Origin: Pseudanabaena sp. BC1403
GTDB taxonomy: Bacteria; Cyanobacteriota; Cyanobacteriia; Pseudanabaenales; Pseudanabaenaceae
Direction: 5' to 3'
DNA length: 64,000 nt
Assembly (NCBI RefSeq): GCF_002914585.1
Contig: NZ_PDDM01000008.1
Span: forward strand, 1 to 64,000
Shown: positions 1-64,000 of the stretch, in pieces
Position numbering within the stretch: position 1 is the first letter of the stretch
How the letters are laid out: each line of letters opens with the position of its first letter
Translations under genes and position numbers: made by a program
Notes under the pieces: model-generated
Databases searched by the model: none
Seen by the model: only the letters and a program-made list of their open reading frames with translations
What the model was told of the DNA's origin: nothing

Positions 1-26
1 AAGCGAATATGCTGCCATATTTTATT

Positions 27-1331
27 TCAATTTGGTGATGCTTCTAGTTTACTCTTCTTGTGGCGGGTTTGATCGGAATTTGCTGTAGGAAGTTGCTGGA
101 TTTGATTGGCAAGTTCACTATTAAGATCCTTGCTATTGTCAAAGCTAACCGCCAACAGCTTATTGCTAATCGCTTTCTCTGGTTCTAAAATCTTCACTCC
201 TTGCGCCGATCTATCACTACCTTTGATGTTTTTGAGATAGTCTTCGAGTTCTTGGACTTTAAGGAGATCAAGGACTTGCAGCGCTTCCATGATGCGATCT
301 TGCTTAATCAGGAGGTCAGCAAGATGTTTGTAGCTGCTAGAGATAGTTCCTAAATAGGATTGTTGAATGTCTTTATCGAGTTTGCGGATATCTTTGCGAA
401 TCGCTTCACGGACGTTGATCGACTGCTTGTAAAAGAGAATGGCGAGTTCGGATTGCTTAAGGTTTTTAAAAGAATCTCCTAGATTATTGAGCGAAACTCC
501 TTCACCTTGACGGTTTTTGATTTCCTGTGCGATCGCTAAATATTGCAGATGGAAATCGATCGCTTTGTCATACTTGCCAAGGGAATCGTAAGAGGCTCCG
601 ATATTTCCCAGCGCTATTCCCTCTCCTTGTCGGTCTTTGATTTCTCGTGCGATCGCTAAATATTGCAGATGGAAATCGATCGCTTTGTCATACTTGCCAA
701 GGGAATCGTAAGCAATTCCCAGATTTGCTAGTGCTATTCCCTCTCCTCGTCGGTCTTTGTTCTCTCGAAAGATTGATAAAGATAGTAGATGGAACTCGAT
801 TGCTTTGTCATATTTGCCGAGGGAATGGTAAGCTATTCCCAGATTTCCCAGAGATCTTCCCTCACCGAGACGGTCTTTAGTTTCCCGCTTGATCGCTAAG
901 CTTTGTAGATAGAACTCCATCGCTTTGTCATATTTGCCGAGAAGAAGGTAAGTGCTAGCCAGATTTGCCAGTGTAATGCCCTCACCGTGTCTGTCTTTGA
1001 TTTCCCGTGCGATTATTAATCTTTGCAGATAGGAATCGAGCGCTTTGCCATATTGCCCTAAATCGGAGTATGCAAGTCCTAATCCGTTATGAGCACGAGC
1101 CTCACATTCGCGATCTTTTATTTCGCGACAAATATCAAGTGACATAAGAGTAAACTCTATTGCCTTTTGATATTGACTGTCCCGTATCGCTCTAATGCCT
1201 AAGTTATACCGCCAATCTGCTTCTGATGCGCGGGCTTCAGTTGTTTGTGCTTGGACGCTTTTACTCATCACGATCTGCCCTTGACCGCAAACCAAAAAAG
1301 TCAACACCGCTATACAGATCGCCTTATTCAT
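27..1331 (-). CDS. exported TPR protein, CHAT paralogue lacking its CHAT domain
   Basis: The protein has an N-terminal signal sequence, then seven 40-residue TPR units of the pattern SLGNLGIAYxSLGKYDKAI, then the linker region shared with the CHAT proteins to its right. It stops 20 residues after the linker motif NQIQQLP, where the paralogues continue into about 340 residues of CHAT peptidase. The last 20 residues resemble nothing in the paralogues, so the C-terminal domain has been lost by deletion or recombination near base 92. I chose the ATG at codon 6 of the longest frame (which opens at 1346 with GTG). In four paralogues this position is ATG or GTG, and a conserved GTGAGGAT lies just upstream as a ribosome-binding site. 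It could act as a TPR scaffold or be decaying. What lies left of base 1 is unknown. Confidence 0.8.
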   Translation of the reverse strand: MNKAICIAVLTFLVCGQGQIVMSKSVQAQTTEARASEADWRYNLGIRAIRDSQYQKAIEFTLMSLDICREIKDRECEARAHNGLGLAYSDLGQYGKALDSYLQRLIIAREIKDRHGEGITLANLASTYLLLGKYDKAMEFYLQSLAIKRETKDRLGEGRSLGNLGIAYHSLGKYDKAIEFHLLSLSIFRENKDRRGEGIALANLGIAYDSLGKYDKAIDFHLQYLAIAREIKDRQGEGIALGNIGASYDSLGKYDKAIDFHLQYLAIAQEIKNRQGEGVSLNNLGDSFKNLKQSELAILFYKQSINVREAIRKDIRKLDKDIQQSYLGTISSSYKHLADLLIKQDRIMEALQVLDLLKVQELEDYLKNIKGSDRSAQGVKILEPEKAISNKLLAVSFDNSKDLNSELANQIQQLPTANSDQTRHKKSKLEASPN

Positions 1332-1462
1332 CGCCCACATCCTCACATTTACATCAAAACCAGCAGTAGCACACCAGCCAGCATAAAGCGATATCCCCCA
1401 AAACAGGTATTCGTTACAAAAAACACAACCAAATATTCACAATCATCTATTCCCCATAGTTC

Positions 1463-1527
1463 AGATCCCGACTTTTTCTGCACATTCACCAATTAGTTTT
1501 GCTAATCACAAAAAAAGTCGGGGATCT
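1463..1527. repeat. inverted repeat with AGATCCCGACTTTTT arms
   Basis: The left arm AGATCCCGACTTTTT and the right arm AAAAAGTCGGGGATCT enclose about 30 bases. A related copy lies at 27621-27686. It sits in the 430-bp gap between the first TPR gene and the Rpn gene. It looks like a dispersed foldback repeat or a transcription terminator. I see no gene in this gap, only this element and the one at 1562. Confidence 0.6.
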
Positions 1528-1561
1528 ATGCCCTGCAACAAAGAAACACAAAATCTCGTAG

Positions 1562-1626
1562 GGGCGAAGCATTACCGCCACCATTTATACATTTCGCCAC
1601 AACCTCCAAACGGTAATGCTTCGCCC
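1562..1626. repeat. inverted repeat, GGGCGAAGCATTACCG family
   Basis: The perfect 16-base arms GGGCGAAGCATTACCG and CGGTAATGCTTCGCCC have a 33-base loop. It belongs to a dispersed family whose members share the GCATT arms and a neighbouring phrase close to ACAACGCAGNGACAATTT (here, near 30240 and near 55972). Other members or remnants are at 2695, 30158, 30268 and 54318. It is probably a non-autonomous palindromic element. Confidence 0.6.
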
Positions 1627-1764
1627 ACCCCCCACAACGCAGCCACAATTTATCTGTGCATAGCCAACAAGAGGGTCAAGTATTTGCAGATCGAGGTTTT
1701 TGCGAAGAGTTTAAAAATTGCCGCGCAAATACTTGACCCCTAAAAATTTTTTCCTTTTGCCTTT

Positions 1765-2664
1765 CTACTTTTTACTTGTCAACCACGCCTCCAAATCCAC
1801 AACCTTCTCAAAATCCAACACCGCCTCCGCCAACTCCTCCAACTGCTCCGCCGATAGCTTGTCTAAGCGCTTCACCACTTTCACAGTCACCTTACCAAAC
1901 TTTCGCGTCAACAACTTTACAGCAAACTGCTTTAGCCCCTGCTGCCGACCCAAAATTTGACCGCGCTGTGTCCCGATCTTTTCACCCTCAAGCTTACCCT
2001 CAAGCTTGCCTTCAAGCTTACCTTCAAGCTTGCCCTCAAGCTTTGCCTCACGATATACCCTTGTTTTTTTTAGATCACCTAACGTAAACATTGCCTCAAC
2101 CTCCTCTCGACTCATTTGGGGAAACTTGTACAGCAAAACTGTCTCAATAAATTCTATCATCCTCTCGCGATCGCCTTGCCCCACCTGCCCAGCTAACCTT
2201 TGAGCTAAAGCTACCGCTTCTCTCTTCGGCGCAACAATCAACCTCACAAGTCCCAAAGTCAATGACTCATTCTCTGGCAACTCATCCAGATAGATTTGCA
2301 CAATATGCCCACCTGCAAATATTGTCCTAAATTGTTTCGGAATTTCTGGCTCAATACTCCGCTTCGCAAAAATAGCGACGGCTTGCCAATCATGTTCTGG
2401 CTTGTATTGACTCAAATAGAGAAATATTTCTCCAATAAATTCCCAATAAAATTCGGCACGTTTTTGAAATTGCACCTCCACAAACCAAATATTTTTATCC
2501 AACGCTTCAGGCATAAAAATACCATCAAAGCGAAAGGCTTTCTCCTTGATTTCCAAAGAAGTAAAGCAATATCCTGATGCTGTTTCGGGTGGTAATCCCA
2601 CCAATTCAAACAACAAGCTATCAAAGGTTTGAAATAGCTGAAAGAAGATCGTGTCAGTTCGCAT
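1765..2664 (-). CDS. Rpn family (DUF2887) PD-(D/E)XK nuclease-like protein
   Basis: The 299-residue protein begins MRTDTIFFQLFQTFDSLLFELVGLP, which is typical of cyanobacterial DUF2887/Rpn proteins. The RFDGIF and FVEVQFQKR motifs fit the PD-(D/E)XK core (Asp about residue 48, Glu-x-Gln about 62-66). Five tandem copies of KLEG lie around residues 210-230, encoded by a 12-bp DNA repeat, followed by a DUF4351-like helical tail. Rpn proteins are known to stimulate recombination; the cellular role of the cyanobacterial versions is unclear. A very close paralogue lies at 54986-55873 with the same KLEG block. It ends 20 bases after a pyrimidine-rich run also found before the paralogue's stop. Confidence 0.8.
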   Translation of the reverse strand: MRTDTIFFQLFQTFDSLLFELVGLPPETASGYCFTSLEIKEKAFRFDGIFMPEALDKNIWFVEVQFQKRAEFYWEFIGEIFLYLSQYKPEHDWQAVAIFAKRSIEPEIPKQFRTIFAGGHIVQIYLDELPENESLTLGLVRLIVAPKREAVALAQRLAGQVGQGDRERMIEFIETVLLYKFPQMSREEVEAMFTLGDLKKTRVYREAKLEGKLEGKLEGKLEGKLEGEKIGTQRGQILGRQQGLKQFAVKLLTRKFGKVTVKVVKRLDKLSAEQLEELAEAVLDFEKVVDLEAWLTSKK

Positions 2665-2694
2665 TGGATTATTTTAGCGAATTTCATACGCAGG

Positions 2695-2752
2695 AGGGCA
2701 AGAATAACGCCACCATTTACGCAGATCATAGCGATCGCCAATTCTTTGCCCT
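2695..2752. repeat. inverted repeat upstream of the Rpn gene, GCATT-family relative
   Basis: The arms AGGGCAAGAAT and ATTCTTTGCCCT enclose a loop with ACGCCACCATTTACGCAGAT, the same internal phrase as other members of the 1562 family. It fills the short gap between the CHAT gene stop and the Rpn gene start. A terminator or small mobile element is possible. Confidence 0.5.
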
Positions 2753-2765
2753 ACAACGCAGGTAC

Positions 2766-5531
2766 TTACAAACCATTACCGATCGCAAAAAATGCTGACC
2801 AATAATTGGGATGGTTGTATTTCGGTGATTTGATTAGAGCAACTTGAGCTCTATGTAAAGCTTCAGTGGATGTGACATCGCCTTTTTTGAGTTCGCGATA
2901 AAAAGCTTCCATTAGAGCTTGAGTGCCTTCATCATTGACTGACCAAAGTGAGGCGATCGCATTTTTTGCACCAGCTTTCTGGACTTGATAGCCAAATCCT
3001 AAAATTTCCACACCATCGCCAAGCTTGCCAACTCCAGTCTGACAAGCACTCAAGATAATCAAATCGATATTTGGTATCTGCCAATCAGCGATTTCGCCAA
3101 GACGGATTTTGTCACCGTTGCCGAAAATGATGAAGGAGTTATCAGGTGAACCAGTATTAAACTCAGCATGGGTAGCAAGATGGAGAATGTTGTGATTTTT
3201 GAATTTAGACTCGATCGCTTGGCGGCTAAAACCGTCTTCGGAGAGAGTTACTGAGTTTGGGAAAGAACTTGCGATCGCTTGAACTTCAGTAAGTGTGGCA
3301 GGTAATGCATTTTGTCCAAACTTTTTCGTGCCTGTGTTGCCTCCAAAGGCTCCCGCGAGAATATTGGGTTGATTTTTTGGCTGTGGAGAAAAGTCGGAGA
3401 GACTGTAGGCGATCAGGTTACTAACTTTATATTTTTCTGCAAGCCATTGTTTGCCGTCATAGAGAGCGGAAAGGGGAACATAGCGTAATATGCCATCAGG
3501 AGCATAAAGAATTGTCTCCGCTTTGGCTGTAATCAGTTCGCCTTCAATCGGTTTAATCAGTACATCATAGAGAGCTTTAGAAGCATCCTTGACATCCTCA
3601 GAACCAGCATCAAGCAACCCAGATCTATATTCAGTGATCAATGATTCAAGCTTAGACTTGGAGATCTTAATGGTGCGACTGATGGGGAGACTGTTGGGCG
3701 CGAAGAAAATTATTTCGAGTCTGTCACCTAAAATCAATGGATAGAGTAATACTGTTCCCTGTGGAATTTGTTTGAGATAGTCTGGGACTTTATTGATCTC
3801 TGACTTAGGAAGTTGCTGGATTTGATTGGCAAGTTCACTATTAAGATCCTTGCTATTGTCAAAGCTAACCGCTAACAGCTTATTGCTAATCGCTTTCTCT
3901 GGTTCTAAAATCTTCACTCCTTGCGCCGATCTGTCACTACCTTTGATGTTTTTGAGATAGTCTTCGAGTTCTTGGACTTTGAGGAGATCGAGAACTTGCA
4001 GAGTTTCCATGATGCGACCTTGATTGAGCAGTAATCCAGCAAGTCTTTTATAGCTGGTAGAGACAGTTTCTAAATAAGATCTTTGTTCGTCTTTGGTGAG
4101 TTTGCGAATATTTTTGCGAATTGATTCAGTAACATTAATTGACTGTTTGTAAAATAGAATTGCGAGTTCAGGTTGACTGAGTTGGGAAAAGGTAAACCCA
4201 AGATTGTTAAGTGAAATCCCTTCTCCACTAAGATTTTTGATTTCTCTCGTGATCGCTAAACCGAGCAATTGGAACTCGATTGCTTTGTCATATTTGCCGA
4301 GGGAAGAGTAAGCACTCCCCAGATTTCCCAACGACTGTCCCTCACCCTGACGGTCTTTGATTTCCCTTGCGATTTCTAAACTTTGCAATTGGGAATCAAT
4401 TGCTTTGTCATATTTTCCGAGATTTCGGTATGCGTTTCCCAGACTTCCCAGAGTCTGTCCCTCACCGCGACGATCTTTGATTTCCCGCGTGATCGCTAAG
4501 TCTTGCAGATAGAACTCAATCGCTTTGTCATATTTTCCGAGGGAAGAGTACGCGATCCCTAGATTTCCGAGGGAAACTCCCTCGCCGCGACGGTCTTTGA
4601 TTTCCCGCGCAAACGATAGGTATTGCTGATATAATTTGATCGCTTTGTCATATTTGCCGAGAGAATAGTAAGCATTTCCTAGATTTCCTAGCGACTGTCC
4701 TTCCCCTCGACGATCTTTGATTTCTCGCGAGACTGCTAGTACCTGCTGTAGGTAATTGATTGCCTTGTCATATTTGCCGAGGTTTCGGTAAATACTTCCT
4801 AAATTTCCCAGAGAATTTCCCACACCTTGACGGTCTTTGATTTCCTGCGCGATCGCTAAGCTTTGCAGGTGGAACTCGATCGCTTTGTCATATTTGCCAA
4901 TGTTGCGGTAAGCATTGCCCAAATTTCCCAGCGACTGTCCCTCACCACGACGGTCTTTGATTTCCTGCGCGATCGCTAAGTCTTGCAGGTAAAACTCGAT
5001 CGCTTTTTCATATTTGCCAAGGGAATCGTAAGCATTGCCCAAATTTCCCAGTGACTGTCCCTCACCACGACGGTCTTTGATTTCACGGGTGATCGCTAAT
5101 CTTTGCAAATGGAAATTGATCGCCTCGTCATATTTGCCGAGGGACTCGTAAGCGATTCCCAGATTTCCCAGCGCATTTCCCTCTCCGCGACGATCTTTGA
5201 TTTCACGGGCGATAGCTAATCTTTGCAGATGGAAATCGATTGCTTTGTCATATTTGCCGAGGGACTCGTAAGCGATTCCCAGATTTCCCAGCGCTGCGCC
5301 CTCACCCTGACGGCTTTTGATTTCCCGATAGATAGTCAATGCTTGCTGCCATGACTGAAAAGCCGCCTCAAACTGGCTAGTTTGAAATTGCTGATTTCCT
5401 TGCTGTAATAGTTGATCTGCTTCTCCTTTGCTCGCCTGTGTTGTTTCTGCTTGGATGCTTTCACTCGTCACTATTTGCACTTGCCCACAAGCCAAAAAAG
5501 TCAACATCGCGATCGCAATCACCTTATTCAC
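2766..5531 (-). CDS. exported TPR-CHAT protease-like protein (copy A)
   Basis: The domain order is a signal peptide (about residues 1-30), eleven 40-residue TPR units, a linker and a C-terminal CHAT (caspase HetF-associated with TPRs) domain. The predicted catalytic pair is His788 in HLATHAEF and Cys830 in LSACQTG, 42 residues apart as in caspase-like peptidases. The start is taken at the GTG at codon 6 of the longest frame, behind the conserved GTGAGGAT; the frame opens at 5546. The protein is probably exported. CHAT proteins cut partner proteins in other systems, but the partner here is unknown. The CHAT half is nearly identical in DNA to copy B while the linker is identical to the first TPR gene, so this is a mosaic. 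Confidence 0.85.
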   Translation of the reverse strand: MNKVIAIAMLTFLACGQVQIVTSESIQAETTQASKGEADQLLQQGNQQFQTSQFEAAFQSWQQALTIYREIKSRQGEGAALGNLGIAYESLGKYDKAIDFHLQRLAIAREIKDRRGEGNALGNLGIAYESLGKYDEAINFHLQRLAITREIKDRRGEGQSLGNLGNAYDSLGKYEKAIEFYLQDLAIAQEIKDRRGEGQSLGNLGNAYRNIGKYDKAIEFHLQSLAIAQEIKDRQGVGNSLGNLGSIYRNLGKYDKAINYLQQVLAVSREIKDRRGEGQSLGNLGNAYYSLGKYDKAIKLYQQYLSFAREIKDRRGEGVSLGNLGIAYSSLGKYDKAIEFYLQDLAITREIKDRRGEGQTLGSLGNAYRNLGKYDKAIDSQLQSLEIAREIKDRQGEGQSLGNLGSAYSSLGKYDKAIEFQLLGLAITREIKNLSGEGISLNNLGFTFSQLSQPELAILFYKQSINVTESIRKNIRKLTKDEQRSYLETVSTSYKRLAGLLLNQGRIMETLQVLDLLKVQELEDYLKNIKGSDRSAQGVKILEPEKAISNKLLAVSFDNSKDLNSELANQIQQLPKSEINKVPDYLKQIPQGTVLLYPLILGDRLEIIFFAPNSLPISRTIKISKSKLESLITEYRSGLLDAGSEDVKDASKALYDVLIKPIEGELITAKAETILYAPDGILRYVPLSALYDGKQWLAEKYKVSNLIAYSLSDFSPQPKNQPNILAGAFGGNTGTKKFGQNALPATLTEVQAIASSFPNSVTLSEDGFSRQAIESKFKNHNILHLATHAEFNTGSPDNSFIIFGNGDKIRLGEIADWQIPNIDLIILSACQTGVGKLGDGVEILGFGYQVQKAGAKNAIASLWSVNDEGTQALMEAFYRELKKGDVTSTEALHRAQVALIKSPKYNHPNYWSAFFAIGNGL

Positions 5532-5702
5532 AGCCAAAATCCTCACATTTACATCAAAACCCGCAGGGACCTATTAGCTAGCGTATAACGATATTTCTCG
5601 AAACAGGTACTCGTTACAAAAAACACAACCAAAAAACACCAAAACCTATTAGGAGCATAGTATTACTGCCCCCATTAACGGATATCACTAAGATTAGCGA
5701 AG

Positions 5703-5740
5703 AAAAAGGAAAAAAATTTCCTTTTTCCTTTTTCCTTTTT
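5703..5740. terminator. A-rich/T-rich foldback with heptamer runs after CHAT copy B
   Basis: The sequence AAAAAGGAAAAAAATTTCC can pair with the following T-rich run built from repeated TTTTTCC heptamers. It abuts the stop codon at 5741, so on the minus strand it is a plausible weak terminator. Its repeat structure resembles the short tandem heptamer repeats of cyanobacteria. Confidence 0.4.
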
Positions 5741-8700
5741 TTACAGCCCATTACCGATCGCAAAAAATGCCGACCAATAATTGGGATGGTTATATTTTGG
5801 TGATTTAATCAGAGCAACTTGAGCCCTATGTAAAGCCTCAGTGGATGTGACATCACCTTTTTTGAGTTCATTATAAAAAGCTTCCATTAGAGCTTGAGTG
5901 CCTTCATCATTGACTGCCCAAAGTGAGGCGATCGCATTTTTTGCACCAGCTTTCTGGACTTGATAGCCAAATCCTAAAATTTCCACACCATCGCCAAGCT
6001 TGCCAACGCCAGTCTGACAGGCACTCAAGATAATCAAATCGATATTTGGTATCTGCCAATCAGCGATTTCGCCAAGACGGATTTTGTCACCGTTGCCGAA
6101 AATGATGAAGGAGTTATCAGGTGAACCAGTATTAAACTCAGCATGGGTAGCAAGATGGAGAATGTTGTGATTTTTGAATTTAGACTCGATCGCTTGGCGG
6201 CTAAAACCGTCTTCGGAGAGAGTTACTGAGTTTGGGAAAGAACTTGCGATCGCTTTGACTTCAGTAAGTGTGGCAGGTAATGCATTTTGTCCAAACTTTT
6301 TCGTGCCTGTATTGCCTCCAAATGCTCCCGCGAGAATATTGGGTTGATTTTTTGGCTGTGGAGAAAAGTTGGAGAGACTGTAGGCGATCAGGTTACTAAC
6401 TTTATATTTTTCTGCAAGCCATTGTTTGCCGTCATAGAGAGCGGACAGGGGAACATAGCGTAATATGCCATCAGGAGCATAAAGAATCGTTTCCGCTTTG
6501 GCTGTAATCAGTTCGCCTTCAATCGGTTTAATCAGCACATCATAGAGAGATTTTGAAGCCTCCTTGACATCCTCAGATCCAGCATCAAGCAGTCCTGCTC
6601 TATAATCAGAGATCAATGATTCGAGCTTAGTTTTGGAGATTTTGACAGTGCGACTGATGGGAAGACTGTTGGGAGAGAAGAAAATTATTTCTAGTTGATC
6701 ACCTAAAATCAATGGATAAAGTAATACTGTTCCCTGTGGAATTTGCTTGAGATAGTCAGGGACTTTGTTAATTTCTGATTTGGGAAGTTGTTGGATCTGT
6801 CCTGCAAGATTCCGATTAAGCTCAGCACCTTTTTCATGGCTAATCGAAACTAGCTGAGAGCTGATTGCTTTCTCTGGTTCTAAAATCCTCACACCTTGCG
6901 TAGTTCTATCGCTACCTTTGACATTTTTAAGATAGTCTTCGAGTTCTTGGACTTTGAGGAGATCGAGGACTTGGAGAGCTTCCATGACTCGACCTTGATT
7001 GAGCAATAAGCCAGACAGCTTTTTATAGCTACTAGAGACAGTTCCCAAATAGGATCTTTGATCTTCCTTATTGAGCTTACGAATATCCTTGCGGATCGCT
7101 TCGCGCACATTGATTGACAGTTTGTAATAAAGAATTGCAAGTTCAGTTTGCTTTGATTCAGAAAATACTTGTCCAATGCTTCCGAGAGCATAACCTTCGA
7201 GACTGCGATCGCCAATCTCTTTGGAGATTATTAATGCTTGCTGAAAAGAATTCATCGCTTCTTGACTACGCTTGAGAGCATTATATGCATACCCTAGGGT
7301 ATGCTGCCCATGCATTTCACCACTGCGATCTTTGATTTCCCTTGCAATCGCTAAATATTGCAGGTTGTACTCAATCGCTTTGTCATATTTGCCGAGTTCG
7401 TAGTAAGGAGCACCCATATTCCCTAGCGCTGCTCCTTCACTGTGTCTGTCTTTGATCTCTCTGGCGATCGCTAGACTTTGGAGTTGGTACTCAATTGCTT
7501 TGTCATATTTACCAGAAGAATGGTAAGAATTGCCCAGATTCCCCAATATTCCACCTTCTCCACGTCGATCTTTGATTTCCTTGGCGATCGCTAAACTTTG
7601 GAGTTGGTACTCAATCGCTTTGCCATAGTTCCCAAGGTGTCGGTAAGCGATACCCAGATTTGCGAGCGATGCTCCCTCACCGCGCCGATCTTTGATTTCT
7701 CGCTTGATTTCTAAGCTTTGGAGTTGGTAATCAATTGCTTTGTCATACCTACCAAGAGAAACGTACGTGATTCCTAAATTTCCGAGTACCTCTCCTTCAC
7801 CCTTTCGATCTTTAATTTCCCTTACGATCGCTAAGTATTGCAGTTGATAATCAATGGCTTGGTCATATTTACCAAGATTTTTGTAGGTGACACCCAAATT
7901 TCCTAGCGCTACTCCCTCGCCGCGCCGATCTTTGATTTCTCTGGTGATTGCTAAGTATTGCTGAAAGTACTCAATCGCTTGGTCATATTTGCCGAAAGCA
8001 TTGTAAGTAGCACCCAGATTACCCAGTGACTGTGCCTCACTTAGTCGATTTTTGACTTCCCTTGTGATCGCTAAGGTTTGCTGTTGATAATCAATCGCCT
8101 TGTCATATTTGCCGAGCGCATAGTACGCTGCTCCCAAATTCCCCAGAGCTTTTCCTTCTCCAAGGCGATCTTTGACTGCTCTAGTAATATCTAAAGCTAG
8201 CAATTGGGTCTCAATCGCCTTGTCATATTGACCAAGATTTTGGTAAACGATGCCCAAATTTCCTAGAGTTGCACCCTCGATCTGTCGATCTTTAAGTTCT
8301 CTAGCGATCGCTAAGCATTGGACAAAATACTCAGCAGCTTTTTCTGATTTACCCAAAGAAAGGTACGCATTTCCTAGATTGCCAAAGGAATTTGCCTGAC
8401 CTTGACGATCTCCCATCACTTTGGCAAGTTCGACGCTTTGCAATTGATACTCGATCGCTTTTTCGTATTTGCCAAGAGCAAGGTAGGCGAGACCCAGATT
8501 TCCTAAGGCTGCTTGCTCCCTCGGACGAGATTGGATTTCCCGATAGATGGTCAATGCTTGCTGCCATGACTGAAAAGCCGCATCAAACTGGCTAAGTTGA
8601 AATTGCTGATTTCCTTGATTAAATAGAAGATCTCCTTCATTTTGGCGTGCTTGGTTTGTCTGAGCTTGGACACTTTCGCTCATCATTATTTGCACTTGCC

Positions 8701-8746
8701 CACAAGCCAAAAAAGTCAACATCGCGATCGCAATCACCTTATTCAC
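5741..8746 (-). CDS. exported TPR-CHAT protease-like protein (copy B)
   Basis: A signal peptide precedes thirteen 40-residue TPR units, a linker and a CHAT domain with His868 (HLATHAEF) and Cys910 (LSACQTG). The start is the codon-6 GTG behind GTGAGGAT; the frame opens at 8761. Over the last 340 residues it differs from copy A at only a few positions (SVNDEG versus AVNDEG, for example), whereas the TPR arrays and the linker (QGVRILEPEKAISSQLVSIS here) differ. That pattern suggests gene conversion of the CHAT half. TPR number varies between copies (7, 8, 10, 11, 13), as expected for 120-bp tandem repeats that expand and contract. The substrate and activator are unknown. Confidence 0.85.
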   Translation of the reverse strand: MNKVIAIAMLTFLACGQVQIMMSESVQAQTNQARQNEGDLLFNQGNQQFQLSQFDAAFQSWQQALTIYREIQSRPREQAALGNLGLAYLALGKYEKAIEYQLQSVELAKVMGDRQGQANSFGNLGNAYLSLGKSEKAAEYFVQCLAIARELKDRQIEGATLGNLGIVYQNLGQYDKAIETQLLALDITRAVKDRLGEGKALGNLGAAYYALGKYDKAIDYQQQTLAITREVKNRLSEAQSLGNLGATYNAFGKYDQAIEYFQQYLAITREIKDRRGEGVALGNLGVTYKNLGKYDQAIDYQLQYLAIVREIKDRKGEGEVLGNLGITYVSLGRYDKAIDYQLQSLEIKREIKDRRGEGASLANLGIAYRHLGNYGKAIEYQLQSLAIAKEIKDRRGEGGILGNLGNSYHSSGKYDKAIEYQLQSLAIAREIKDRHSEGAALGNMGAPYYELGKYDKAIEYNLQYLAIAREIKDRSGEMHGQHTLGYAYNALKRSQEAMNSFQQALIISKEIGDRSLEGYALGSIGQVFSESKQTELAILYYKLSINVREAIRKDIRKLNKEDQRSYLGTVSSSYKKLSGLLLNQGRVMEALQVLDLLKVQELEDYLKNVKGSDRTTQGVRILEPEKAISSQLVSISHEKGAELNRNLAGQIQQLPKSEINKVPDYLKQIPQGTVLLYPLILGDQLEIIFFSPNSLPISRTVKISKTKLESLISDYRAGLLDAGSEDVKEASKSLYDVLIKPIEGELITAKAETILYAPDGILRYVPLSALYDGKQWLAEKYKVSNLIAYSLSNFSPQPKNQPNILAGAFGGNTGTKKFGQNALPATLTEVKAIASSFPNSVTLSEDGFSRQAIESKFKNHNILHLATHAEFNTGSPDNSFIIFGNGDKIRLGEIADWQIPNIDLIILSACQTGVGKLGDGVEILGFGYQVQKAGAKNAIASLWAVNDEGTQALMEAFYNELKKGDVTSTEALHRAQVALIKSPKYNHPNYWSAFFAIGNGL

Positions 8747-8857
8747 AGCCAAAATCCTCACATTTACATCAAAATTAGCAATCTCCTACTAGACAACATA
8801 AAGCTACATCCTGCAAAACAATTGGTCGTTACAAAAAATGTAACTATAGCAATGTAA

Positions 8858-8958
8858 TACCAAAAGACAAAATGGCTACGCCATTTTGTCTTTTTAAAAC
8901 CCTTACTGGGTTTGGTTTTTAATTCACAGAAGTGTTGTCACACTTTTGTGAATTGGTA
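8858..8958. mobile_element. 101-bp TNA-target palindromic element, copy 1
   Basis: The ends are TACCAA and TTGGTA, flanked on both sides by TAA (8855-8857 and 8959-8961), which reads as a 3-bp target duplication. Inside are three successive stem-loops: ACAAAATGGC/GCCATTTTGT, AAACCC/GGGTTT and AATTCACA/TTGTGAATT. No coding capacity. Other copies are at 13035, 16588, 26634 and 41876, with a truncated one at 44790. A 3-bp TNA duplication points to mobilisation by a transposase of the IS5/IS1031 type, which is not in this window. Confidence 0.75.
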
Positions 8959-8963
8959 TAAAA

Positions 8964-9008
8964 CCAGAAGATGAGTGGCGGCGCTTCGCGCCGCCACTCA
9001 TCTTCTGG
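8964..9008. terminator. perfect GC-core hairpin downstream of the PAS gene
   Basis: The perfect 21-base arms start CCAGAAGATGAGTGGCGGCG around a CTTCG loop. It lies about 60 bases after the PAS gene stop and probably ends its transcript. It belongs to the GC-core hairpin set of this window (centre GGCGC-loop-GCGCC). Confidence 0.6.
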
Positions 9009-9068
9009 TAAGCAAACCTTGGTTTGCTATAACAAGTACGAATCACAAAAATCCCCAATTCCCTGCAT

Positions 9069-11303
9069 CTACAGGTCATTACCATTTAAAAGAGCGCCTT
9101 GTAAATCACTACCATCAAGAATTGAACCTGTTGTATTCGCATCTCGCAAATCTGCGCCCCGCAGATCAGCACCACGCAAATCCACCTGTTGTAAATCCGC
9201 AAATTGGAAGTTTACACCCCGCAGATCAGCACCACGCAAATTTGCAGATTGGAAATTTGCATAGCTACAATTGCTGCCATTGAGCACCACACCACTGAAA
9301 TCAGCGTGCCGTAAATCAGCCTCTACCAAATAAGCCCCACGCAAATTCAAACCCGCAAAATTGCGTTGACCGATTTTGTATTGATTGAGCAGCGTATTAG
9401 CATTAAGGGTCACAAAATTGGCAATCGCCTCAGTGCCAGAGTGAATGAGCGATGCTCTCTCGACTTGCTCAATTTGAAGATTATGATCTGTTTTAAGAGA
9501 ACTGCGATCGCCTACATCATCAATAATCCGTAATATCCCAACAATTTTGCCATGAGGATCATGAACGAGAACAGTTGATACACTCACATTAGTCCAACTG
9601 CCATCACGAAGTTGAAAAGTCATCGGGAAACTATTAATCTGTCTACCTGCTAGGGTATCGAGGATTACTGCTTGTAGTTCCAATGCTTGAGACTCAGGAA
9701 TACTTGGTACAGGATGACCGACAATAGTGGAAGTATTCCAAGCAAATAGTTTTTCTGCCGCAGCATTCCACAATAAAACTTTTCCTTCAGGGCTGACAAT
9801 ATCAATCGCCACAGGCACAGCCTTGATCACTGCTCGCAATAGTTCATTTGTCCTTTGTAGACTAGATTCAGCTTCACCTCTTTCACTAATGTCGATACAT
9901 ACTCCATCAGCAAATATCGCTTCCGAATCGGTACGATAATAACGGGCAATATTCTGTACCCATTTCACTTCACCAGAGATCGTAATAACGCGAAATTCAT
10001 GACGGAAAGTGGCAAGATTATCAAAACCAGCTCTAATGAGAGCTTTAAATTGATCAACATCTTCAGGATGGATTAGATCCAATACTTGGTATGGAGAAGA
10101 GATTGCATATCTTGGCGAGAGACCGACTAGATCGATTAGACCATCGCTGATAAAAGCAATAGAAATTTTTCCTTCAGAATTGGTAGCTAAACGATAGAGG
10201 GTCGCAGGCATACTTGATGCGATCGCTGCTAGTCTAAGTTCGCTATCTTGCAACGCTGTTTCTGTGCGCTTACGCTCTGTAATATCACGGGAATTGATTA
10301 CTAAGCCCTGAACATTTACATCCTGTAAAAGATTGCAGCAAACTGATTCTAAATAAACCCAATTTCCATTGATATGCCGATGACGCATCACTATCGGTGT
10401 TGATACGGACAAAGCATCAACAGATTGAGTTAGAAAATTTTGAAAAATTGGTAGGTCTTCAGAATGAATAAAGCTAATAAACTTACTGCCTATCACATCT
10501 TCAGGCATATAGCCTAAAGTTCTAAAGATCGCGGGACTACAATAGTTAATAGTAGTGTCGATATCCAGAATATTTACGATATCTGAAGAATGCTGCATCA
10601 TAGCTCGCAATTTGGCTTCATTATGGGCAAGATTGCGAGAAATACGTCTCTGTTCTTCTCTTTCTACACGAACTTGACGATCCATCAGGTTGAGTTTGGC
10701 GTTCATTTCGGCAACTCTAATCTCTAAACGCTGATGAGACTGTTGCAATTTATCAGCTTCTTGTTTTCGTTGGGTAATATCTTGAATCCACCACCTTAGT
10801 CCAGTTACCCGCCCATCTAAGGGGGCGCGAATACTAATAATTGTAAAACTTGCATCAAAAGGTTGTCCTGTAGGAAACTGCATTCGCAAGTCCAAACTCT
10901 TGATATTTTGTCCTCTTTGTAGCTGACCTAATAATCTTTGAAATTGATCTTTGTAGGAGGGATAAACAAAGTTTTCTAAGTTTTTTCCGATCGGTAGCGA
11001 ACCAAACATGAGCGTAGATGCTCGGTTAGCTTCTGAGATATCGCCATTGGCATCGGTAACAAAGTAGCCATCAGGAGCAAAGTCAAAAAGCTCACGATAT
11101 CGCTCTAATTCTCCTGAAAGCGATTGCTGATAAACTTCTAGTTCTATTAAGCTAGCTCGCAAAACATTTGTAGCATCTTCTAGATTTAGATTTCTTGTCT
11201 CGATTTCGATAGAAGATGATGTAGGTGATTCTGCAATATGTTTAAGCTCTTGCAGTTGCTGAATCGAGGTTGCGATCAATTCGAGACAAAGGCGCATTCC
11301 CAT
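9069..11303 (-). CDS. multi-PAS protein with C-terminal pentapeptide repeats
   Basis: The 744-residue protein has four PAS domains (about 66-185, 228-348, 350-478, 482-600), with coiled-coil linkers near 185-225. A long pentapeptide-repeat helix follows at about 648-744 (A(D/N)LxG units such as ANLRG, ADLRG). The PAS boundaries carry typical DITERK/DISER endings. No kinase, GGDEF, EAL or HTH domain is present, so it should sense a ligand or redox state and pass the signal by protein contact through the pentapeptide part. ATG start at 11303. It follows the helicase gene on the same strand, but hairpins in between make a joint transcript unlikely. The ligand cannot be read from the sequence. 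Confidence 0.85.
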   Translation of the reverse strand: MGMRLCLELIATSIQQLQELKHIAESPTSSSIEIETRNLNLEDATNVLRASLIELEVYQQSLSGELERYRELFDFAPDGYFVTDANGDISEANRASTLMFGSLPIGKNLENFVYPSYKDQFQRLLGQLQRGQNIKSLDLRMQFPTGQPFDASFTIISIRAPLDGRVTGLRWWIQDITQRKQEADKLQQSHQRLEIRVAEMNAKLNLMDRQVRVEREEQRRISRNLAHNEAKLRAMMQHSSDIVNILDIDTTINYCSPAIFRTLGYMPEDVIGSKFISFIHSEDLPIFQNFLTQSVDALSVSTPIVMRHRHINGNWVYLESVCCNLLQDVNVQGLVINSRDITERKRTETALQDSELRLAAIASSMPATLYRLATNSEGKISIAFISDGLIDLVGLSPRYAISSPYQVLDLIHPEDVDQFKALIRAGFDNLATFRHEFRVITISGEVKWVQNIARYYRTDSEAIFADGVCIDISERGEAESSLQRTNELLRAVIKAVPVAIDIVSPEGKVLLWNAAAEKLFAWNTSTIVGHPVPSIPESQALELQAVILDTLAGRQINSFPMTFQLRDGSWTNVSVSTVLVHDPHGKIVGILRIIDDVGDRSSLKTDHNLQIEQVERASLIHSGTEAIANFVTLNANTLLNQYKIGQRNFAGLNLRGAYLVEADLRHADFSGVVLNGSNCSYANFQSANLRGADLRGVNFQFADLQQVDLRGADLRGADLRDANTTGSILDGSDLQGALLNGNDL

Positions 11304-11403
11304 AAAGCATCCATGTTTTAATCATTCTTACGAAGACTTATATAGTATAACAATGAAAGTGAAATGGGCGCAAAGCGCCCTCCTTTTCAGTAATTTTATG
11401 GTG

Positions 11404-11458
11404 AAACCGATTTTGTTTTTTTTAGTTCCTACAGTGCTAAAAAAAACAAAATCGGTTT
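11404..11458. terminator. AAACCGATTTTGTTTTTTTTAG inverted repeat
   Basis: The 22-base arms (11404-11425 and 11437-11458) are complementary, with an 11-base loop and long T/A runs in each arm. It lies between the helicase stop and the PAS gene start. It could end transcription from the helicase gene or shape the PAS 5' region. Confidence 0.5.
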
Positions 11459-11500
11459 TTATAATAAAAATTCCAGATCCTTTTCACTTTTTGTTTTTGT

Positions 11501-11577
11501 ATAGCAAGTCAAGAAACCCAAAAGATAAGAGGCGGCGCTTCGCGCCACCTCTTATCTTTTGGGTCTTGACTTGCTAT
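11501..11577. terminator. long GC-core hairpin abutting the helicase stop, TATAGCAA family
   Basis: The arms run from ATAGCAAGTCAAG through CCCAAAAGATAAGAGG to a GGCGCTTCGCGCC centre and back, about 35 paired bases with a two-base bulge. It ends one base before the helicase stop codon. The TATAGCAA end and the AACCCAAAAGATRAG arm match the elements at 8845 and 57546, so it is both a repeat-family member and a likely terminator. Confidence 0.65.
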
Positions 11578-12954
11578 CTAACGATTACGGCTCTGATGCG
11601 AGTCTCCGTATTCAGTTTTCACATTTTGAGCGGGAGATTTTAGGATGACTCTACCAGATTGATTTTTGGGCTGTGGTTTTGCCGATGATTTGCTAGGAGA
11701 TGGTAAAGATGTGGAATTCCCACTCGAAGAATGTCGATCGCTATTTCCACCACGTCGAGGCTGATGCTTAGATTGCCGTCCCACTTGGATTGGCTCAGGC
11801 TTAGCACGAGGATCAGGCTCGAAACCAGCAATGATTTCTTGGGGCAGCGATCGCTTGATTAATTTCTCAATATCTGACAAGAACTTACGCTCATCCACGC
11901 ATACCAGTGAGATTGCCTCACCTGTTGAGCCAGCGCGTCCAGTGCGTCCGATCCGATGTACATAATCTTCGGGGACATTCGGTAACTCGTAGTTAACTAC
12001 ATGGGGCAGCTCACTAATATCTAGGCCTCGCGCCGCGATATCTGTGGCTACCAATACTTGCAAACTGCCATCTTTAAACTTACCGAGGGCGCGAGTACGG
12101 GCTGCTTGGCTCTTGTTGCCATGAATTGCCATCGCCACAATGTCATCTTGATGTAGTTGTTTGACTAGGCGATCAGCACCATGCTTGGTACGGGTAAATA
12201 CCAATACCTGATACCAGCTATTAGTCTTGATCAGATGGGTGAGCAATTCTCGCTTGCGATCGCGATCTACAGGGAAAATTCTCTGAGTCACAAGATCCGC
12301 AGTCGCATTCTGAGCAGCAACTTCGACTAATACGGGCTGATTGAGTAAAGTACTGGCAAAGGATTTGATCTCATTGGAAAAAGTTGCCGAAAACAAGAGA
12401 TTTTGACGTTCTTTTGGTAATAGGGTAAGAATTCGCCGAATATCACGAATAAAGCCCATGTCCAACATGCGATCGGCTTCATCTAATACCAAGATTTCTA
12501 CCTTGGATAGATCCAATCTGCCCTGTTGCACATGATCTAGCAACCGTCCAGGAGTTGCCACCAAAATCTCTACGCCACCTCTGAGTCGGTTGATTTGGGG
12601 ATTAATGTTAACGCCGCCATAGATCACCATTGATTGCAGAGGTAAATGTCTGCCATACATGCGTACGCTTTCTTCGACTTGAGCGGCGAGTTCACGGGTG
12701 GGTGTGAGGATCAGCGCGCGAATTGGGATTTTTCCCGTTGGCGATCGCTTTACGACTTTATTAGATAGTAAATGTAAAATCGGTAATGTAAATCCTGCGG
12801 TTTTGCCAGTACCTGTTTGAGCACCAGCTAATAAATCTTGGCCTGAAAGAACAACGGGGATCGCCCGTGACTGAATCGGTGTAGGCTCAGTATAGCCGCG
12901 TGCAGTGACAGCACGAACGATTTGATCGGACAAACCAAGGGCTGAAAAAGACAT
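11578..12954 (-). CDS. DEAD-box RNA helicase, RhlE-like
   Basis: The 458-residue protein carries the full DEAD-box set: Q motif (GYTEPTPIQ), [27 protein letters not shown] and [10 protein letters not shown]. After about residue 370 comes a basic, Ser/Pro/Lys-rich disordered tail likely to bind RNA. It should unwind RNA duplexes with ATP, in ribosome assembly, mRNA decay or cold adaptation. The opening [12 protein letters not shown] and the tail fit RhlE better than the cyanobacterial CrhR type. The ATG at 12954 is preceded by a 415-bp region with a TNA element, so its own promoter is expected there. Confidence 0.9.
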
Positions 12955-13034
12955 AGAACTCCAAATTGTGTGTCGGTTTTTTTATCGGTCTGTCGCTGTT
13001 AATGTTGCCATTTTTATTCGTGCCAATTCATTCA

Positions 13035-13134
13035 TACCAATTCTTAGAGGGTTGCGACATTTCTAAGAATCTAAAACCTTACCCAGAGGGATTTTAAAGC
13101 TTCAAATATGGCTAAGCCATTTTTGAAATTGGTG
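13035..13134. mobile_element. 100-bp TNA-target palindromic element, diverged copy 2
   Basis: It begins TACCAA and ends TTGGTG, with TCA repeated on both sides (13032-13034 and 13135-13137). Internal stems AATTCTTAGA/TCTAAGAAT-like, ACCTTACCCAGAGGG and ATGGCTAAGCCAT match the family plan but have drifted. It is inverted relative to copy 1 and lies upstream of the helicase gene. The rest of this 415-bp gap shows no gene. Confidence 0.65.
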
Positions 13135-13280
13135 TCAGATGGAGCAGAGACAGGATGATTTAACGAGTTTGCAGTATCAATAACTGGGAGCAGATACTGT
13201 AGGTTTAGATTCTAGCAGAGGTTGGCGATTTATAGTGAAATCGATGATTGGGGCAGCAATTCTCATTATGAACCCGATTT

Positions 13281-13359
13281 TGGTGTTTCAAGCGCCAAAG
13301 GCGCTTGAAACACCATTTTTTATATTTTCAGCGCCACTGGCGCTGAAAATATAAAAAAT
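13281..13359. terminator. double GC-core hairpin after the hybrid kinase gene
   Basis: There are two adjacent hairpins. TGGTGTTTCAAGCGCC-AAA-GGCGCTTGAAACACCA is at 13281-13315. The second, at 13315-13359, has arms ATATTTTCAGCGCC and GGCGCTGAAAATAT flanked by T and A runs. They lie 11 bases beyond the kinase stop and probably end its transcript. Confidence 0.65.
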
Positions 13360-13369
13360 GGGTTTGGGC

Positions 13370-15457
13370 TCAGTAAGTCTCCAGCAGTTTTTTGAGGTAA
13401 TTTAAAATATTACGAAGTTGAAAGCCTCTTGCCAATTCTAGGATTTCCCTAGTAAATGCTTTTAGTCCATAGTTGGACTTTTCTAAATCCTTTACACGCT
13501 TTTGTAGAGATTCTAAATCGACTTTCTCAGCTAGTTCTATTAGCTCTAAAATGATTTGTCGAGAAGGTAGCAAGATGTTATTTGCGATCGCTTGATTTGC
13601 TAAAGATGATTGAGGAGAAGCCTCAGAGGGAGTAAAATAACAGTACTCCCATTCTAACGCCAAATTTGCTTGAATGATATCCGTTAACTGTTTCATGGCA
13701 ATGGGTTTAGCCAGAAGATCATCGCAACCAGCTTCGATACATTTCTGGCGATCTCCTTCAAGTATCTCTTCCGATAACATAATTATGACAATGTCCTTAA
13801 GCATAGGAGTCTGTCGGATCTTACGAAGAATATCCCAACTAGCATCATTTAAATTTTTCAAGCCTAGTAGAAGTAAGTCAGGACTATGTGCTGATATTTT
13901 ATCAAAGCTATCAATACCGCCTTCGGCTGCGATGATATCAAAGTCAATTTTAGAGAGCATATCTACTACTAAGTCTCTGGTTAATTGTTCTGAATCCGCC
14001 ACGACGACTTTACGTTTTTTGCCCTTATAACCGATGATTTCAACATTTTGTTGGATTTGATCTGTCGTTTTCGGATTTACGTAAGTAGGTAAATCAATTT
14101 CGATCCAGAAAGTACTACCTTGCCCCAGAATACTTGTTACATTTAACTCTCCTCCCATCACCTCGATGAGGCGCTTGCTAATTGTCAACCCCAAGCCAGT
14201 TCCTGATTGCATTTTGACAGGATCGCCGACTTGTTCAAATGATTGAAATATTTTGGGTACATCCTCTGGTGCGATCCCTACACCACTATCAATGACATCA
14301 AAACGAATTTTGCCGTTACTAGGGCTTTGCACAGTCAGAGTCACAATTCCTTTGTCTGTAAACTTAATCGCATTACCAACTAGATTAAACAAAACTTGGC
14401 GCAGCCGTCTGGCATCACCATAAACAAGCTTAGGAATTTGTCCAATTATCTTATAGATAATCTCTATGCCTTGACTGTCTGCCTGAGCCCTAAATGTATC
14501 GATTAGACCCTTGAGAAGTTCATCTAAATGGAACATGTCACGATCAATCGCTAATTTCCCAGCTTCAATTTTGGACAGATCGAGAATGTCATTAATCAAT
14601 GTCAGCAAATGCTCACCGCTACGCTGGATAACATTTAATCCATCTTTATGTTTAACTGGGTCATCGCTCAGTTTTAGAAGTTGAGCATAACCAAGAATTC
14701 CATTAAGAGGAGTTCTTAACTCATGACTCATGTTGGTAAGAAACTGGCTTTTAGCTTTGTTAGCACTATCTGCGGCTTCTTTGGCAATTTCGAGCTCAAT
14801 GGTACGCTCTTGTACAATCTTTTCTAAATTCTGATTAAATTGATAGAGTTGTTTATTTGAGATAGCCAACTTTTGACGGCTTTCTGCAAGATTTACAATG
14901 CTGCTGTATGCTCTGAGACTAGAAATTAGCGCTGTAAATAATTTCTGCTCGGTCAGATCAGTTTTGGCCTTGTAGTCATTGATGTCATAGTTCAAAATCA
15001 CTGAAGACTCAGGAAAATCCCCTGGCTGGCCTGTACGGAGGATAATCCGTACAAGTTGATTTTGCAAAACTTCACGGATATATTTGATAGCCTGTAAGCC
15101 CGCATCATTGGTTTCCATGATCACATCTTGCAATATCACAGCGATATTAGGATTTTGCGCGATAATTTTGCTTTCTTCAGCACCAGAGAAGGCAGAGATT
15201 ATCTCTAATTTTTTACCTGCAAACTTAAATCCTTCTAGGGCAAGTTTGGTAATTGCATGGACAGAATCATCATCATCACAGATCAAGATCTGCCATTTTG
15301 CTCTGCTCAGTAATGACGTAAATTCAAATATTTCTTGAGATTCGTTATTGCAATCTTCTAGAATAGAAAAATTCTTTTTCTCCGCATCAGCAAAGGGACT
15401 GTCCTCATCCTCTTCTATAAAAATTAGCTCGTCGGAATCTTTGGAATCTATAGGCAT
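13370..15457 (-). CDS. hybrid histidine kinase with N-terminal receiver and degenerate C-terminal receiver
   Basis: The 695-residue cytoplasmic protein has an acidic N-terminus and receiver 1 (about 53-185: DDDD near 60-63, phospho-acceptor Asp111, Lys165 region), then a coiled coil. Next are HisKA with His245 in SHELRTP and HATPase_c with Asn362, DSGVG (390-394) and GTGLGL (419-424). A second receiver (about 484-600) follows. In that second receiver the acceptor position in DLLLLG is Gly532 instead of Asp, while Lys584 remains. The first receiver, placed before the kinase, resembles receivers that feed signals into a kinase. There is no membrane segment, so the input comes from another kinase or a partner. 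ATG start. Confidence 0.9.
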
Positions 15458-15542
15458 TTTTCTATTTCATGAATGATTTGATGGTGATGATAAGGATGGT
15501 CGGCACGAAGCGCTGCTAATCCTTATCCAATCATTTGGTGGA

Positions 15543-16292
15543 TTAGTTTGTGAGAGGTGTATGTGCTATGGATTCTAAGCTGGAGGATGTGAGCAAATTT
15601 AGCCAACTAGTCTTTAGTTCAGGGCTATTGGGCTGAGCCAGAAGTAAATTTGCAAGATCTGCGATCGCTTCATGCCAAATCCCAAACTTTGCATATAGAG
15701 ATACCCGTTCGATCACGGTCGCTTTCTCTAATTTGCTGAGCAAAGTTGATTCAGGTATGATACGGCGGATGATCCCTTCGGAGAAAATATCTTCAGGATC
15801 GCCAGTTTCGCAGATGACGGAGACCAGCCATTTGTAATCTTTTCCAACTTCTAGGGGATTTTTGTCAAATTGAACATTGACGATGCTGGGTGTAGTAGTG
15901 AGAGCGACAGTCTTGCGGGCGATACCCTTGCCTTGCTGATTTTCAAGGGTGAACTCCACCGCGATCGCAGAGGTTTTGGGGATGTATGCAAAAAATGTCG
16001 GATTTGCTGAAACTGTAAGCCCAAATTTGTTTGGCGGGAGTAGGGGTGTAAGCTGTTGTTCTAAAGATTTTTTAGTTTTGTCCTCTCTAGGTTGAATATC
16101 TCGATTTTTCAGGCACAGCCCATCATTGCTCCGCCTTCCACCGCCAATGGTTGTTTTTGGGGCTGGGCTACTTGTAGGGGGCTCAAATGTTAGGGCGTGA
16201 GCATCTTCTGAAAAAATGGAAAATGTGTTGATTTCCCAGAGTATTGCGATCGCAAGGAGAACAACGTATCGATGAAAATATTTAGTTAGCAT
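15543..16292 (-). CDS. DUF928 exported protein
   Basis: The 249-residue protein has an N-terminal signal/anchor (residues about 8-32, ending near ADAHA-like DAHALTF), then the DUF928 pattern. That pattern includes GGGRR, LLPPNKFGLTVSANPTFF, VEFTLEN, YKWLVSVIC and the RVSLYAKFGIWHEAIADL helices. DUF928 proteins are nearly restricted to cyanobacteria and often lie beside two-partner-secretion adhesins, CHAT-TPR and CHASE2 proteins, as here. The biochemical function is unknown; a periplasmic role tied to the adhesin or the CHAT protein is an inference. It is separated by 458 bp from the upstream CHAT gene, so it has its own promoter. Confidence 0.8.
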   Translation of the reverse strand: MLTKYFHRYVVLLAIAILWEINTFSIFSEDAHALTFEPPTSSPAPKTTIGGGRRSNDGLCLKNRDIQPREDKTKKSLEQQLTPLLPPNKFGLTVSANPTFFAYIPKTSAIAVEFTLENQQGKGIARKTVALTTTPSIVNVQFDKNPLEVGKDYKWLVSVICETGDPEDIFSEGIIRRIIPESTLLSKLEKATVIERVSLYAKFGIWHEAIADLANLLLAQPNSPELKTSWLNLLTSSSLESIAHTPLTN

Positions 16293-16587
16293 AGCCTTAT
16301 ACCTAGAAACAGTGACTGATAGATGAAAATTTTACTAGTGGTCTACAGTAGAAGCAGTGTAATGAAAAGGCTTAATTCATATTATGTACTGATGTACTAT
16401 GTTATGTAGAACAAAAATGGTTTTGGTGTCTAAATGTCATATTCAAATAGGGTTTAGAGCCAAAATTGCTGCATTTGTTGTATTAGGAGTGGCTTGGTTC
16501 CAAATCAATAACACATAGCTTTCCATAATATTAAGTTAAGTAATATTTTACTCATTTTTTCCGAGGATAGCTGTTGATCGATTGTAA

Positions 16588-16687
16588 TACCAATTCACAA
16601 AAGTATGACGAGACTTTTGTGAATTAAAAGCAAAACCCATTAAGGATTTTAAATCACAAAATGACTTAGCCATTTTGTGATTTGGTA
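16588..16687. mobile_element. 100-bp TNA-target palindromic element, copy 3 (inverted)
   Basis: The ends are TACCAA and TTGGTA, with TAA on both sides (16585-16587 and 16688-16690). It carries the same three stems as copy 1 in reverse order. It lies in the 458-bp gap between the DUF928 gene and the CHAT gene. The remainder of that gap (16293-16584) is AT-rich and holds no gene I can see. Confidence 0.75.
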
Positions 16688-16702
16688 TAAAATATAAAAA
16701 AT

Positions 16703-16751
16703 ATCAGAAATCAGAAAGAATGAGCTTTGTTCATTCTTTCTGATTTCTGAT
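16703..16751. terminator. hairpin overlapping the stop of the third CHAT gene
   Basis: The arms ATCAGAAATCAGAAAGAATGA and TCATTCTTTCTGATTTCTGAT enclose a 7-base loop. The right arm runs to the stop codon region of the CHAT gene at 16751, so the transcript's last codons form the hairpin. Confidence 0.65.
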
Positions 16752-19363
16752 TACAGCCAATTTCCAACTAAAACGAATGGAGCCCAATAGAAGGGGTGAG
16801 TAAACTGAGGATTTTTTAGAAGGCTTAGTTGCGCTTTTCGTAGAGCCTTGGCCTTGGTTGTGTCGAGAGTTGCTAGTTCTTTATAAAAGTCTTCCATAAA
16901 TGTCGCTGTGGCATTATCCTCAACTGACCACAAACTAGCGATCGTGCTCCGTGCGCCCGAGCGCACAGCCATTCCTGCTAATCCTAATGTGGCTCGATTA
17001 TCTCCCTTTGCGGTTTTGCAAGCACTGAGTACTAATAACTCGATGGGAATTTGGCTGTCTTGTTCCCTAGATTGCAGCAATTCTCCTAATTGTTTAACTC
17101 CAAGCCGATTATTCCACGTTAAGATAAAAGTTTTTTCGGCATCAGAACTAAATTCACCATGAGTAGCTAAATGAACTACTCTATAGGAGCTTTTACTAAT
17201 TTGTTTTTGAATAGACTCACTGATAAACGCTTCATTGAGTAATGGTGTTTGAGCTGACACCAGCAAAGCAATTTGCTGAAGCTCTCTTTCAACATTTGGT
17301 AAGGCATTAAAATTTTGGGTTTCCTTACTCAACCCTCCGACAAATACAGTTAGTTGTTGGCGCTTTAGTGGGCGAGGATCAATGAGTTGTAACCCAGGCG
17401 TGATTGCCAGATTATATTTTTCCATCAAGTACTGTTGCCCATCATAAAGGACTGACATGGGCAAATTTCTCAGAGAACCATCCAGAACAAATGCTAAGGT
17501 CTTAATTTTATTCACAGCTAATATAGATTCTGTTTCTTTACCGATTAATATGTTGTAAATTTTTTCTGACGCTGCTTGAATATCGGTCTCAAGCGATGTT
17601 CGACGTAGCGATCGCCTTAATTTGCTCAAGAGACTTTCTAGTTTATCTTGAGGTATTTTGGTTGTACGGTGAAGCAAGGAACGGTTTGGCAGTGAAATAA
17701 TAACTTCTAGACTCTCAGGCAAAATGATCGGGTAGATAACAGCAGCTTGTGAATCGACTTCATCAACTTGGGTAGCCAGCCCTGTAAGACAAGCTTCTTT
17801 GAAAAAGTTATCCAATTCGGCAAGTTGTAAAGATTCGATTACTTTGCGAGCGTCTCTGAGATTTTCTTGACTAACTTGTTTGCCATGTTCTGGAGTAAGG
17901 AGTAAGGCGACAAGCTGACGGTAGACTGGTTCGACCCTATCACGAAAGGAAAACTGAATATCCGCATTGCTAGAGACAAGATCGCCTCGAATTGAATCAA
18001 GTGTATTTACAGCTTCGCTATAGGCGATGATCGCCTTGGCATTTTCGCCTTGAGATTTAAGTACTCGTCCGAGTTGCCACTGCCAGCGATAGGCAATATC
18101 TGAGGCATTATTGGTTTGGGAGAGAATGAGCGCTTTCTCGGTAAGAATTTGGGCTTCTGAAAACTGTTGAGTTTGTTCATAGAGGTTGCCCAGATATCCG
18201 ATCGCATAGGATTCGGCTCTCGGATCTCCCATCTCTTTTGCTTGTTGAGCAGCTGTGGCGAGGAACTGGGCGGAGGTTTGGCGATCGCTTGATGTGGGAT
18301 TAAGCTTAACTAGACTTTGAGCAAAGCTTACTTTTGCGTATACTGAGGCTCGGCTCGGTGGGAGGCTTGATAGTTGCGATCGCAGATCTGTTAATAATAG
18401 TTGTGCCGATTCAGGCTGTTTCGCTTCAATCTGAAGCCGCAGTTGATTTAATTTTGCTTGGACTTTTTGGATCGGAGTGGTAGCGGTACTAGCTACTTGC
18501 TGATAGTAACTGATCGCTTCGGCGGGTTGTTGTGCGCTATAGGTGGTATTTCCTAAACTCAGGAGAGCGTCGGCAATAATCGAAGGGGCATTGAGTTTTT
18601 TAGCGATCGCCAGACTTTCTTGCAATGCCAGTTTGGAACCTCGGAGATCACCACACAGCCGCAAGGTTTCACCGAGATTGAGCAGAATAGCCGCCTTGAG
18701 TGAGGAGTCGGGACGTTCTTTGAGTTCTAATTGGACTTGCTGAAGAATATCTTTAGCTTTGGGATATAAACCTAGTGATCGCATGGATTGACTCTGATTA
18801 ATCTTGCTACGAATGGCTCCGTCTTTTTCTCCTGACTGCTCGTAGGTTGCTGTCGCTTTTTGCCAAGTTGTTAATGATTCTTGAGCCTTGCCCTGTGCGA
18901 GTTGGATGTTGCCTTGAATATTCAGAGCCTGTGCTAGTAAGTTGAGTTGTTGCGGCTCGGATTGGAGGATTTCTATGCTAAGTGCGATCGTCTGATCGGA
19001 TTCTTTCCATTGACCAAGTTGTTGATATGCTAAGGCAAGATTTTGCAAAACTACAGCGTGATTGAGGCGATCGCCTTGTTTTGCATAAATATCAGAAGCT
19101 TGTTGCCAAGTTGCGATCGCATTAACATATTGACTTGATTGGAAATACTGTTTGCCTCTCTGGACAAGAGTTGCAGGGTTATCACTTCCAGATTGAGTAA
19201 GAACTATTTCAGTTGAGGCTTTTGGAGGATGATTAGCAATACTAGGTTGAGCATTCCATCCTAAGATCAGAGCAAGTATAGTTGCTAAAATTCCAAGGCT
19301 GACATAGCGAAGGAATTTACTGTTTTTGGGTTTTAGATTCGAGATGGATTCCCACAAAAACAT
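16751..19363 (-). CDS. TPR-CHAT protein, divergent type, in the adhesin locus
   Basis: The 870-residue protein has an N-terminal membrane segment or signal (about residues 20-42), irregular TPR units to about residue 480, and a C-terminal CHAT domain. The domain has His735 (HLATHGEF) and Cys782 (LSACKTA). It is only distantly related to the other CHAT proteins of this window, as its TPR units are not near-identical repeats. A good ribosome-binding site, CAGGAAA, stands six bases before the ATG. It lies downstream of the Uma2 and adhesin genes on the same strand. A role in processing or surveillance of the secreted adhesin is a guess from position. Confidence 0.85.
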   Translation of the reverse strand: MFLWESISNLKPKNSKFLRYVSLGILATILALILGWNAQPSIANHPPKASTEIVLTQSGSDNPATLVQRGKQYFQSSQYVNAIATWQQASDIYAKQGDRLNHAVVLQNLALAYQQLGQWKESDQTIALSIEILQSEPQQLNLLAQALNIQGNIQLAQGKAQESLTTWQKATATYEQSGEKDGAIRSKINQSQSMRSLGLYPKAKDILQQVQLELKERPDSSLKAAILLNLGETLRLCGDLRGSKLALQESLAIAKKLNAPSIIADALLSLGNTTYSAQQPAEAISYYQQVASTATTPIQKVQAKLNQLRLQIEAKQPESAQLLLTDLRSQLSSLPPSRASVYAKVSFAQSLVKLNPTSSDRQTSAQFLATAAQQAKEMGDPRAESYAIGYLGNLYEQTQQFSEAQILTEKALILSQTNNASDIAYRWQWQLGRVLKSQGENAKAIIAYSEAVNTLDSIRGDLVSSNADIQFSFRDRVEPVYRQLVALLLTPEHGKQVSQENLRDARKVIESLQLAELDNFFKEACLTGLATQVDEVDSQAAVIYPIILPESLEVIISLPNRSLLHRTTKIPQDKLESLLSKLRRSLRRTSLETDIQAASEKIYNILIGKETESILAVNKIKTLAFVLDGSLRNLPMSVLYDGQQYLMEKYNLAITPGLQLIDPRPLKRQQLTVFVGGLSKETQNFNALPNVERELQQIALLVSAQTPLLNEAFISESIQKQISKSSYRVVHLATHGEFSSDAEKTFILTWNNRLGVKQLGELLQSREQDSQIPIELLVLSACKTAKGDNRATLGLAGMAVRSGARSTIASLWSVEDNATATFMEDFYKELATLDTTKAKALRKAQLSLLKNPQFTHPFYWAPFVLVGNWL

Positions 19364-19409
19364 GAATATTTCCTGTGATATTTATTTAGGATTAGATTTA
19401 GGATTGGAT

Positions 19410-19991
19410 TTACGCTGACCAGATATTTTCTAAACTCAGCACAAATCCGATTAAAACTTCTTCCCCAGACAAACTTGGTGGAGCTTCGAGAATCTCGACG
19501 GATTTACCCAGACGATAAATAGCAACGCGCTTACTTTCAGGATCGATCAGCCAACCCAAACGACAGCCGTTGTCTTGGTATTCCTGCATTTTTGCTAAGC
19601 CTTTAATCCATGAATCAGTTGGCGATAATAGTTCGATTACAAAATCTGGACATAATGGCAAAAATCTCTTGCGCTGTTCAGGTGTCATCGCATTCCACTT
19701 AGCGATCGGTATCCATGCAGCATCAGGAGAGCGATCAGAACCTTTAGGAAGGGCAAATCCAGTTGATGAGTCAAATGCTTTCCCTAGGGTACTTTGGCGA
19801 TTCCAAAGTGTTAAATCAGTTGTAATATCAGAATTCCAAGCACCTGTTTCACCACCAGTGGGGGACATAATTACGAGTTCTCCATGAGGGTTTCGTTCTA
19901 GTTTAAGTTCTGGGTTTGCCGCGCATAATTCATAAAACTGCTCTCTGGTCAGTTTCATAATTGGATCGAGATTGACTGTATAGGCGGTCAT
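19410..19991 (-). CDS. Uma2 family (DUF820) PD-(D/E)XK nuclease-like protein
   Basis: The protein is about 193 residues, with the family motifs MSPTGGETG near the N-terminus, SPDAAWI (Asp), and DFVIELLSPTDS with Glu-x-Leu, then GWLIDPESKRVAIY. This pattern fits the PD-(D/E)XK core. The ATG at 19991 has GGAG upstream; the longer frame opens with TTG at 20012. Uma2 genes are multiplied in cyanobacteria, and their role is unproven. Two more occur at 54405 and 56006. It lies between the adhesin and CHAT genes. Confidence 0.85.
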   Translation of the reverse strand: MTAYTVNLDPIMKLTREQFYELCAANPELKLERNPHGELVIMSPTGGETGAWNSDITTDLTLWNRQSTLGKAFDSSTGFALPKGSDRSPDAAWIPIAKWNAMTPEQRKRFLPLCPDFVIELLSPTDSWIKGLAKMQEYQDNGCRLGWLIDPESKRVAIYRLGKSVEILEAPPSLSGEEVLIGFVLSLENIWSA

Positions 19992-20038
19992 AGATTTCAC
20001 TCCGAGAAGCAATATTCATATTTTAGCACTCAAACCCA

Positions 20039-20095
20039 AACCAATAAATTTTTGGAAAGTGTCGCCAAGAGACACTTTCCAAAAATTTATTGGTT
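20039..20095. terminator. 25-bp perfect hairpin overlapping the adhesin stop
   Basis: The arms beginning AACCAATAAATTTTTGGAAA and ending in TTGGTT enclose a 7-base loop. The right arm includes the stop codon at 20087-20089. It probably ends the very long adhesin transcript and separates it from the Uma2 gene. Confidence 0.7.
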
Positions 20096-23000
20096 CGCAC
20101 AAGCAAGCTGAGGAATGGCGGGACTGAGTGGATTAGAAGCAGCAACTAACTGCAATCTGCCATTATTATCTCTAGCGACCGCATTTGCCTCGACAATAAA
20201 TTGTGGAGATTCGTTCTTTACTTCTTGTTTCTGCTCTATCGTTGAGATTTGATTTATTCTACTTGGTACGAGTTCAGCCAGTTCTACCAGAGATTGAGTA
20301 ATGGATATCTCATCACTAGGACTCTTTGGCAAGCCACCTCTACCCGCGATCGTAAAGCGATTCTCGCGATTGGATAATTTTCCTCCTACCGCACAGCTTT
20401 GACTAATCTGTTTCGACGAATCAACAAGATTGAGCGGTAAAGAAGTTAAGCCACGACCTGGATCGATATCAGGAGTGGTAACGATAACATTTCCTTGCAC
20501 ACCAAACTGAGAACTAGCTGCAATGTCACTAAAACCTGTTAATTGAGGACGAAACTCTAGTCCATAAATGCCATTAGTGGTGATATCAACTTTGCCACCA
20601 TTGCCAGTAAATGCATTAGCAAAAATATCGCTATTTTCGCCTTTCACTCCAACGATAAAACCTGCTTTGATGTTGATATTGCCACCATTGCCTCCTGCAT
20701 TTGCTGTACCTGCGGTGGTGGTGATATTGCTGCCGTAGCGTAAAAGCAATATAGATGGAACATTTAAATTTATATTGCCTCCATTGGTGCTAGCAGTTGA
20801 GGCGGTGATAGAGGAACCATTCAAAAGGGAGAGGTAATTGGCAAATATAGTGATGTTGCCACCCAGTCCTGAGCCAAGACTACCGACAGCGATTGTCGCT
20901 CCATCTTGAAGGGTGACATACTGCGGATCGATCGCAATATTGCCGCCATCTCCTGTAGAACCTAATGTGGTATTGGCAAATAAGCCAGTACCCGCTGTAA
21001 AGAGGATCGAGTTTCCTGCAATCAGTCCAATGTTGCCAGCTTTTCCACTGCTACTAGTTTGAGCAATAATTTGACTATTGTCTTTGAAGGTGATGCTCTC
21101 TCCTGCGACAACATTGATATTTCCAGCGTTACCGAGGCTATTGGTATTACTAAGGACTTGGCTGTTATTTTGGAAGGCGATCGCCGCAGGACTAGTGATC
21201 AAAATATTTCCAGCAGGGGCAATTCCTTGGGTCGTACTCACGATCAGGGTATTGTCAAAGGTGAGATTGCCTAACCCTTTAATCATTACGTCTCCCGAAC
21301 GCCCATTTTGTCCAGATCCAAAAATAGTGGTGATGAAAGTGTTGGGATCGTTGATATCATAGGCGCGCTTAGGGAAATTTACGGTCTTACTCGTAATGAT
21401 TTGAAGGTCTGCAATTTTCAAATCACCTAGACCATTAATGTTTACTGCTCCTGCTTGCCCAAAGGCTGATGAGGTAAAGAGGGCAAGATTACTGATTTGA
21501 TTTTTTGCAGTTAAATTGATCTCACCACCATTGCCACTATTTGAGCCTGCCGCAGAAATAGAGAACGACAATATATAACTAGCTAAAGCACTGGTAATAC
21601 TGCCATTGGGGGCAGATATAGAAACCGATCCGCCATTCTGGGAACCAGCAGATGAGGCTAACGAGTACGCTGACAATGTCGAATTGTTTAATGAGATATT
21701 GCCAGTGCCAGAGTATAAAGCAATTGCGCCTCCATTCCGAGAATTTGCGGATCTCGCGAATGAATACGAATACAATGTCAAATCGTTCAGCATAATGTTG
21801 CCTAACGAGTTAGCTAGAGAGATTTTCCCTCCATTTCCAGAATGATTTAATTTTGAGGATGAGTAAGAAGCTGTAGATGAGTTCAATGGAGCATTGATTA
21901 GTGAAATGTTGCCAGCATGAGAAGCCAAAGAAAATGATCCTCCATTACCAGAGGAACCAGAGCCTGAGTATGTACCAGCATCTAAATAAGTGCCAACATC
22001 CCCAAAGAAACTCCTAACATCTTTAACCGTAATATTGCCAGAATAAGTAGCAAAAGAGATGTCTCCAGCATTTCCTGAATTACCTAATGCCAAGGAAACA
22101 GAGGGTGATTTCCAGATCGGACGGGTGATCGTAATATTGCCTGAGTAAGAAGAGAGAGAAACTGATCCTGCATTCGCTGAGTTGCCAAAGTATACGAATG
22201 AAGACGATTCAAAGTACATGTTATCTAGTATGATATCGCCCGAATAAGAAGAAAATGAAATCGCTCCGCCATTCCCAGTATTGCCAAAGAGGGTAAAAGA
22301 GTCAGTGTATAATTCAGAATTCATCGTAATCTTGCCAGAATAAGAAGAAATCGCGACCGATCCTCCATTTCCTGCATTGCCAAATCCAGGCTCTGCGTAA
22401 GCGATTAAGTTTGAATTCAGCGCAATATCTCCTCGACCATAGACGCGAATATCTCCCGCGTTAGCTCCTACAACATTTGTGCCAGTATTAATTTCTTGAG
22501 TGGAAATTTTGCCTTGTAAGGAATTAGGAGTGAACTGGTTAGTTAATAGCACCAATCCACTTGGCTGACTCACGCGAATATTCCCATTCACCGTAATATC
22601 GGCTCTAGTAGGAGGATCTACATAGGTGGGAACAGGTGCGATCGCACCTGACACTGTTGGACTAGCAGGTAACCCACCCAACTGTGCCCAATCCACACCT
22701 GCTCTTATATCCAAAGTTGCCTTAGTACTTCCATCAATCGTAATTGGAGTCTGCACTGGCACAATATCCTGAACTGAGCCACTACTATTCTTAATTGCCT
22801 GATAGTCAGTCAAACTAAATGTTGCTAAATCCGCATAACGCTTAGTGGAATTAAATAGAGTCGTATTGTTGGGATTAATCGTAGTACTAACAGTTCCTCT
22901 ATTATTAATCGTGACATTCCCCATCGCCACGCTTCCCGCCGCTAAAATATGCAGAGATGCTCCTGTATAGTTACCTAAAGTCACATTACCATTAGCCAAA

Positions 23001-23902
23001 ATTACTGGATCATTAGGACTGATCAAATTACCGATAGTTCTATTCAACTTTTCGATATTTAAGTTCCCCCCAGCATAAAAATGGGCATCACCAATCACAG
23101 GATTTTGCGATCGCAACACCATATTCCTATCTGACCGAAACCTACTACTAGGATGATTTAAAGCGAAAATATCAACCAATTGATTTCCTTGCACAAGCAA
23201 ATCTCTAGCAGATGCTGCCACGAATGGACTAGTCTTAGTATCGCGAATCGTCACCGTATCTTGTGCTTGCAAAATCAGATCTCGACCTGCTTTTAATTGC
23301 CCTTGCAAGTCCAATTTGTCCGCATTTAAAACTAAATCTTTTCCCGTGAAGAGATTAGCCCGATTGCTAATAGTTGCGCCTGTATTACTTGTGCCATATT
23401 GCAATCCCATTGTAATGTTCGTCGTCAGCAATGGCGGAGCTTGGGGTGTGGTGGCACTGAACTCGCTGCCATCGGAGAACTTGAAACTATTAGCTGTACT
23501 CCCAACAAAAGTTCCACCAATATCTAGCTTCGCATTTGCCCCAAACATAATCCCGTTAGGATTGAGCAAAAATAAATTCGCATTGCCATTGGCTTTAAGA
23601 ATCCCGTCAATATTGGAGACAGAGTTTCCCGTTACCCTCGTCAAAATATTCTGAACATTCGGCGCATTATTAAAATAGGCAGTATTATTTGTCGAAACTG
23701 AGAAGTCTTGAAAACTATGATAAAGGTTAACGCCTCTTGCTGTGCCACCATCAATTGTATGGATCAATCCATTGTTTATAACTGTGGAGTCTATAGGTAA
23801 AGTATTGTCTGGGAGGATCTGTGCTGTTGCTGAAAGTGTTGCTGTGAGATAGCTGAGAGCAAATACACCTGTCAAACTGATATAACGAGGAGTAAGTTTC
23901 AT
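20087..23902 (-). CDS. two-partner-secretion filamentous haemagglutinin-type adhesin
   Basis: The protein is 1271 residues. After a signal peptide (MKLTPRY to about residue 28) comes the TPS/haemagglutination N-terminal domain, with the classic NPNGIMFG and GGTFVGSTAN motifs. A long repetitive beta-helix follows with SSYSGNI, GNGGxI and AGNI repeats, rich in Gly/Ser/Asn and without cysteines in its centre. The start is taken at the ATG MKL at 23902; the longer frame begins with TTG. Such proteins cross the outer membrane through a TpsB/FhaC-type porin, which is not in the window. It is probably an adhesin or a contact-dependent factor. It is divergent from the CHASE2 kinase, suggesting shared control. 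Confidence 0.85.
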   Translation of the reverse strand: MKLTPRYISLTGVFALSYLTATLSATAQILPDNTLPIDSTVINNGLIHTIDGGTARGVNLYHSFQDFSVSTNNTAYFNNAPNVQNILTRVTGNSVSNIDGILKANGNANLFLLNPNGIMFGANAKLDIGGTFVGSTANSFKFSDGSEFSATTPQAPPLLTTNITMGLQYGTSNTGATISNRANLFTGKDLVLNADKLDLQGQLKAGRDLILQAQDTVTIRDTKTSPFVAASARDLLVQGNQLVDIFALNHPSSRFRSDRNMVLRSQNPVIGDAHFYAGGNLNIEKLNRTIGNLISPNDPVILANGNVTLGNYTGASLHILAAGSVAMGNVTINNRGTVSTTINPNNTTLFNSTKRYADLATFSLTDYQAIKNSSGSVQDIVPVQTPITIDGSTKATLDIRAGVDWAQLGGLPASPTVSGAIAPVPTYVDPPTRADITVNGNIRVSQPSGLVLLTNQFTPNSLQGKISTQEINTGTNVVGANAGDIRVYGRGDIALNSNLIAYAEPGFGNAGNGGSVAISSYSGKITMNSELYTDSFTLFGNTGNGGAISFSSYSGDIILDNMYFESSSFVYFGNSANAGSVSLSSYSGNITITRPIWKSPSVSLALGNSGNAGDISFATYSGNITVKDVRSFFGDVGTYLDAGTYSGSGSSGNGGSFSLASHAGNISLINAPLNSSTASYSSSKLNHSGNGGKISLANSLGNIMLNDLTLYSYSFARSANSRNGGAIALYSGTGNISLNNSTLSAYSLASSAGSQNGGSVSISAPNGSITSALASYILSFSISAAGSNSGNGGEINLTAKNQISNLALFTSSAFGQAGAVNINGLGDLKIADLQIITSKTVNFPKRAYDINDPNTFITTIFGSGQNGRSGDVMIKGLGNLTFDNTLIVSTTQGIAPAGNILITSPAAIAFQNNSQVLSNTNSLGNAGNINVVAGESITFKDNSQIIAQTSSSGKAGNIGLIAGNSILFTAGTGLFANTTLGSTGDGGNIAIDPQYVTLQDGATIAVGSLGSGLGGNITIFANYLSLLNGSSITASTASTNGGNINLNVPSILLLRYGSNITTTAGTANAGGNGGNINIKAGFIVGVKGENSDIFANAFTGNGGKVDITTNGIYGLEFRPQLTGFSDIAASSQFGVQGNVIVTTPDIDPGRGLTSLPLNLVDSSKQISQSCAVGGKLSNRENRFTIAGRGGLPKSPSDEISITQSLVELAELVPSRINQISTIEQKQEVKNESPQFIVEANAVARDNNGRLQLVAASNPLSPAIPQLACANQ

Positions 23903-24198
23903 GTTTTCAATTTCTCTTAAAGCCAATTCATAAAGATCAAATTTGCAAATGAAACAGGTTTAAGCATTAGTAAAATATCGAACCTGTAATGATCTGATAT
24001 CAATATAATACCGATTTGTAGAGATAATAGACAAAGAGTTTGAGAACTCACGCAAAACAACGAGATTAGGTGCAATTTATGAATTGCTCCTACAATAAAA
24101 TGATGCTTTCAGGACATTTTTTGCGTAACTCATAACATTGCAAGAAAATAGGATGTATATACTTTTCGATAGTTGCTAATCCATTTTAAAATTTACAT
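23903..24198. promoter_or_regulatory. divergent control region between adhesin and CHASE2 kinase genes
   Basis: This 296-bp AT-rich region has no reading frame of interest. It must hold promoters for both the leftward adhesin gene and the rightward CHASE2 kinase gene. I could not fix -10/-35 elements or an operator with confidence. Confidence 0.4.
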
Positions 24199-26622
24199 AT
24201 GTGGATAAACCTAAAAAAGATAATTTGGAAATTGCGTGGAGTTTTGATTGTTGTCCCCGCGACAACAGGGATTTTGTTGGGAATGCGCTTTGTGGGGATT
24301 TTTCAACCATTAGAACTTGCTGTATATGACTTGTTCTTTCAATGGCGACCGTCAGAATCCATTGACGAACGCATCGTGATTGTCGCAATCAATGAATCCG
24401 ACATCCAGAAGTTTGGTTCTCCTATTTCCGACGAAACCCTTGCCAAGCTCTTAAACTTAATTAGGAAACAGCAACCCAGAGTAATCGGGCTAGATATCTA
24501 TCGAGATCTGCCAGTCCCCAAGCAATATGGTTCTGAATATCAACAACTAGTAAACATATTTACATCGACACCAAACCTAATCGGCATTCGCAAGGTGATC
24601 ATTAATCAAGATGGTAGTGATGTAGCTGCTTCTCCTATTCTAGAGAAGCTGAATCAAGTAGCTGCCAACGATTTTCTTCCCGATGGCGACGGGAAGATTC
24701 GCCGTATCCTACTGTCACTTAAAGACAAACATGGTAAAACTATTACTAGTTTGAGTGCCGCATTAGCCCTCGAATATCTTAAAAAAGAGAATGTTAGCCT
24801 CGAAGTTGTTAATCCCAAAACACAGCAATATAAATTAGGAAAAGCAATATTTTCTCCCATCACTGAAAATGATGGAGGCTATGTTCGGCAAGGACTGGGA
24901 GGTTATCAAATATTATCAAATTTCCGCAATTTTCAGGATAACTTTTACACGGTTTCCCTAAGTGATGTACTTAATGGAAATATTTCTCAGGATATATTTC
25001 GCGATCGCCTTGTTCTCATCGGAATTACCGCAGAAAGTAACACTGACTACTTTATTACCCCATACAACAGCACAACATTAGGTAATTCTTTCCCCGTAAC
25101 AAGTGGCGTAATTCTTCATGCTAATATTGCCAGTCAATTACTCGCTAACGCCCTTGACGGCCGACCCATCATACAAGTTTGGGCAAAATTAACCGAATCC
25201 TTGTGGATTGTGATGTGGGCAGCTATCGGTGGTCTATTGTGCAACAGTAGACGAGACAAAAGAATGCTGACATCATCAAAACTTGCATTTCGTCTACCTT
25301 GGAAAATCTTGACGATTTTTGGATTAGGCGGAGGGTTACTTACTGTAAGCTATATCGCATTTTTGTGGGGTTGGTGGTTGCCTGTAGTTCCTACTTTATT
25401 AGCTCTATTTAGTTCAGCGATCGCTGTCACAGGTTATACAACACTCAGCGCTGGTGAAACTCGCAAAAGGGCTATTCTTTCTGTTATTCCTGATTTGATG
25501 TTTCATGTCAGTGTGGATGGTATCTATCTTGGTCAGGTTAACTATGAAAATGAGATCGATTTGCTGTATCCCGATTTTGAGAATATTGGGAAGCATGTTT
25601 CCCAAATTCTACCGCCCGAAGCTAGCGATCGCCAACTTTTCTATATGCATCAGGCCATAATCACGGGGGAAATGCAAATTTATGAGCAGCAAATATGTGT
25701 AAATGGCAATTGCCAAGATGAGGAGGTACGTATAGTAGTTAGCGGAGCCAACGAAGTATTATTTATGGTTCGCAATATTAGCGATCGCAAACGCGCAGAA
25801 GCCGCAATTTATCAAAAAAATGTCGAATTAGCCAGCACCTTAGATGAGCTAACCGCTACACAGAAGCAACTATTAGAGTCAGAAAAGTATGCTGCGCTTG
25901 GCAGTATGGTGGCAGGTATCGCCCATGAGGTGAATACCCCTGTTGGCAATAGTTTAATGGCGGCTTCCGTTCTTGATAATGCGACAAATAAGTTTAAGGA
26001 ATCTTTTGATCGCGGGGAACTGAAGAAATCTAGCTTACAAGCATATTTAGAAAAATCCAAAAGCAGTAGCGAAATTCTATTGGCTAACTTACAACGTGCT
26101 GCCGAACTCATCCAAAACTTTAAGCAAGTTGCAATTGATCAAACCAGTCTGGAACAGCGTAGCTTTCAAGTCAAAGACTATATCGAAAGAACTCTGATTA
26201 GCTTAGCCCCGCAGATCCAAAATACTCAACATCAAATTGAAGTCCTTGGCGATAATGCGATCACCATACAAAGTTATCCAGGTGCATTTTCGCAAATTAT
26301 CACAAATTTAGTGCTAAATTCCCTTACCCATGCCTATCAAGATATAGAAGAATCTGGACAGTTGAAATTTGAAATTACTCAGCAAGCTGACAAAGTTCTA
26401 ATTATGTACTCTGATGATGGCAAGGGTATTCAACCTGATGATTTAGACAAAATTTTTGAGCCTTTTTTTACGACAGCGAGAGCAAGAGGTGGCAGCGGTC
26501 TAGGGCTGCATATTATCTATAATCTTGTAACGCAAAATCTTAAGGGAACCATTCTCTGTGAAAGTGCAGTTGGTAAGGGTACAAAGTTTTTGATCACCTT
26601 ACCAATTAACTTAGAGTTATAG
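24199..26622 (+). CDS. CHASE2-domain sensor histidine kinase
   Basis: The 807-residue membrane protein starts with an N-terminal transmembrane segment (about 13-33). A periplasmic CHASE2 domain (about 35-320) follows, with VIVAINESDI, GLDIY and RDRLVLIGITAES, then two or three transmembrane helices (about 333-412). A PAS-like segment leads to NISDRKRAE (about 525) and a coiled coil. HisKA has His576 in GIAHEVNTP, and the ATPase domain has Asn703/Asn707, DDGKGI and GSGLGL. It should autophosphorylate on a periplasmic signal; no partner response regulator is adjacent. CHASE2 proteins commonly neighbour TPS adhesin, DUF928 and CHAT genes in cyanobacteria, as here. Confidence 0.9.
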   Translation: MWINLKKIIWKLRGVLIVVPATTGILLGMRFVGIFQPLELAVYDLFFQWRPSESIDERIVIVAINESDIQKFGSPISDETLAKLLNLIRKQQPRVIGLDIYRDLPVPKQYGSEYQQLVNIFTSTPNLIGIRKVIINQDGSDVAASPILEKLNQVAANDFLPDGDGKIRRILLSLKDKHGKTITSLSAALALEYLKKENVSLEVVNPKTQQYKLGKAIFSPITENDGGYVRQGLGGYQILSNFRNFQDNFYTVSLSDVLNGNISQDIFRDRLVLIGITAESNTDYFITPYNSTTLGNSFPVTSGVILHANIASQLLANALDGRPIIQVWAKLTESLWIVMWAAIGGLLCNSRRDKRMLTSSKLAFRLPWKILTIFGLGGGLLTVSYIAFLWGWWLPVVPTLLALFSSAIAVTGYTTLSAGETRKRAILSVIPDLMFHVSVDGIYLGQVNYENEIDLLYPDFENIGKHVSQILPPEASDRQLFYMHQAIITGEMQIYEQQICVNGNCQDEEVRIVVSGANEVLFMVRNISDRKRAEAAIYQKNVELASTLDELTATQKQLLESEKYAALGSMVAGIAHEVNTPVGNSLMAASVLDNATNKFKESFDRGELKKSSLQAYLEKSKSSSEILLANLQRAAELIQNFKQVAIDQTSLEQRSFQVKDYIERTLISLAPQIQNTQHQIEVLGDNAITIQSYPGAFSQIITNLVLNSLTHAYQDIEESGQLKFEITQQADKVLIMYSDDGKGIQPDDLDKIFEPFFTTARARGGSGLGLHIIYNLVTQNLKGTILCESAVGKGTKFLITLPINLEL

Positions 26623-26633
26623 CAGCAATGTAA

Positions 26634-26734
26634 TACCAAAACCAAAGTGGCGCAGCCATCTTTGTGTTTTTAAAACCCTTACTGGGTTTGTTTTTAAATT
26701 CACGAAAGTGTTGCCACACTTTTGTGAATTGGTA
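26634..26734. mobile_element. 101-bp TNA-target palindromic element, copy 4
   Basis: The ends are TACCAA and TTGGTA, with flanking TAA on both sides (26631-26633 and 26735-26737). The same three stems are present. The left flank GCAATGTAA is shared with copies 1 and 6, so all three probably inserted into the same type of resident repeat. It lies a few bases after the CHASE2 kinase stop. Confidence 0.75.
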
Positions 26735-26738
26735 TAAA

Positions 26739-26782
26739 TAGGTAAGGATGGGCGGCGCAAAGCGCCGCCCATCCTTACCTAT
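26739..26782. terminator. GC-core hairpin between the CHASE2 kinase and ankyrin genes
   Basis: The perfect arms TAGGTAAGGATGGGCGGCGC and its complement enclose an AAA-type loop. It lies between two convergent genes and may serve both. The rest of the gap to the ankyrin stop holds nothing recognisable. Confidence 0.6.
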
Positions 26783-26900
26783 TTAGCACTATCTGCAATT
26801 CTTCGTTATTCAGCAAGAGATTTATCATTTTGGAGAGACTTCTTGTTCCACAAATAGAATCAGCTATTCTCAATGGATGACTCAAAGCGCCATCCATTTT

Positions 26901-27455
26901 TTAGTTGCTTGCAATACTTCGCAAAATTGCGACAGTCTCTTGATGATTGCCATCCCACGCCCACATGATTGCTGTCCAGCCATTGCGATCCTGTGCGTTT
27001 AGTCTTGCCCCTGAGGCAATTAGCGATCGCACGATTTCGCCATAGCCTTGACCTGCTGCCCACATGAGTGGAGTCCAACCATACTTATTGCGCGTATTCG
27101 GATTTGCCCCTGAAACTAATAAAACCCTTACAACATCAGTATGTCCATTCATCGCTGCCCATAACAAAGGTGTCCAGCCATACTCATCGCGAACATTGAC
27201 ATCGGTTGCTTGAGAAATTAGCGATCGCACCTCCTTGATATTGCCATTTTGAGCAGCTATGAGTAATTGTGAATTAAGATTTTGCTTAGTTTTTTCTTGG
27301 TTAATTTGCTTGATTTGGCTATTAATTGGCTTGATAGACTCAGGGCTTTGCGATAAATCATTTGCATAGACAGCATTCGCATAGACATTGGTGCTAAAGC
27401 TAAGAACGAGGCTACAGGCTAATAAAAAGTTTGAGCTTCTTAAAAAAATATTCAT
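26901..27455 (-). CDS. exported ankyrin-repeat protein
   Basis: The 184-residue protein has a signal peptide (about 1-27), a short charged linker, then four ankyrin repeats from about residue 62. They carry the pattern YGWTPLLWAAMNGHTDVVRVLL followed by GANPNTRN and end near IASN. It should act as a periplasmic binding protein for an unknown partner; no enzyme domain is present. It stands alone between terminators. ATG start; a GC-core hairpin lies 29 bases upstream of it. Confidence 0.85.
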   Translation of the reverse strand: MNIFLRSSNFLLACSLVLSFSTNVYANAVYANDLSQSPESIKPINSQIKQINQEKTKQNLNSQLLIAAQNGNIKEVRSLISQATDVNVRDEYGWTPLLWAAMNGHTDVVRVLLVSGANPNTRNKYGWTPLMWAAGQGYGEIVRSLIASGARLNAQDRNGWTAIMWAWDGNHQETVAILRSIASN

Positions 27456-27483
27456 AGATCTACTCGCATCTCAAGTTAATTAT

Positions 27484-27532
27484 CTTGGTTCATTTTTTTG
27501 TGGCGCTTCGCGCCACAAAAAAATGAACCAAG
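27484..27532. repeat. perfect GC-core hairpin in the ankyrin gene 5' region
   Basis: The 22-base perfect arms start CTTGGTTCATTTTTTTGTGG and enclose a CTTCG loop. Unlike most hairpins of this set, it is upstream of its nearest gene (start codon at 27455), so a simple terminator role does not explain it. It could be an attenuator or the end of an unseen upstream transcript. Confidence 0.55.
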
Positions 27533-27620
27533 ATTGATTTAGAGTCTATGAACTTGTTTTGCGATCGGCTAGCGCAATTCTGCGGAAGTTTATAAAGAAA
27601 AGACAGCACTTCGGAGCTTA

Positions 27621-27686
27621 AGATCCCCGACTTTTTGTATTGCTTACAAAATTGCTCTCTGCTTGCACAGAAAAAATTGAGGATCT
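27621..27686. repeat. inverted repeat with AGATCCCCGACTTTTT arm
   Basis: AGATCCCCGACTTTTT pairs imperfectly with AAAAAATTGAGGATCT across about 35 bases. It is related to the element at 1463. It lies in the 380-bp gap between the ankyrin and PucC-like genes, in which I see no other gene. Confidence 0.5.
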
Positions 27687-27838
27687 AGACTTTTGCAGTT
27701 TTCTTTCGCTTGCCTAAATATAAAGACATCACTTTGTGCAGTCTTTTATTTAAACCTTTACAGTGTGGGGCTTTCTGCTCTTAGTGCTAAAGTGAATAAT
27801 AATATTTTTATTGATTTTTAAAATTTCAATTGCCAACG

Positions 27839-29308
27839 ATGAATAATCAAGTGGATACTGCAAATTTAGACGAACTGCCGCCTAAACTGCCACTGCTCCA
27901 GATGTTTCGGATCGGTTTATTTCAAATGGGCTTAGGGATCATGTCTTTGCTAATCGCTGGGCTGCTTAACCGCCTAATGATCAACGAATTGACAATTCCT
28001 GCTACCCTCGCCGCAGGATTTATTGCCATGCCTCTGTTTGTGTCACCGACACGAGTCTGGTTTGGGCAAACATCGGATGCTAAAACCATATTTGGAACCC
28101 ATCGCTCAGGATATGTCTGGATTGGAGCGGTGGTATTTGCAATCATTGCCTTTTTGCTCACACAGGTAATGTGGAAGTTAGGACTTAGCGTTCATGAGAT
28201 TGGCTGGACTGGTATCACCTATGCATGGGCAGTTTTACTTGGTGCAATGTTCGCTATTTATGGAATGGCAATCAGTTTTAGTTCCACTCCCTTTGCGGCA
28301 ATGTTAGTGGATATATCCGATGAAGAGGATCGCTCAAAATTAGTTGGGATCGTCTGGTCGATGCTCATGGTGGGTATCGTCATTGGCGCGATCGCAGTTT
28401 CGAGACTTCTACCCTGTACAGGTGCGCCACCTAGCGAGGTGTCTATTTATGCAAATAGCGATCGCCTTGTCCAGCTCCAAAAATCAATTAATACCGTATT
28501 CATGATCATTCCTGTTGCCGTAGTTGGACTATCATTTTTTGCAACCTATGGTATTGAGCGAAAATATTCCCGATACAAATTGCGCGTTGCTCAAAATCAT
28601 ATTCTCAATGGAACTACTGCCACAGAAGATAAACTTAATCTCGGTCGGGCTTTGCGCGTATTAACTGCCAGTAAACAAACTGGTTTATTCTTCTCATTCT
28701 TACTGATGATGACCATCGGCATTTTCATGCAAGATGCGATTATGGAGCCATTTGGCGGCGCAGTATTTGGGATGAGCATTTGTGCAACTACCCAGCTTAA
28801 TGCAGCGTTTGGAACAGGTACACTCATTGGTTTAAGCTCTTCAGGATTTTTAATTGTGCCGCGCCTTGGCAAAGAAAATTCGACAAAATTAGGTTGTTAC
28901 TTAGTTGCAGCTAGCTGTGCTTTGCTATTGATTGCAGGCTTTACCCAAAAAACTGTTGTCTTGCAAGTAGCTCTCGCTCTATTTGGATTTGCTTCAGGAA
29001 TTACAACTTCAGGCGCATTAAGTCTCATGCTTGACCTCACAGCCGCCGAAACCGCAGGAACATTTATCGGTGCTTGGGGATTATCTCAGGCGATCGCTAG
29101 AGGTGTCGCCACGCTCTCAGGCGGCATCGTGCTTGATATTGGCAAGAAAATCTTTAGTACCTCGATCTACGCCTATAGTTTTGTGTTTGTCTGTGAAGCT
29201 GCCGTGATGATTATTGCTGTAAGCTTACTCAGTCGCGTGAATGTGCAGGAATTTCGCACTGATGCAAAACAGGCGATCGCAGCTGTATTCACCAACGAAA
29301 TTGACTAG
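27839..29308 (+). CDS. PucC/LhaA-family (BCD) major facilitator transporter
   Basis: The protein is 489 residues with about twelve hydrophobic helices. The family signature lies at the N-terminus (FRIGLFQMGLGIMSLL then LNRLMI) with FVSPTRVWFGQTSDA and HRSGYVWIG in the first loop. The internal STPFAAMLVDISDEEDRSKLVGIVW segment is typical of PucC-like proteins linked to (bacterio)chlorophyll handling or light-harvesting assembly. The likely role is in photosynthetic pigment-protein assembly in the membrane. I chose the ATG at 27839; the longer frame begins with TTG. It is convergent with the vWA gene, sharing the terminator at 29310. Confidence 0.85.
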   Translation: MNNQVDTANLDELPPKLPLLQMFRIGLFQMGLGIMSLLIAGLLNRLMINELTIPATLAAGFIAMPLFVSPTRVWFGQTSDAKTIFGTHRSGYVWIGAVVFAIIAFLLTQVMWKLGLSVHEIGWTGITYAWAVLLGAMFAIYGMAISFSSTPFAAMLVDISDEEDRSKLVGIVWSMLMVGIVIGAIAVSRLLPCTGAPPSEVSIYANSDRLVQLQKSINTVFMIIPVAVVGLSFFATYGIERKYSRYKLRVAQNHILNGTTATEDKLNLGRALRVLTASKQTGLFFSFLLMMTIGIFMQDAIMEPFGGAVFGMSICATTQLNAAFGTGTLIGLSSSGFLIVPRLGKENSTKLGCYLVAASCALLLIAGFTQKTVVLQVALALFGFASGITTSGALSLMLDLTAAETAGTFIGAWGLSQAIARGVATLSGGIVLDIGKKIFSTSIYAYSFVFVCEAAVMIIAVSLLSRVNVQEFRTDAKQAIAAVFTNEID

Positions 29309-29309
29309 C

Positions 29310-29342
29310 AGTTTTTTCAGCGCCTACGGCGCTGAAAAAACT
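29310..29342. terminator. bidirectional GC-core terminator
   Basis: AGTTTTTTCAGCGCC-TAC-GGCGCTGAAAAAACT is a perfect hairpin with A/T runs in both arms. It fills the space between the convergent stops of the PucC-like gene (29308) and the vWA gene (29341). Confidence 0.8.
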
Positions 29343-30114
29343 AAGCTCCAAATCCGCCTAAAGAATTGAAATTAGCAGCACTCTGACTCACACGCATCGC
29401 CGATTGTGAGAAGACTTGAAAAGCCTTACGAATTTCGCCATCACTATTTGCAGGTGTGAGAATCCATTCATCACGGATGCCCATATCCTGAAATACTTTC
29501 CGAAAATCCGTAGAGCCATCATCAATACCCATTGCCGCGATAATGTGATTTTCCATTCGCAACATATCTTTTGCGATCGCAGCCACATCCTTTGCCCCGT
29601 GACGCATCGAATGGCAATCGTCACCGTCAGTAATAATCAGTGTCACCGTCCGCACTGGCACACCATTATCAGAGAATTCCTGCGACTTAGCCAATACGGT
29701 TCCTAATAGCACCACAGTTTGATCGTAAAGTGGCGTACCTTGATTGGGAGTGTAATTTTTTGTATCCATACGAATTGCCTGTGCGATCGGGCAGTAGGGA
29801 TAAAGAACAGTGCCGTTGAGATAGCGATTGTGAATGAGGATATTATCCTGTTGCTGTGAAGAGGTGAGCGCATCAAGTACAGAGTTATGTCCACCGCGCA
29901 CAGCCTGAGCATTTCCTGAGTACTGGATCGACCCAGAGTCATCAGGCATAATCGTCACAAGTACAACTTCGCTGGACATCACATCATCAACATGGATGCC
30001 AAGTCCCGCTTGGATTTGTGCACCAAGGTCATAAACTGTAAGTGCCTGCAAAGATTCATTGGAAAGGGTTCCGTCATCTGAAGCAGATTGGAATAGATCG
30101 TTGATGTTGGTCAT
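29341..30114 (-). CDS. vWA-domain protein (TerY-like role proposed)
   Basis: The protein is about 257 residues from the ATG at 30114. The longer frame to 30180 reads through heptamer repeats and is not believable. The MIDAS metal site is visible: DDSGS (58-62), the Thr in NQGTPLYD and Asp in LIITDGDD. There is no signal peptide, so it is cytoplasmic. It is the last gene of the leftward PP2C/ADP-ribosylhydrolase/kinase cluster. vWA, PP2C and kinase genes together recall the TerY-P triad described for ter-associated clusters, where the vWA protein is thought to act as a metal-dependent scaffold. That link is inferred from gene content. Confidence 0.8.
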   Translation of the reverse strand: MTNINDLFQSASDDGTLSNESLQALTVYDLGAQIQAGLGIHVDDVMSSEVVLVTIMPDDSGSIQYSGNAQAVRGGHNSVLDALTSSQQQDNILIHNRYLNGTVLYPYCPIAQAIRMDTKNYTPNQGTPLYDQTVVLLGTVLAKSQEFSDNGVPVRTVTLIITDGDDCHSMRHGAKDVAAIAKDMLRMENHIIAAMGIDDGSTDFRKVFQDMGIRDEWILTPANSDGEIRKAFQVFSQSAMRVSQSAANFNSLGGFGA

Positions 30115-30120
30115 TTTATT

Positions 30121-30150
30121 TGGTGATTGGTGATTGGTGATTGGTGATTG
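30121..30150. repeat. heptamer tandem repeat (GGTGATT)n
   Basis: About four units of GGTGATT in tandem lie just upstream of the vWA start codon. A reverse-complement relative lies at 34998. It resembles the short tandemly repeated heptanucleotide (STRR) sequences of cyanobacteria. Confidence 0.6.
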
Positions 30151-30157
30151 ACTTGTA

Positions 30158-30224
30158 GGGGTTGAGCATTTGCGCCACAATTTCTAACTTGCCACAGAAA
30201 CCTCGATCCGCAAATGCTCAACCC
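30158..30224. repeat. inverted repeat, GCATT family
   Basis: The arms GGTTGAGCATTTGCG and CGCAAATGCTCAACC have a 34-base loop. The phrase AGACAAATTGTCCCTGCGTTGTG follows to the right and matches, in reverse, the phrase beside other members at 1630 and 55972. Confidence 0.55.
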
Positions 30225-30267
30225 TCTATGCTTCCAAAGACAAATTGTCCCTGCGTTGTGAGATTTT

Positions 30268-30333
30268 GGGCAAAGCATTCCCAAATCTAAAGGATCTCAA
30301 AATTTATAAATTATGGTGGGAATGCTTTGCTCC
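30268..30333. repeat. inverted repeat abutting the small RHH gene, GCATT family
   Basis: The arms GGGCAAAGCATTCCCA and TGGGAATGCTTTGCTCC have a 33-base loop. The right arm touches the stop codon of the small gene that ends at 30333. It may end that transcript or have cut the gene short. Confidence 0.55.
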
Positions 30334-30494
30334 TACATCGATAATAACCGTTCCAGAAAATTTTTCTTGGGTTGAATAGAATCCCAATATTCTCTTAGCA
30401 AGCGTTCAATCAATTCAGAACTGGTTGTATTCTCTTGGGCAAGAATTGTCACTAGACATTTCTCTGTGTCACTGTCAAGATTTATGCTCATCAT
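30333..30494 (-). CDS. small ribbon-helix-helix-like protein, possible antitoxin
   Basis: The protein is about 53 residues from the ATG at 30494, which follows GGAGAG at good spacing. The pattern MSINLDSDTEKCL then TTSSELIERLLREYW fits a short strand and two helices of the CopG/Arc type. There is no obvious toxin beside it. It is separated from the upstream hydrolase gene by only about 30 bases, so it is probably in the same operon. It could be an orphan antitoxin or a small regulator. The family call is moderate because the protein is very short. Confidence 0.5.
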   Translation of the reverse strand: MMSINLDSDTEKCLVTILAQENTTSSELIERLLREYWDSIQPKKNFLERLLSM

Positions 30495-30527
30495 GGCTTT
30501 TTCTCTCCAAAGCAAAGTGTAATTGTT

Positions 30528-31580
30528 TTACGTAAGTTCAAGATCTGCCCAAGTTTCCATTGCATCAGTGGATTTAACTAGATGCATACCTGCATCAGCA
30601 AAGCGCTGAAAGGCTGCATCAGCTTGATCGCTGTAGTCCACAACATTGGGAACAACCACGGGCGAAGTGCAATCTTCGAGTAGATAGACCTTCTTGGCTA
30701 ATTTTGGATCGTGAGCTAAAATCTCGCTCAGCAGATCTTGAATTGTCCAAGCTACACAATGGCTCTTGGCTTGACCTGCAATAATCACCGCATCGAATTC
30801 CAGTAACCTTTGTAGAAAACGGGTGTTCTTCTGTGCGATCGGTCTGCCATCGGCTCCATCCATTACTTCAGGACGCAAGACAGAATAGTTCTCAGTGAGA
30901 GGATTACCGCCTTTAATCTCAAAATTAGTCTGGCTATGACGCGCAATATTATGGAAAAACATTGCCTCCTCGACCGCAGAAACTAGCGCATGACCAATAC
31001 CGCCGAGCATAGAGTGATAAGCCCAAACCGTAAGAGGAAACTTGCCTTCATCGCTAAGCTTCTGGACATAATGCAAGGCGTGGCGCTGAATTGCCATATA
31101 ATTGCCTTTAGCAAGACTATATGCGATCGCAGGATTTACTTTCCACTTACCCTTTTGAACATCTTCTAACGTAATCGATGTAGCATTGGGAATCGGATGT
31201 TCGCCTGCGTCATTCACCCAGAAGATGGGATGGAAGATTTGCATGGCGGTGTGAGTATCCATCGTGGGTGCAATTTCACTAATGTGGTGCAAATTGCGAT
31301 AGATAAATTCACACAGCCGCACATTGTCCTCGATCGCACCAGTGCCAGATCGTCCGCCCACAAACAACTCATGATCGGCGATACAGAAGGTATTCTGCAC
31401 ATCGATCGCCATCAGACAAATTTTCCTGCGATCCTTAGCGGCGGGAGCGATGCCATGTTGTTTTGCCCATGCTTCGGCTTGGTTAGCGCGATCTTGATAA
31501 GGAACGCGCCATACCGATCCGACTTTGTGGCGATCAAAGAATGCAGGAATAGGGAGTTGAGTAACAATTTGAGTAGTCAT
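30528..31580 (-). CDS. nicotinamidase/isochorismatase-superfamily cysteine hydrolase, long form
   Basis: The 350-residue protein has the superfamily hallmarks: catalytic Asp60 in MAIDVQNTF, the metal-type DTH (108-110), [16 protein letters not shown] near 185-200 and nucleophile Cys275 in AKSHCVAWT. It is much longer than ordinary nicotinamidases (about 200 residues), with an N-terminal extension and an insertion near 120-180. The likely reaction is hydrolysis of an amide such as nicotinamide; the true substrate cannot be read. Placement in a cluster with an ADP-ribosylglycohydrolase and an NrtR-like regulator supports an NAD-related substrate. ATG start. Confidence 0.75.
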
Positions 31581-31603
31581 GGGATTTCTCCAGTTTAAAA
31601 ACT

Positions 31604-32020
31604 TTAGGCAAGAACATTTACAAAAGGCTGATTGCGATAACGTCGATATACTTGAAAGTCTTTGTCAAAAGTCGCGATCGCAGGAATATCTAGTCTCTCG
31701 GAAACAGCAACTAGTGATAAATCGGCAAAATCAGGCTTGCGATCTGCATATTTTTTGTTCAATTCAATAATTCGCCGTAAATCATCATTGGTCAAGGTTT
31801 CGTGAATATACACTCCATTTAGAACTTCATCCAAAAATTCATTTTGAACGCGATAGTCATAATCGAGTAGCCACATGGTTTCTGTGATACAGCTTGTGGG
31901 GGTGATCAGCTCACTGGTACATTCAGCGAGAAATCTACACATGATATCGTGATAAACATCTTGCTCACTGTAGTAGGCAACCAAGGCACAACTATCAATA
32001 AGAATAGAAGTGTGATTCAT
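31604..32020 (-). CDS. PIN-domain ribonuclease toxin, VapC-like
   Basis: The 138-residue PIN protein has Asp9 ([12 protein letters not shown]), a Glu in the CITETMW helix, and Asp residues in [12 protein letters not shown] and ATFDKDF, giving a full acidic site. It should cut RNA when freed from its antitoxin. Its start overlaps the antitoxin stop by four bases (32017-32020), the usual coupling for such pairs. The pair is placed inside the kinase/hydrolase operon. Confidence 0.8.
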
Positions 32021-32310
32021 AGTTGATCCTGAATCCTCTGATACTTTTCTTGCATTTTTTGAGCAATAATTGCCTTTCTCACATCTCGATCCGATAGATC
32101 AGATCGCCCTTGCAAAAAATGTCGAGGCTCACCACGCCGTCTTTCTGCTTCCTGCAATTTTTCCATAACCGTTTTAGGCTTACTGGGCTGTTGTAAGCGA
32201 TCGCTAATTAATTGCTTGATTAACTCTTCTGGCGTTGTCTGTTGCTGCGAAGAAAGTTGATTAAGCTCGCGGATCATTTCTTCATCTAAGCTCAGTTGAA
32301 TTGTTTGCAT
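32017..32310 (-). CDS. antitoxin partner of the PIN toxin, RHH type
   Basis: The 97-residue protein has an N-terminal strand-helix-helix pattern (MQTIQLSLDEEMIRELNQL then TTPEELIKQLI), followed by a charged tail that probably wraps the toxin. It overlaps the PIN gene by four bases. It would bind DNA as a dimer and repress the pair. It starts 19 bases after the kinase-like gene. Confidence 0.75.
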   Translation of the reverse strand: MQTIQLSLDEEMIRELNQLSSQQQTTPEELIKQLISDRLQQPSKPKTVMEKLQEAERRRGEPRHFLQGRSDLSDRDVRKAIIAQKMQEKYQRIQDQL

Positions 32311-32328
32311 CTTCTTTTCTCCTAACTT

Positions 32329-34194
32329 CTAAGCTAATTGTAACTGTAAAATCTTCTGAGCATGAATCACGTAGATTCCCTGTGAACCGACGATAAGGGA
32401 ACAGCCGCTATCGACATAGGGTTCAGTTTCGGGGAAAGATTTGGTAATCATAATCTGCCCGTTTTGAACTTCAACTCTGACGATACCTTCATCGGTGGGA
32501 ACAAATAGCCAATTGGCGATCGCACTGCATCCATGAAAATTATCTAGCCATGTAATATCACCTTTTTGAGCGACAAGCGTAGCAACTAATTCACCAGTAT
32601 CTCGCAGTACGGAAACTCGATGGATGATTTTGCCTTGCTCTTGAGTAGCTGTAAAGAACCAGCAAAGGCGATCGCTAAAGACACAATTTGCATCAATTAG
32701 TTCTCCTCGAATTGGCGGAAGCTGCACGCGATCGCAGATGCCTGCACGCTTAGCATCAAAGGTGAAAGCTACACTGAGACTACCTGCGCGATAAAATCCA
32801 AAGCCAAAGGTTTCGCCAATCCAGAATTGAGTTTGTCCTTCAAGAATATCACCGATATATTCATTGCCAAGTTTGCCATCGCGTAATAGTTGACCATTGC
32901 CGATCCAATAACGAGAGAAAGAGTTTGCGCAAATCAGATCGGCGGCGATCGCATTCGGAGGCTGTCCTTGAGTGAGGGTAATCGCTTTTCCTTGTCCATT
33001 ACCTTTTTTAGTAACAATTGTGGACTTACCAAAAATCGCGAATTGAATATTTGCATCAAGTTCACCTGACAGTAACACAGCATTATCGTCTCGTTTAAAC
33101 TCATTGCGATCGTGATAAAGATAGTAGAGCGAGTTGTTTTGCAAAACCGCCTGCAAGATCACGCCTTCAGTTTGAAAAATCTGAACAACCTTGCAAGTTA
33201 TCGTTCCTAGACTCTTCTCCACCACAGCAACAGCGATTGTGGGAGTACAAATTGGGCAAGAAGTTCTTAAATGTTCAATTCCACATTGATTACACCTTGT
33301 CCAACGCATTGATTCTAGTAGTGGTTTGGGGAAGTCTCCGCGCCAATCTTTTTCAAAGCAGTTGTGGAAATGATGTAACAAATCATCTGAAAGAACTTTA
33401 TAAGGAATTGCAGGTTTGGGATAGCGCACATCACGATGGAAAACAGTGATGCGCTGCAATGGTCTAGCATTATGGGGAATCATCGCGCTTTGAGCTTTGG
33501 GCTTGTAAACACCGCCATAGGGATCGACATAGAGGAGGCTCTGCATCAACATCACTGTGAAAGCATACCAATCAGAATTAGGATTGTGCGTATTAATCAA
33601 GATTGGTTGATTTGCGTTGCGATCGCACAAGATCGGATCGACAAATCTCGCTGTGAAAACTTGACAGGGAAACTGTCCAAACTGGAATGAATCTGCATCA
33701 ATAAGATTGACTTGATTTTGAGAAACTAGCAAATTCAAATCATTGAAATCGCCAATCGTCACATTTGCTTGATGGACTTGGAGAACCGTGTTATGGAGAT
33801 CTCGGAATAGGTTTGTGACAAATTGCTGCGAGATGCCATTGGTGCTGCGATAATTGCGATCGCTATACTTCAACAAGGTCACCGTGTTTTGTAAAAATGG
33901 CATCGTATAGCCAAGAATGTTTGTGCCTTGCTTATCCGTTGCAAGAGTTTCAGGTTTGATAACTCTTGTTGGAAGATTTTGAGGGAAAACACGCAATTTT
34001 TGCTGATGTAATGCGAGTCTTGCTGTTGCAGCCTGTTGTTCTTGAGGCAGTAGCTCATAATCAGGATGATTGGCGGGTTTAAACAGCTTGAGAACCTTGC
34101 CATTACCAATATCATAAATATCCGCTTCGCCACCTTTCCCGATCGCAGATTTAGGATTTAGTTTAACCCGCTTCTGATTGAGATAGACTTCCAT
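32329..34194 (-). CDS. protein kinase-like protein with zinc ribbon and beta-rich C-terminal region
   Basis: The protein is 621 residues from the ATG at 34194. The kinase fold shows a glycine loop GKGGEAD (19-25), Lys36 in VLKLFK, IGDFNDLN (147-154) in place of HRDxxxxN, and DADSF (166-170) in place of DFG; it is probably active but unusual. A zinc ribbon CNQC...CPIC (Cys301, 304, 313, 316) follows. About 300 residues of repeating beta-strands come next, perhaps a propeller. Kinases of this kind pair with PP2C and vWA proteins in TerY-P triads. The gene overlaps the end of the ADP-ribosylhydrolase gene by 32 bases, so the two are co-transcribed. Confidence 0.8.
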   Translation of the reverse strand: MEVYLNQKRVKLNPKSAIGKGGEADIYDIGNGKVLKLFKPANHPDYELLPQEQQAATARLALHQQKLRVFPQNLPTRVIKPETLATDKQGTNILGYTMPFLQNTVTLLKYSDRNYRSTNGISQQFVTNLFRDLHNTVLQVHQANVTIGDFNDLNLLVSQNQVNLIDADSFQFGQFPCQVFTARFVDPILCDRNANQPILINTHNPNSDWYAFTVMLMQSLLYVDPYGGVYKPKAQSAMIPHNARPLQRITVFHRDVRYPKPAIPYKVLSDDLLHHFHNCFEKDWRGDFPKPLLESMRWTRCNQCGIEHLRTSCPICTPTIAVAVVEKSLGTITCKVVQIFQTEGVILQAVLQNNSLYYLYHDRNEFKRDDNAVLLSGELDANIQFAIFGKSTIVTKKGNGQGKAITLTQGQPPNAIAADLICANSFSRYWIGNGQLLRDGKLGNEYIGDILEGQTQFWIGETFGFGFYRAGSLSVAFTFDAKRAGICDRVQLPPIRGELIDANCVFSDRLCWFFTATQEQGKIIHRVSVLRDTGELVATLVAQKGDITWLDNFHGCSAIANWLFVPTDEGIVRVEVQNGQIMITKSFPETEPYVDSGCSLIVGSQGIYVIHAQKILQLQLA

Positions 34195-34945
34195 AAAATT
34201 TCTCCACAACTTCTCGCATATTGGAATCGAGATAACTCAATGCTTTTTTAGAGATATCTTTTGGAACACCGCCATAAAAGGCTTCGGCAATACCACCAGT
34301 AATACAGGCAAGCGTATCGCTATCACCACCTAAAGAAATTGCATTCCTGATCGCATCTTCAAAATCCTTCGATTCCAAAAAAGCGATAATCGCCTCTGGT
34401 ACTGTTTCTTGACATGACTCATTAAAAACATAGGTTGGACGTATTTCATCCACAGTTCGATTTAAGTCATAGTCAAAGGATTGTGCGATCGCCGCTTTGA
34501 TCTGCTCTTTGCTCTGACCTTTGCGAGCCATAAAGATCGCTACTGCCGTCGCTTGTGCACCTTTGATTCCTTCTGGATGATTATGCGTAACTTCAGCCGA
34601 TCGCTTAGCTTCATTCATCACCGCTTCTAAATCGTTATAGGCAAATCCTACCGCGCTAACTCGCATTGCTGAGCCATTACCCCAGCTATTGTACGGTTCC
34701 ATGCTCTCAGAGCTAATCCATTGTCTGAAGCGACCACCATAACCTCTACCTGTATATTTGCGGGCATAGTTCTTGATGTATTCGTTGTAGTTACCATTGT
34801 TCATTAAACAATCAGCAACCGCTATAGTTAATACTGTATCATCGGTGAATTTACAGTCTTCGCCAAAGAGAGGGAAGTCTTTGGAGCGATGATTATTAAA
34901 TTCATAAATCGAACCAACGATATCGCCAACAATTGCACCTAACAT
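34163..34945 (-). CDS. ADP-ribosylglycohydrolase (ARH/DraG family)
   Basis: The protein is about 260 residues from the ATG at 34945, which has a strong GGAGG seven to eight bases upstream; the GTG frame to 34960 is less likely. Dinuclear-metal residues are visible: FTDDT (33-37) at the N-terminus and GGDSDTLACITGG near the C-terminus, with GSAMRVSAVG in the middle. It should remove ADP-ribose from proteins, nucleic acids or small molecules. No ADP-ribosyltransferase is in the window, so its target is unknown. It lies between the PP2C and kinase genes in one operon. Confidence 0.85.
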   Translation of the reverse strand: MLGAIVGDIVGSIYEFNNHRSKDFPLFGEDCKFTDDTVLTIAVADCLMNNGNYNEYIKNYARKYTGRGYGGRFRQWISSESMEPYNSWGNGSAMRVSAVGFAYNDLEAVMNEAKRSAEVTHNHPEGIKGAQATAVAIFMARKGQSKEQIKAAIAQSFDYDLNRTVDEIRPTYVFNESCQETVPEAIIAFLESKDFEDAIRNAISLGGDSDTLACITGGIAEAFYGGVPKDISKKALSYLDSNMREVVEKFYGSLSQSEAG

Positions 34946-34997
34946 GATTTTTACCTCCACATTTATATCTTCTAGCGATTAGCTTTTTAGCAAGACA

Positions 34998-35025
34998 CAA
35001 TCACCAATCACCAATCACTAATTAC
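34998..35025. repeat. heptamer tandem repeat (CAATCAC)n
   Basis: Three to four units of CAATCAC/CAATCAC in the gap between the PP2C and ADP-ribosylhydrolase genes, the reverse complement of the repeat at 30121. Confidence 0.55.
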
Positions 35026-35903
35026 TAACAGCTAAAAGCTAATCGCTTTCTAATCACCACCAAAGTTGTGTCGTCAGATAAAACTCCAGATCGCTTAATT
35101 AATTCGTGCTTTTGCCAATCAGGCTTAACTTCCTCTCGATTTAGCATGGATAATTTACGCCTGATAGCATCAGGATTTTTGAAATAACGATCTTCTTGCC
35201 AAAATCGATCAACTTCTTCAACCGCAATCAAATCATCAATTCCATCAGTAGCGATCAAAACTGATTCTACTTCTGCTGTGGGTAGCTGATCGCGAATCTC
35301 AAACTCAATAGCGTCAGATCGATATAACCCATAAGCAAGATAGGGAGGTGCGTTATCAGGATAGGCAGGAATTTGAATGAGTTTGCCATTGACTGCGATC
35401 GCACCATCACCCATTGAGAAAGTAACCGTTTCGCTAGGAGTAATAACTAAGCCCACAATTGTAAATAATAGATAATTATTCACAAATTCCATAACTGATT
35501 CTTGAGAGTCATTGGCGATCGTGACAAAATCTTTCAATTTTTGTAACAAGTTTATTTTGAGAACATTCCAAAAGTCAGGATCAGATATTGCCAAACCTTG
35601 ATGGAGTAAATCCGCGATCGCGTCAGTTACCATCCGCGAACCAAGTTTTGCTCCAACTTCGCTATGTTTACCACTACCGCAGCCGTCACAAACTACAGCC
35701 GTTACAAAGTTATCCCACAGAACAATCCGCAGAGCATCCTGATTATTCTTACTAGCAAGAACATGGTTGCGCCCAATAATTGATCCGCAGGCATATTCAA
35801 ACTGATTTGACAAATTTTGCCCTTGATTTTGCCCTTGATTTTGTATCTCTGAGGCAGAAACTTGCAGCGATCGCATATCAGGGACTTCAACTTGCTCTTG
35901 CAT
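35025..35903 (-). CDS. PP2C-type serine/threonine phosphatase
   Basis: The 292-residue soluble phosphatase has the metal-binding motifs VVCDGCGSG, MGDGAIAV, LIATDGIDD and LSDDTTLVV, so it should be active. The first 30 residues carry a QGQN repeat encoded by a 12-bp DNA repeat. It is the first gene of the leftward cluster, ATG at 35903, and begins seven bases from the first of two 21-bp dyads shared with the divergent NrtR-like gene. It probably reverses phosphorylation made by the kinase-like protein two genes downstream. Confidence 0.85.
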   Translation of the reverse strand: MQEQVEVPDMRSLQVSASEIQNQGQNQGQNLSNQFEYACGSIIGRNHVLASKNNQDALRIVLWDNFVTAVVCDGCGSGKHSEVGAKLGSRMVTDAIADLLHQGLAISDPDFWNVLKINLLQKLKDFVTIANDSQESVMEFVNNYLLFTIVGLVITPSETVTFSMGDGAIAVNGKLIQIPAYPDNAPPYLAYGLYRSDAIEFEIRDQLPTAEVESVLIATDGIDDLIAVEEVDRFWQEDRYFKNPDAIRRKLSMLNREEVKPDWQKHELIKRSGVLSDDTTLVVIRKRLAFSC

Positions 35904-35909
35904 GACGAT

Positions 35910-35930
35910 ATAGTGTATAAACTACACAAA
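35910..35930. promoter_or_regulatory. candidate operator 1 (ATAGTGT-N7-ACACAAA)
   Basis: A 21-bp half-degenerate dyad with ATAGTGT, a 7-base spacer and ACACAAA. It has the same geometry as the perfect dyad 26 bases further right. It lies 7 bases from the PP2C start codon. It is a likely binding site for the divergent NrtR-like regulator, by position only. Confidence 0.5.
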
Positions 35931-35935
35931 CCAAT

Positions 35936-35956
35936 ATAGTGTTATTTTTACACTAT
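35936..35956. promoter_or_regulatory. candidate operator 2 (ATAGTGT-N7-ACACTAT)
   Basis: A perfect 7-bp dyad with a 7-base spacer, 21 bp in total, in the 142-bp region between the PP2C gene and the NrtR-like gene. Together with operator 1 it gives two sites at fixed spacing, the usual layout for an autoregulating divergent repressor. Confidence 0.6.
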
Positions 35957-35971
35957 GTCAAGAGTAAAAAT

Positions 35972-36024
35972 AATTACGAATTACGAATTACGAGTTGATA
36001 ATTCGTAATTCGTAATTCGTAATT
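35972..36024. repeat. heptamer-built hairpin (ATTACGA)3 / (TCGTAAT)3
   Basis: Three tandem ATTACGA heptamers are followed, after a 9-base loop, by their reverse complement. The 22-base perfect stem lies in the leader of the NrtR-like gene, 21 bases before its start codon. It could fold in the mRNA and affect translation, or be a neutral heptamer repeat. Confidence 0.65.
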
Positions 36025-36045
36025 TCTAAATCTCCAATTACAAAA

Positions 36046-36735
36046 ATGTACAACTACGAATATCCTCGCCCTGCCCTCACCGTTGATTGCATTGTATTTG
36101 GACTTGATGCTCAGCAAGAACTCAAAGTCATGCTGATTCAGCGGGATATTCCACCATTTCAGGGGCAATGGGCGATCCCAGGGGGATTTGTACGTATGGA
36201 AGAAACCCTTGAAGAGGCGGCTTTACGAGAATTACAAGAGGAAACAGGCATTCATCATATTTTCTTAGAGCAGCTTTATACCTTTGGTGGTTTGGGGCGA
36301 GATCCCCGCGATCGCACAGTTACCGTTGCTTATTACGCCCTCATAAATTTGGTCGAGCAAAAAATTCAAGCTTCTACAGATGCCCGTGCGGCTGAATGGT
36401 TTGCAATTTCTAACATTCCTCAGCTCGCTTTTGACCACGATCAGATCTTGCAAATAGCGATCGCAAGGTTACGTAGCAAAATTCGTTATGAGCCGATCGG
36501 TTTTGAGCTATTACCTCAAAACTTTAGCTTGTCACAACTCCAAAAACTTTACGAAACTGTACTAGATCGATCTCTAGACAAACGTAATTTTCGCAAAAAA
36601 ATTCTCGGTATGGAGTTACTCATCGATACGGGTAAAGTAGAGCACAATGTAGCCCATCGAGCCGCCAAGCTATATCAATTTGACGAGAATAAATACTTAC
36701 AACTAAAGCAAAAGGGATTTAATTTTGAAATCTAA
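36046..36735 (+). CDS. nrtR: Nudix-winged helix regulator, NrtR-like
   Basis: The 229-residue protein has an N-terminal Nudix domain with an intact Nudix box at residues 47-69 (G-x5-E-x7-RELQEETGI). A C-terminal winged-helix part follows (about 150-229) with [14 protein letters not shown] and [18 protein letters not shown], the layout of NrtR regulators of NAD metabolism. NrtR proteins bind ADP-ribose or related NAD metabolites and repress NAD-synthesis genes. The intact box leaves room for hydrolase activity too. It is divergent from the cluster with ADP-ribosylhydrolase and nicotinamidase-like genes, which are its probable targets. It could instead be a plain ADP-ribose pyrophosphatase. Confidence 0.75.
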
Positions 36736-36739
36736 CCCC

Positions 36740-36780
36740 AAAAAGTAGATGGCGGCGCAAAGCGCCGCCATCTACTTTTT
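36740..36780. terminator. GC-core hairpin after the NrtR-like gene
   Basis: The perfect arms AAAAAGTAGATGGCGGCGC and complement enclose an AAA loop, four bases after the stop codon. The 3' arm ends in T5, so it works as an intrinsic terminator. Confidence 0.75.
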
Positions 36781-36952
36781 GAATTTTATGTCCTAGCAAG
36801 CATGGCGACAGCTATGAAGATACGATCGCTAAATTAGTGATCTCAAACTGAGTATTACAGTTAGGATGGATAGGTACAGCATGTAGCCAATCCAACTAAT
36901 TAATTAATAGATTTGCTAAACCTTTTCCTTGCCCACCTCTAAGCCCAACTTT

Positions 36953-37666
36953 ATGTATAAAAAGGAACTCAAGCTTCCAAGTCGATATATAAATAACTTC
37001 TACGATGGCTCAATCTATGATCTTGTTTTTTTAGACTTAGAATGGTGTCGCGATTTTCATAAAGATGGATTAGTACAAAAAATATTTGGTTATACGCTTA
37101 CTCGTATTTTAGAAGATAGCAATGAGCAATATATAAAAATCCAATTTATTGAATCAAGTACGCAAGAAAAGAAGATAATTCAAGACATTTTAAATGACTT
37201 ACATAGCTTGCAGGGCAAGTACTTTGTTGGTTATGGTCTATCAACTAGCGATATGTTTTGCTTACGACAAAGAATTGATGCCCTAGATTTTATCCCTAAT
37301 GTAGATAATATCAAAATCCTAGATTTACAAAGAATTATTCAAAGAACAGATCTCAACCAAGGATTGAATAATTTATTTGCTTATTTAGAAATTCCTATTT
37401 ATAAAAGAATTAAGGGATACTACGTTTTTCGGAATGGAATTAAGGTGTTACGTAAAGAAAGAGGATACGAAACAATTCTTAATGAAATCTATGAATATTG
37501 TTTAGAAGATGCCGAAAATTATTTTCATATTATTAGTAATTGGCAAACTCAATTTCCCCTAGTCGATCGCCATAAACACCAGATAATCAACCTAAAAATC
37601 GATCCACGATCAGAGCAGCGCATTAGGTCTAGAAGGGGTGCTGCATTACAAAGACCTTCCAGTTAG
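36953..37666 (+). CDS. DEDDy-type 3'-5' exonuclease-like protein
   Basis: The protein is about 237 residues. The pattern LVFLDLEW (Asp-x-Glu), GYGLSTSDMFCL (Asp) and YCLEDAENYF (YxxxD) fits the three exonuclease motifs of the RNase H-like DEDDy group. The C-terminus is basic (RSEQRIRSRRG). No other domain is present. It stands alone between two hairpins, so context gives no clue to whether DNA or RNA is the substrate. The ATG at 36953 is preferred over an upstream TTG. I do not recognise the exact family; the exonuclease call rests on motif spacing. Confidence 0.55.
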   Translation: MYKKELKLPSRYINNFYDGSIYDLVFLDLEWCRDFHKDGLVQKIFGYTLTRILEDSNEQYIKIQFIESSTQEKKIIQDILNDLHSLQGKYFVGYGLSTSDMFCLRQRIDALDFIPNVDNIKILDLQRIIQRTDLNQGLNNLFAYLEIPIYKRIKGYYVFRNGIKVLRKERGYETILNEIYEYCLEDAENYFHIISNWQTQFPLVDRHKHQIINLKIDPRSEQRIRSRRGAALQRPSS

Positions 37667-37669
37667 CCC

Positions 37670-37712
37670 AAAAACATAAGAGACGGCGCGTAGCGCCGCC
37701 TCTTATGTTTTT
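37670..37712. terminator. GC-core hairpin after the exonuclease-like gene
   Basis: The arms AAAAACATAAGAGACGGCGC and GCGCCGCCTCTTATGTTTTT have one mismatch and a GTA loop. It starts four bases after the stop codon and has a T5 3' end. Confidence 0.7.
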
Positions 37713-37720
37713 AGGTTTTG

Positions 37721-37763
37721 AAACTAAAGCTTGCTTTAGTTTTTATTTCAGCGCGAAGCGCTG
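37721..37763. repeat. two short hairpins upstream of bolA
   Basis: AAACTAAAGC/GCTTTAGTTT is followed by CAGCGC-GAA-GCGCTG. They lie 60-100 bases before the bolA start. They may be a decayed GC-core element or part of the bolA leader. Confidence 0.45.
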
Positions 37764-37821
37764 TATTAGAGCTTGCAAAACGATATAGTAATTTAGGTCA
37801 AAACATTGCCATAGCAAAAAC

Positions 37822-38106
37822 ATGGATGCAACCGCAACTATCAAAACTATTTTGCAAGAAAAAATCGGTGCAACAATTGTCGAAATTGAAGATCGTAGTG
37901 ATTTGCATAAGCATCACCAAGGTCGCATGAATGCCCCAGTCGGTAGTGGTCATTATGATGCGATCGTTGTTGCTGCTAGTTTTGCTGGGAAAACGATGAT
38001 GCAGCAGCATCGCATGGTCTATGCCGCCCTATCTGATCAGATGCAAACCACGATTCATGCCCTATCGCTCAAAACTTATACACCCGAACAATGGCAACAA
38101 ATTTAA
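37822..38106 (+). CDS. BolA-family protein
   Basis: The 94-residue protein has the BolA fold signature: a helix, then ATIVEIEDRSDLHKHH, the conserved GHYDAIVV strand and HRMVYAAL with TIHALSLKTYTPEQW at the end. BolA proteins work with monothiol glutaredoxins in iron-sulfur trafficking. The conserved C-terminal His (TIHALSL) expected for cluster binding is present. No glutaredoxin gene is adjacent. ATG start. It is followed 80 bases later by plsC on the same strand. Confidence 0.9.
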   Translation: MDATATIKTILQEKIGATIVEIEDRSDLHKHHQGRMNAPVGSGHYDAIVVAASFAGKTMMQQHRMVYAALSDQMQTTIHALSLKTYTPEQWQQI

Positions 38107-38185
38107 GTTAAGTAGCAGAATTAGCTCTATTTTTGCTGATCAACTTAAATTTGCTCGTCATAGAAATGTTGTAGGAACTTGTTAA

Positions 38186-38893
38186 ATGGAACACAATAAA
38201 AGCTCTGAGATCAAACAAACTGATGCAAATACTGGTACAAATACTGGTGCTATTAACAGTTCAAAAGATAAAGGTGGCAATCCTTTCTTATATAAAATGT
38301 TCAAATGGCTGGTAGTTAGACCGCTGTTGTATTTGTTTTATCAAGAGCGAATTTATGGGACTGAGAATGTGCCACTCACAGGCAATCTCATCGTCGTTAG
38401 TAATCATGCTAGTGACTTCGATCCTCTAATTGTTGGTAGTTGCATGGGTCGTCCTGTCGCATTTATGGCGAAAGAGGAATTATTTGAAATACCTGTGCTC
38501 AAACAAGCAATTCTTGCCTTTGGAGCTTATCCAGTCAAACGTGGAGCAGGCGATCGCGCTGCAATTCGAGCTGCGATCTCTTCTATTGAGGAAGGTTGGG
38601 CAACGGGTATTTTTTTGCAAGGCACGCGTACATTGGATGGAAGAGTGACAGAACCAAAGTTGGGGGCGGCAATGATTGCGGCAAAAACTCAAGCTCCATT
38701 TTTGCCAATTAGTATTTGGGGAACAGAAACAATTTTACCGAAGGGGGCAAAATTTCCAAAGTTATTTCAGCCTGTCACGGTCAGGATCGGGGAGTTAATT
38801 CCACCACCTGATGCTAGCGATCGCACCACACTCGAAGCATATACACAAAAATGCGCGGATGCGATTAACGCACTCCACGCATTAGGAAGATAG
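38186..38893 (+). CDS. plsC: 1-acyl-sn-glycerol-3-phosphate acyltransferase
   Basis: The 235-residue protein has acyltransferase motif NHASDFDP (HX4D), the glycine-rich FLQGTR motif and a proline-bearing PFLPISIWGTE segment. A hydrophobic helix near residues 33-53 anchors it to the membrane. It makes phosphatidic acid from lysophosphatidic acid in glycerolipid synthesis. The second motif reads QGTR rather than the more usual EGTR. Its first 30 residues are low-complexity Thr/Asn/Lys. It is convergent with ycf48, sharing the terminator at 38894. Confidence 0.88.
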   Translation: MEHNKSSEIKQTDANTGTNTGAINSSKDKGGNPFLYKMFKWLVVRPLLYLFYQERIYGTENVPLTGNLIVVSNHASDFDPLIVGSCMGRPVAFMAKEELFEIPVLKQAILAFGAYPVKRGAGDRAAIRAAISSIEEGWATGIFLQGTRTLDGRVTEPKLGAAMIAAKTQAPFLPISIWGTETILPKGAKFPKLFQPVTVRIGELIPPPDASDRTTLEAYTQKCADAINALHALGR

Positions 38894-38922
38894 AAAAAAG
38901 CCTCGCAATGCGAGGCTTTTTT
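38894..38922. terminator. bidirectional terminator between plsC and ycf48
   Basis: AAAAAAGCCTCGC-AAT-GCGAGGCTTTTTT has A6 and T6 tails and serves both convergent genes. It overlaps the ycf48 stop codon. Confidence 0.85.
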
Positions 38923-39923
38923 TAATCTGGAGAATAGGCAAGTAATGTGCCATTTTGTCCAATCACAAAACCGCGATCGCTCGAAAAGAAATAAATCTGA
39001 TAGAGATTAGCGCCGACGTTTGCCGCAGACATATCACGTTTCCAAGTTTTGCCACCATCTTCACTATGGAGCAATCTTGAACTACCACCTGAGATCCAGA
39101 CGTTATTTTCATCTTGATAAACAAGATCCAGCAGCCCAAATCCACCGCCTTCTCTAGGAGTTTGCTTTTTCTCCCATGTATCAAATTCACCAACTTCACT
39201 AAACTGGACTTGTCCGCCACGATTCAGCATCCACAGGCGATTATCGGGGGTATAGCCCATATTCTGCACACGGCGAGAGCTATTCCGATTGTGTTGAATC
39301 CAAGTTATATCACCTGGTTGCCATGTGGAATAAAAGTTGCCATTTGCTGAGATCGCCACATAACGACCATCTTCACTACGGCTGAGGTTGCGAGCATTGC
39401 CAACGGCTTGAGTAACTAATGCTTTCCAATTTTGTCCAGCATCTTCTGTTGCATAGATTGCCCCCAAGTCTGTGACCATCTCAGCAGAGTTTTTGCCAGA
39501 AGCTACGATCGCAAAGGGATCGCCAGGAAGCTTGGAGCTAAGCCCAATCCGCGACCAAGATTTGCCGCTATCAGTGGTATGCAGCAATAGTGCAGGTTGC
39601 CCTGTAATCCAGCCTTCAGACCCTGAGAAGCTAACCGATGAAAAGCGATAAATGCTATCACCCAGATCAAGTTTGCGCTCTTCCCAAGTGTTGCCGCCAT
39701 CGATGGATTCGAGCAAAGTTGCATCTGTACCAACTAGCCAGCCATGATTAGGCTCAGATTTGTCAAACCATAAATCAAGGGGGGTAATTGCAACTGGCAA
39801 ATCAACTTTGTGCCAGTTCCCATGATTTGCAGAGGCACTAGGTATATTGCCAAATAATGTTAGGCAAATAAGCAATAAACAAATCGAAAAGGAGCTAAGA
39901 AAGCGTTTTATGCTTTTTTTCAT
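38922..39923 (-). CDS. ycf48: photosystem II assembly factor Ycf48 (HCF136)
   Basis: The 333-residue lumenal protein has a signal peptide (about 1-32). It is followed by a seven-bladed propeller with repeated GWLVGT, SIDGGNTWEER, TDSGKSW, DAGQNW and DGGKTWKRD blade signatures. It binds newly made D1 and helps attach it to the D2-cytochrome b559 pre-complex. It lies 48 bases after the rubredoxin gene on the same strand, matching the conserved rubA-ycf48 pair. The psbEFLJ genes that usually follow are absent here; plsC is next, on the other strand. Confidence 0.95.
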   Translation of the reverse strand: MKKSIKRFLSSFSICLLLICLTLFGNIPSASANHGNWHKVDLPVAITPLDLWFDKSEPNHGWLVGTDATLLESIDGGNTWEERKLDLGDSIYRFSSVSFSGSEGWITGQPALLLHTTDSGKSWSRIGLSSKLPGDPFAIVASGKNSAEMVTDLGAIYATEDAGQNWKALVTQAVGNARNLSRSEDGRYVAISANGNFYSTWQPGDITWIQHNRNSSRRVQNMGYTPDNRLWMLNRGGQVQFSEVGEFDTWEKKQTPREGGGFGLLDLVYQDENNVWISGGSSRLLHSEDGGKTWKRDMSAANVGANLYQIYFFSSDRGFVIGQNGTLLAYSPD

Positions 39924-39971
39924 AAAAAATAATGATGGTTGTAATGCTAAATAAAATTGCTAATGAATAGA

Positions 39972-40373
39972 TTAATCTAAGGCATATAGACTGATAAAGA
40001 ATGCTACTGCTAAGGCTAAAGAGCCGAATATAAGTAGATTTTTTTGACCTGGGGTAAGAACATTAACACCAAATCCATAGCCGAGGTTTTCGGTAAAGCC
40101 TGAGGGTTTGGAGGCAATACCAATATCTGCGAAGGCTTTTTTCTTGGTATTGCAGACGGGACAACGCCAGTCATCACTTATGGTTTCAAAGGCCGTACCA
40201 CTAGGGATATTGCGTTTAGGATCGCCGATGGATGGTTCATATATATAGCCACATACGCCACATTCATGGCGGTGTAATTCTTCCTCAGCTTCAGTGGCTT
40301 CAACTATTGTGATATTTATTACGGGTTTAGTTTCTGATTCAGAGGTTTCCGTATTTATTGATTCGGGTTCCAT
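39972..40373 (-). CDS. rubA: membrane-anchored rubredoxin RubA
   Basis: The 133-residue protein has an acidic N-terminus, then a rubredoxin domain with CGVCGYIYEP and CPVC (four Cys for one iron). A short linker leads to one C-terminal transmembrane helix (about 112-131). This is the oxygenic-phototroph RubA, needed early in photosystem II (and reported for photosystem I) assembly. It is first gene of the rubA-ycf48 pair, with an ATG at 40373. Confidence 0.95.
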   Translation of the reverse strand: MEPESINTETSESETKPVINITIVEATEAEEELHRHECGVCGYIYEPSIGDPKRNIPSGTAFETISDDWRCPVCNTKKKAFADIGIASKPSGFTENLGYGFGVNVLTPGQKNLLIFGSLALAVAFFISLYALD

Positions 40374-40549
40374 GTGTTTGATCGTTTTGAATATGGTTAA
40401 GCGATCGCTTGTTAATTCTGTTACAAATTATTACATCTTTTTGACAGGCTTGCCTAGTTGCGAAAATCACACGAGTTGTCTAAAAATGAAACTTGATCTG
40501 AGATCTTAAAATCCCATAAAGTAAGTCATCTCAAATTTATCCGTCCATC

Positions 40550-40626
40550 ATGCCAACTGTAGAACAAGCGATCGCCTGTGTTAGAGTTTGCCAGAAGATC
40601 TTGAGCGTCTAAAAAAAGCGCAGTAA
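40550..40626 (+). pseudogene. frameshifted micro-gene before the 107-aa protein
   Basis: The ATG at 40550 opens MPTVEQAIACVRV and then a stop follows in that frame. Adding one base near 40574 instead gives a continuation LPEDLERLKKAQ and a stop at 40626, five bases before the next start. Both halves look protein-like, so a roughly 25-residue peptide seems to have suffered a one-base deletion. I cannot name it. A sequencing error or chance is possible at this length. Confidence 0.3.
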
Positions 40627-40630
40627 ACTT

Positions 40631-40954
40631 ATGACTCAACCACCACTCCCCCAACCCCAACTCGATCGCACTCCAATCACCTCCGATCAATACCTTGAAT
40701 ACACACCCGAAAAACTAGAACTATGGAGTGGATTCTATGGTTATGGTGGACAAGACTTAACAGGCTTTTATCTCGGCATCTTGGCAAACATGGGACTTCG
40801 CGAAGCCGTGCGTCATGTACCGATGTCTATATGGCTAGAAGCAATTCAAGAAGTCGCTTTGCAAAATCCTAAACTCGATGATGCAATGCGCGATCGGCTC
40901 AACCGAGGCTTAGCCGATTTGCAAGCAGTTGATCGGTATTTGCAGGAAGTGTAA
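40631..40954 (+). CDS. conserved hypothetical protein, 107 aa
   Basis: The small acidic soluble protein has a proline/glutamine-rich start (PPLPQPQ), then ITSDQYLEYTPEKLELWSGF, GYGGQDLTGFYLGILANMGL and two helices to the end. It has no signal peptide, cysteine or known motif. The compositional quality and HIP-like codon use fit a real cyanobacterial gene. It stands alone, convergent with the split CHAT gene. Function unknown. Confidence 0.6.
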   Translation: MTQPPLPQPQLDRTPITSDQYLEYTPEKLELWSGFYGYGGQDLTGFYLGILANMGLREAVRHVPMSIWLEAIQEVALQNPKLDDAMRDRLNRGLADLQAVDRYLQEV

Positions 40955-40973
40955 ATACAATACTTCGAGTAAT

Positions 40974-43618
40974 TCATAAACCATTGCCGATCGCAAAAAA
41001 TGCCGACCAATAATAGGGATGATTAAACTCTTTTGACCGAATTAGTGAAACCTGCGCTCGGCGTAATGCTTCTGCAATAGTCACATCACCCTTTTGTAAC
41101 TCGCTATAAAAAGCAGTCATCAGCAACTGTGTACCATTGTCATCAACTTTCCACAGAGATGCGATCGCTACTCTCGCTCCTGCTGCTTGCATCTGATATC
41201 CCAAACCGAGAATCTCTACGCCACTACCTAGCTTAGATCCTAGCCCCGATTGACAGGCACTCAAAACGACCAGATCGACATTATTTAATGTCCAGTTGCG
41301 AATATCACTGATTGTCGCCTTATCGCCATTGCCAAATAGAATAAATGATTCTTCAGGCTTACCGACTGAGAGATGACCATGAGTAGCTAAGTGCAGAATT
41401 GAATAAGAGTTTGCTTTGGATTCAGTAATGTTTTTGGTGAAATCAGATTCGAGCAGGCTTGTGGTATTCGCAAAGCGATCAGAGATTTTTTGGACTTCTA
41501 CTAGAGTTGCAGGCAATCCATTAAATCCTGCTCGCTGAACATCACTCTTACCACCAAAAGCTCCAGCTAAAATCCTTGGCTTTGCGATCGGTTTTGGATT
41601 AAATTTGGTAAGTGATTGGGCAGTGATACTGTTGGTACGATATTTCTCTGCCAGCCACTTTTTCCCATCATAAAGAGCAGACAAAGGAATATAGCGCAAC
41701 TTGGAATCAGGGGCATAGATGATCGTATCAATTTTGAGTTGTTCTAACTCGCTCTCAAAAGGTTTGATTAACCATGTATAAAATTTTTGTGCAGGCTCTT
41801 TCACATCATCAGAGCTTGCATCTCGCAATCCAGTTATAAAGTCAATAATTTCTTTATTCAATTCTTCTCGCTTTATACCAAAACACAAAGTGGCTGCGCC
41901 ACTTTGTGTTTTTAAAACCCTTACAGGGTTTGGTTTTTAATTCACAGAAGTGTTGTCACACTTTTGTGAATTGGTATTAGTTTAATAGTGCGGCGGATTG
42001 GTGGTGTTTTTGCAGTAATCAAGATTAATTCAAGACGATCTGCAAGAACAAGAGGATAGAGCATCACTGCGTTAGGACTCTGGGTAAGAATATCTTTGCG
42101 CAGAGCTTGGAGATTTGCAGGATCGATGGTTTGTTTTTCAGTACGGCGCAGTTCTTCAATCAGTTTTTGAACTTCAGAATTATTCAAAAAAGCATTAAAT
42201 TGCTTCTTTTGATTTTGTTCTGATTGGACGAGTTGGCTAAGACGTTGTCTTTCTGAAGCCGATAATTTGTTGTCGCGATCTTTTTGTTGAAGGTTATTGA
42301 GTTCGATCGCTAAAGCAATGATCGTCTGTTCAGGCGTTTGGAGGCTTAAGCCTTTTTCAGTTTCATCATTACCGCGCACTGTGCGAAGATAATCACTGAG
42401 TTCTTGGACTTTGAGCAGATCTAAAACCTGCTGAGCTTCAAAAATCCGATCTTGCTTGAGAAGTAAGTCAGCAAGTTGACGATAGCTACCTTCGACAGTG
42501 GCTAGATAGGACTTTTGCACTTCCTTCGGTAATTGGCGAATATCTTTACGAATTGATTCATGAACGTTGACAGCCTGCTTATAAAAGAGAATTGCCAGTT
42601 CGGTTTGCTTAAGATTGCTAAAGGCAAATCCCAAATGTTCGAGCGAATATCCTTCGCTGTAGCGATCGCCAATTTGTTTAGATATAGCCAAAGATTGCTG
42701 CAAGAAATCTATGGATTCTGTATGTTTTTCGAGGCTACCATAGGCATAGCCCAAACCATTGAGAGCATATACTACCCCATTGAGATCGCCAATTTTTTTG
42801 AAGGTTTCTAAAGACTGTTCGTAGAAACCTATGGCTTTTTGATATTGCTCTAAACTGCTGTAAGTGCTGCCTAGAGTGTAGAACGAATTTCCCTGCCCCT
42901 TAAGATCGCCGATTCGTTTTCTGATTACCAGAGATTGCTCATTCAATTCAATTGATTTTGCATACTGCTCTAAACTGTCATAAATATATCCCAATCCATT
43001 CAGCGAATATGCTTCTCCAACGCGATCGCCAATTTGCCTTCTGATGACTAGAGACTGCTCATAGAAACCAAGTGTTTTTTGGTACAGCCCTAAGCTTTCA
43101 TGGACATCAGCAAGTCCATTGAGTGCATCTGCTTCTCCAACGCGATTGCCAACCTGCTTAAAGACTATCAAGGATTGTTGGTGGAAGTCTATTGATTTCT
43201 GATATTGTCCAAGATTATCGTAAGCTTCTCCCAATCCATTTAAAGAAGTTGCCTCAACAGTGCGATCGCTGATTTCTTTAGAGATTCCTAAAGCTTGCTG
43301 ATAAGAACTAATTGCTTTTTGATATTGTCCCCAACTGTTATAGTTTCTACCCAGCCCGCTCAATGCAAATGCTTCCCCCTCACGATCTTTTATAGCTCGA
43401 TAGAGCTCTAATGCTTTTTGAAATGACTGCAAAGACTCACGATATTGACTTTTGTCAACCTGCTGATTCCCTAATTCGAGCAGCTTTTCTGCTTCTGTTT
43501 CAGAGCTTTTTTCGGTCTGTGCTTGCACAATCATCTGGAGGGAATCTGGTGGCATCACTAGACCAAATAGTACAAATGCCATCATACCCAACACTAGAAA
43601 ATATGTCTTTGTACCCAT
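40974..43618 (-). pseudogene. TPR-CHAT gene split by a 101-bp mobile element
   Basis: The right part (41942-43618) encodes a signal peptide, eight TPR units and the linker as far as RTIKL, then 11 residues read from the insert and a stop. The left part (40974-41888) encodes the rest of the CHAT domain, with His170 and Cys212 of that fragment, but its only upstream start is a TTG inside the insert. Removing the 101-bp element and one TTA copy (104 bp) leaves 2541 bp, exactly 847 codons. The join RTIKLKREEL then aligns without gaps to RTIKISKSKL of copy A. The gene was whole until recently; both halves remain free of other damage. An exported TPR protein without protease may still be made. Confidence 0.85.
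41876..41976. mobile_element. 101-bp TNA-target palindromic element, copy 5, inside the CHAT gene
   Basis: The ends are TACCAA and TTGGTA, flanked by TTA on each side (41873-41875 and 41977-41979). The three-stem interior is nearly identical to copy 1. Because the host is a coding gene with paralogues, this copy fixes the element borders and the 3-bp duplication. Confidence 0.85.
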
Positions 43619-43776
43619 TACCTTACTTTAGACAATTTGAATGTCATCATAAATAATGATGACGATAGCATCCGATATCATCAATGACTATAGCCATATC
43701 TATCAAAAAATACTCTTTTTCTTCTGTGTACCATTAATAATAAATCACATAAATTCAAAAATCTTGGGAAATATTC

Positions 43777-44775
43777 ATGAGTGGACTTGGCGGCTTAAAC
43801 AAAACCCCTAATGGAGTAGTCCTAGGGATGGTGCAACTTCAACTACCAACGGTTGTTACCCCACAAGACTTAGCAGCCCAAACCAAACGTATTTGTGAGA
43901 TGGTAGCCAAAGCAAGGCGAAATATGCCAACTATGGACTTAGTGGTATTTCCTGAATACTCTTTACATGGTTTGTCAATGGATACAAATCCAGACATTAT
44001 GTGTAAATTAGACGGGGTAGAGGTTGCAGCTTTTAAAAAAGCTTGTATTGATAATAATATTTGGGGATGCTTTTCCCTAATGGAATACAATCCTCAAGGT
44101 AATCCCTACAACAGTGGCATTATCATTGATAATCTGGGTGAATTGAAGCTCTACTATCGCAAACTACATCCTTGGGTTCCTGTTGAACCTTGGGAGCCAG
44201 GTGATGTGGGCATTCCAGTTTGTGAAGGGCCAAACGGTAGCACTCTCGCTCTAATTATTTGTCACGATGGCATGTTTCCAGAAATGGCTAGAGAATGTGC
44301 TTATAAAGGTGCTGAAATTATGATTCGCACAGCAGGATATACGGCTCCAATTCGTCATTCTTGGCAGATTACTAATCAAGCAAATGCTTTTTGCAACCTC
44401 ATGGTGACAGCTTCGGTCTGTATGTGTGGATCTGATGGGAGTTTTGACTCTATGGGCGAAGGAATGATCGTTAACTTCGATGGTGAACCTTTGGTAATGG
44501 GTAGTCATCGTCCTGATGAAATTATCACCGCCGAAGTCCGTCCTGATCTTGTCCGAGAAGCCCGCAAATACTGGAGCGTAGAAAATAATATTTACCAATT
44601 TGGGCATCGTGGCTATGTTGCAGTCAAGGGAGGGGCTCAAGATTGCCCTTATACGTATATGCAGGATATGGTCAAAGGCAAGTATTGTCTGCCTTGGGAA
44701 GAAGAGGTTGTCTATAAGGATGGAACTTCATGTGGATTCCCCTCGCCTGAACGTGTATACAATCCAATTCCGTAA
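43777..44775 (+). CDS. amiF: formamidase / aliphatic amidase, nitrilase superfamily
   Basis: The 332-residue protein has the nitrilase triad at Glu60 (VFPEYS), Lys129 (YYRKLHPW) and Cys162 (IICHDGMFPE). The overall layout (GPNGSTLALIICHDG, NNIYQFGHRGYVAVKGG, KYCLPWEEEV) follows bacterial formamidase AmiF more closely than acetamidase AmiE. It should hydrolyse formamide or short amides to ammonia and an acid, supplying nitrogen. It is soluble and stands alone, with an ATG at 43777. No convincing NtcA site was seen in the 150 bp upstream. Confidence 0.8.
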   Translation: MSGLGGLNKTPNGVVLGMVQLQLPTVVTPQDLAAQTKRICEMVAKARRNMPTMDLVVFPEYSLHGLSMDTNPDIMCKLDGVEVAAFKKACIDNNIWGCFSLMEYNPQGNPYNSGIIIDNLGELKLYYRKLHPWVPVEPWEPGDVGIPVCEGPNGSTLALIICHDGMFPEMARECAYKGAEIMIRTAGYTAPIRHSWQITNQANAFCNLMVTASVCMCGSDGSFDSMGEGMIVNFDGEPLVMGSHRPDEIITAEVRPDLVREARKYWSVENNIYQFGHRGYVAVKGGAQDCPYTYMQDMVKGKYCLPWEEEVVYKDGTSCGFPSPERVYNPIP

Positions 44776-44789
44776 TATAGCAATGTAAT

Positions 44790-44845
44790 ACCAGAAGACA
44801 AAATGGCTACGCCATTTTGTCTTTTTAAAGCCCTTACAGGAACCT
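44790..44845. mobile_element. truncated TNA-target element, copy 6
   Basis: It starts TACCAGAAGACAAAATGGC just after GCAATGTAA, the same flank as copies 1 and 4, and matches copy 1 to about CCCTTACAGG. The right part and the second TAA are missing. It lies between the formamidase and transglutaminase genes. Confidence 0.6.
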
Positions 44846-44890
44846 TTAATTTTGGGGTAAGGGCAATCCCCCGTGGTTGCCTTGCTTCGC

Positions 44891-46870
44891 TTAAGAAGAA
44901 TAGCGCTCTAGCCAACCTTGAATTGCATTTTTAAGCTGTTCTCTTTCTTCAAAGCTAATTCCTAAAGGATCAAAGCGATCGCGATAATAAAGAGCGATAA
45001 TCGATAATAACTCATCAAATGAATTCTGATCGAGATTAATCCTCTCAATCCATAGTGTCAAAGGCTCAGCAGGATTACGAAAGAAGCCACGAGCGTTTAA
45101 AGCTTGCTCGATCGCAGCGAAATCAGAATTAGTCACCTTTTGCTTAGCGGATTTCACTACTTTAGGCGATCGCCTTCTCGATGTTATCCGTCGGCTCTGT
45201 CCTTTACCCTTAAACAAAAGCCATCCTACCAAAGCCAATAAAATTACCCACCACCAACGTTTGAGAAGATCGCTAGTTTGTAATAGCTGCCCTAAACCCG
45301 ATATTTTAAACCCTAAAAAAGCCCAAAAATCTGCAATAGATTCCCATAGCGAAGCCGCAGGTTTATCCAAAGTCGTCCAATCTGGGGGTGTAGTATCAAA
45401 CTCCTGCCAAGATCCATTTATATAGGCTAAAGTCCATGCATGGGCATCTCGTCCCCGAGCCACATACTGACCTTCTAACGCACTATATTCGCTCACAGAA
45501 AAGCCCACAGCATAGCGACTGGGAATTCCCACTTTCCTTAATAGAAGTGCCGCCGCCGTAGCGAAATATTCACAATGCCCAATCCTCTGCTTCAATAAAA
45601 AAGTTGATATTGCTGTGGAGCGATTATCCTTAGCGATCACATTGTTGAGAGAATATTGAAAATTGCGATTGAAGAATTGCAATACTTTCCGCAATATTTC
45701 TTTGGGTGGTTCGCCCTTAAGCCCAATCTCATCCACAATGCGATCGAGGGCAATTTTTTCGCTCTCAGGCACATCTAAATCATCATTTGACGGTGGGCTA
45801 TCTACATTAATCCCTGTCCGAAATTTAGCTTGATAGTCAATTGCCTTTGCCGAGCCTTGGATTTCAATCGTGCCAAATTGGTTCTTTTGCAACTTCTCAG
45901 CAGAGAGTTGGCTAATTTGAAATGTGGACTGTGGCATTTTCAAGAACAGCTTGCCATTGCGAATCGTATCGCTAATTGTCAGTGAAGTATAGGGAGCGTC
46001 AGTTTTAGTGAATTGCCAAGTCAAGCGATCGGCTTCAGGTTGAATTGGTGTAAATTGAGATTTCGCCGCAAGCCAAGTAGATGAATTGTAGCGATTGTAG
46101 GTAGATTCTCGCAGCCGAATTGGGATGTGTTGTTTGTCGATCGCTACTCGAAACAGAATGTCATTGGATAGCTTGATCAGACCAATATCACCGATCGCTG
46201 TATCTTTTTCGACAGGATCGGAAGCGTTACGGGTCAAGTCACCTGATAACCATTGAATAACTGTTTTTTCTAGATTACCTTGCAAATTACGCAATCCGAT
46301 CTGCGTCACAAATCCAGCGCTACCAGCTACAAGCAAAATACAAAGACAAATTCCAATCGAAAAGCTTCTTTTTCGTATCAGCCATAAGACTCCAGCACTC
46401 AGCCCAAACATTCCTAGATAAAAGCTAATATCGCGATTACTGGATACACTCGCCGCCAAAATTGCGATCGCGAAGTAAGGAACGGTCAGGTTTATTTGCA
46501 GGCGATCGCGGGATTCTGAAGACTTGGGACGATCCCTAAAGGAAGAAAATGTGTGAAAGTCAATGACATCGGTATTGGAATAAATTTGCGCCAATAATAG
46601 AATCGATAAAATTGCAGGCAGCCATTGCAGCAGTGTATAAACAAAATAAACCGATTGGCTAGAAACGAGGAGATAAATCGTTAATCCCACAAAGCCAACC
46701 GAGCAAAAAGTCGCAATCTGTCGAAAGTCTAGTGTTGTCAAATCCCAACGAGTCGGAATCCAGTATGCTGCTAGCACCAGCACAGCGATCGGAATTGCGA
46801 AAATCCAGAAGCCTGTTTGCCATCCCCAAAATAGAACCGCCGCAATGATTAGAGGGTTTGGTATTTTCAT
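44891..46870 (-). CDS. membrane transglutaminase-like protein (TgpA type)
   Basis: The 659-residue protein has five to six N-terminal membrane helices, an extracytoplasmic transglutaminase-like domain and a further membrane helix. It ends in a cytoplasmic DUF4129-like tail. The catalytic Cys-His-Asp are in GHCEYFATAAALLLRKVGIP, DAHAWTLAY and EFDTTPPDW. It forms an operon with the DUF58 and MoxR genes, each overlapping by a few bases. Such sets are thought to build or modify cell-surface proteins, with MoxR as the chaperone-like ATPase. The substrate is unknown. ATG start. Confidence 0.88.
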   Translation of the reverse strand: MKIPNPLIIAAVLFWGWQTGFWIFAIPIAVLVLAAYWIPTRWDLTTLDFRQIATFCSVGFVGLTIYLLVSSQSVYFVYTLLQWLPAILSILLLAQIYSNTDVIDFHTFSSFRDRPKSSESRDRLQINLTVPYFAIAILAASVSSNRDISFYLGMFGLSAGVLWLIRKRSFSIGICLCILLVAGSAGFVTQIGLRNLQGNLEKTVIQWLSGDLTRNASDPVEKDTAIGDIGLIKLSNDILFRVAIDKQHIPIRLRESTYNRYNSSTWLAAKSQFTPIQPEADRLTWQFTKTDAPYTSLTISDTIRNGKLFLKMPQSTFQISQLSAEKLQKNQFGTIEIQGSAKAIDYQAKFRTGINVDSPPSNDDLDVPESEKIALDRIVDEIGLKGEPPKEILRKVLQFFNRNFQYSLNNVIAKDNRSTAISTFLLKQRIGHCEYFATAAALLLRKVGIPSRYAVGFSVSEYSALEGQYVARGRDAHAWTLAYINGSWQEFDTTPPDWTTLDKPAASLWESIADFWAFLGFKISGLGQLLQTSDLLKRWWWVILLALVGWLLFKGKGQSRRITSRRRSPKVVKSAKQKVTNSDFAAIEQALNARGFFRNPAEPLTLWIERINLDQNSFDELLSIIALYYRDRFDPLGISFEEREQLKNAIQGWLERYSS

Positions 46871-48210
46871 CGTTGGAGTAACTCCGCTTGAATATTGCCC
46901 AAAGTGAGAATGCGAAAATCAGTAAGGCGATCGCTTGCAAGTTCATCTATCTTAAATTGATTTGCATCATTAGCAACAATCAAAACCAATGTAAAAATCT
47001 GCATTGACTGAAGATAGCGAATTAGATTTTTGCGTTCTTCATCCCAAGTTAAAAAGACGCAGATACAGCCACTCAATAGGGAGATTCGTTCAACAATGCT
47101 AGGAACGATCGCCTCAAAGGATTTATCTTGGCAGGGACGCACTGAGGCAATTATTTCCAGCATTCGGTCGGTGTGGCTTAGCCCTCGCCCAAAGGTAAAA
47201 CAATAGGATTCAGTGCCCACAAACATCAGATCGAGGAGAGATTCTTGGGTTTGGACTTCATAGGCAAAGGAGGCAGCCACTGCGATCGCCTCTTCAAAAA
47301 TTTCGCTATATATCTCTGGCTGAAATGTATCCAAAATCAAGGCGTAGCGGACAAAAAACTCATCCTGTTCTTCTTTGACAATTGGTTTGCCTGTCTTTGC
47401 CCAGCTTTTCCAATGGATGCTACGGAGCGAATCCCCTGCGCGATAATCCCGTAAAGCGCGAAACTCTTCGGAGTCACCCACTGAGGATGATAGCGCCACA
47501 CCTCCCGATTGATAGCGTCGAGAACCTGCGATTTGCATTGGTGGTAGCTGATAGAGTTTCGGTAAGATCGAGATGGTTTGTGGTAGACCAAGGGTTTTAC
47601 AAGCGTGGAATAGACCAAAGGGGCTAGGTCTAGCTATGGTCAGTCCTGCTAAGCGGATAAGTCCTCTTTGGGTGGGAAGAATTTCATATACGACTTCAAT
47701 TTGGCTGTTGGGTTGCAAGCTTGGTAAGTCGATCGCTTTGGCGATCGCACCCAGATTTCTAGCGATCGCCCATTGCCAACGAAAATATCCCACAGCGCGA
47801 TCGAAGGCATTACGTTTTGATTCATTTGGCTCTGCGATCGCTAGAAATTCGCTCAAACTCGGACGTGGATCGGCAAATTCTTCCCATAGCTTCAGGGCTG
47901 TTTGAGATTTTGGAGTTTGATTATGGATGGTAATGCGATATTTGAGAGGCATTCCTACGCTAGCAAATCTCGGTAGATGGCGCGTGGCACTATATCGCAA
48001 GCGAAAAACTAAGCTGAATCCAATCTCGATCGCAACAAGGCAAAGCAGAAAGGAAAATATCTGATACGCCATGCCCTGAGTGTAATCACCAAATACTCCT
48101 GACAGAAATAGGCAGAGCAGGATGACTCTTCCCGTTATGGTGATCCTTTTGGATAGCCGCCTTTGGATTGCTGAGCTAAAATGGAAAACCTTGTAAAACC
48201 ATTGTTTCAT
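46867..48210 (-). CDS. DUF58 membrane protein
   Basis: The protein is about 447 residues. Two close N-terminal membrane helices (about 22-60) are followed by a beta-rich region. The DUF58 signature comes next (LRDYRAGDSLRSIHWKSWAKTGKPIVKE) and then a vWA-like C-terminal fold. I prefer the ATG at 48210; the frame also allows a TTG at 48225 that overlaps the moxR-type stop. Its stop overlaps the transglutaminase start by four bases. It probably bridges the MoxR ATPase and the membrane enzyme. Confidence 0.88.
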   Translation of the reverse strand: MKQWFYKVFHFSSAIQRRLSKRITITGRVILLCLFLSGVFGDYTQGMAYQIFSFLLCLVAIEIGFSLVFRLRYSATRHLPRFASVGMPLKYRITIHNQTPKSQTALKLWEEFADPRPSLSEFLAIAEPNESKRNAFDRAVGYFRWQWAIARNLGAIAKAIDLPSLQPNSQIEVVYEILPTQRGLIRLAGLTIARPSPFGLFHACKTLGLPQTISILPKLYQLPPMQIAGSRRYQSGGVALSSSVGDSEEFRALRDYRAGDSLRSIHWKSWAKTGKPIVKEEQDEFFVRYALILDTFQPEIYSEIFEEAIAVAASFAYEVQTQESLLDLMFVGTESYCFTFGRGLSHTDRMLEIIASVRPCQDKSFEAIVPSIVERISLLSGCICVFLTWDEERKNLIRYLQSMQIFTLVLIVANDANQFKIDELASDRLTDFRILTLGNIQAELLQR

Positions 48211-48221
48211 TGTCAGTTCAC

Positions 48222-49163
48222 TCAAGCGGGAATTGGAATAGATTTAATGATTTCCTGAACGACATTTTCAGCGGTTTTTCCCGCAAATCGCGATCGCGGT
48301 TCCATCACTAATCGATGGGCGATCGCAGCAACCGCTAGTTCTTGAATATGTTCGGGTGTAACAAACTCATAGCCATCAAATAAAGCTAATGCCTGTGCGA
48401 CTTTCATTAAGGATAGAGAGGCTCTGGGGCTTGCGCCTAACTGCACGTCTTCAGAGGTGCGCGTAGCATTGACGATATCGACAACATAGCGTTGGAGTTC
48501 GGGGCTGACGCGCACTTGCTTGACTTGATACATTAAGGCTGCGATCGCTTCGAGGTCAACGCAGGGCGAAATATTGTCGATGGGATGTTGTTGGATTTGA
48601 GCAGATAGCAATTCCACTTCTTCTTCGGGCTGGATATAACCCAAACTAAATTGCAACGCAAAGCGATCCATTTGGGCTTCGGGTAATGGATAAGTGCCGC
48701 GAGATTCCACTGGGTTTTGGGTTGCCAATACAAAAAACAAGTCTTGCAGTTTTTTGATTTTGCCATCGACACTTACTTGCGACTCTGCCATTGCTTCTAA
48801 TAGCGCTGATTGGGTGCGAGGCGAGGCGCGATTGATCTCATCTGCAAGAACGATATTCGCAAAGATTGGGCCTTCATGCCAATGAAATACGCGATCGTTG
48901 GGGTCAAAAATCGAAATCCCCAGAATGTCCGATGGTAAAAGGTCGGGGGTAAATTGAATCCGCTTAAACTTGGCACTAACCGAAAATGCTAAAGCTTTAG
49001 CTAGGGTGGTTTTGCCCGAACCAGGGTAGTCTTCTAGTAGCACATGTCCACCACTAGCAAAGGCTGCTAACAATTTGCGAATTGCGGCGGATTGTCCTTT
49101 GATGACGGTTTGGATATTGTCATAAATCTTTTGGTAAACTTTTCGACCATCGATGACATTCAT
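48222..49163 (-). CDS. MoxR family AAA+ ATPase
   Basis: The 313-residue protein has Walker A DYPGSGKTT, Walker B VLADEINRA, the MoxR insert LLEAMAESQVSVDG, sensor ATQNP and the sensor-2 region GASPRASLSLM. It is the first gene of the three-gene operon and has an ATG start. It acts as a chaperone-like ATPase with the DUF58/vWA partner downstream. Confidence 0.92.
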   Translation of the reverse strand: MNVIDGRKVYQKIYDNIQTVIKGQSAAIRKLLAAFASGGHVLLEDYPGSGKTTLAKALAFSVSAKFKRIQFTPDLLPSDILGISIFDPNDRVFHWHEGPIFANIVLADEINRASPRTQSALLEAMAESQVSVDGKIKKLQDLFFVLATQNPVESRGTYPLPEAQMDRFALQFSLGYIQPEEEVELLSAQIQQHPIDNISPCVDLEAIAALMYQVKQVRVSPELQRYVVDIVNATRTSEDVQLGASPRASLSLMKVAQALALFDGYEFVTPEHIQELAVAAIAHRLVMEPRSRFAGKTAENVVQEIIKSIPIPA

Positions 49164-49188
49164 GGGTGCGCGTCCATGTTGAGAATGT

Positions 49189-49290
49189 CATCAGTATATA
49201 TGTTTGCTCTCCTTTCGGATGCTGCGCGATCGCAACCTCGATTTCAGTTACAAACCATTACCGATCGCAAAAAATGCTGCCCAATAATTT
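49189..49290. repeat. direct repeat flanking the fifth CHAT gene, left copy
   Basis: This stretch (TCATCAGTATATAT, then CTGCGCGATCGCAACC and the CHAT 3' end) is repeated at 52049-52150, on the other side of the CHAT gene. The right copy contains the decayed 3' end of another CHAT gene, so the pair marks a former tandem duplication. Confidence 0.7.
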
Positions 49291-51911
49291 GGATGGTTGT
49301 ATTTTGGAGATTTGATTAGCGAAACTTGCGCTCTGCGTAATGCTTCTGCCGCCGTAATATCGCCTTTTTGGAGTTCGCTATAAAATGCAGTCATGAGTGA
49401 ACTTGTCCCCACATCATCAACTTTCCAGAGCGAGGCGATCGCATTTTTTGCACCAGCTTTTTGGACTTGATAGCCAAATCCCAAAATCTCTACCCCATCA
49501 CCAAGCGTGCCTGTTCCCGTCTGACAAGCGCTGAGGATGATTAGCTCGACATTTGGCATGTCCCAATCGCTAATCTCATTTAAACTAATTTTGTCACCAT
49601 TACCAAAAATAATAAACGAGGTGTTAGGTGCGCCAACATTAAACTCAGCATGGGTTGCTAAATGGAGAATATTATGTTTTTTGAATTGAGATTCAAAGGC
49701 TTGACGACTAAATTTTTCTTCTTGGAGAGTAGTTGAGTTTTGAAAAGAATTTGCGATCACTTGCACTTCCTTAATTGTGGCAGGCAATCCTATCTGCCCA
49801 AATTTCCTCTCAGTTGTTTTGCCCCCAAAGGCTCCAGCAAGTATCCTCGGCTGAGATTTCGATTTAGGAGAAAAATTACTGAGGCTATAGGCGATCAGAT
49901 TACTAATCCGATATTTCTCAATTAACCAATGTTTGCCATCTTCTGGATTTTCATCATACAAAGCTCCAAGAGGAACATAGCGCAATAGCCCATCGGGAGC
50001 ATAGAGAATCGTCTCAGCTTTTGCTTGCTTAAGATCCGCTTCAATGGGTTTAATCAAGACATTATAGAGCTTTGTCGCCGCCTCCCTAAAATCCTCAGAA
50101 TCACGATCCAGCAATTCCGATTTGAAGTCTTGAATTAAAATTTTGAGATCATCCTGTTTAATATTTACTGTACGGCTAATCAGTGGACTATTCTGAGAAA
50201 AAAGCACCAATTCAAGCCGATCTTCAAGAATGAGCGGATAGAATAAGACCGTGCCTTGAGGGATTTTTTTGAGATAATCTGGAACTTGATTAAGCTCTGA
50301 CTTGGGAATCTGTTGAATCTGATTTGCAAGTTGGCGATTTAGCTCAGGCATCCGCTCAAAATCAATCACTGCAACATCACGAATAAAAGCCTGCTCTGAC
50401 TCTAACAACCTTATGCCTTGAGATGTGCGATCAGTTCCCTTAATGTTTTTGAGATACTCTTCAAGCTCTTGGACTTTGAGCAAATCTATAACTTGTAATG
50501 CTTCCATAACACGCCCTTGTTTTAGCAAAAGGTCGGCAAGACGACGATAAGATTTCTCGATAGTTGATAGATATGATTTCTGATATTCTTTGCCCAGTCC
50601 CCTGATATTTTTGCGAATCGACTCTCGAACATTGATCGATCGCTTATAAAAAAGAATTGCCAGATCAGGCTGACCTTGTTGCAAGAATATATAGCCAAGA
50701 TTGTTAAATGATCGTCCTTGACCAGCGAGGTTACCGATTTGGGTGGAAATGGCTAAGGCTTGCTGATAATAATCAAGCGTTTTTTGAACTTGACCAAGTG
50801 AATTGTAGGCAATTCCGAGACTGTTGAGAGAGAGGCTTTCACCATCGCGATCGCCTATTTGTTTGGTGATTTCTAGAGCTTTTTGATAGTTCTCGATCGC
50901 TCCTTGAATATCTCCTAGTAACCGATAAGAACCACCGAGGTTGTTAAGCGTCCGTCCTTCAGTATTACGGTTACCAATTTCACGAGAAATTACTAAGGCT
51001 TGCTGAAAATAGCCGATCGCCTTGGGATATTGTTTGAGGCTATTGTGCACAATCCCAAGATTATTCAGTGCATCAGCTTCACCACTACGAGCGCCAACTT
51101 GCTTTTTCAGGGATAATGATTGCTGGTAATGATCGATCGCCTTTTGGTATTGCCCAAGCGAATCGTATGCACCGCCAAGGGTATTCAAGGCATCGGCTTC
51201 GCCATTGAGATCGCCAATTTCTTTTTTGATGGCTAGAGCTTGCTGATATTGCTCAATTGCAGTTTGATACTTCCCAATTCCATCGTAGGCAATACCGCTA
51301 GCAATATACAAATCTGATTCCCCATCGCGATCATTGATTTGCTTCAAGATGGGCAAACACTTCTGATAGTATTCAATGGCTTTGGCGTACTGTCCGAGCA
51401 GATTATAGGCGTTGCCGAGATTGCCTAAAGAACGACCTTCCCCATAGAGATCGCCAATTTGCTGTTTGATTTCTAAAGCTTGTGTATGATATTCGATCGC
51501 CTTGGTGTACTGTCCCATTGCATAGTAGACATTACCCAGATTCCCTAGTGAATTTCCTTGATTATTGCGATCGCCAATTTTTTGAGCGATCGCTAGGGAT
51601 TGCTGGTGATATTCAATCGCTTCTGGATATTTCCCCAGTGAACTATATGCATTTCCAATATTGTTTAACGCATTTCCTTCCCCCTTAAGATTTTTAATTT
51701 CGCGATAGATTTGTCGCGACTTCTCAAATACTTGTAATGCTTCGCGAAATTGACTGACTTTATTTAACTGATTTCCTCTCTCTAAAAGCCGATCTGCTTC
51801 TGCTTTGCGTGCTTGTGTTGTTTGCGCTTGGATACTTTCACTTGTCACTATTTGCACTTGCACACAAGCTAAAAAAGTCAACATTGCGATGCCAATAGCC
51901 CTATTCTTCAT
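49248..51911 (-). CDS. exported TPR-CHAT protease-like protein (copy D)
   Basis: The protein is 887 residues from the ATG at 51911 behind the conserved GTGAGGAT; the longer frame opens with GTG at 51926. It has a signal peptide, ten TPR units (less uniform than copies A and B), a linker and a CHAT domain with His754 and Cys796. It is divergent from a NACHT NTPase gene 310 bp away and flanked by direct repeats. The Asn-Gly-Leu C-terminus matches copies A and B. Protease activity is likely from the intact pair; the target is unknown. Confidence 0.85.
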   Translation of the reverse strand: MKNRAIGIAMLTFLACVQVQIVTSESIQAQTTQARKAEADRLLERGNQLNKVSQFREALQVFEKSRQIYREIKNLKGEGNALNNIGNAYSSLGKYPEAIEYHQQSLAIAQKIGDRNNQGNSLGNLGNVYYAMGQYTKAIEYHTQALEIKQQIGDLYGEGRSLGNLGNAYNLLGQYAKAIEYYQKCLPILKQINDRDGESDLYIASGIAYDGIGKYQTAIEQYQQALAIKKEIGDLNGEADALNTLGGAYDSLGQYQKAIDHYQQSLSLKKQVGARSGEADALNNLGIVHNSLKQYPKAIGYFQQALVISREIGNRNTEGRTLNNLGGSYRLLGDIQGAIENYQKALEITKQIGDRDGESLSLNSLGIAYNSLGQVQKTLDYYQQALAISTQIGNLAGQGRSFNNLGYIFLQQGQPDLAILFYKRSINVRESIRKNIRGLGKEYQKSYLSTIEKSYRRLADLLLKQGRVMEALQVIDLLKVQELEEYLKNIKGTDRTSQGIRLLESEQAFIRDVAVIDFERMPELNRQLANQIQQIPKSELNQVPDYLKKIPQGTVLFYPLILEDRLELVLFSQNSPLISRTVNIKQDDLKILIQDFKSELLDRDSEDFREAATKLYNVLIKPIEADLKQAKAETILYAPDGLLRYVPLGALYDENPEDGKHWLIEKYRISNLIAYSLSNFSPKSKSQPRILAGAFGGKTTERKFGQIGLPATIKEVQVIANSFQNSTTLQEEKFSRQAFESQFKKHNILHLATHAEFNVGAPNTSFIIFGNGDKISLNEISDWDMPNVELIILSACQTGTGTLGDGVEILGFGYQVQKAGAKNAIASLWKVDDVGTSSLMTAFYSELQKGDITAAEALRRAQVSLIKSPKYNHPNYWAAFFAIGNGL

Positions 51912-52048
51912 AGCTGAAATCCTCACACTTTACCTGCTATCTAAGATAAGTTTAAGCAGTACAAAGATAAAGCCAGTTACAAAATTGGTAACGGTCACAC
52001 TAATTTTCGATCAAGAGAATTCATGCATTTTTTAAAAGTTTTGCAATC

Positions 52049-52150
52049 TCATCAGTATATATAAATCTACTTTCATCTTCTGCGCGATCGCAACCTCGAT
52101 TTCAGTTACAAACCATTACCGATTCGCAAAGAAAGCCGACCAGTATTTGG
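52049..52150. repeat. direct repeat flanking the fifth CHAT gene, right copy
   Basis: It matches 49189-49290 over about 100 bases with small changes. It includes the identical run TGCGCGATCGCAACCTCGAT and the CHAT 3' end. Confidence 0.7.
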
Positions 52151-52160
52151 GCAGACAGCA
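52106..52160 (-). pseudogene. 3' stub of a lost CHAT gene
   Basis: Read leftwards it encodes YWSAFFA as in the CHAT C-terminus. An extra A then shifts GCGATCGGTAATGG to GCGAATCGGTAATGG, and homology ends to the right of about 52160. It is all that remains of a second tandem CHAT copy. Confidence 0.65.
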
Positions 52161-52224
52161 AATTTTAATTTACAAGATACTTTAAATCCTCTAGGATCTG
52201 GCTACTGCAATTACTCTAAATCTT

Positions 52225-54282
52225 ATGACTGGCTTTGAACCACTTATTACACCTCTAGTTGCGATCGCGCTCGAAGTACTGAAAGACAGTGGTAAGAAGG
52301 AAGGCGAAAATATTTTTGCAAGCTGGATGAAGCGAGATGTTGGTAAGGATTTACAGGATGTCGTATTTAAAGCGATGGGTAAATATATCGAGAGTTACAC
52401 TAAACGACATGGCAAACTCAAAGTATTGGGAATGAAAGATCCTGTTGAGTTAGATGAGATATTTACAACAGTTCAGTTATTGGGAGAGGATGAGATTCAG
52501 CAGTTTGCGACTATTGATGATTTGGAAAAGCTTTACCGTGAAGCTGGTCAGAGATTACTGCGATATCGCTCTAAAGAAAGGCAAGATGGGATTACTGTTG
52601 CCAGTAAAAAGCAATTTCTAATGGTGTTGGGCGCGCCAGGGGCAGGTAAATCTACTTTTCTTCGCAAAATTGGTTTGGAATCTTTTAAAGGAAAAAAGGG
52701 CAACTTTAAGCATCAAGCCATTCCAGTTTTACTAGAACTTAAGAAATTCACTGAGAGCAAAATCGATCTCAAGGCGTTGATTGAGGCGGAGTTTACTACC
52801 TGTGGATTTCCTAAGCCCAAAGAATTTACAGAAAGTGCTTTAGATAAGGGAAAATTGCTAGTTTTGCTAGATGGTCTGGATGAAGTACCTTCAGCGAATG
52901 TCAACTCTGTCATTGATGCAATTCAAGATTTTGTAGATCGCTACGACAAAAATCGCTACATTGCCTCTTGTCGTACTGCCGCCTATCGCTATAATTTCAA
53001 GCGTTTTAGTGATGTGATTTTGTCGGAGTTTGATGATGGACAGATTCAGCAGTTTATCAATAATTGGTTTCGCTCCGAAGAAGACAAACAGGCGGGAACG
53101 GCGGCGCTTTGTTGGGAATTGCTAGAACGTGATGAAAATAAAGCGGCAAAGGAACTTGCCCATAGTCCGATTTTGCTAACTTTTCTCTGCCTGACCTATG
53201 ACAAGTCACAAACCTTTGCTAATAATCGCAGTGGTCTATACAAGAAGGCTTTGCGGATTCTCTTGGAGGAATGGGCTGCTGAGAAGCGAATTATGCGACA
53301 GGCGATCTATGAGGGTTTGAGCGTAGAGCTAGAGGAAGTGTTACTTTCAGAAATTGCCTGTGAGGGTTTTGCGGCAGATCGCTTATTTATTCCTCAGTCT
53401 CAATTGGTTGAGCGAATTAAGGAGTTTCTATCAAGTAATCTAAATGCGCCTAAACAACTTAGTGGCGAACAAGTTTTAGATGCGATCGCTATTCAACAAG
53501 GTATCTTGGTGGAAAGAGTTGAGGATGTGTATTCTTTTTCGCACCTGACTTTGCAGGAATATCTAACGGCAAGATATATCCACACTCATGGTCAAATTTC
53601 GCAGATGGTGGAGAAATATCTGACTGATAAACGATGGAGAGAAGTATTTCTATTGACTTCAGGATTGATGGTGGATAGAGGTTCTGATGAACTGCTTCTA
53701 GAGATGCACAAAGCCGCAAAACAGTATGCACGTCATCCCAAGGTGAAAGCATTACTGCAATGGGCAGATCAAGTTATAGCAAGTTCATCAGGTATTCTTA
53801 AACCTGCGGCTAAACGAGCAGCAGCCATAGTATTTATTAATAGTAGAGATAGTTCTTCCGAGCTTTTGCACCAAACTATGTGCATTTATAGAGGCATAGA
53901 CAGAGGTGAAGCTAGAGAAAATGCGAGAGCAATTACGAGTGTAATTGCTAGTGGTGTTAGCGCCATTATCAGCCCAGTTATTATCGCCGCTAGCAATAGA
54001 GCTAGAGACGAGTTAGAGCAATTAGGCATTGTTACAACAAGATTAGGATTCTCCCAATTTTTAATTGACTTAGAATCTGTCAGATATTATCTAAACAGTA
54101 CAGATATCACCCGAATTGAAACTCAAAAATTTATTGTCAACGATACAGAAGAATTACAAGCTCTAAACAAATATCTCTATAGCATCGATCTACTCCTCAA
54201 ATGCAAGCAAGAAGCAGCTAGGCTCTCCCATACAACGTGGTATGAGATTGAAGTAGAACTTTTGCTACCACCAGATGATTAA
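52225..54282 (+). CDS. NACHT-domain STAND NTPase
   Basis: The 685-residue protein has an N-terminal helical region (1-130) with the cyanobacterial signature EIQQFATIDDLEKLYREAG. The NACHT domain follows with Walker A GAPGAGKST (about 139), Walker B LLVLLDGLDEVP and sensor IASCRTAAYR. Winged-helix and helical parts come next, with FSHLTLQEYLTARYI. The C-terminal 200 residues are helical without clear repeats. NACHT proteins in bacteria include antiphage NTPases that oligomerise on sensing an infection signal. No fused effector such as a nuclease is visible. It is divergent from a CHAT protein gene, which makes a signal-protease partnership conceivable. ATG at 52225. Confidence 0.85.
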   Translation: MTGFEPLITPLVAIALEVLKDSGKKEGENIFASWMKRDVGKDLQDVVFKAMGKYIESYTKRHGKLKVLGMKDPVELDEIFTTVQLLGEDEIQQFATIDDLEKLYREAGQRLLRYRSKERQDGITVASKKQFLMVLGAPGAGKSTFLRKIGLESFKGKKGNFKHQAIPVLLELKKFTESKIDLKALIEAEFTTCGFPKPKEFTESALDKGKLLVLLDGLDEVPSANVNSVIDAIQDFVDRYDKNRYIASCRTAAYRYNFKRFSDVILSEFDDGQIQQFINNWFRSEEDKQAGTAALCWELLERDENKAAKELAHSPILLTFLCLTYDKSQTFANNRSGLYKKALRILLEEWAAEKRIMRQAIYEGLSVELEEVLLSEIACEGFAADRLFIPQSQLVERIKEFLSSNLNAPKQLSGEQVLDAIAIQQGILVERVEDVYSFSHLTLQEYLTARYIHTHGQISQMVEKYLTDKRWREVFLLTSGLMVDRGSDELLLEMHKAAKQYARHPKVKALLQWADQVIASSSGILKPAAKRAAAIVFINSRDSSSELLHQTMCIYRGIDRGEARENARAITSVIASGVSAIISPVIIAASNRARDELEQLGIVTTRLGFSQFLIDLESVRYYLNSTDITRIETQKFIVNDTEELQALNKYLYSIDLLLKCKQEAARLSHTTWYEIEVELLLPPDD

Positions 54283-54317
54283 GAAAAACATCAATTACAC
54301 AAACCCATAAATTCTAT

Positions 54318-54392
54318 CCGTAGGGCGCAGCATTACCGCCACCATTTATGCATATCAACGCGATCGCAAAATGGTAATGCGATCGCCAAAAC
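54318..54392. repeat. decayed GCATT-family repeat
   Basis: GTAGGGCGCAGCATTACCGCCACC is followed by CAAAATGGTAATGCGATCGCC, an imperfect inverted repeat matching the 1562 element. It lies between the NACHT stop and the Uma2 stop. Confidence 0.45.
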
Positions 54393-54404
54393 GAGCAAAT
54401 GTAG

Positions 54405-54965
54405 CTACTCAAAACTTAGCCAATCAAAAATCTGGGAAACCGTTAAACTTAAATCAATTCCACTGAGGACAGGTACAGTTTGAGAACCTTCCAAAATTTG
54501 AATACGATGCTCAGGTAACACTACCAAAATATTTTCATCTTCAGGATCGAGCAACCAACCTAACTCCGTGCCATGGTCTACACAATGCAACAAATTAGCT
54601 ATCACTTTATTTTGTCTCTGATCGGGAGAAAGTATCTCGATCGCCCAATCAGGATATATTTCAAAACGGTTAGCCACTCGTCCTGATGATTTGCGAGGAA
54701 TTCTCTCCCAACGAAATACGGAAACATCAGGAACGATTGAGGCTCCTCCAAAAGTACAGCGTAATTCCGAAAAAGCATAGGCAATCTTTGGAGTTTCAAC
54801 AACTTGGTTAATGTTTGTACATAACTTAACTTGTAACCGACTGTGTTCTCCTTGCGGCATAAATTTTTGAGTAACTTGTCCGTTAATAAATTCTGAGGCG
54901 GGTTTAGTCTCAGGTATTTCTAGAAATGTTTCTAAGCTATAGGGTTTTGCTGCTGTGATGACCAT
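54405..54965 (-). CDS. Uma2 family nuclease-like protein
   Basis: The 186-residue protein has ASEFINGQVTQKFMPQGEHS, SIVPDVSVFRW (Asp), DWAIEILSPDQR (Glu) and LGWLLDPEDENILVV, the standard Uma2 pattern. It starts 20 bases after the Rpn gene stop on the same strand, so the two nuclease-like genes form a pair. Its function is unknown. Confidence 0.85.
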   Translation of the reverse strand: MVITAAKPYSLETFLEIPETKPASEFINGQVTQKFMPQGEHSRLQVKLCTNINQVVETPKIAYAFSELRCTFGGASIVPDVSVFRWERIPRKSSGRVANRFEIYPDWAIEILSPDQRQNKVIANLLHCVDHGTELGWLLDPEDENILVVLPEHRIQILEGSQTVPVLSGIDLSLTVSQIFDWLSFE

Positions 54966-54985
54966 ATATTTTTCCCTTCGCCTTT

Positions 54986-55873
54986 TTACTTTCTACTTTT
55001 TAACCATGCATCCAAATCCGCCACCTTCTCAAAATCCAACACCGCCTCCACTAACTCTTCCAAATGCTCCGCCGATAGCTTATCCAACCGCTTCAAAGTT
55101 TTCAGAGCCACCTTACCCAACTTCCGCGTCAACAGCCGCACCACAACCTGTCTCATCCCCAAAACCTGACCGCGCTGCGTCCCAATTTTTTCACCCTCAA
55201 GCTTGCCTTCAAGCTTACCCTCAAGCTTGCCTTCAAGCTTGCCTTCAAGCTTTGCCTCCCGATAAACCCTTGTTTTCTTGAGATCACCTAATGTAAACAT
55301 CGCTTCAACCTCCTCTCGACTCATTTGGGGAAACTTGTACAGCAAAACTGTCTCAATAAATTCTATCATCCTTTCTCTATCCGCCTGCCCCACTCGATCG
55401 GCTAACCTTTGCGCTAAAGCTATGGTTTCCCTCTTTGGCGCAACGATTAGCCTCACAAGTCCCAAATTCAGTGACTCATTCTCTGGCAATTCATCCAGAT
55501 AGATCCGAACAATATGCCCACTCGCAAATAGCACCCTAAATTGCTTTGGTATTTCAGGTTCAATACTACGTTTCGCAAAAATTGCGACCGCTTGCCAATC
55601 ATGCTCTGGCTTGTACTGGCTCAAATATAGAAATATCTCACCGATAAATTCCCAATAAAATTCGGCACGTTTTTGAAACTGTACTTCCACAAACCAAATA
55701 TTTTTATCCAACGATTCTGGAATAAAAATGCCATCAAAGCGAAAGGCTTTTTCCTTGATTTCCACAGAAGTAAAGCGATATCCTGCTGCTGTTTCGGGCG
55801 GCAATCCTACCAATTCAAACAACAAGCTATCAAAAGTCTGAAATAGCTGAAAGAAGATCGTATCAGTACGCAT
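54986..55873 (-). CDS. Rpn family (DUF2887) nuclease-like protein, second copy
   Basis: The 295-residue protein is close to 90 percent identical by eye to the copy at 1765 in its first 230 residues. It has the same RFDGIF and FVEVQFQKR motifs and the same KLEG tandem block, then a slightly shorter C-terminal helix region (TQRGQVLGMRQVVVRLL). It is followed by a Uma2 gene in the same direction, whereas the other copy is followed by a TPR gene. A recent duplication is likely. Confidence 0.8.
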   Translation of the reverse strand: MRTDTIFFQLFQTFDSLLFELVGLPPETAAGYRFTSVEIKEKAFRFDGIFIPESLDKNIWFVEVQFQKRAEFYWEFIGEIFLYLSQYKPEHDWQAVAIFAKRSIEPEIPKQFRVLFASGHIVRIYLDELPENESLNLGLVRLIVAPKRETIALAQRLADRVGQADRERMIEFIETVLLYKFPQMSREEVEAMFTLGDLKKTRVYREAKLEGKLEGKLEGKLEGKLEGEKIGTQRGQVLGMRQVVVRLLTRKLGKVALKTLKRLDKLSAEHLEELVEAVLDFEKVADLDAWLKSRK

Positions 55874-55897
55874 CAGCCTATATTAGCGAATTTTATA

Positions 55898-56003
55898 CGT
55901 AGGATGACTGCCATCATTTACACAAATCCCCCCAATCATCAAATGGTAATGCTTCGCCCAAACCTCACAACGCAGAGACAATTTATCTATGGGAGCGAAA
56001 AGG
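55898..56003. repeat. partial GCATT-family repeat
   Basis: It contains GTAGGATGACTGCCATCATTTAC, AAATGGTAATGCTTCGCCC and CTCACAACGCAGAGACAATTTATC, the same phrases as in the element at 1562 and its right flank. The left arm is decayed. Confidence 0.45.
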
Positions 56004-56005
56004 GT

Positions 56006-56716
56006 TTAGCATTTATCCTCACTGTCAGGATCGATACCCAAGGCTCGTAACCTCTCCGCAAGACGATTAGCTCGTCGCTCAGCCAAATTAGCTCGTTGCT
56101 CAGCCAAATTAGCTCGTTGCTCTAGCTCTAATGAACTCAAAAAACGCTGACCATTAGGACGATATAACACCAATTCTTGTCCATCCCGCCACTCAAAACG
56201 CACCTGAAGCAAAGGACTCACCCATTCAGACTTTATTTCAATAGGAACAAATCTATCCCTAATCCTTTGCCATCCCGACAACACTAGATCATCAGGATCG
56301 TAAACGTAATATTCCTCAATCCCATAGGCTTCATAGAAATTAAACTTGTCTTCTAAAGACTCTAATCCACGCCGATCTTTGTTGCTTGGCGACAAAATCT
56401 CAAAGGCAACCTGTGGCGCAATATTCTCTTCTTCCCATTGCTTATATGACCCTCTTCTTCCCTTCGGTCTTCCAAATACGACCATCACATCAGGAGCCAT
56501 GCGCTTTAGAATATAGCGCACAGGATACCAGAGCAAATCTCCTGCAATAAATACATTCGGATCATTAGCAAAGATAATCTCTAGATTTTCCTTAATCATC
56601 ACAATCCAGCGATACTGCTCAGTATTGTCTGACATGGGATTACCGTCACTATCGGGATAGTCAATTTCAGGAATTTCTGGCGCGATCGCTTCAGGAGTTA
56701 AAGATTGCGGAGTCAT
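56006..56716 (-). CDS. Uma2 family nuclease-like protein with coiled-coil tail
   Basis: The 236-residue protein has the Uma2 core (APDVMVVFGRPKGRRGSYK, QVAFEILSPSNKDRRG, YGIEEYYVYDPDD) intact. The tail after about residue 200 has tandem RANLAEQ heptads (three to four copies) forming a coiled coil, encoded by a 21-bp DNA repeat. It could allow multimer formation. The function is unknown. ATG start. Confidence 0.85.
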   Translation of the reverse strand: MTPQSLTPEAIAPEIPEIDYPDSDGNPMSDNTEQYRWIVMIKENLEIIFANDPNVFIAGDLLWYPVRYILKRMAPDVMVVFGRPKGRRGSYKQWEEENIAPQVAFEILSPSNKDRRGLESLEDKFNFYEAYGIEEYYVYDPDDLVLSGWQRIRDRFVPIEIKSEWVSPLLQVRFEWRDGQELVLYRPNGQRFLSSLELEQRANLAEQRANLAERRANRLAERLRALGIDPDSEDKC

Positions 56717-56766
56717 AAATTTGCCCTCACAGAAACCAGAGCGTGATTGGTTTATCTTAGCGAAAC

Positions 56767-57312
56767 TTAATTCAAACTATTCCGCCACTTAGCTAACTGA
56801 GCCTTGGTCTGACTATCAATGCGATTTCCCAATAGATTATTAGTATTCGCTTTTTGATTCTTTTGGCGACTTTGAACCGATCGCATCGTAGCTTCCACTT
56901 CCTGTTCTAGCGCTGGTGCTGATAGCCACTCCGCCCCAAACCCAACTGCGGTTAACTGCTGAGCGCGATCGGAAGTCACCACAATAATTCTTTTTAAATG
57001 CCGTAGCGGATCGCGGCGGTACTTGCCACATTGACGCTCGATGTAAGTATCCGCAGTTTCGTTGTGATCGGTGAAATATAGTTTCAAGTTTTTGGTAATC
57101 TTTTCAGATTTTGCGGGGGTTGCTTGTACATAAGCATCAAATACTAATGTGGTCTTATAGCCGTGATAAGCACTAAAGTTCACCATCGTCTCGGTTAAAT
57201 GCGATCGCGCAATGTCAAACCCTTGCAGATCTCGAATCTCCTGCAAGTGCTTCCAAAACCCAATTACGTTATAGCCGTCCACCAACATAACTGGTGGATG
57301 TTCCGAAGACAT
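56767..57312 (-). CDS. NYN-domain ribonuclease-like protein (YacP/Rae1 type)
   Basis: The 181-residue protein has PIN-like acidic residues at VDGYNVI, LVFDAY, NETADTYIER and VVTSDRAQQ, as in the YacP/Rae1 family of ribosome-associated endoribonucleases. A basic C-terminal tail (RQKNQKANTNN then KAQLAKWR) may contact RNA. It lies 50 bases before the Uma2 gene on the same strand. ATG start. Confidence 0.85.
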   Translation of the reverse strand: MSSEHPPVMLVDGYNVIGFWKHLQEIRDLQGFDIARSHLTETMVNFSAYHGYKTTLVFDAYVQATPAKSEKITKNLKLYFTDHNETADTYIERQCGKYRRDPLRHLKRIIVVTSDRAQQLTAVGFGAEWLSAPALEQEVEATMRSVQSRQKNQKANTNNLLGNRIDSQTKAQLAKWRNSLN

Positions 57313-57420
57313 AGTATTAGACCGCTAGTTAGAATTACTTATTTCAATTCTGACATTAGACTTTACAAATGTTGCATTTGTCACCGATCAAATATCACAT
57401 GGTTTTAATCTCTCTAACTT

Positions 57421-57535
57421 TAACGTCAGTTCGACGAAAGCGAAAAATGGGAAGAACCGCTAAGCGGTTCTTCCCATTTTTCGCCATTTGTGTCGTACGA
57501 AGCACGACGCAAATGGCGATATCGAACTCACATTA
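57421..57535. repeat. nested two-hairpin cruciform element
   Basis: Outer arms TAACGTCAGTTCGA and TCGAACTCACATTA (12 of 14 pair) enclose two perfect hairpins: 57441-57483 with 20-base arms around TAA, and 57482-57518 with 15-base arms near CGCCATTTGTGTCGT. The whole would fold as a three-way junction. It is in the 567-bp gap between the NYN gene and the membrane-protein gene, which holds no gene that I can see. Confidence 0.6.
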
Positions 57536-57545
57536 ACTTTAGGGG

Positions 57546-57701
57546 TATAGCAATGCAAGAACCCAAAAGATGAATGGCGGCGCGAAGCGCCGCATCACTA
57601 ATTCTTGGTTGGGAATATCCTCAATCATTTATGAGATTAAATAGTTTGAGAGAGTGCAACTCTTTGAGTCGCAATCTCTCAAACTATTTAGGATTGCTAT
57701 A
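57546..57701. repeat. TATAGCAA-ended element without the TNA insertion
   Basis: It begins TATAGCAATG and ends ATTGCTATA. Near the left end it carries AACCCAAAAGATGAATGGCGGCGC and a GC-core hairpin. Toward the right is a hairpin TAAATAGTTTGAGAG/CTCTCAAACTATTTA (57638-57690). Its left part matches the element at 8845 minus the TNA insert. Confidence 0.55.
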
Positions 57702-57879
57702 TCACTATCAAATTTGATATTCTTTTAAACTATGAGGTGATTTTAAAGTTAATCTCGTAGCTATTAGCCTAATAGATCCATAATTATGCTGATCTTGCCG
57801 GACTAGGTAGTATTAAAGTTTTTTTTGCTGAGATTGATCAATAAGAAGTTAGAGGAATTTTTAAATCAGGGAGCATTTT

Positions 57880-58377
57880 ATGACCATAGAAAGCCTTCTA
57901 ACACTCTATAAAATACCTATTCTTTTATTAGTATTTTTATCTCCTTGGCTAGCTTACTACATTTGCATATTTGTTCCTGGGACTAAAGAGGAACCCTATG
58001 TATTAAGTGTAAATTTGAGCATATCTGCATTTGTAGCTATTGTGTTTGCTGGTTACATAGCCTATGCCAGCAATACTGGAGGCTGGGGAAAATTAGGCAA
58101 GGAAGCGGATATTTTGTTACTCTTATCCGCCCCTTATCACGTAATCTGCTCGATTATTCTTGCGAAAAAGCGGATGCCACTTAGTCGGATTCCAGCCTTT
58201 AAATTTATCCAAGGCTTGATGTTAATGTCAATGGTATTCATATTTTTATCATGGATTTCTAACAGGATTCATTTATATTTCTTCTCATACTTGCCTTTCA
58301 ACTCATTTTTAATAATTTTGGCAATAGTTCTCCTAATAGGTTATGTAGGCTATACCAAAGTCTTTGGAGAAGATTAG
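57880..58377 (+). CDS. small polytopic membrane protein, unknown function
   Basis: The 165-residue protein has about five hydrophobic helices (near 10-30, 43-63, 78-94, 108-125, 139-158), with short loops and no known motif. The final residues are charged (KVFGED). The hydrophobic layout and ATG start 12 bases after AGGAATTTT-like sequence support a real gene. It stands alone; the gap to recA holds no other gene. Confidence 0.65.
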   Translation: MTIESLLTLYKIPILLLVFLSPWLAYYICIFVPGTKEEPYVLSVNLSISAFVAIVFAGYIAYASNTGGWGKLGKEADILLLLSAPYHVICSIILAKKRMPLSRIPAFKFIQGLMLMSMVFIFLSWISNRIHLYFFSYLPFNSFLIILAIVLLIGYVGYTKVFGED

Positions 58378-58752
58378 TATAAATAAGCTATAGAGTGGAC
58401 TTCTAGTGTTTAGAATTTGGAGAAGACAGAATTGATATTTAAAAGATATTTAAATTTCATTCTGAATAACCTTAAAAAATAGCTTTTCAAGTTATAGAAA
58501 ATTCACCGAGCTCATATTCATGTCAGGGCAAATATCTGGGTTCAAGATCGGGATTGGAACTAAACTTAATTTGATGAACAAGAGATCATACAAATGTTAC
58601 GTCTTTTTATTGAAGATTTTTAGTACAAATATCTAAATGCTAGCAAAATCAAGGTAGTCACTTAAATTTCAGCACAAATTTAACACCTCAAATGCAGAAG
58701 CTTAGTGTCATAATGAGGCAGACTTATTAGACGAACTAAACCTCAAACGGTA
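58378..58752. other. 375-bp region upstream of recA, no gene seen
   Basis: AT-rich and without a good reading frame. It should hold the recA promoter; TCATAAT near 58711 is a possible -10 box. I found no convincing cyanobacterial LexA box and no tRNA-like fold. Confidence 0.4.
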
Positions 58753-59892
58753 ATGGCGAAAAATTCCTCTGCGACGGCAAATAGCCAAGTTGATAAGACT
58801 GCTCCGAGTGCTCAAGCTGCAAAGACAAGCATCAGCCCTGAGAAAAAGAAAGCGCTCGATGCAATCATGCAAAAAATCGAGAAGGATCATGGGAAAGGCG
58901 CAATCATGCGTCTTGGCGATGCTACCAATATGCGTGTTGAGACCATCCCTAGCGGCGCATTACCTCTCGACCTTGCTCTAGGTGGTGGACTCCCCAAAGG
59001 TCGAGTCATCGAAGTGTACGGGCCAGAAAGCTCAGGTAAAACCACTCTAGTACTTCATGCGATCGCCGAAGTCCAGAAACGTGGTGGCATTGCCGCTTTC
59101 GTTGATGCCGAACATGCCCTCGACCCAACTTATGCAGCGGCTGTGGGTGTTGATATTAATAACCTACTGATTTCCCAGCCTGACTCAGGCGAAATGGCAC
59201 TGGAAATTGTCGATAACCTCGTGCGATCGATGGCAGTAGATATCATTGCGATCGACTCCGTAGCAGCCCTCGTGCCCCGCGCTGAAATCGAAGGTGAAAT
59301 GGGCGCATCCCACGTTGGGTTACAAGCAAGACTAATGAGTCAAGCCCTCCGTAAAATCACCGCCAATGTCGGCAGATCTAACTGCATCGTCATTTTCTTA
59401 AACCAATTGCGTCAAAAAATCGGCGTATCCTATGGCAGCCCTGAGGTAACCACAGGCGGAACTGCCCTGAAATTCTATGCTTCAGTACGTCTAGATATTC
59501 GCCGCATCCAAACCCTCAAAAAGGGCACTGAAGAATATGGCATCCGCGCCAAGGTCAAAGTTGCCAAAAATAAAGTTGCTCCACCTTTTCGGATCGCCGA
59601 GTTTGACATTATTTTTGGGAAAGGGATCTCTACAGTTGGTTGCCTAGTCGATCTAGCCGAAGAAATGAGTATCATTGTCCGCAAGGGTGCTTGGTATAGC
59701 TACCAAGGTGACAACATCGGACAGGGTAGAGATAACACGATCAAATACATGGAAGACAAGCCAGAATTTGCTCAAGATGTCGAACGCCAAGTACGCGAAA
59801 AATTATCCGCAGGTGTTGAGGTTTCAGCGACAAAGGTAGTCCCCGAAGAAATTGAGCCTGAAGATGATGAAGTACCAGTAGAAGATTTCTAA
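58753..59892 (+). CDS. recA: recombinase RecA
   Basis: The 379-residue protein has Walker [10 protein letters not shown], the [13 protein letters not shown] region, [11 protein letters not shown] loop and [17 protein letters not shown], all diagnostic of RecA. The C-terminal 30 residues are acidic ([15 protein letters not shown]), as usual. The first 25 residues are a variable cyanobacterial extension. It coats single-stranded DNA and drives strand exchange and repair. It is monocistronic, ending at the hairpin at 59894. Confidence 0.98.
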
Positions 59893-59893
59893 C

Positions 59894-59942
59894 TTCAAAA
59901 AGACGAGTGGCGGTGCTTCGCACCGCCACTCGTCTTTTTGAA
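59894..59942. terminator. GC-core terminator after recA
   Basis: The perfect 22-base arms begin TTCAAAAAGACGAGTGGCGG around CTTCG. It starts right after the recA stop codon and is symmetric, so it can also end the convergent ftn2 transcript. Confidence 0.8.
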
Positions 59943-59974
59943 ACTAAAAGTAAAGCTTTGCGTCACTTTTCAAT

Positions 59975-62146
59975 TTAGAAAACCAACATTTCCCTAATTA
60001 GCCATCGATTATCTTTTTTTACCAAATCATACTCAACTGTATAGCTGGCATCATCTTTTGATGCTCCACGATCAAGTTCGCCATTATTAAAGTAATTGCG
60101 CGACTCGGAAATCTTAGCAACTACTTTAGCCTTACTATCGCCATCAGGCGTAACACTATCAACTGCGCTTGATTTTGTTTGGTACTGCAAATAGGAGTTA
60201 CTCGCTTTGAGTTCTTTAGCTCGTCCTTTCCAATCACTCAGAGCAGGGTCAATCAAAATTTCTTCTAAAAGATTATCTTCATATCCCTTGCCAAGAGCTT
60301 TTGCTTTAGTTGCTTGCCATGACTCGATAACTTTGGTAGCAGTTTCTTTATCTAAAGGCCCTGGTTGCGCAACTGGGACGGCATTATTTTCCTTAAGTGC
60401 TTGGACTAGATTTGTGATTGGTTTCTCTAAAGTTATAGGCTGCGGCTGTGGAGAGCCAGTTAAGGCACGAACAGCCCAAACAACTAACCAAATAGATCCA
60501 ACGAGCACCGCGATCGCTAAAACGATTACCGTTACTAACCGACCAACATTAAATTTACGTTTTGGTGAAGATGTAGGAACTGATGTGTGACCTTGAGATG
60601 GGCGCTTGATCTCCCTGACAGATTCATTAGCGGCTCTTGTCGAATTTCTGACAGGCGGCACATTGCTGGTACGACGGGAGCTAGGCAGATCTCTTGTTAC
60701 ATTGCCAGTCCCATTGGCATTGACATAGGCAGCAGGCCTATCAATTACAGGGATCGTGGAGCGTTGAAAACGATTAGGCGTTTCAGGAGCGTAAGTAGAT
60801 AGTTTTGGTTCAGCAACGGCGCTCTTGGCAGGATTAAGATCAAAATCTCGATTAGCAGATGGCGACTCATCGAGGGAAGACATTGCCGAAAAGCGATCGC
60901 CTCCCACAGGTGAAGTCCATTCCGATGACATTGCACCAGTATTAGGTAATTCCTCTAGGTATGCTTGCACCTGCTCATCAGCAAAATAATCCTTAAGCGA
61001 TACGATTTGACTCATCAGATCGCGGAAATGAGGATAGACCTCTTCTTGCATCCAGCGTTCGCTGTACAGGCATAGTCCTGGCAAAAGATCGGGTGCACCT
61101 TCAGAATTTTGGCGGATGTATGCGATTTGATCATCTTCGCCACTCTGATCGATCGCGGAACTCGCTTCCTCTGTTTGCCCTAGTAAAAGAGCACATACAG
61201 CTTTTTCTAAATAAATATCTTGCTTGGCACTTAGTTTAACTAGTAGCCCTTTTGCCCGACGGATCAATGCGGGCTGACGTTGTGAAAATCCACGCGCAAT
61301 CAACGCATATACTGCGAGATAGGTTGCCACGGACGACGGACGACGGGCTTCTTCTTCAAACAAGGTTTGCTGCTCGATCGCAGTCATGTAGCTACGTAAT
61401 TGCTGAATAAATCGCAAAAAGTCGTCAATGCCGAGACTAGAATAATCATTGCCAGAGCCATCAATGCCGCGCCGCGCTTCTAGCATCTCTTGCAAAAGTG
61501 ACATGCCTTTGCGATGCGCTTCTGTATGATTGTCAGGAGATGCCAACAATTCGAGAATTCGATAGGGGCGGAGGCGAAATAGATCGGCTTGAATTTCACT
61601 ACGAATACTGAGAAATAATCCTTCTCGCAATAAAATTTCTTGAGCCGATTCTAGGGATGAAGCCGCAGATTCATATTGTCCTTGTTTCCAATATTCGCGA
61701 CCAAGATCTAGATAGGAAAGCGATACAGAGAGAAGTAAATCAGGATCATGAGGCGAAATTCTTGCTGACTGATATTCGGCTTCTTCAGGATCATAATAAG
61801 GTTTAGCAAGGGATAAAACTTTCTCGGATTCGCCGAGTTCATACAAAATCAGTAATAGCCCCGCAAAGTCTTTTTCGTCAGCTTCGATTTGAGGTGGCAA
61901 TGTCAAAACTTGGCGATCGCTATCTGCCTCCAATGCATCACTTTCACTTGAAGCGCTAAGGCGATCGCGGTCGGTTAGAGTTTCATAAGCTTTATCAATG
62001 ATGCGCTTACGAGAAGCGATTGCCGCATCAGAATATTCTCGCCTTGGCATAGAGAGCAGGCGATCGCGATGGGCTTGATGAACTTTGTCTAGCCCTGACA
62101 GGTGTGTTAAACCTAGAATACGGTAACAGTCTAGAGGAACTCTCAC
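59975..62146 (-). CDS. ftn2: cell division protein Ftn2/ZipN (ARC6 homologue)
   Basis: The 723-residue protein has an N-terminal J-domain-like region (MRVPLDCYRILG, AHRDRLLSMPRREYSDAAIASRK) and a long helical region. A disordered Ser/Pro/Asn stretch (about 410-530) is followed by one transmembrane helix (about 540-562). The C-terminal ARC6-like (DUF4101/IMS) domain ends IREMLVF, with WQATKAKALGKGYE. In cyanobacteria it tethers FtsZ to the inner membrane and organises the divisome. The GTG start at 62146 fits the family's N-terminus. Confidence 0.93.
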   Translation of the reverse strand: MRVPLDCYRILGLTHLSGLDKVHQAHRDRLLSMPRREYSDAAIASRKRIIDKAYETLTDRDRLSASSESDALEADSDRQVLTLPPQIEADEKDFAGLLLILYELGESEKVLSLAKPYYDPEEAEYQSARISPHDPDLLLSVSLSYLDLGREYWKQGQYESAASSLESAQEILLREGLFLSIRSEIQADLFRLRPYRILELLASPDNHTEAHRKGMSLLQEMLEARRGIDGSGNDYSSLGIDDFLRFIQQLRSYMTAIEQQTLFEEEARRPSSVATYLAVYALIARGFSQRQPALIRRAKGLLVKLSAKQDIYLEKAVCALLLGQTEEASSAIDQSGEDDQIAYIRQNSEGAPDLLPGLCLYSERWMQEEVYPHFRDLMSQIVSLKDYFADEQVQAYLEELPNTGAMSSEWTSPVGGDRFSAMSSLDESPSANRDFDLNPAKSAVAEPKLSTYAPETPNRFQRSTIPVIDRPAAYVNANGTGNVTRDLPSSRRTSNVPPVRNSTRAANESVREIKRPSQGHTSVPTSSPKRKFNVGRLVTVIVLAIAVLVGSIWLVVWAVRALTGSPQPQPITLEKPITNLVQALKENNAVPVAQPGPLDKETATKVIESWQATKAKALGKGYEDNLLEEILIDPALSDWKGRAKELKASNSYLQYQTKSSAVDSVTPDGDSKAKVVAKISESRNYFNNGELDRGASKDDASYTVEYDLVKKDNRWLIREMLVF

Positions 62147-62261
62147 TTTGCTTCTCTACCCAAAACTTCAATTGGAAATGCCGATCTGAACTCCGATAAT
62201 GCCAATCTGTTAGCCTCTCAACTCAAAGATGCTCCGTAATCTAATGCACCAAGAACAGATG

Positions 62262-62289
62262 TAATGTACTCAATCTTTTAAGTACATTA
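62262..62289. promoter_or_regulatory. dyad TAATGTACT-N10-AGTACATTA upstream of ftn2
   Basis: Perfect 9-base arms with a 10-base spacer, 116 bases before the ftn2 start. It could be a regulator site. No matching copy was seen elsewhere in the window. Confidence 0.4.
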
Positions 62290-62347
62290 AACGCCCGAAT
62301 TATACACCAAGTTAATCAACTTGGTGGAAATAGCAAAAAAAGTCACC

Positions 62348-62403
62348 AAAACCAATTTTGTGGTTTGCAGCGCCTGCGGGGCTGCAAACCACAAAATTGG
62401 TTT
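62348..62403. repeat. GC-core hairpin between ftn2 and the TetR-like gene
   Basis: The arms AAACCAATTTTGTGGTTTGC and complement meet at CAGCGCC-TGCG-GGGCTG. It lies upstream of ftn2 and downstream of the TetR-like gene, and so may be part of a double terminator with the next hairpin. Confidence 0.6.
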
Positions 62404-62460
62404 CATCAAAAGCGGCACTTTAGCTGCACTTTTAAGTCGATGGGCATAATTAATTTCAAA

Positions 62461-62511
62461 CCGAAACCCTTAAGGTTGCGCCCCACAGGGGCGCGACCTT
62501 AAGGGTTTCGG
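62461..62511. terminator. GC-rich hairpin after the TetR-like gene
   Basis: The arms CCGAAACCCTTAAGGTTGCG and CGCGACCTTAAGGGTTTCGG (one G-U pair) have the loop region CCCCACAGGGG. It starts 11 bases beyond the stop codon. Confidence 0.7.
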
Positions 62512-62521
62512 TAATTTATTT

Positions 62522-63760
62522 TTAAGTGTCAAGCGCGATCGCTTTATCAATCGCTAACTTTTGATTAAGACGGGTTTGATAAGCTTGCAATTCCTTCGGC
62601 TTGATGCCGCTAATGATGCAAAAACTATCAACATCAATGCCACGAGATAACATTTCTATACACCAAGTATGCCGAGCCTGATCAATTGTTAAAGGTGAGC
62701 CATTCAAATTTCGATATGGCTGTGTCCAACGCTCCCAAAGTTGTTCGATCTCTTCTAAGGATAGTGGTTTACCGTCGCTACTAAGAAGCAAAGATGCAAC
62801 ATCCTCAATATTTTTCAGATCTTTTAAATCCTTTAACTCATTCTTGCGAGTCTTGAGGTAAGCACTAAGGGGATTATTAGTTGCCGAGCCATAGCGATGA
62901 CCAAGAATTTTTTGATTAAGTGGTACGGATCTCTCATTACCCGTAGCATCCCTAGTTATTAAAATTCCGTGGTTAGCTTGGTGTTGATAGTCTTTTAAGC
63001 GCAATCTCGTAATATCGAGTGCCGTCAGTCCTGCCCCAAATAGCAAATAGGCGATCGCATAGTCCTTTACCCCACATTTTTTGGCTTGCAATAGGATTTC
63101 GCGTACAGTCTCCGCAGAGATATCGTTAATTGGTTGCGCTTGGGCGAGCGGGTTAACTTCTTGAATAAACATATCGACAAGCGTACTGACAAACTCGTCG
63201 CGATCGCGCCAAATTGCCTGCACATCGCTGGTTAAAGTGATCACTGCGTAGCCCAAAATACAAGTATTTAATAAGTTAGCAAGCTTGATCGGGGGTAAAG
63301 AATATTGCAAGCGCGAATTGACCAATACATCATTGATGGCAGTTGCGATCGTTTGATTAACTTGATTAATTCCTTGCGCCAAGGCTTGTCGGCTTTCAAG
63401 GGGATATTGTCCCGCCTCGCCAACTAGCGATCGCACCAACTCAGGCACACTTTCGAGTGCCCGCAATGAGCTTTGAATGTAATATTTGAGAAATCTCCGC
63501 AAATCACTCTGACTAGAGATATCAGACACCATGAGCGACTCTCCCACTTGCGCCAACACCAAATATTTTTGCAGACATTCTTGCAATACGGCTAGCAATA
63601 ATCCATGTTTATTTCCAAAATGACGAAATAAAGTTACTTCGTTGACCTGAGCAAAGTCAGCGATTTGGCGAGTAGTTGTCTCGGTGATTCCTTTACTAGC
63701 AAACAATTCTAGTGCTGTGTTCACTATGCGTTGACGAGTAGGAATTCGAGATACAGACAT
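62522..63760 (-). CDS. TetR-type regulator fused to a tyrosine recombinase-like domain
   Basis: The protein is about 412 residues from the ATG at 63760; the longest frame begins with a TTG at 63790 inside an operator. Residues about 5-55 form a TetR HTH (TRQRIVNTALELFASKG, TTRQIADFAQVNEVTLFRHFGNK), followed by a TetR ligand-type helical domain to about 205. The last 200 residues resemble a tyrosine recombinase catalytic domain: LLFGAGLTALDITRLRL, DQARHTWCIEML, and a Tyr near AYQTR. The first catalytic Arg is replaced by Thr (GLT instead of GLR). The recombinase part is probably a DNA-binding or dimer module, not an enzyme. It is divergent from desC across paired dyads. Confidence 0.75.
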   Translation of the reverse strand: MSVSRIPTRQRIVNTALELFASKGITETTTRQIADFAQVNEVTLFRHFGNKHGLLLAVLQECLQKYLVLAQVGESLMVSDISSQSDLRRFLKYYIQSSLRALESVPELVRSLVGEAGQYPLESRQALAQGINQVNQTIATAINDVLVNSRLQYSLPPIKLANLLNTCILGYAVITLTSDVQAIWRDRDEFVSTLVDMFIQEVNPLAQAQPINDISAETVREILLQAKKCGVKDYAIAYLLFGAGLTALDITRLRLKDYQHQANHGILITRDATGNERSVPLNQKILGHRYGSATNNPLSAYLKTRKNELKDLKDLKNIEDVASLLLSSDGKPLSLEEIEQLWERWTQPYRNLNGSPLTIDQARHTWCIEMLSRGIDVDSFCIISGIKPKELQAYQTRLNQKLAIDKAIALDT

Positions 63761-63785
63761 GAGAGCATGTACCATTGAGATGATT

Positions 63786-63800
63786 TGCAAGTGATACTTG
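63786..63800. promoter_or_regulatory. TetR-type operator 1 (GCAAGTGATACTTGC)
   Basis: A perfect 15-base palindrome with 6-base arms, 26 bases before the TetR-like start codon. The 15-mer AAGTGATACTTGCAT is repeated about 50 bases further toward desC. Confidence 0.65.
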
Positions 63801-63837
63801 CATTATTACTTAAAAAGCAGTTAAACTTAATATAACT

Positions 63838-63854
63838 GTAAGTGATACTTGCAT
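63838..63854. promoter_or_regulatory. TetR-type operator 2 (AAGTGATACTTGCAT)
   Basis: The second copy of the AAGTGATACTTGCAT site, about 30 bases before the desC start. The pair sits in the divergent promoter region and fits autoregulation plus control of the desaturase gene. Confidence 0.65.
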
Positions 63855-63883
63855 TTCCTCACCACCCACAAAGTTGTTATTTC

Positions 63884-64000
63884 ATGACCGCTACTACTGA
63901 AGCCATCTCAACTGAACAAAAACTGAACTGGACAAATGTCGCCTTCTTCAGTGCTTTTCATATTGCTGCCCTAGCTGCTCCTTTTTACTTCTCTTGGCAA
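63884..64000 (+). CDS. desC: delta-9 acyl-lipid desaturase DesC, 5' part
   Basis: Only 39 residues are in the window. The start MTATTEAISTEQKLNWTNVA followed by FFSAFHIAALAAPFYFSWQ matches the N-terminus and first membrane helix of cyanobacterial acyl-lipid/acyl-CoA delta-9 desaturases. The enzyme places the first double bond in membrane fatty acids. The His boxes lie beyond the window end, so the call depends on the N-terminus alone. Confidence 0.75.
   Translation, partial: MTATTEAISTEQKLNWTNVAFFSAFHIAALAAPFYFSWQ

Follow-up and report, generated by a model that had tools for sequence, protein, structure and literature searches.

Miniature inverted-repeat elements (MITEs) are known to inactivate genes in cyanobacteria, for example in the mcy cluster of Anabaena, as described in the relevant passages of a review (PMC10969869). 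The gene analyzed here is likewise a cyanobacterial gene disrupted by a short noncoding element, but in another genus and with another target gene, and its likeness to the Anabaena case in those passages is one of description rather than of sequence. Nezha, also a cyanobacterial MITE according to the lines devoted to it in two publications (PMC10969869, PMC3733652), is comparable by name and kind, not by sequence. Elements of the IS630 family, including ISY100 of Synechocystis, duplicate a 2-bp TA target, as stated in the section of PMC2170065 that deals with them, and for most of the pogo-group Fot elements the duplication is the 3-bp TAA, according to the pertinent section of PMC7386202. Inactivation of a gene by a mini-transposon, as at the present locus, is an ordinary and already known kind of event; a limited literature search returned nothing on miniature inverted-repeat elements and nothing on CHAT pseudogenes in Pseudanabaena.

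The window, i.e., the whole 64,000-nucleotide stretch of Pseudanabaena sp. BC1403 DNA that was analyzed, contains a TPR-CHAT gene on the minus strand (positions 43618 to 40974) that is cut in two by a 101-bp MITE at 41876 to 41976. The element, which reads on the minus strand, is bordered by two copies of the target duplication TTA (left copy, 41873 to 41875; right copy, 41977 to 41979). A preliminary description had claimed that this element splits the gene and that removal of 104 bp (the element plus one TTA) restores the frame, and this was confirmed: once the flanks are joined, 846 residues are read in one open frame that has its sole stop at the end; the 847 codons reported earlier include that stop. 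The residues at the junction read RTIKLKREEL, and the paralogous string RTIKISKSKL, to which they had been said to align without gaps, was found at 3648 to 3677 of the window.

The N-terminal fragment (41942 to 43618, minus strand) comprises a hydrophobic N terminus, as judged by eye, followed by TPR repeats assigned to Pfam TPR families. It forms an open reading frame (ORF) of 558 amino acids, 547 of which are the gene's own; the other 11 (IPIHKSVTTLL) are read from the element before a stop is reached, as had been noted. The C-terminal fragment (40974 to 41888, minus strand) is an ORF of 304 amino acids whose first codon is a TTG within the element. It carries a complete CHAT domain (PF12770, 208 bits, profile positions 2 to 289 of 289) with the His and Cys motifs HLATHG and LSACQSG expected of the family. 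These two motifs we take to hold the catalytic residues. A CHAT domain behind TPR repeats is the arrangement of TPR-CHAT proteins in general (Pfam PF12770), to which a hydrophobic N terminus is added here; this stretch, by eye probably a signal sequence, remains on the TPR half. Csx29 of type III-E CRISPR was rejected as the identity of the protein (19 bits against a cutoff of 300), and a search against solved CHAT structures gave matches only at E 0.11 or worse.

We consider it very probable that a MITE of this genus, most likely moved by an IS630-type transposase, entered the TPR-CHAT linker at a TTA not long ago and that the protease was thereby lost. A high-copy Pseudanabaena element, mobilized in trans by a resident IS630-family transposase sharing its ends, would have landed at the linker TTA and duplicated it. 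Translation of the TPR part would then halt 11 codons into the element, and the CHAT part, left near its beginning with non-ATG starts only and deprived of the hydrophobic N terminus, would no longer give a working protease. Between 41906 and 41690 there are five in-frame starts, four TTG and one GTG, and no ATG. By a simple test none of the five has a ribosome-binding site, a weak result inasmuch as the same test also misses the neighboring amidase gene; the gene's own start has the ribosome-binding site TAAGG. An unrecognized start might still allow the CHAT part to be produced, and since both domains are complete, one may ask whether the cell now synthesizes TPR and CHAT as separate proteins that continue to cooperate. 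The nature of the five starts argues against such a functional split, as do the missing hydrophobic N terminus of the CHAT part and the hairpins of the element, whose gene-strand RNA folds at -48 kcal/mol (z -9) and which probably hinder translation, and we regard it as very unlikely. Loss of protease function is, as far as the sequence can tell, the likely outcome, and the most suitable interpretation of the allele is that of a null mutation of recent origin on which selection acts weakly or not at all.

Uninterrupted versions of the gene occur in related genomes. The orthologues in G015 (93 to 94% identical) and G020 (89.5 to 90% identical) both have 845 codons, align without gaps across the insertion site, and do not contain the element. 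It is likewise not seen in the more distant homologues of G004, G023, and G025 (71 to 77%), and the one in G004 reads through with 844 codons. In the two sister species G015 and G020, the orthologue is located elsewhere in the genome, so that they show the uninterrupted gene rather than the same locus empty. At the window locus, the flanking genes of these two genomes lie about 205 bp apart, and since the orthologue is found elsewhere, the gene must have changed place within the genus. The corresponding interval in the window, 40955 to 43696, holds the TPR-CHAT gene; the G015 orthologue adjoins another TPR-CHAT gene.

These orthologues also bear on the possibility of an assembly or sequencing artifact. 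The genome contains many copies of the element, which favors an artifact, but the element is only 101 bp long and both of its flanks belong to one orthologous gene. Furthermore, the target duplication is present and of the same type as at other copies, and the contig extends over 190,865 bases. We therefore consider an artifact extremely unlikely, even more so than a functional split.

The gene is also interrupted in a third species (G018), where a different insertion lies about 40 bp beyond the MITE site, near two contig ends (L014, about 3179 to 3356; L039, about 2371 to 2700). We infer that the two contigs belong together across this insertion, which consists of the ends of another insertion sequence (IS) with imperfect inverted repeats and, by eye, a 6-bp TTATAA duplication; no match to it was found among the plasmids searched. 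An insertion hot spot was considered and dropped: simple arithmetic puts the probability that two insertions into a 2.5-kb gene fall this close (about 40 bp) at roughly 3%, which is too weak. That G018 shows this gene broken as well suggests that the genus may lose its CHAT proteases readily.

The element itself has the makeup of a MITE. It is short, has terminal inverted repeats (TACCAA...TTGGTA) and subterminal hairpins, and encodes no transposase or other product, the longest frame crossing it being 35 codons. Three further full copies are present in the window, at 8858 to 8958 (plus strand, 94%, TAA on both sides), 16588 to 16687 (minus strand, 83%, TTA on both sides), and 26634 to 26734 (plus strand, 90%, TAA on both sides), together with a partial copy of element bases 1 to 52 at 44789 to 44840 (plus strand, 87%). 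Elsewhere in the genome, three further copies are 100% identical over the 101 bases, among 40 scored of 275 first-look candidates. Two contiguous stretches of the same genome (395,866 bases together) contain 16 full and 10 partial copies. Matches to the element were observed in all 26 Pseudanabaena genomes searched, the poorest genome having one match at E 2.3e-15.

For 8 of 31 consensus pairs of the folded element, at least one copy had both sides changed with pairing kept, a count made without a control on 21 copies that are related rather than independent. This alignment (A2) consists of copies hand-picked for diversity and differs from a first alignment (A1, 22 rows) in that one row was dropped, six were turned round, and two were trimmed anew. 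No known RNA family matched positions 40600 to 44900 in an Rfam search up to E 1, and a simple scan for intrinsic terminators inside the element found none on the gene strand and two on the opposite strand.

The target duplication was assessed on a larger number of copies, these being mostly the best-scoring matches to this element plus those in the two contiguous stretches, so that young copies are overrepresented in the sample. Flank and frame counts were confined to full-length matches (those ending no more than 3 or 4 bases from the query ends) located off locus edges, with duplicates removed. Identical 3-bp TNA flanks were seen in 54 of 60 distinct full copies, i.e., a duplication of fixed length as is typical of MITEs, and the remaining six were without a match. 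Since random triplets would agree at a rate of 1.8% and the two sides share the fourth base in only 19 of the 54, we conclude that the duplication is 3 bp long. The matching flanks were TAA in 34 cases, TTA in 18, and TCA and TGA in one each; TAA and TTA thus account for 52 of 54 duplications, compared with 50% of the TNA triplets in the sequence examined, which indicates that TWA is the preferred target. REP/RAYT and IS200/605-type elements are not known to make a target duplication, and the matching duplications in 54 of 60 copies rule out this identity for the element.

Two matches to the ends of the MITE revealed an IS with the ends TACCAAATCACAAAAG, and one of them adjoins an IS630-like coding sequence. 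Such ends, with equal TNA flanks, were present in two copies, of 1143 bp in G005 (L213) and of 949 bp in G007 (L191), as well as in four further ones (L228, L231, L241, and L245). The copy in L231 has poorer ends, with CGCCAA at one of them, and those in L191 and L241 are shortened to 949 bp. Because the search for IS ends had preset T and A at the outer flank positions, leaving the middle base as the sole independent test in the six paired copies, these copies back the 3-bp duplication less than the 60-copy MITE count does.

The transposase of this IS belongs to the IS630 family. The family model NF033545 (cutoff, 100 bits) scored 138 bits for L191 and, in L213, 129.8 bits for the second frame and 81.9 bits for the first; the transposase also carries PF13358 (DDE_3 domain). 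A plasmid of Pseudanabaena galeata CCNP1313 contains the L213 sequence without any difference, annotated there as an IS630 family transposase, and this annotation occurs in two Pseudanabaena plasmid records (H6 and H7). The IS630-type element at L213:1504-2646 is flanked by TTA at either end, and its transposase is spread over two frames that overlap around eight consecutive T (A on the coding strand) and is possibly read by frameshifting. A whole single-frame transposase was not identified in any IS copy examined, and none was completely readable in the strain's own genome.

In that genome, all seven matches to the IS are end pieces located at contig ends, four of them from the transposase-start end and three from the other. 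The four transposase-start pieces point to at least four IS copies, and no copy is assembled whole because the assembly stops inside the IS. The end of the resident IS equals the left end of the MITE over the first 15 bases, so that an IS630-family IS with the same TACCAA-type ends is available, in pieces, as the likely autonomous counterpart. By these shared ends, a resident IS630-family transposase is most likely what moves the MITE in trans.

In its target duplication, the candidate parent appears to depart from its family. The transposase shares its family with ISY100, here with a DDE_3 domain, but the parent IS and the MITE have 3-bp TNA duplications (TAA or TTA in nearly all matching MITE pairs) where the pertinent section of PMC2170065 gives TA for the IS630 elements it covers, and the transposase of the best copy, L213, lies in two reading frames. 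The MITE flanks do not reduce to a 2-bp TA duplication: such a reading would need the end of the element to shift by one base between copies, and it fails for the TCA and TGA copies. The parent IS thus appears to make a 3-bp TWA duplication, which, going by the limited literature search, may be new for a bacterial IS630-type element. The Fot elements, also within the wider IS630-Tc1-mariner group and with their own 3-bp TAA duplication, are eukaryotic, and we set them beside the parent IS by description, from the same section of PMC7386202. The wider point of the locus lies in this element family, which has matches in every genome of the genus searched and has an IS630-type parent that apparently duplicates TWA.

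A 3-bp TNA duplication had suggested an IS5-family parent, and a scan of IS5-type loci found none. The scan covered loci with PF13340 and PF13359 (25 genomes, 30 loci each, among the matches listed), loci with PF01609 (own genome, 8 loci), and other collected loci. Only two weak TNA-flanked pairs with TACC ends were detected, in L024 and L138 (14 and 13 of 20 bases alike, respectively), and their ends are unlike those of the element beyond TACC. Matches to the element ends in two of the scanned loci pointed to IS630-type ends.

The copy in the TPR-CHAT gene occupies an exceptional position within its family. Among the 54 full copies examined in the strain's own genome, it is the only one whose surrounding frame extends without a stop for 60 codons or more in each direction (about 400 and 299 codons). 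Random points pass the same open-frame test in 55% of 3,000 trials, and a random 104-bp skip passes it in 3.5% of 3,000 trials. Given the latter rate, the copy count taken alone speaks to avoidance of genes, and it is the uninterrupted orthologues which establish that this copy truly lies in a gene. The family otherwise resides mostly between long frames, whether by target choice or by selection.

The insertion looks recent, since three identical copies exist in the genome and the CHAT half has not decayed. In comparison with G015, the dN/dS ratio of the CHAT half was 0.06, with 1 nonsynonymous and 10 synonymous changes on this lineage versus 2 and 9 on that of G015, so that nothing in this half points to a long time without function. 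For the TPR half, the ratio was 0.35, with 23 nonsynonymous and 19 synonymous changes on this lineage versus 5 and 10 on the G015 lineage. Many of the TPR-half differences fall, by eye, within the first approximately 120 residues, where they perhaps look more like exchange with a paralogue than like decay. The excess of replacements could also reflect relaxed selection, before or after the insertion. The preliminary description of a recent insertion into otherwise undamaged halves is accordingly upheld by the intact G015 and G020 genes, the identical copies, and the constrained CHAT half, and is qualified by the replacement excess in the TPR half.

The same features might be expected of a reversible switch, in which the resident transposase would excise the element precisely at low frequency, so that part of the population has the protease switched on. 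Both halves are free of stops and frameshifts, the CHAT half is under constraint, dropping the element with one TTA restores the frame, and IS copies with matching ends, at least four by our count, appear to be at hand. Yet an insertion so young would appear intact regardless, and a single assembly cannot display mixed alleles. Moreover, ISY100 is cut two nucleotides inside its 5' ends, as stated in the part of PMC2170065 concerned, a mode of cutting that would leave footprints and argues against clean excision. We judge a switch to be very unlikely as well, though slightly less so than a functional split. If it did operate, only a few cells would have an active TPR-CHAT protease, and this would happen in a genus where CHAT genes vary in location and number. 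With recent insertion and gene loss as the favored reading, the locus clearly captures the state of a cyanobacterial protease gene shortly after a MITE has broken it; uninterrupted versions from sister species are at hand, and a probable helper element has been identified.

Several other genes of this type were observed in the window. A second TPR-CHAT gene lies nearby at 49248 to 51926, and similarity to the G015 region stops just before it, at 49201. A TPR-CHAT-like gene at 16751 to 19363 adjoins a large gene at 20087 to 23926 that by eye resembles a secreted protein of the hemagglutinin type. Finally, the neighboring ORFs at 2766 to 5546 and 5741 to 8761 share identical stretches around the CHAT cysteine motif, with LSACQ at 3039 to 3053 and at 6014 to 6028.
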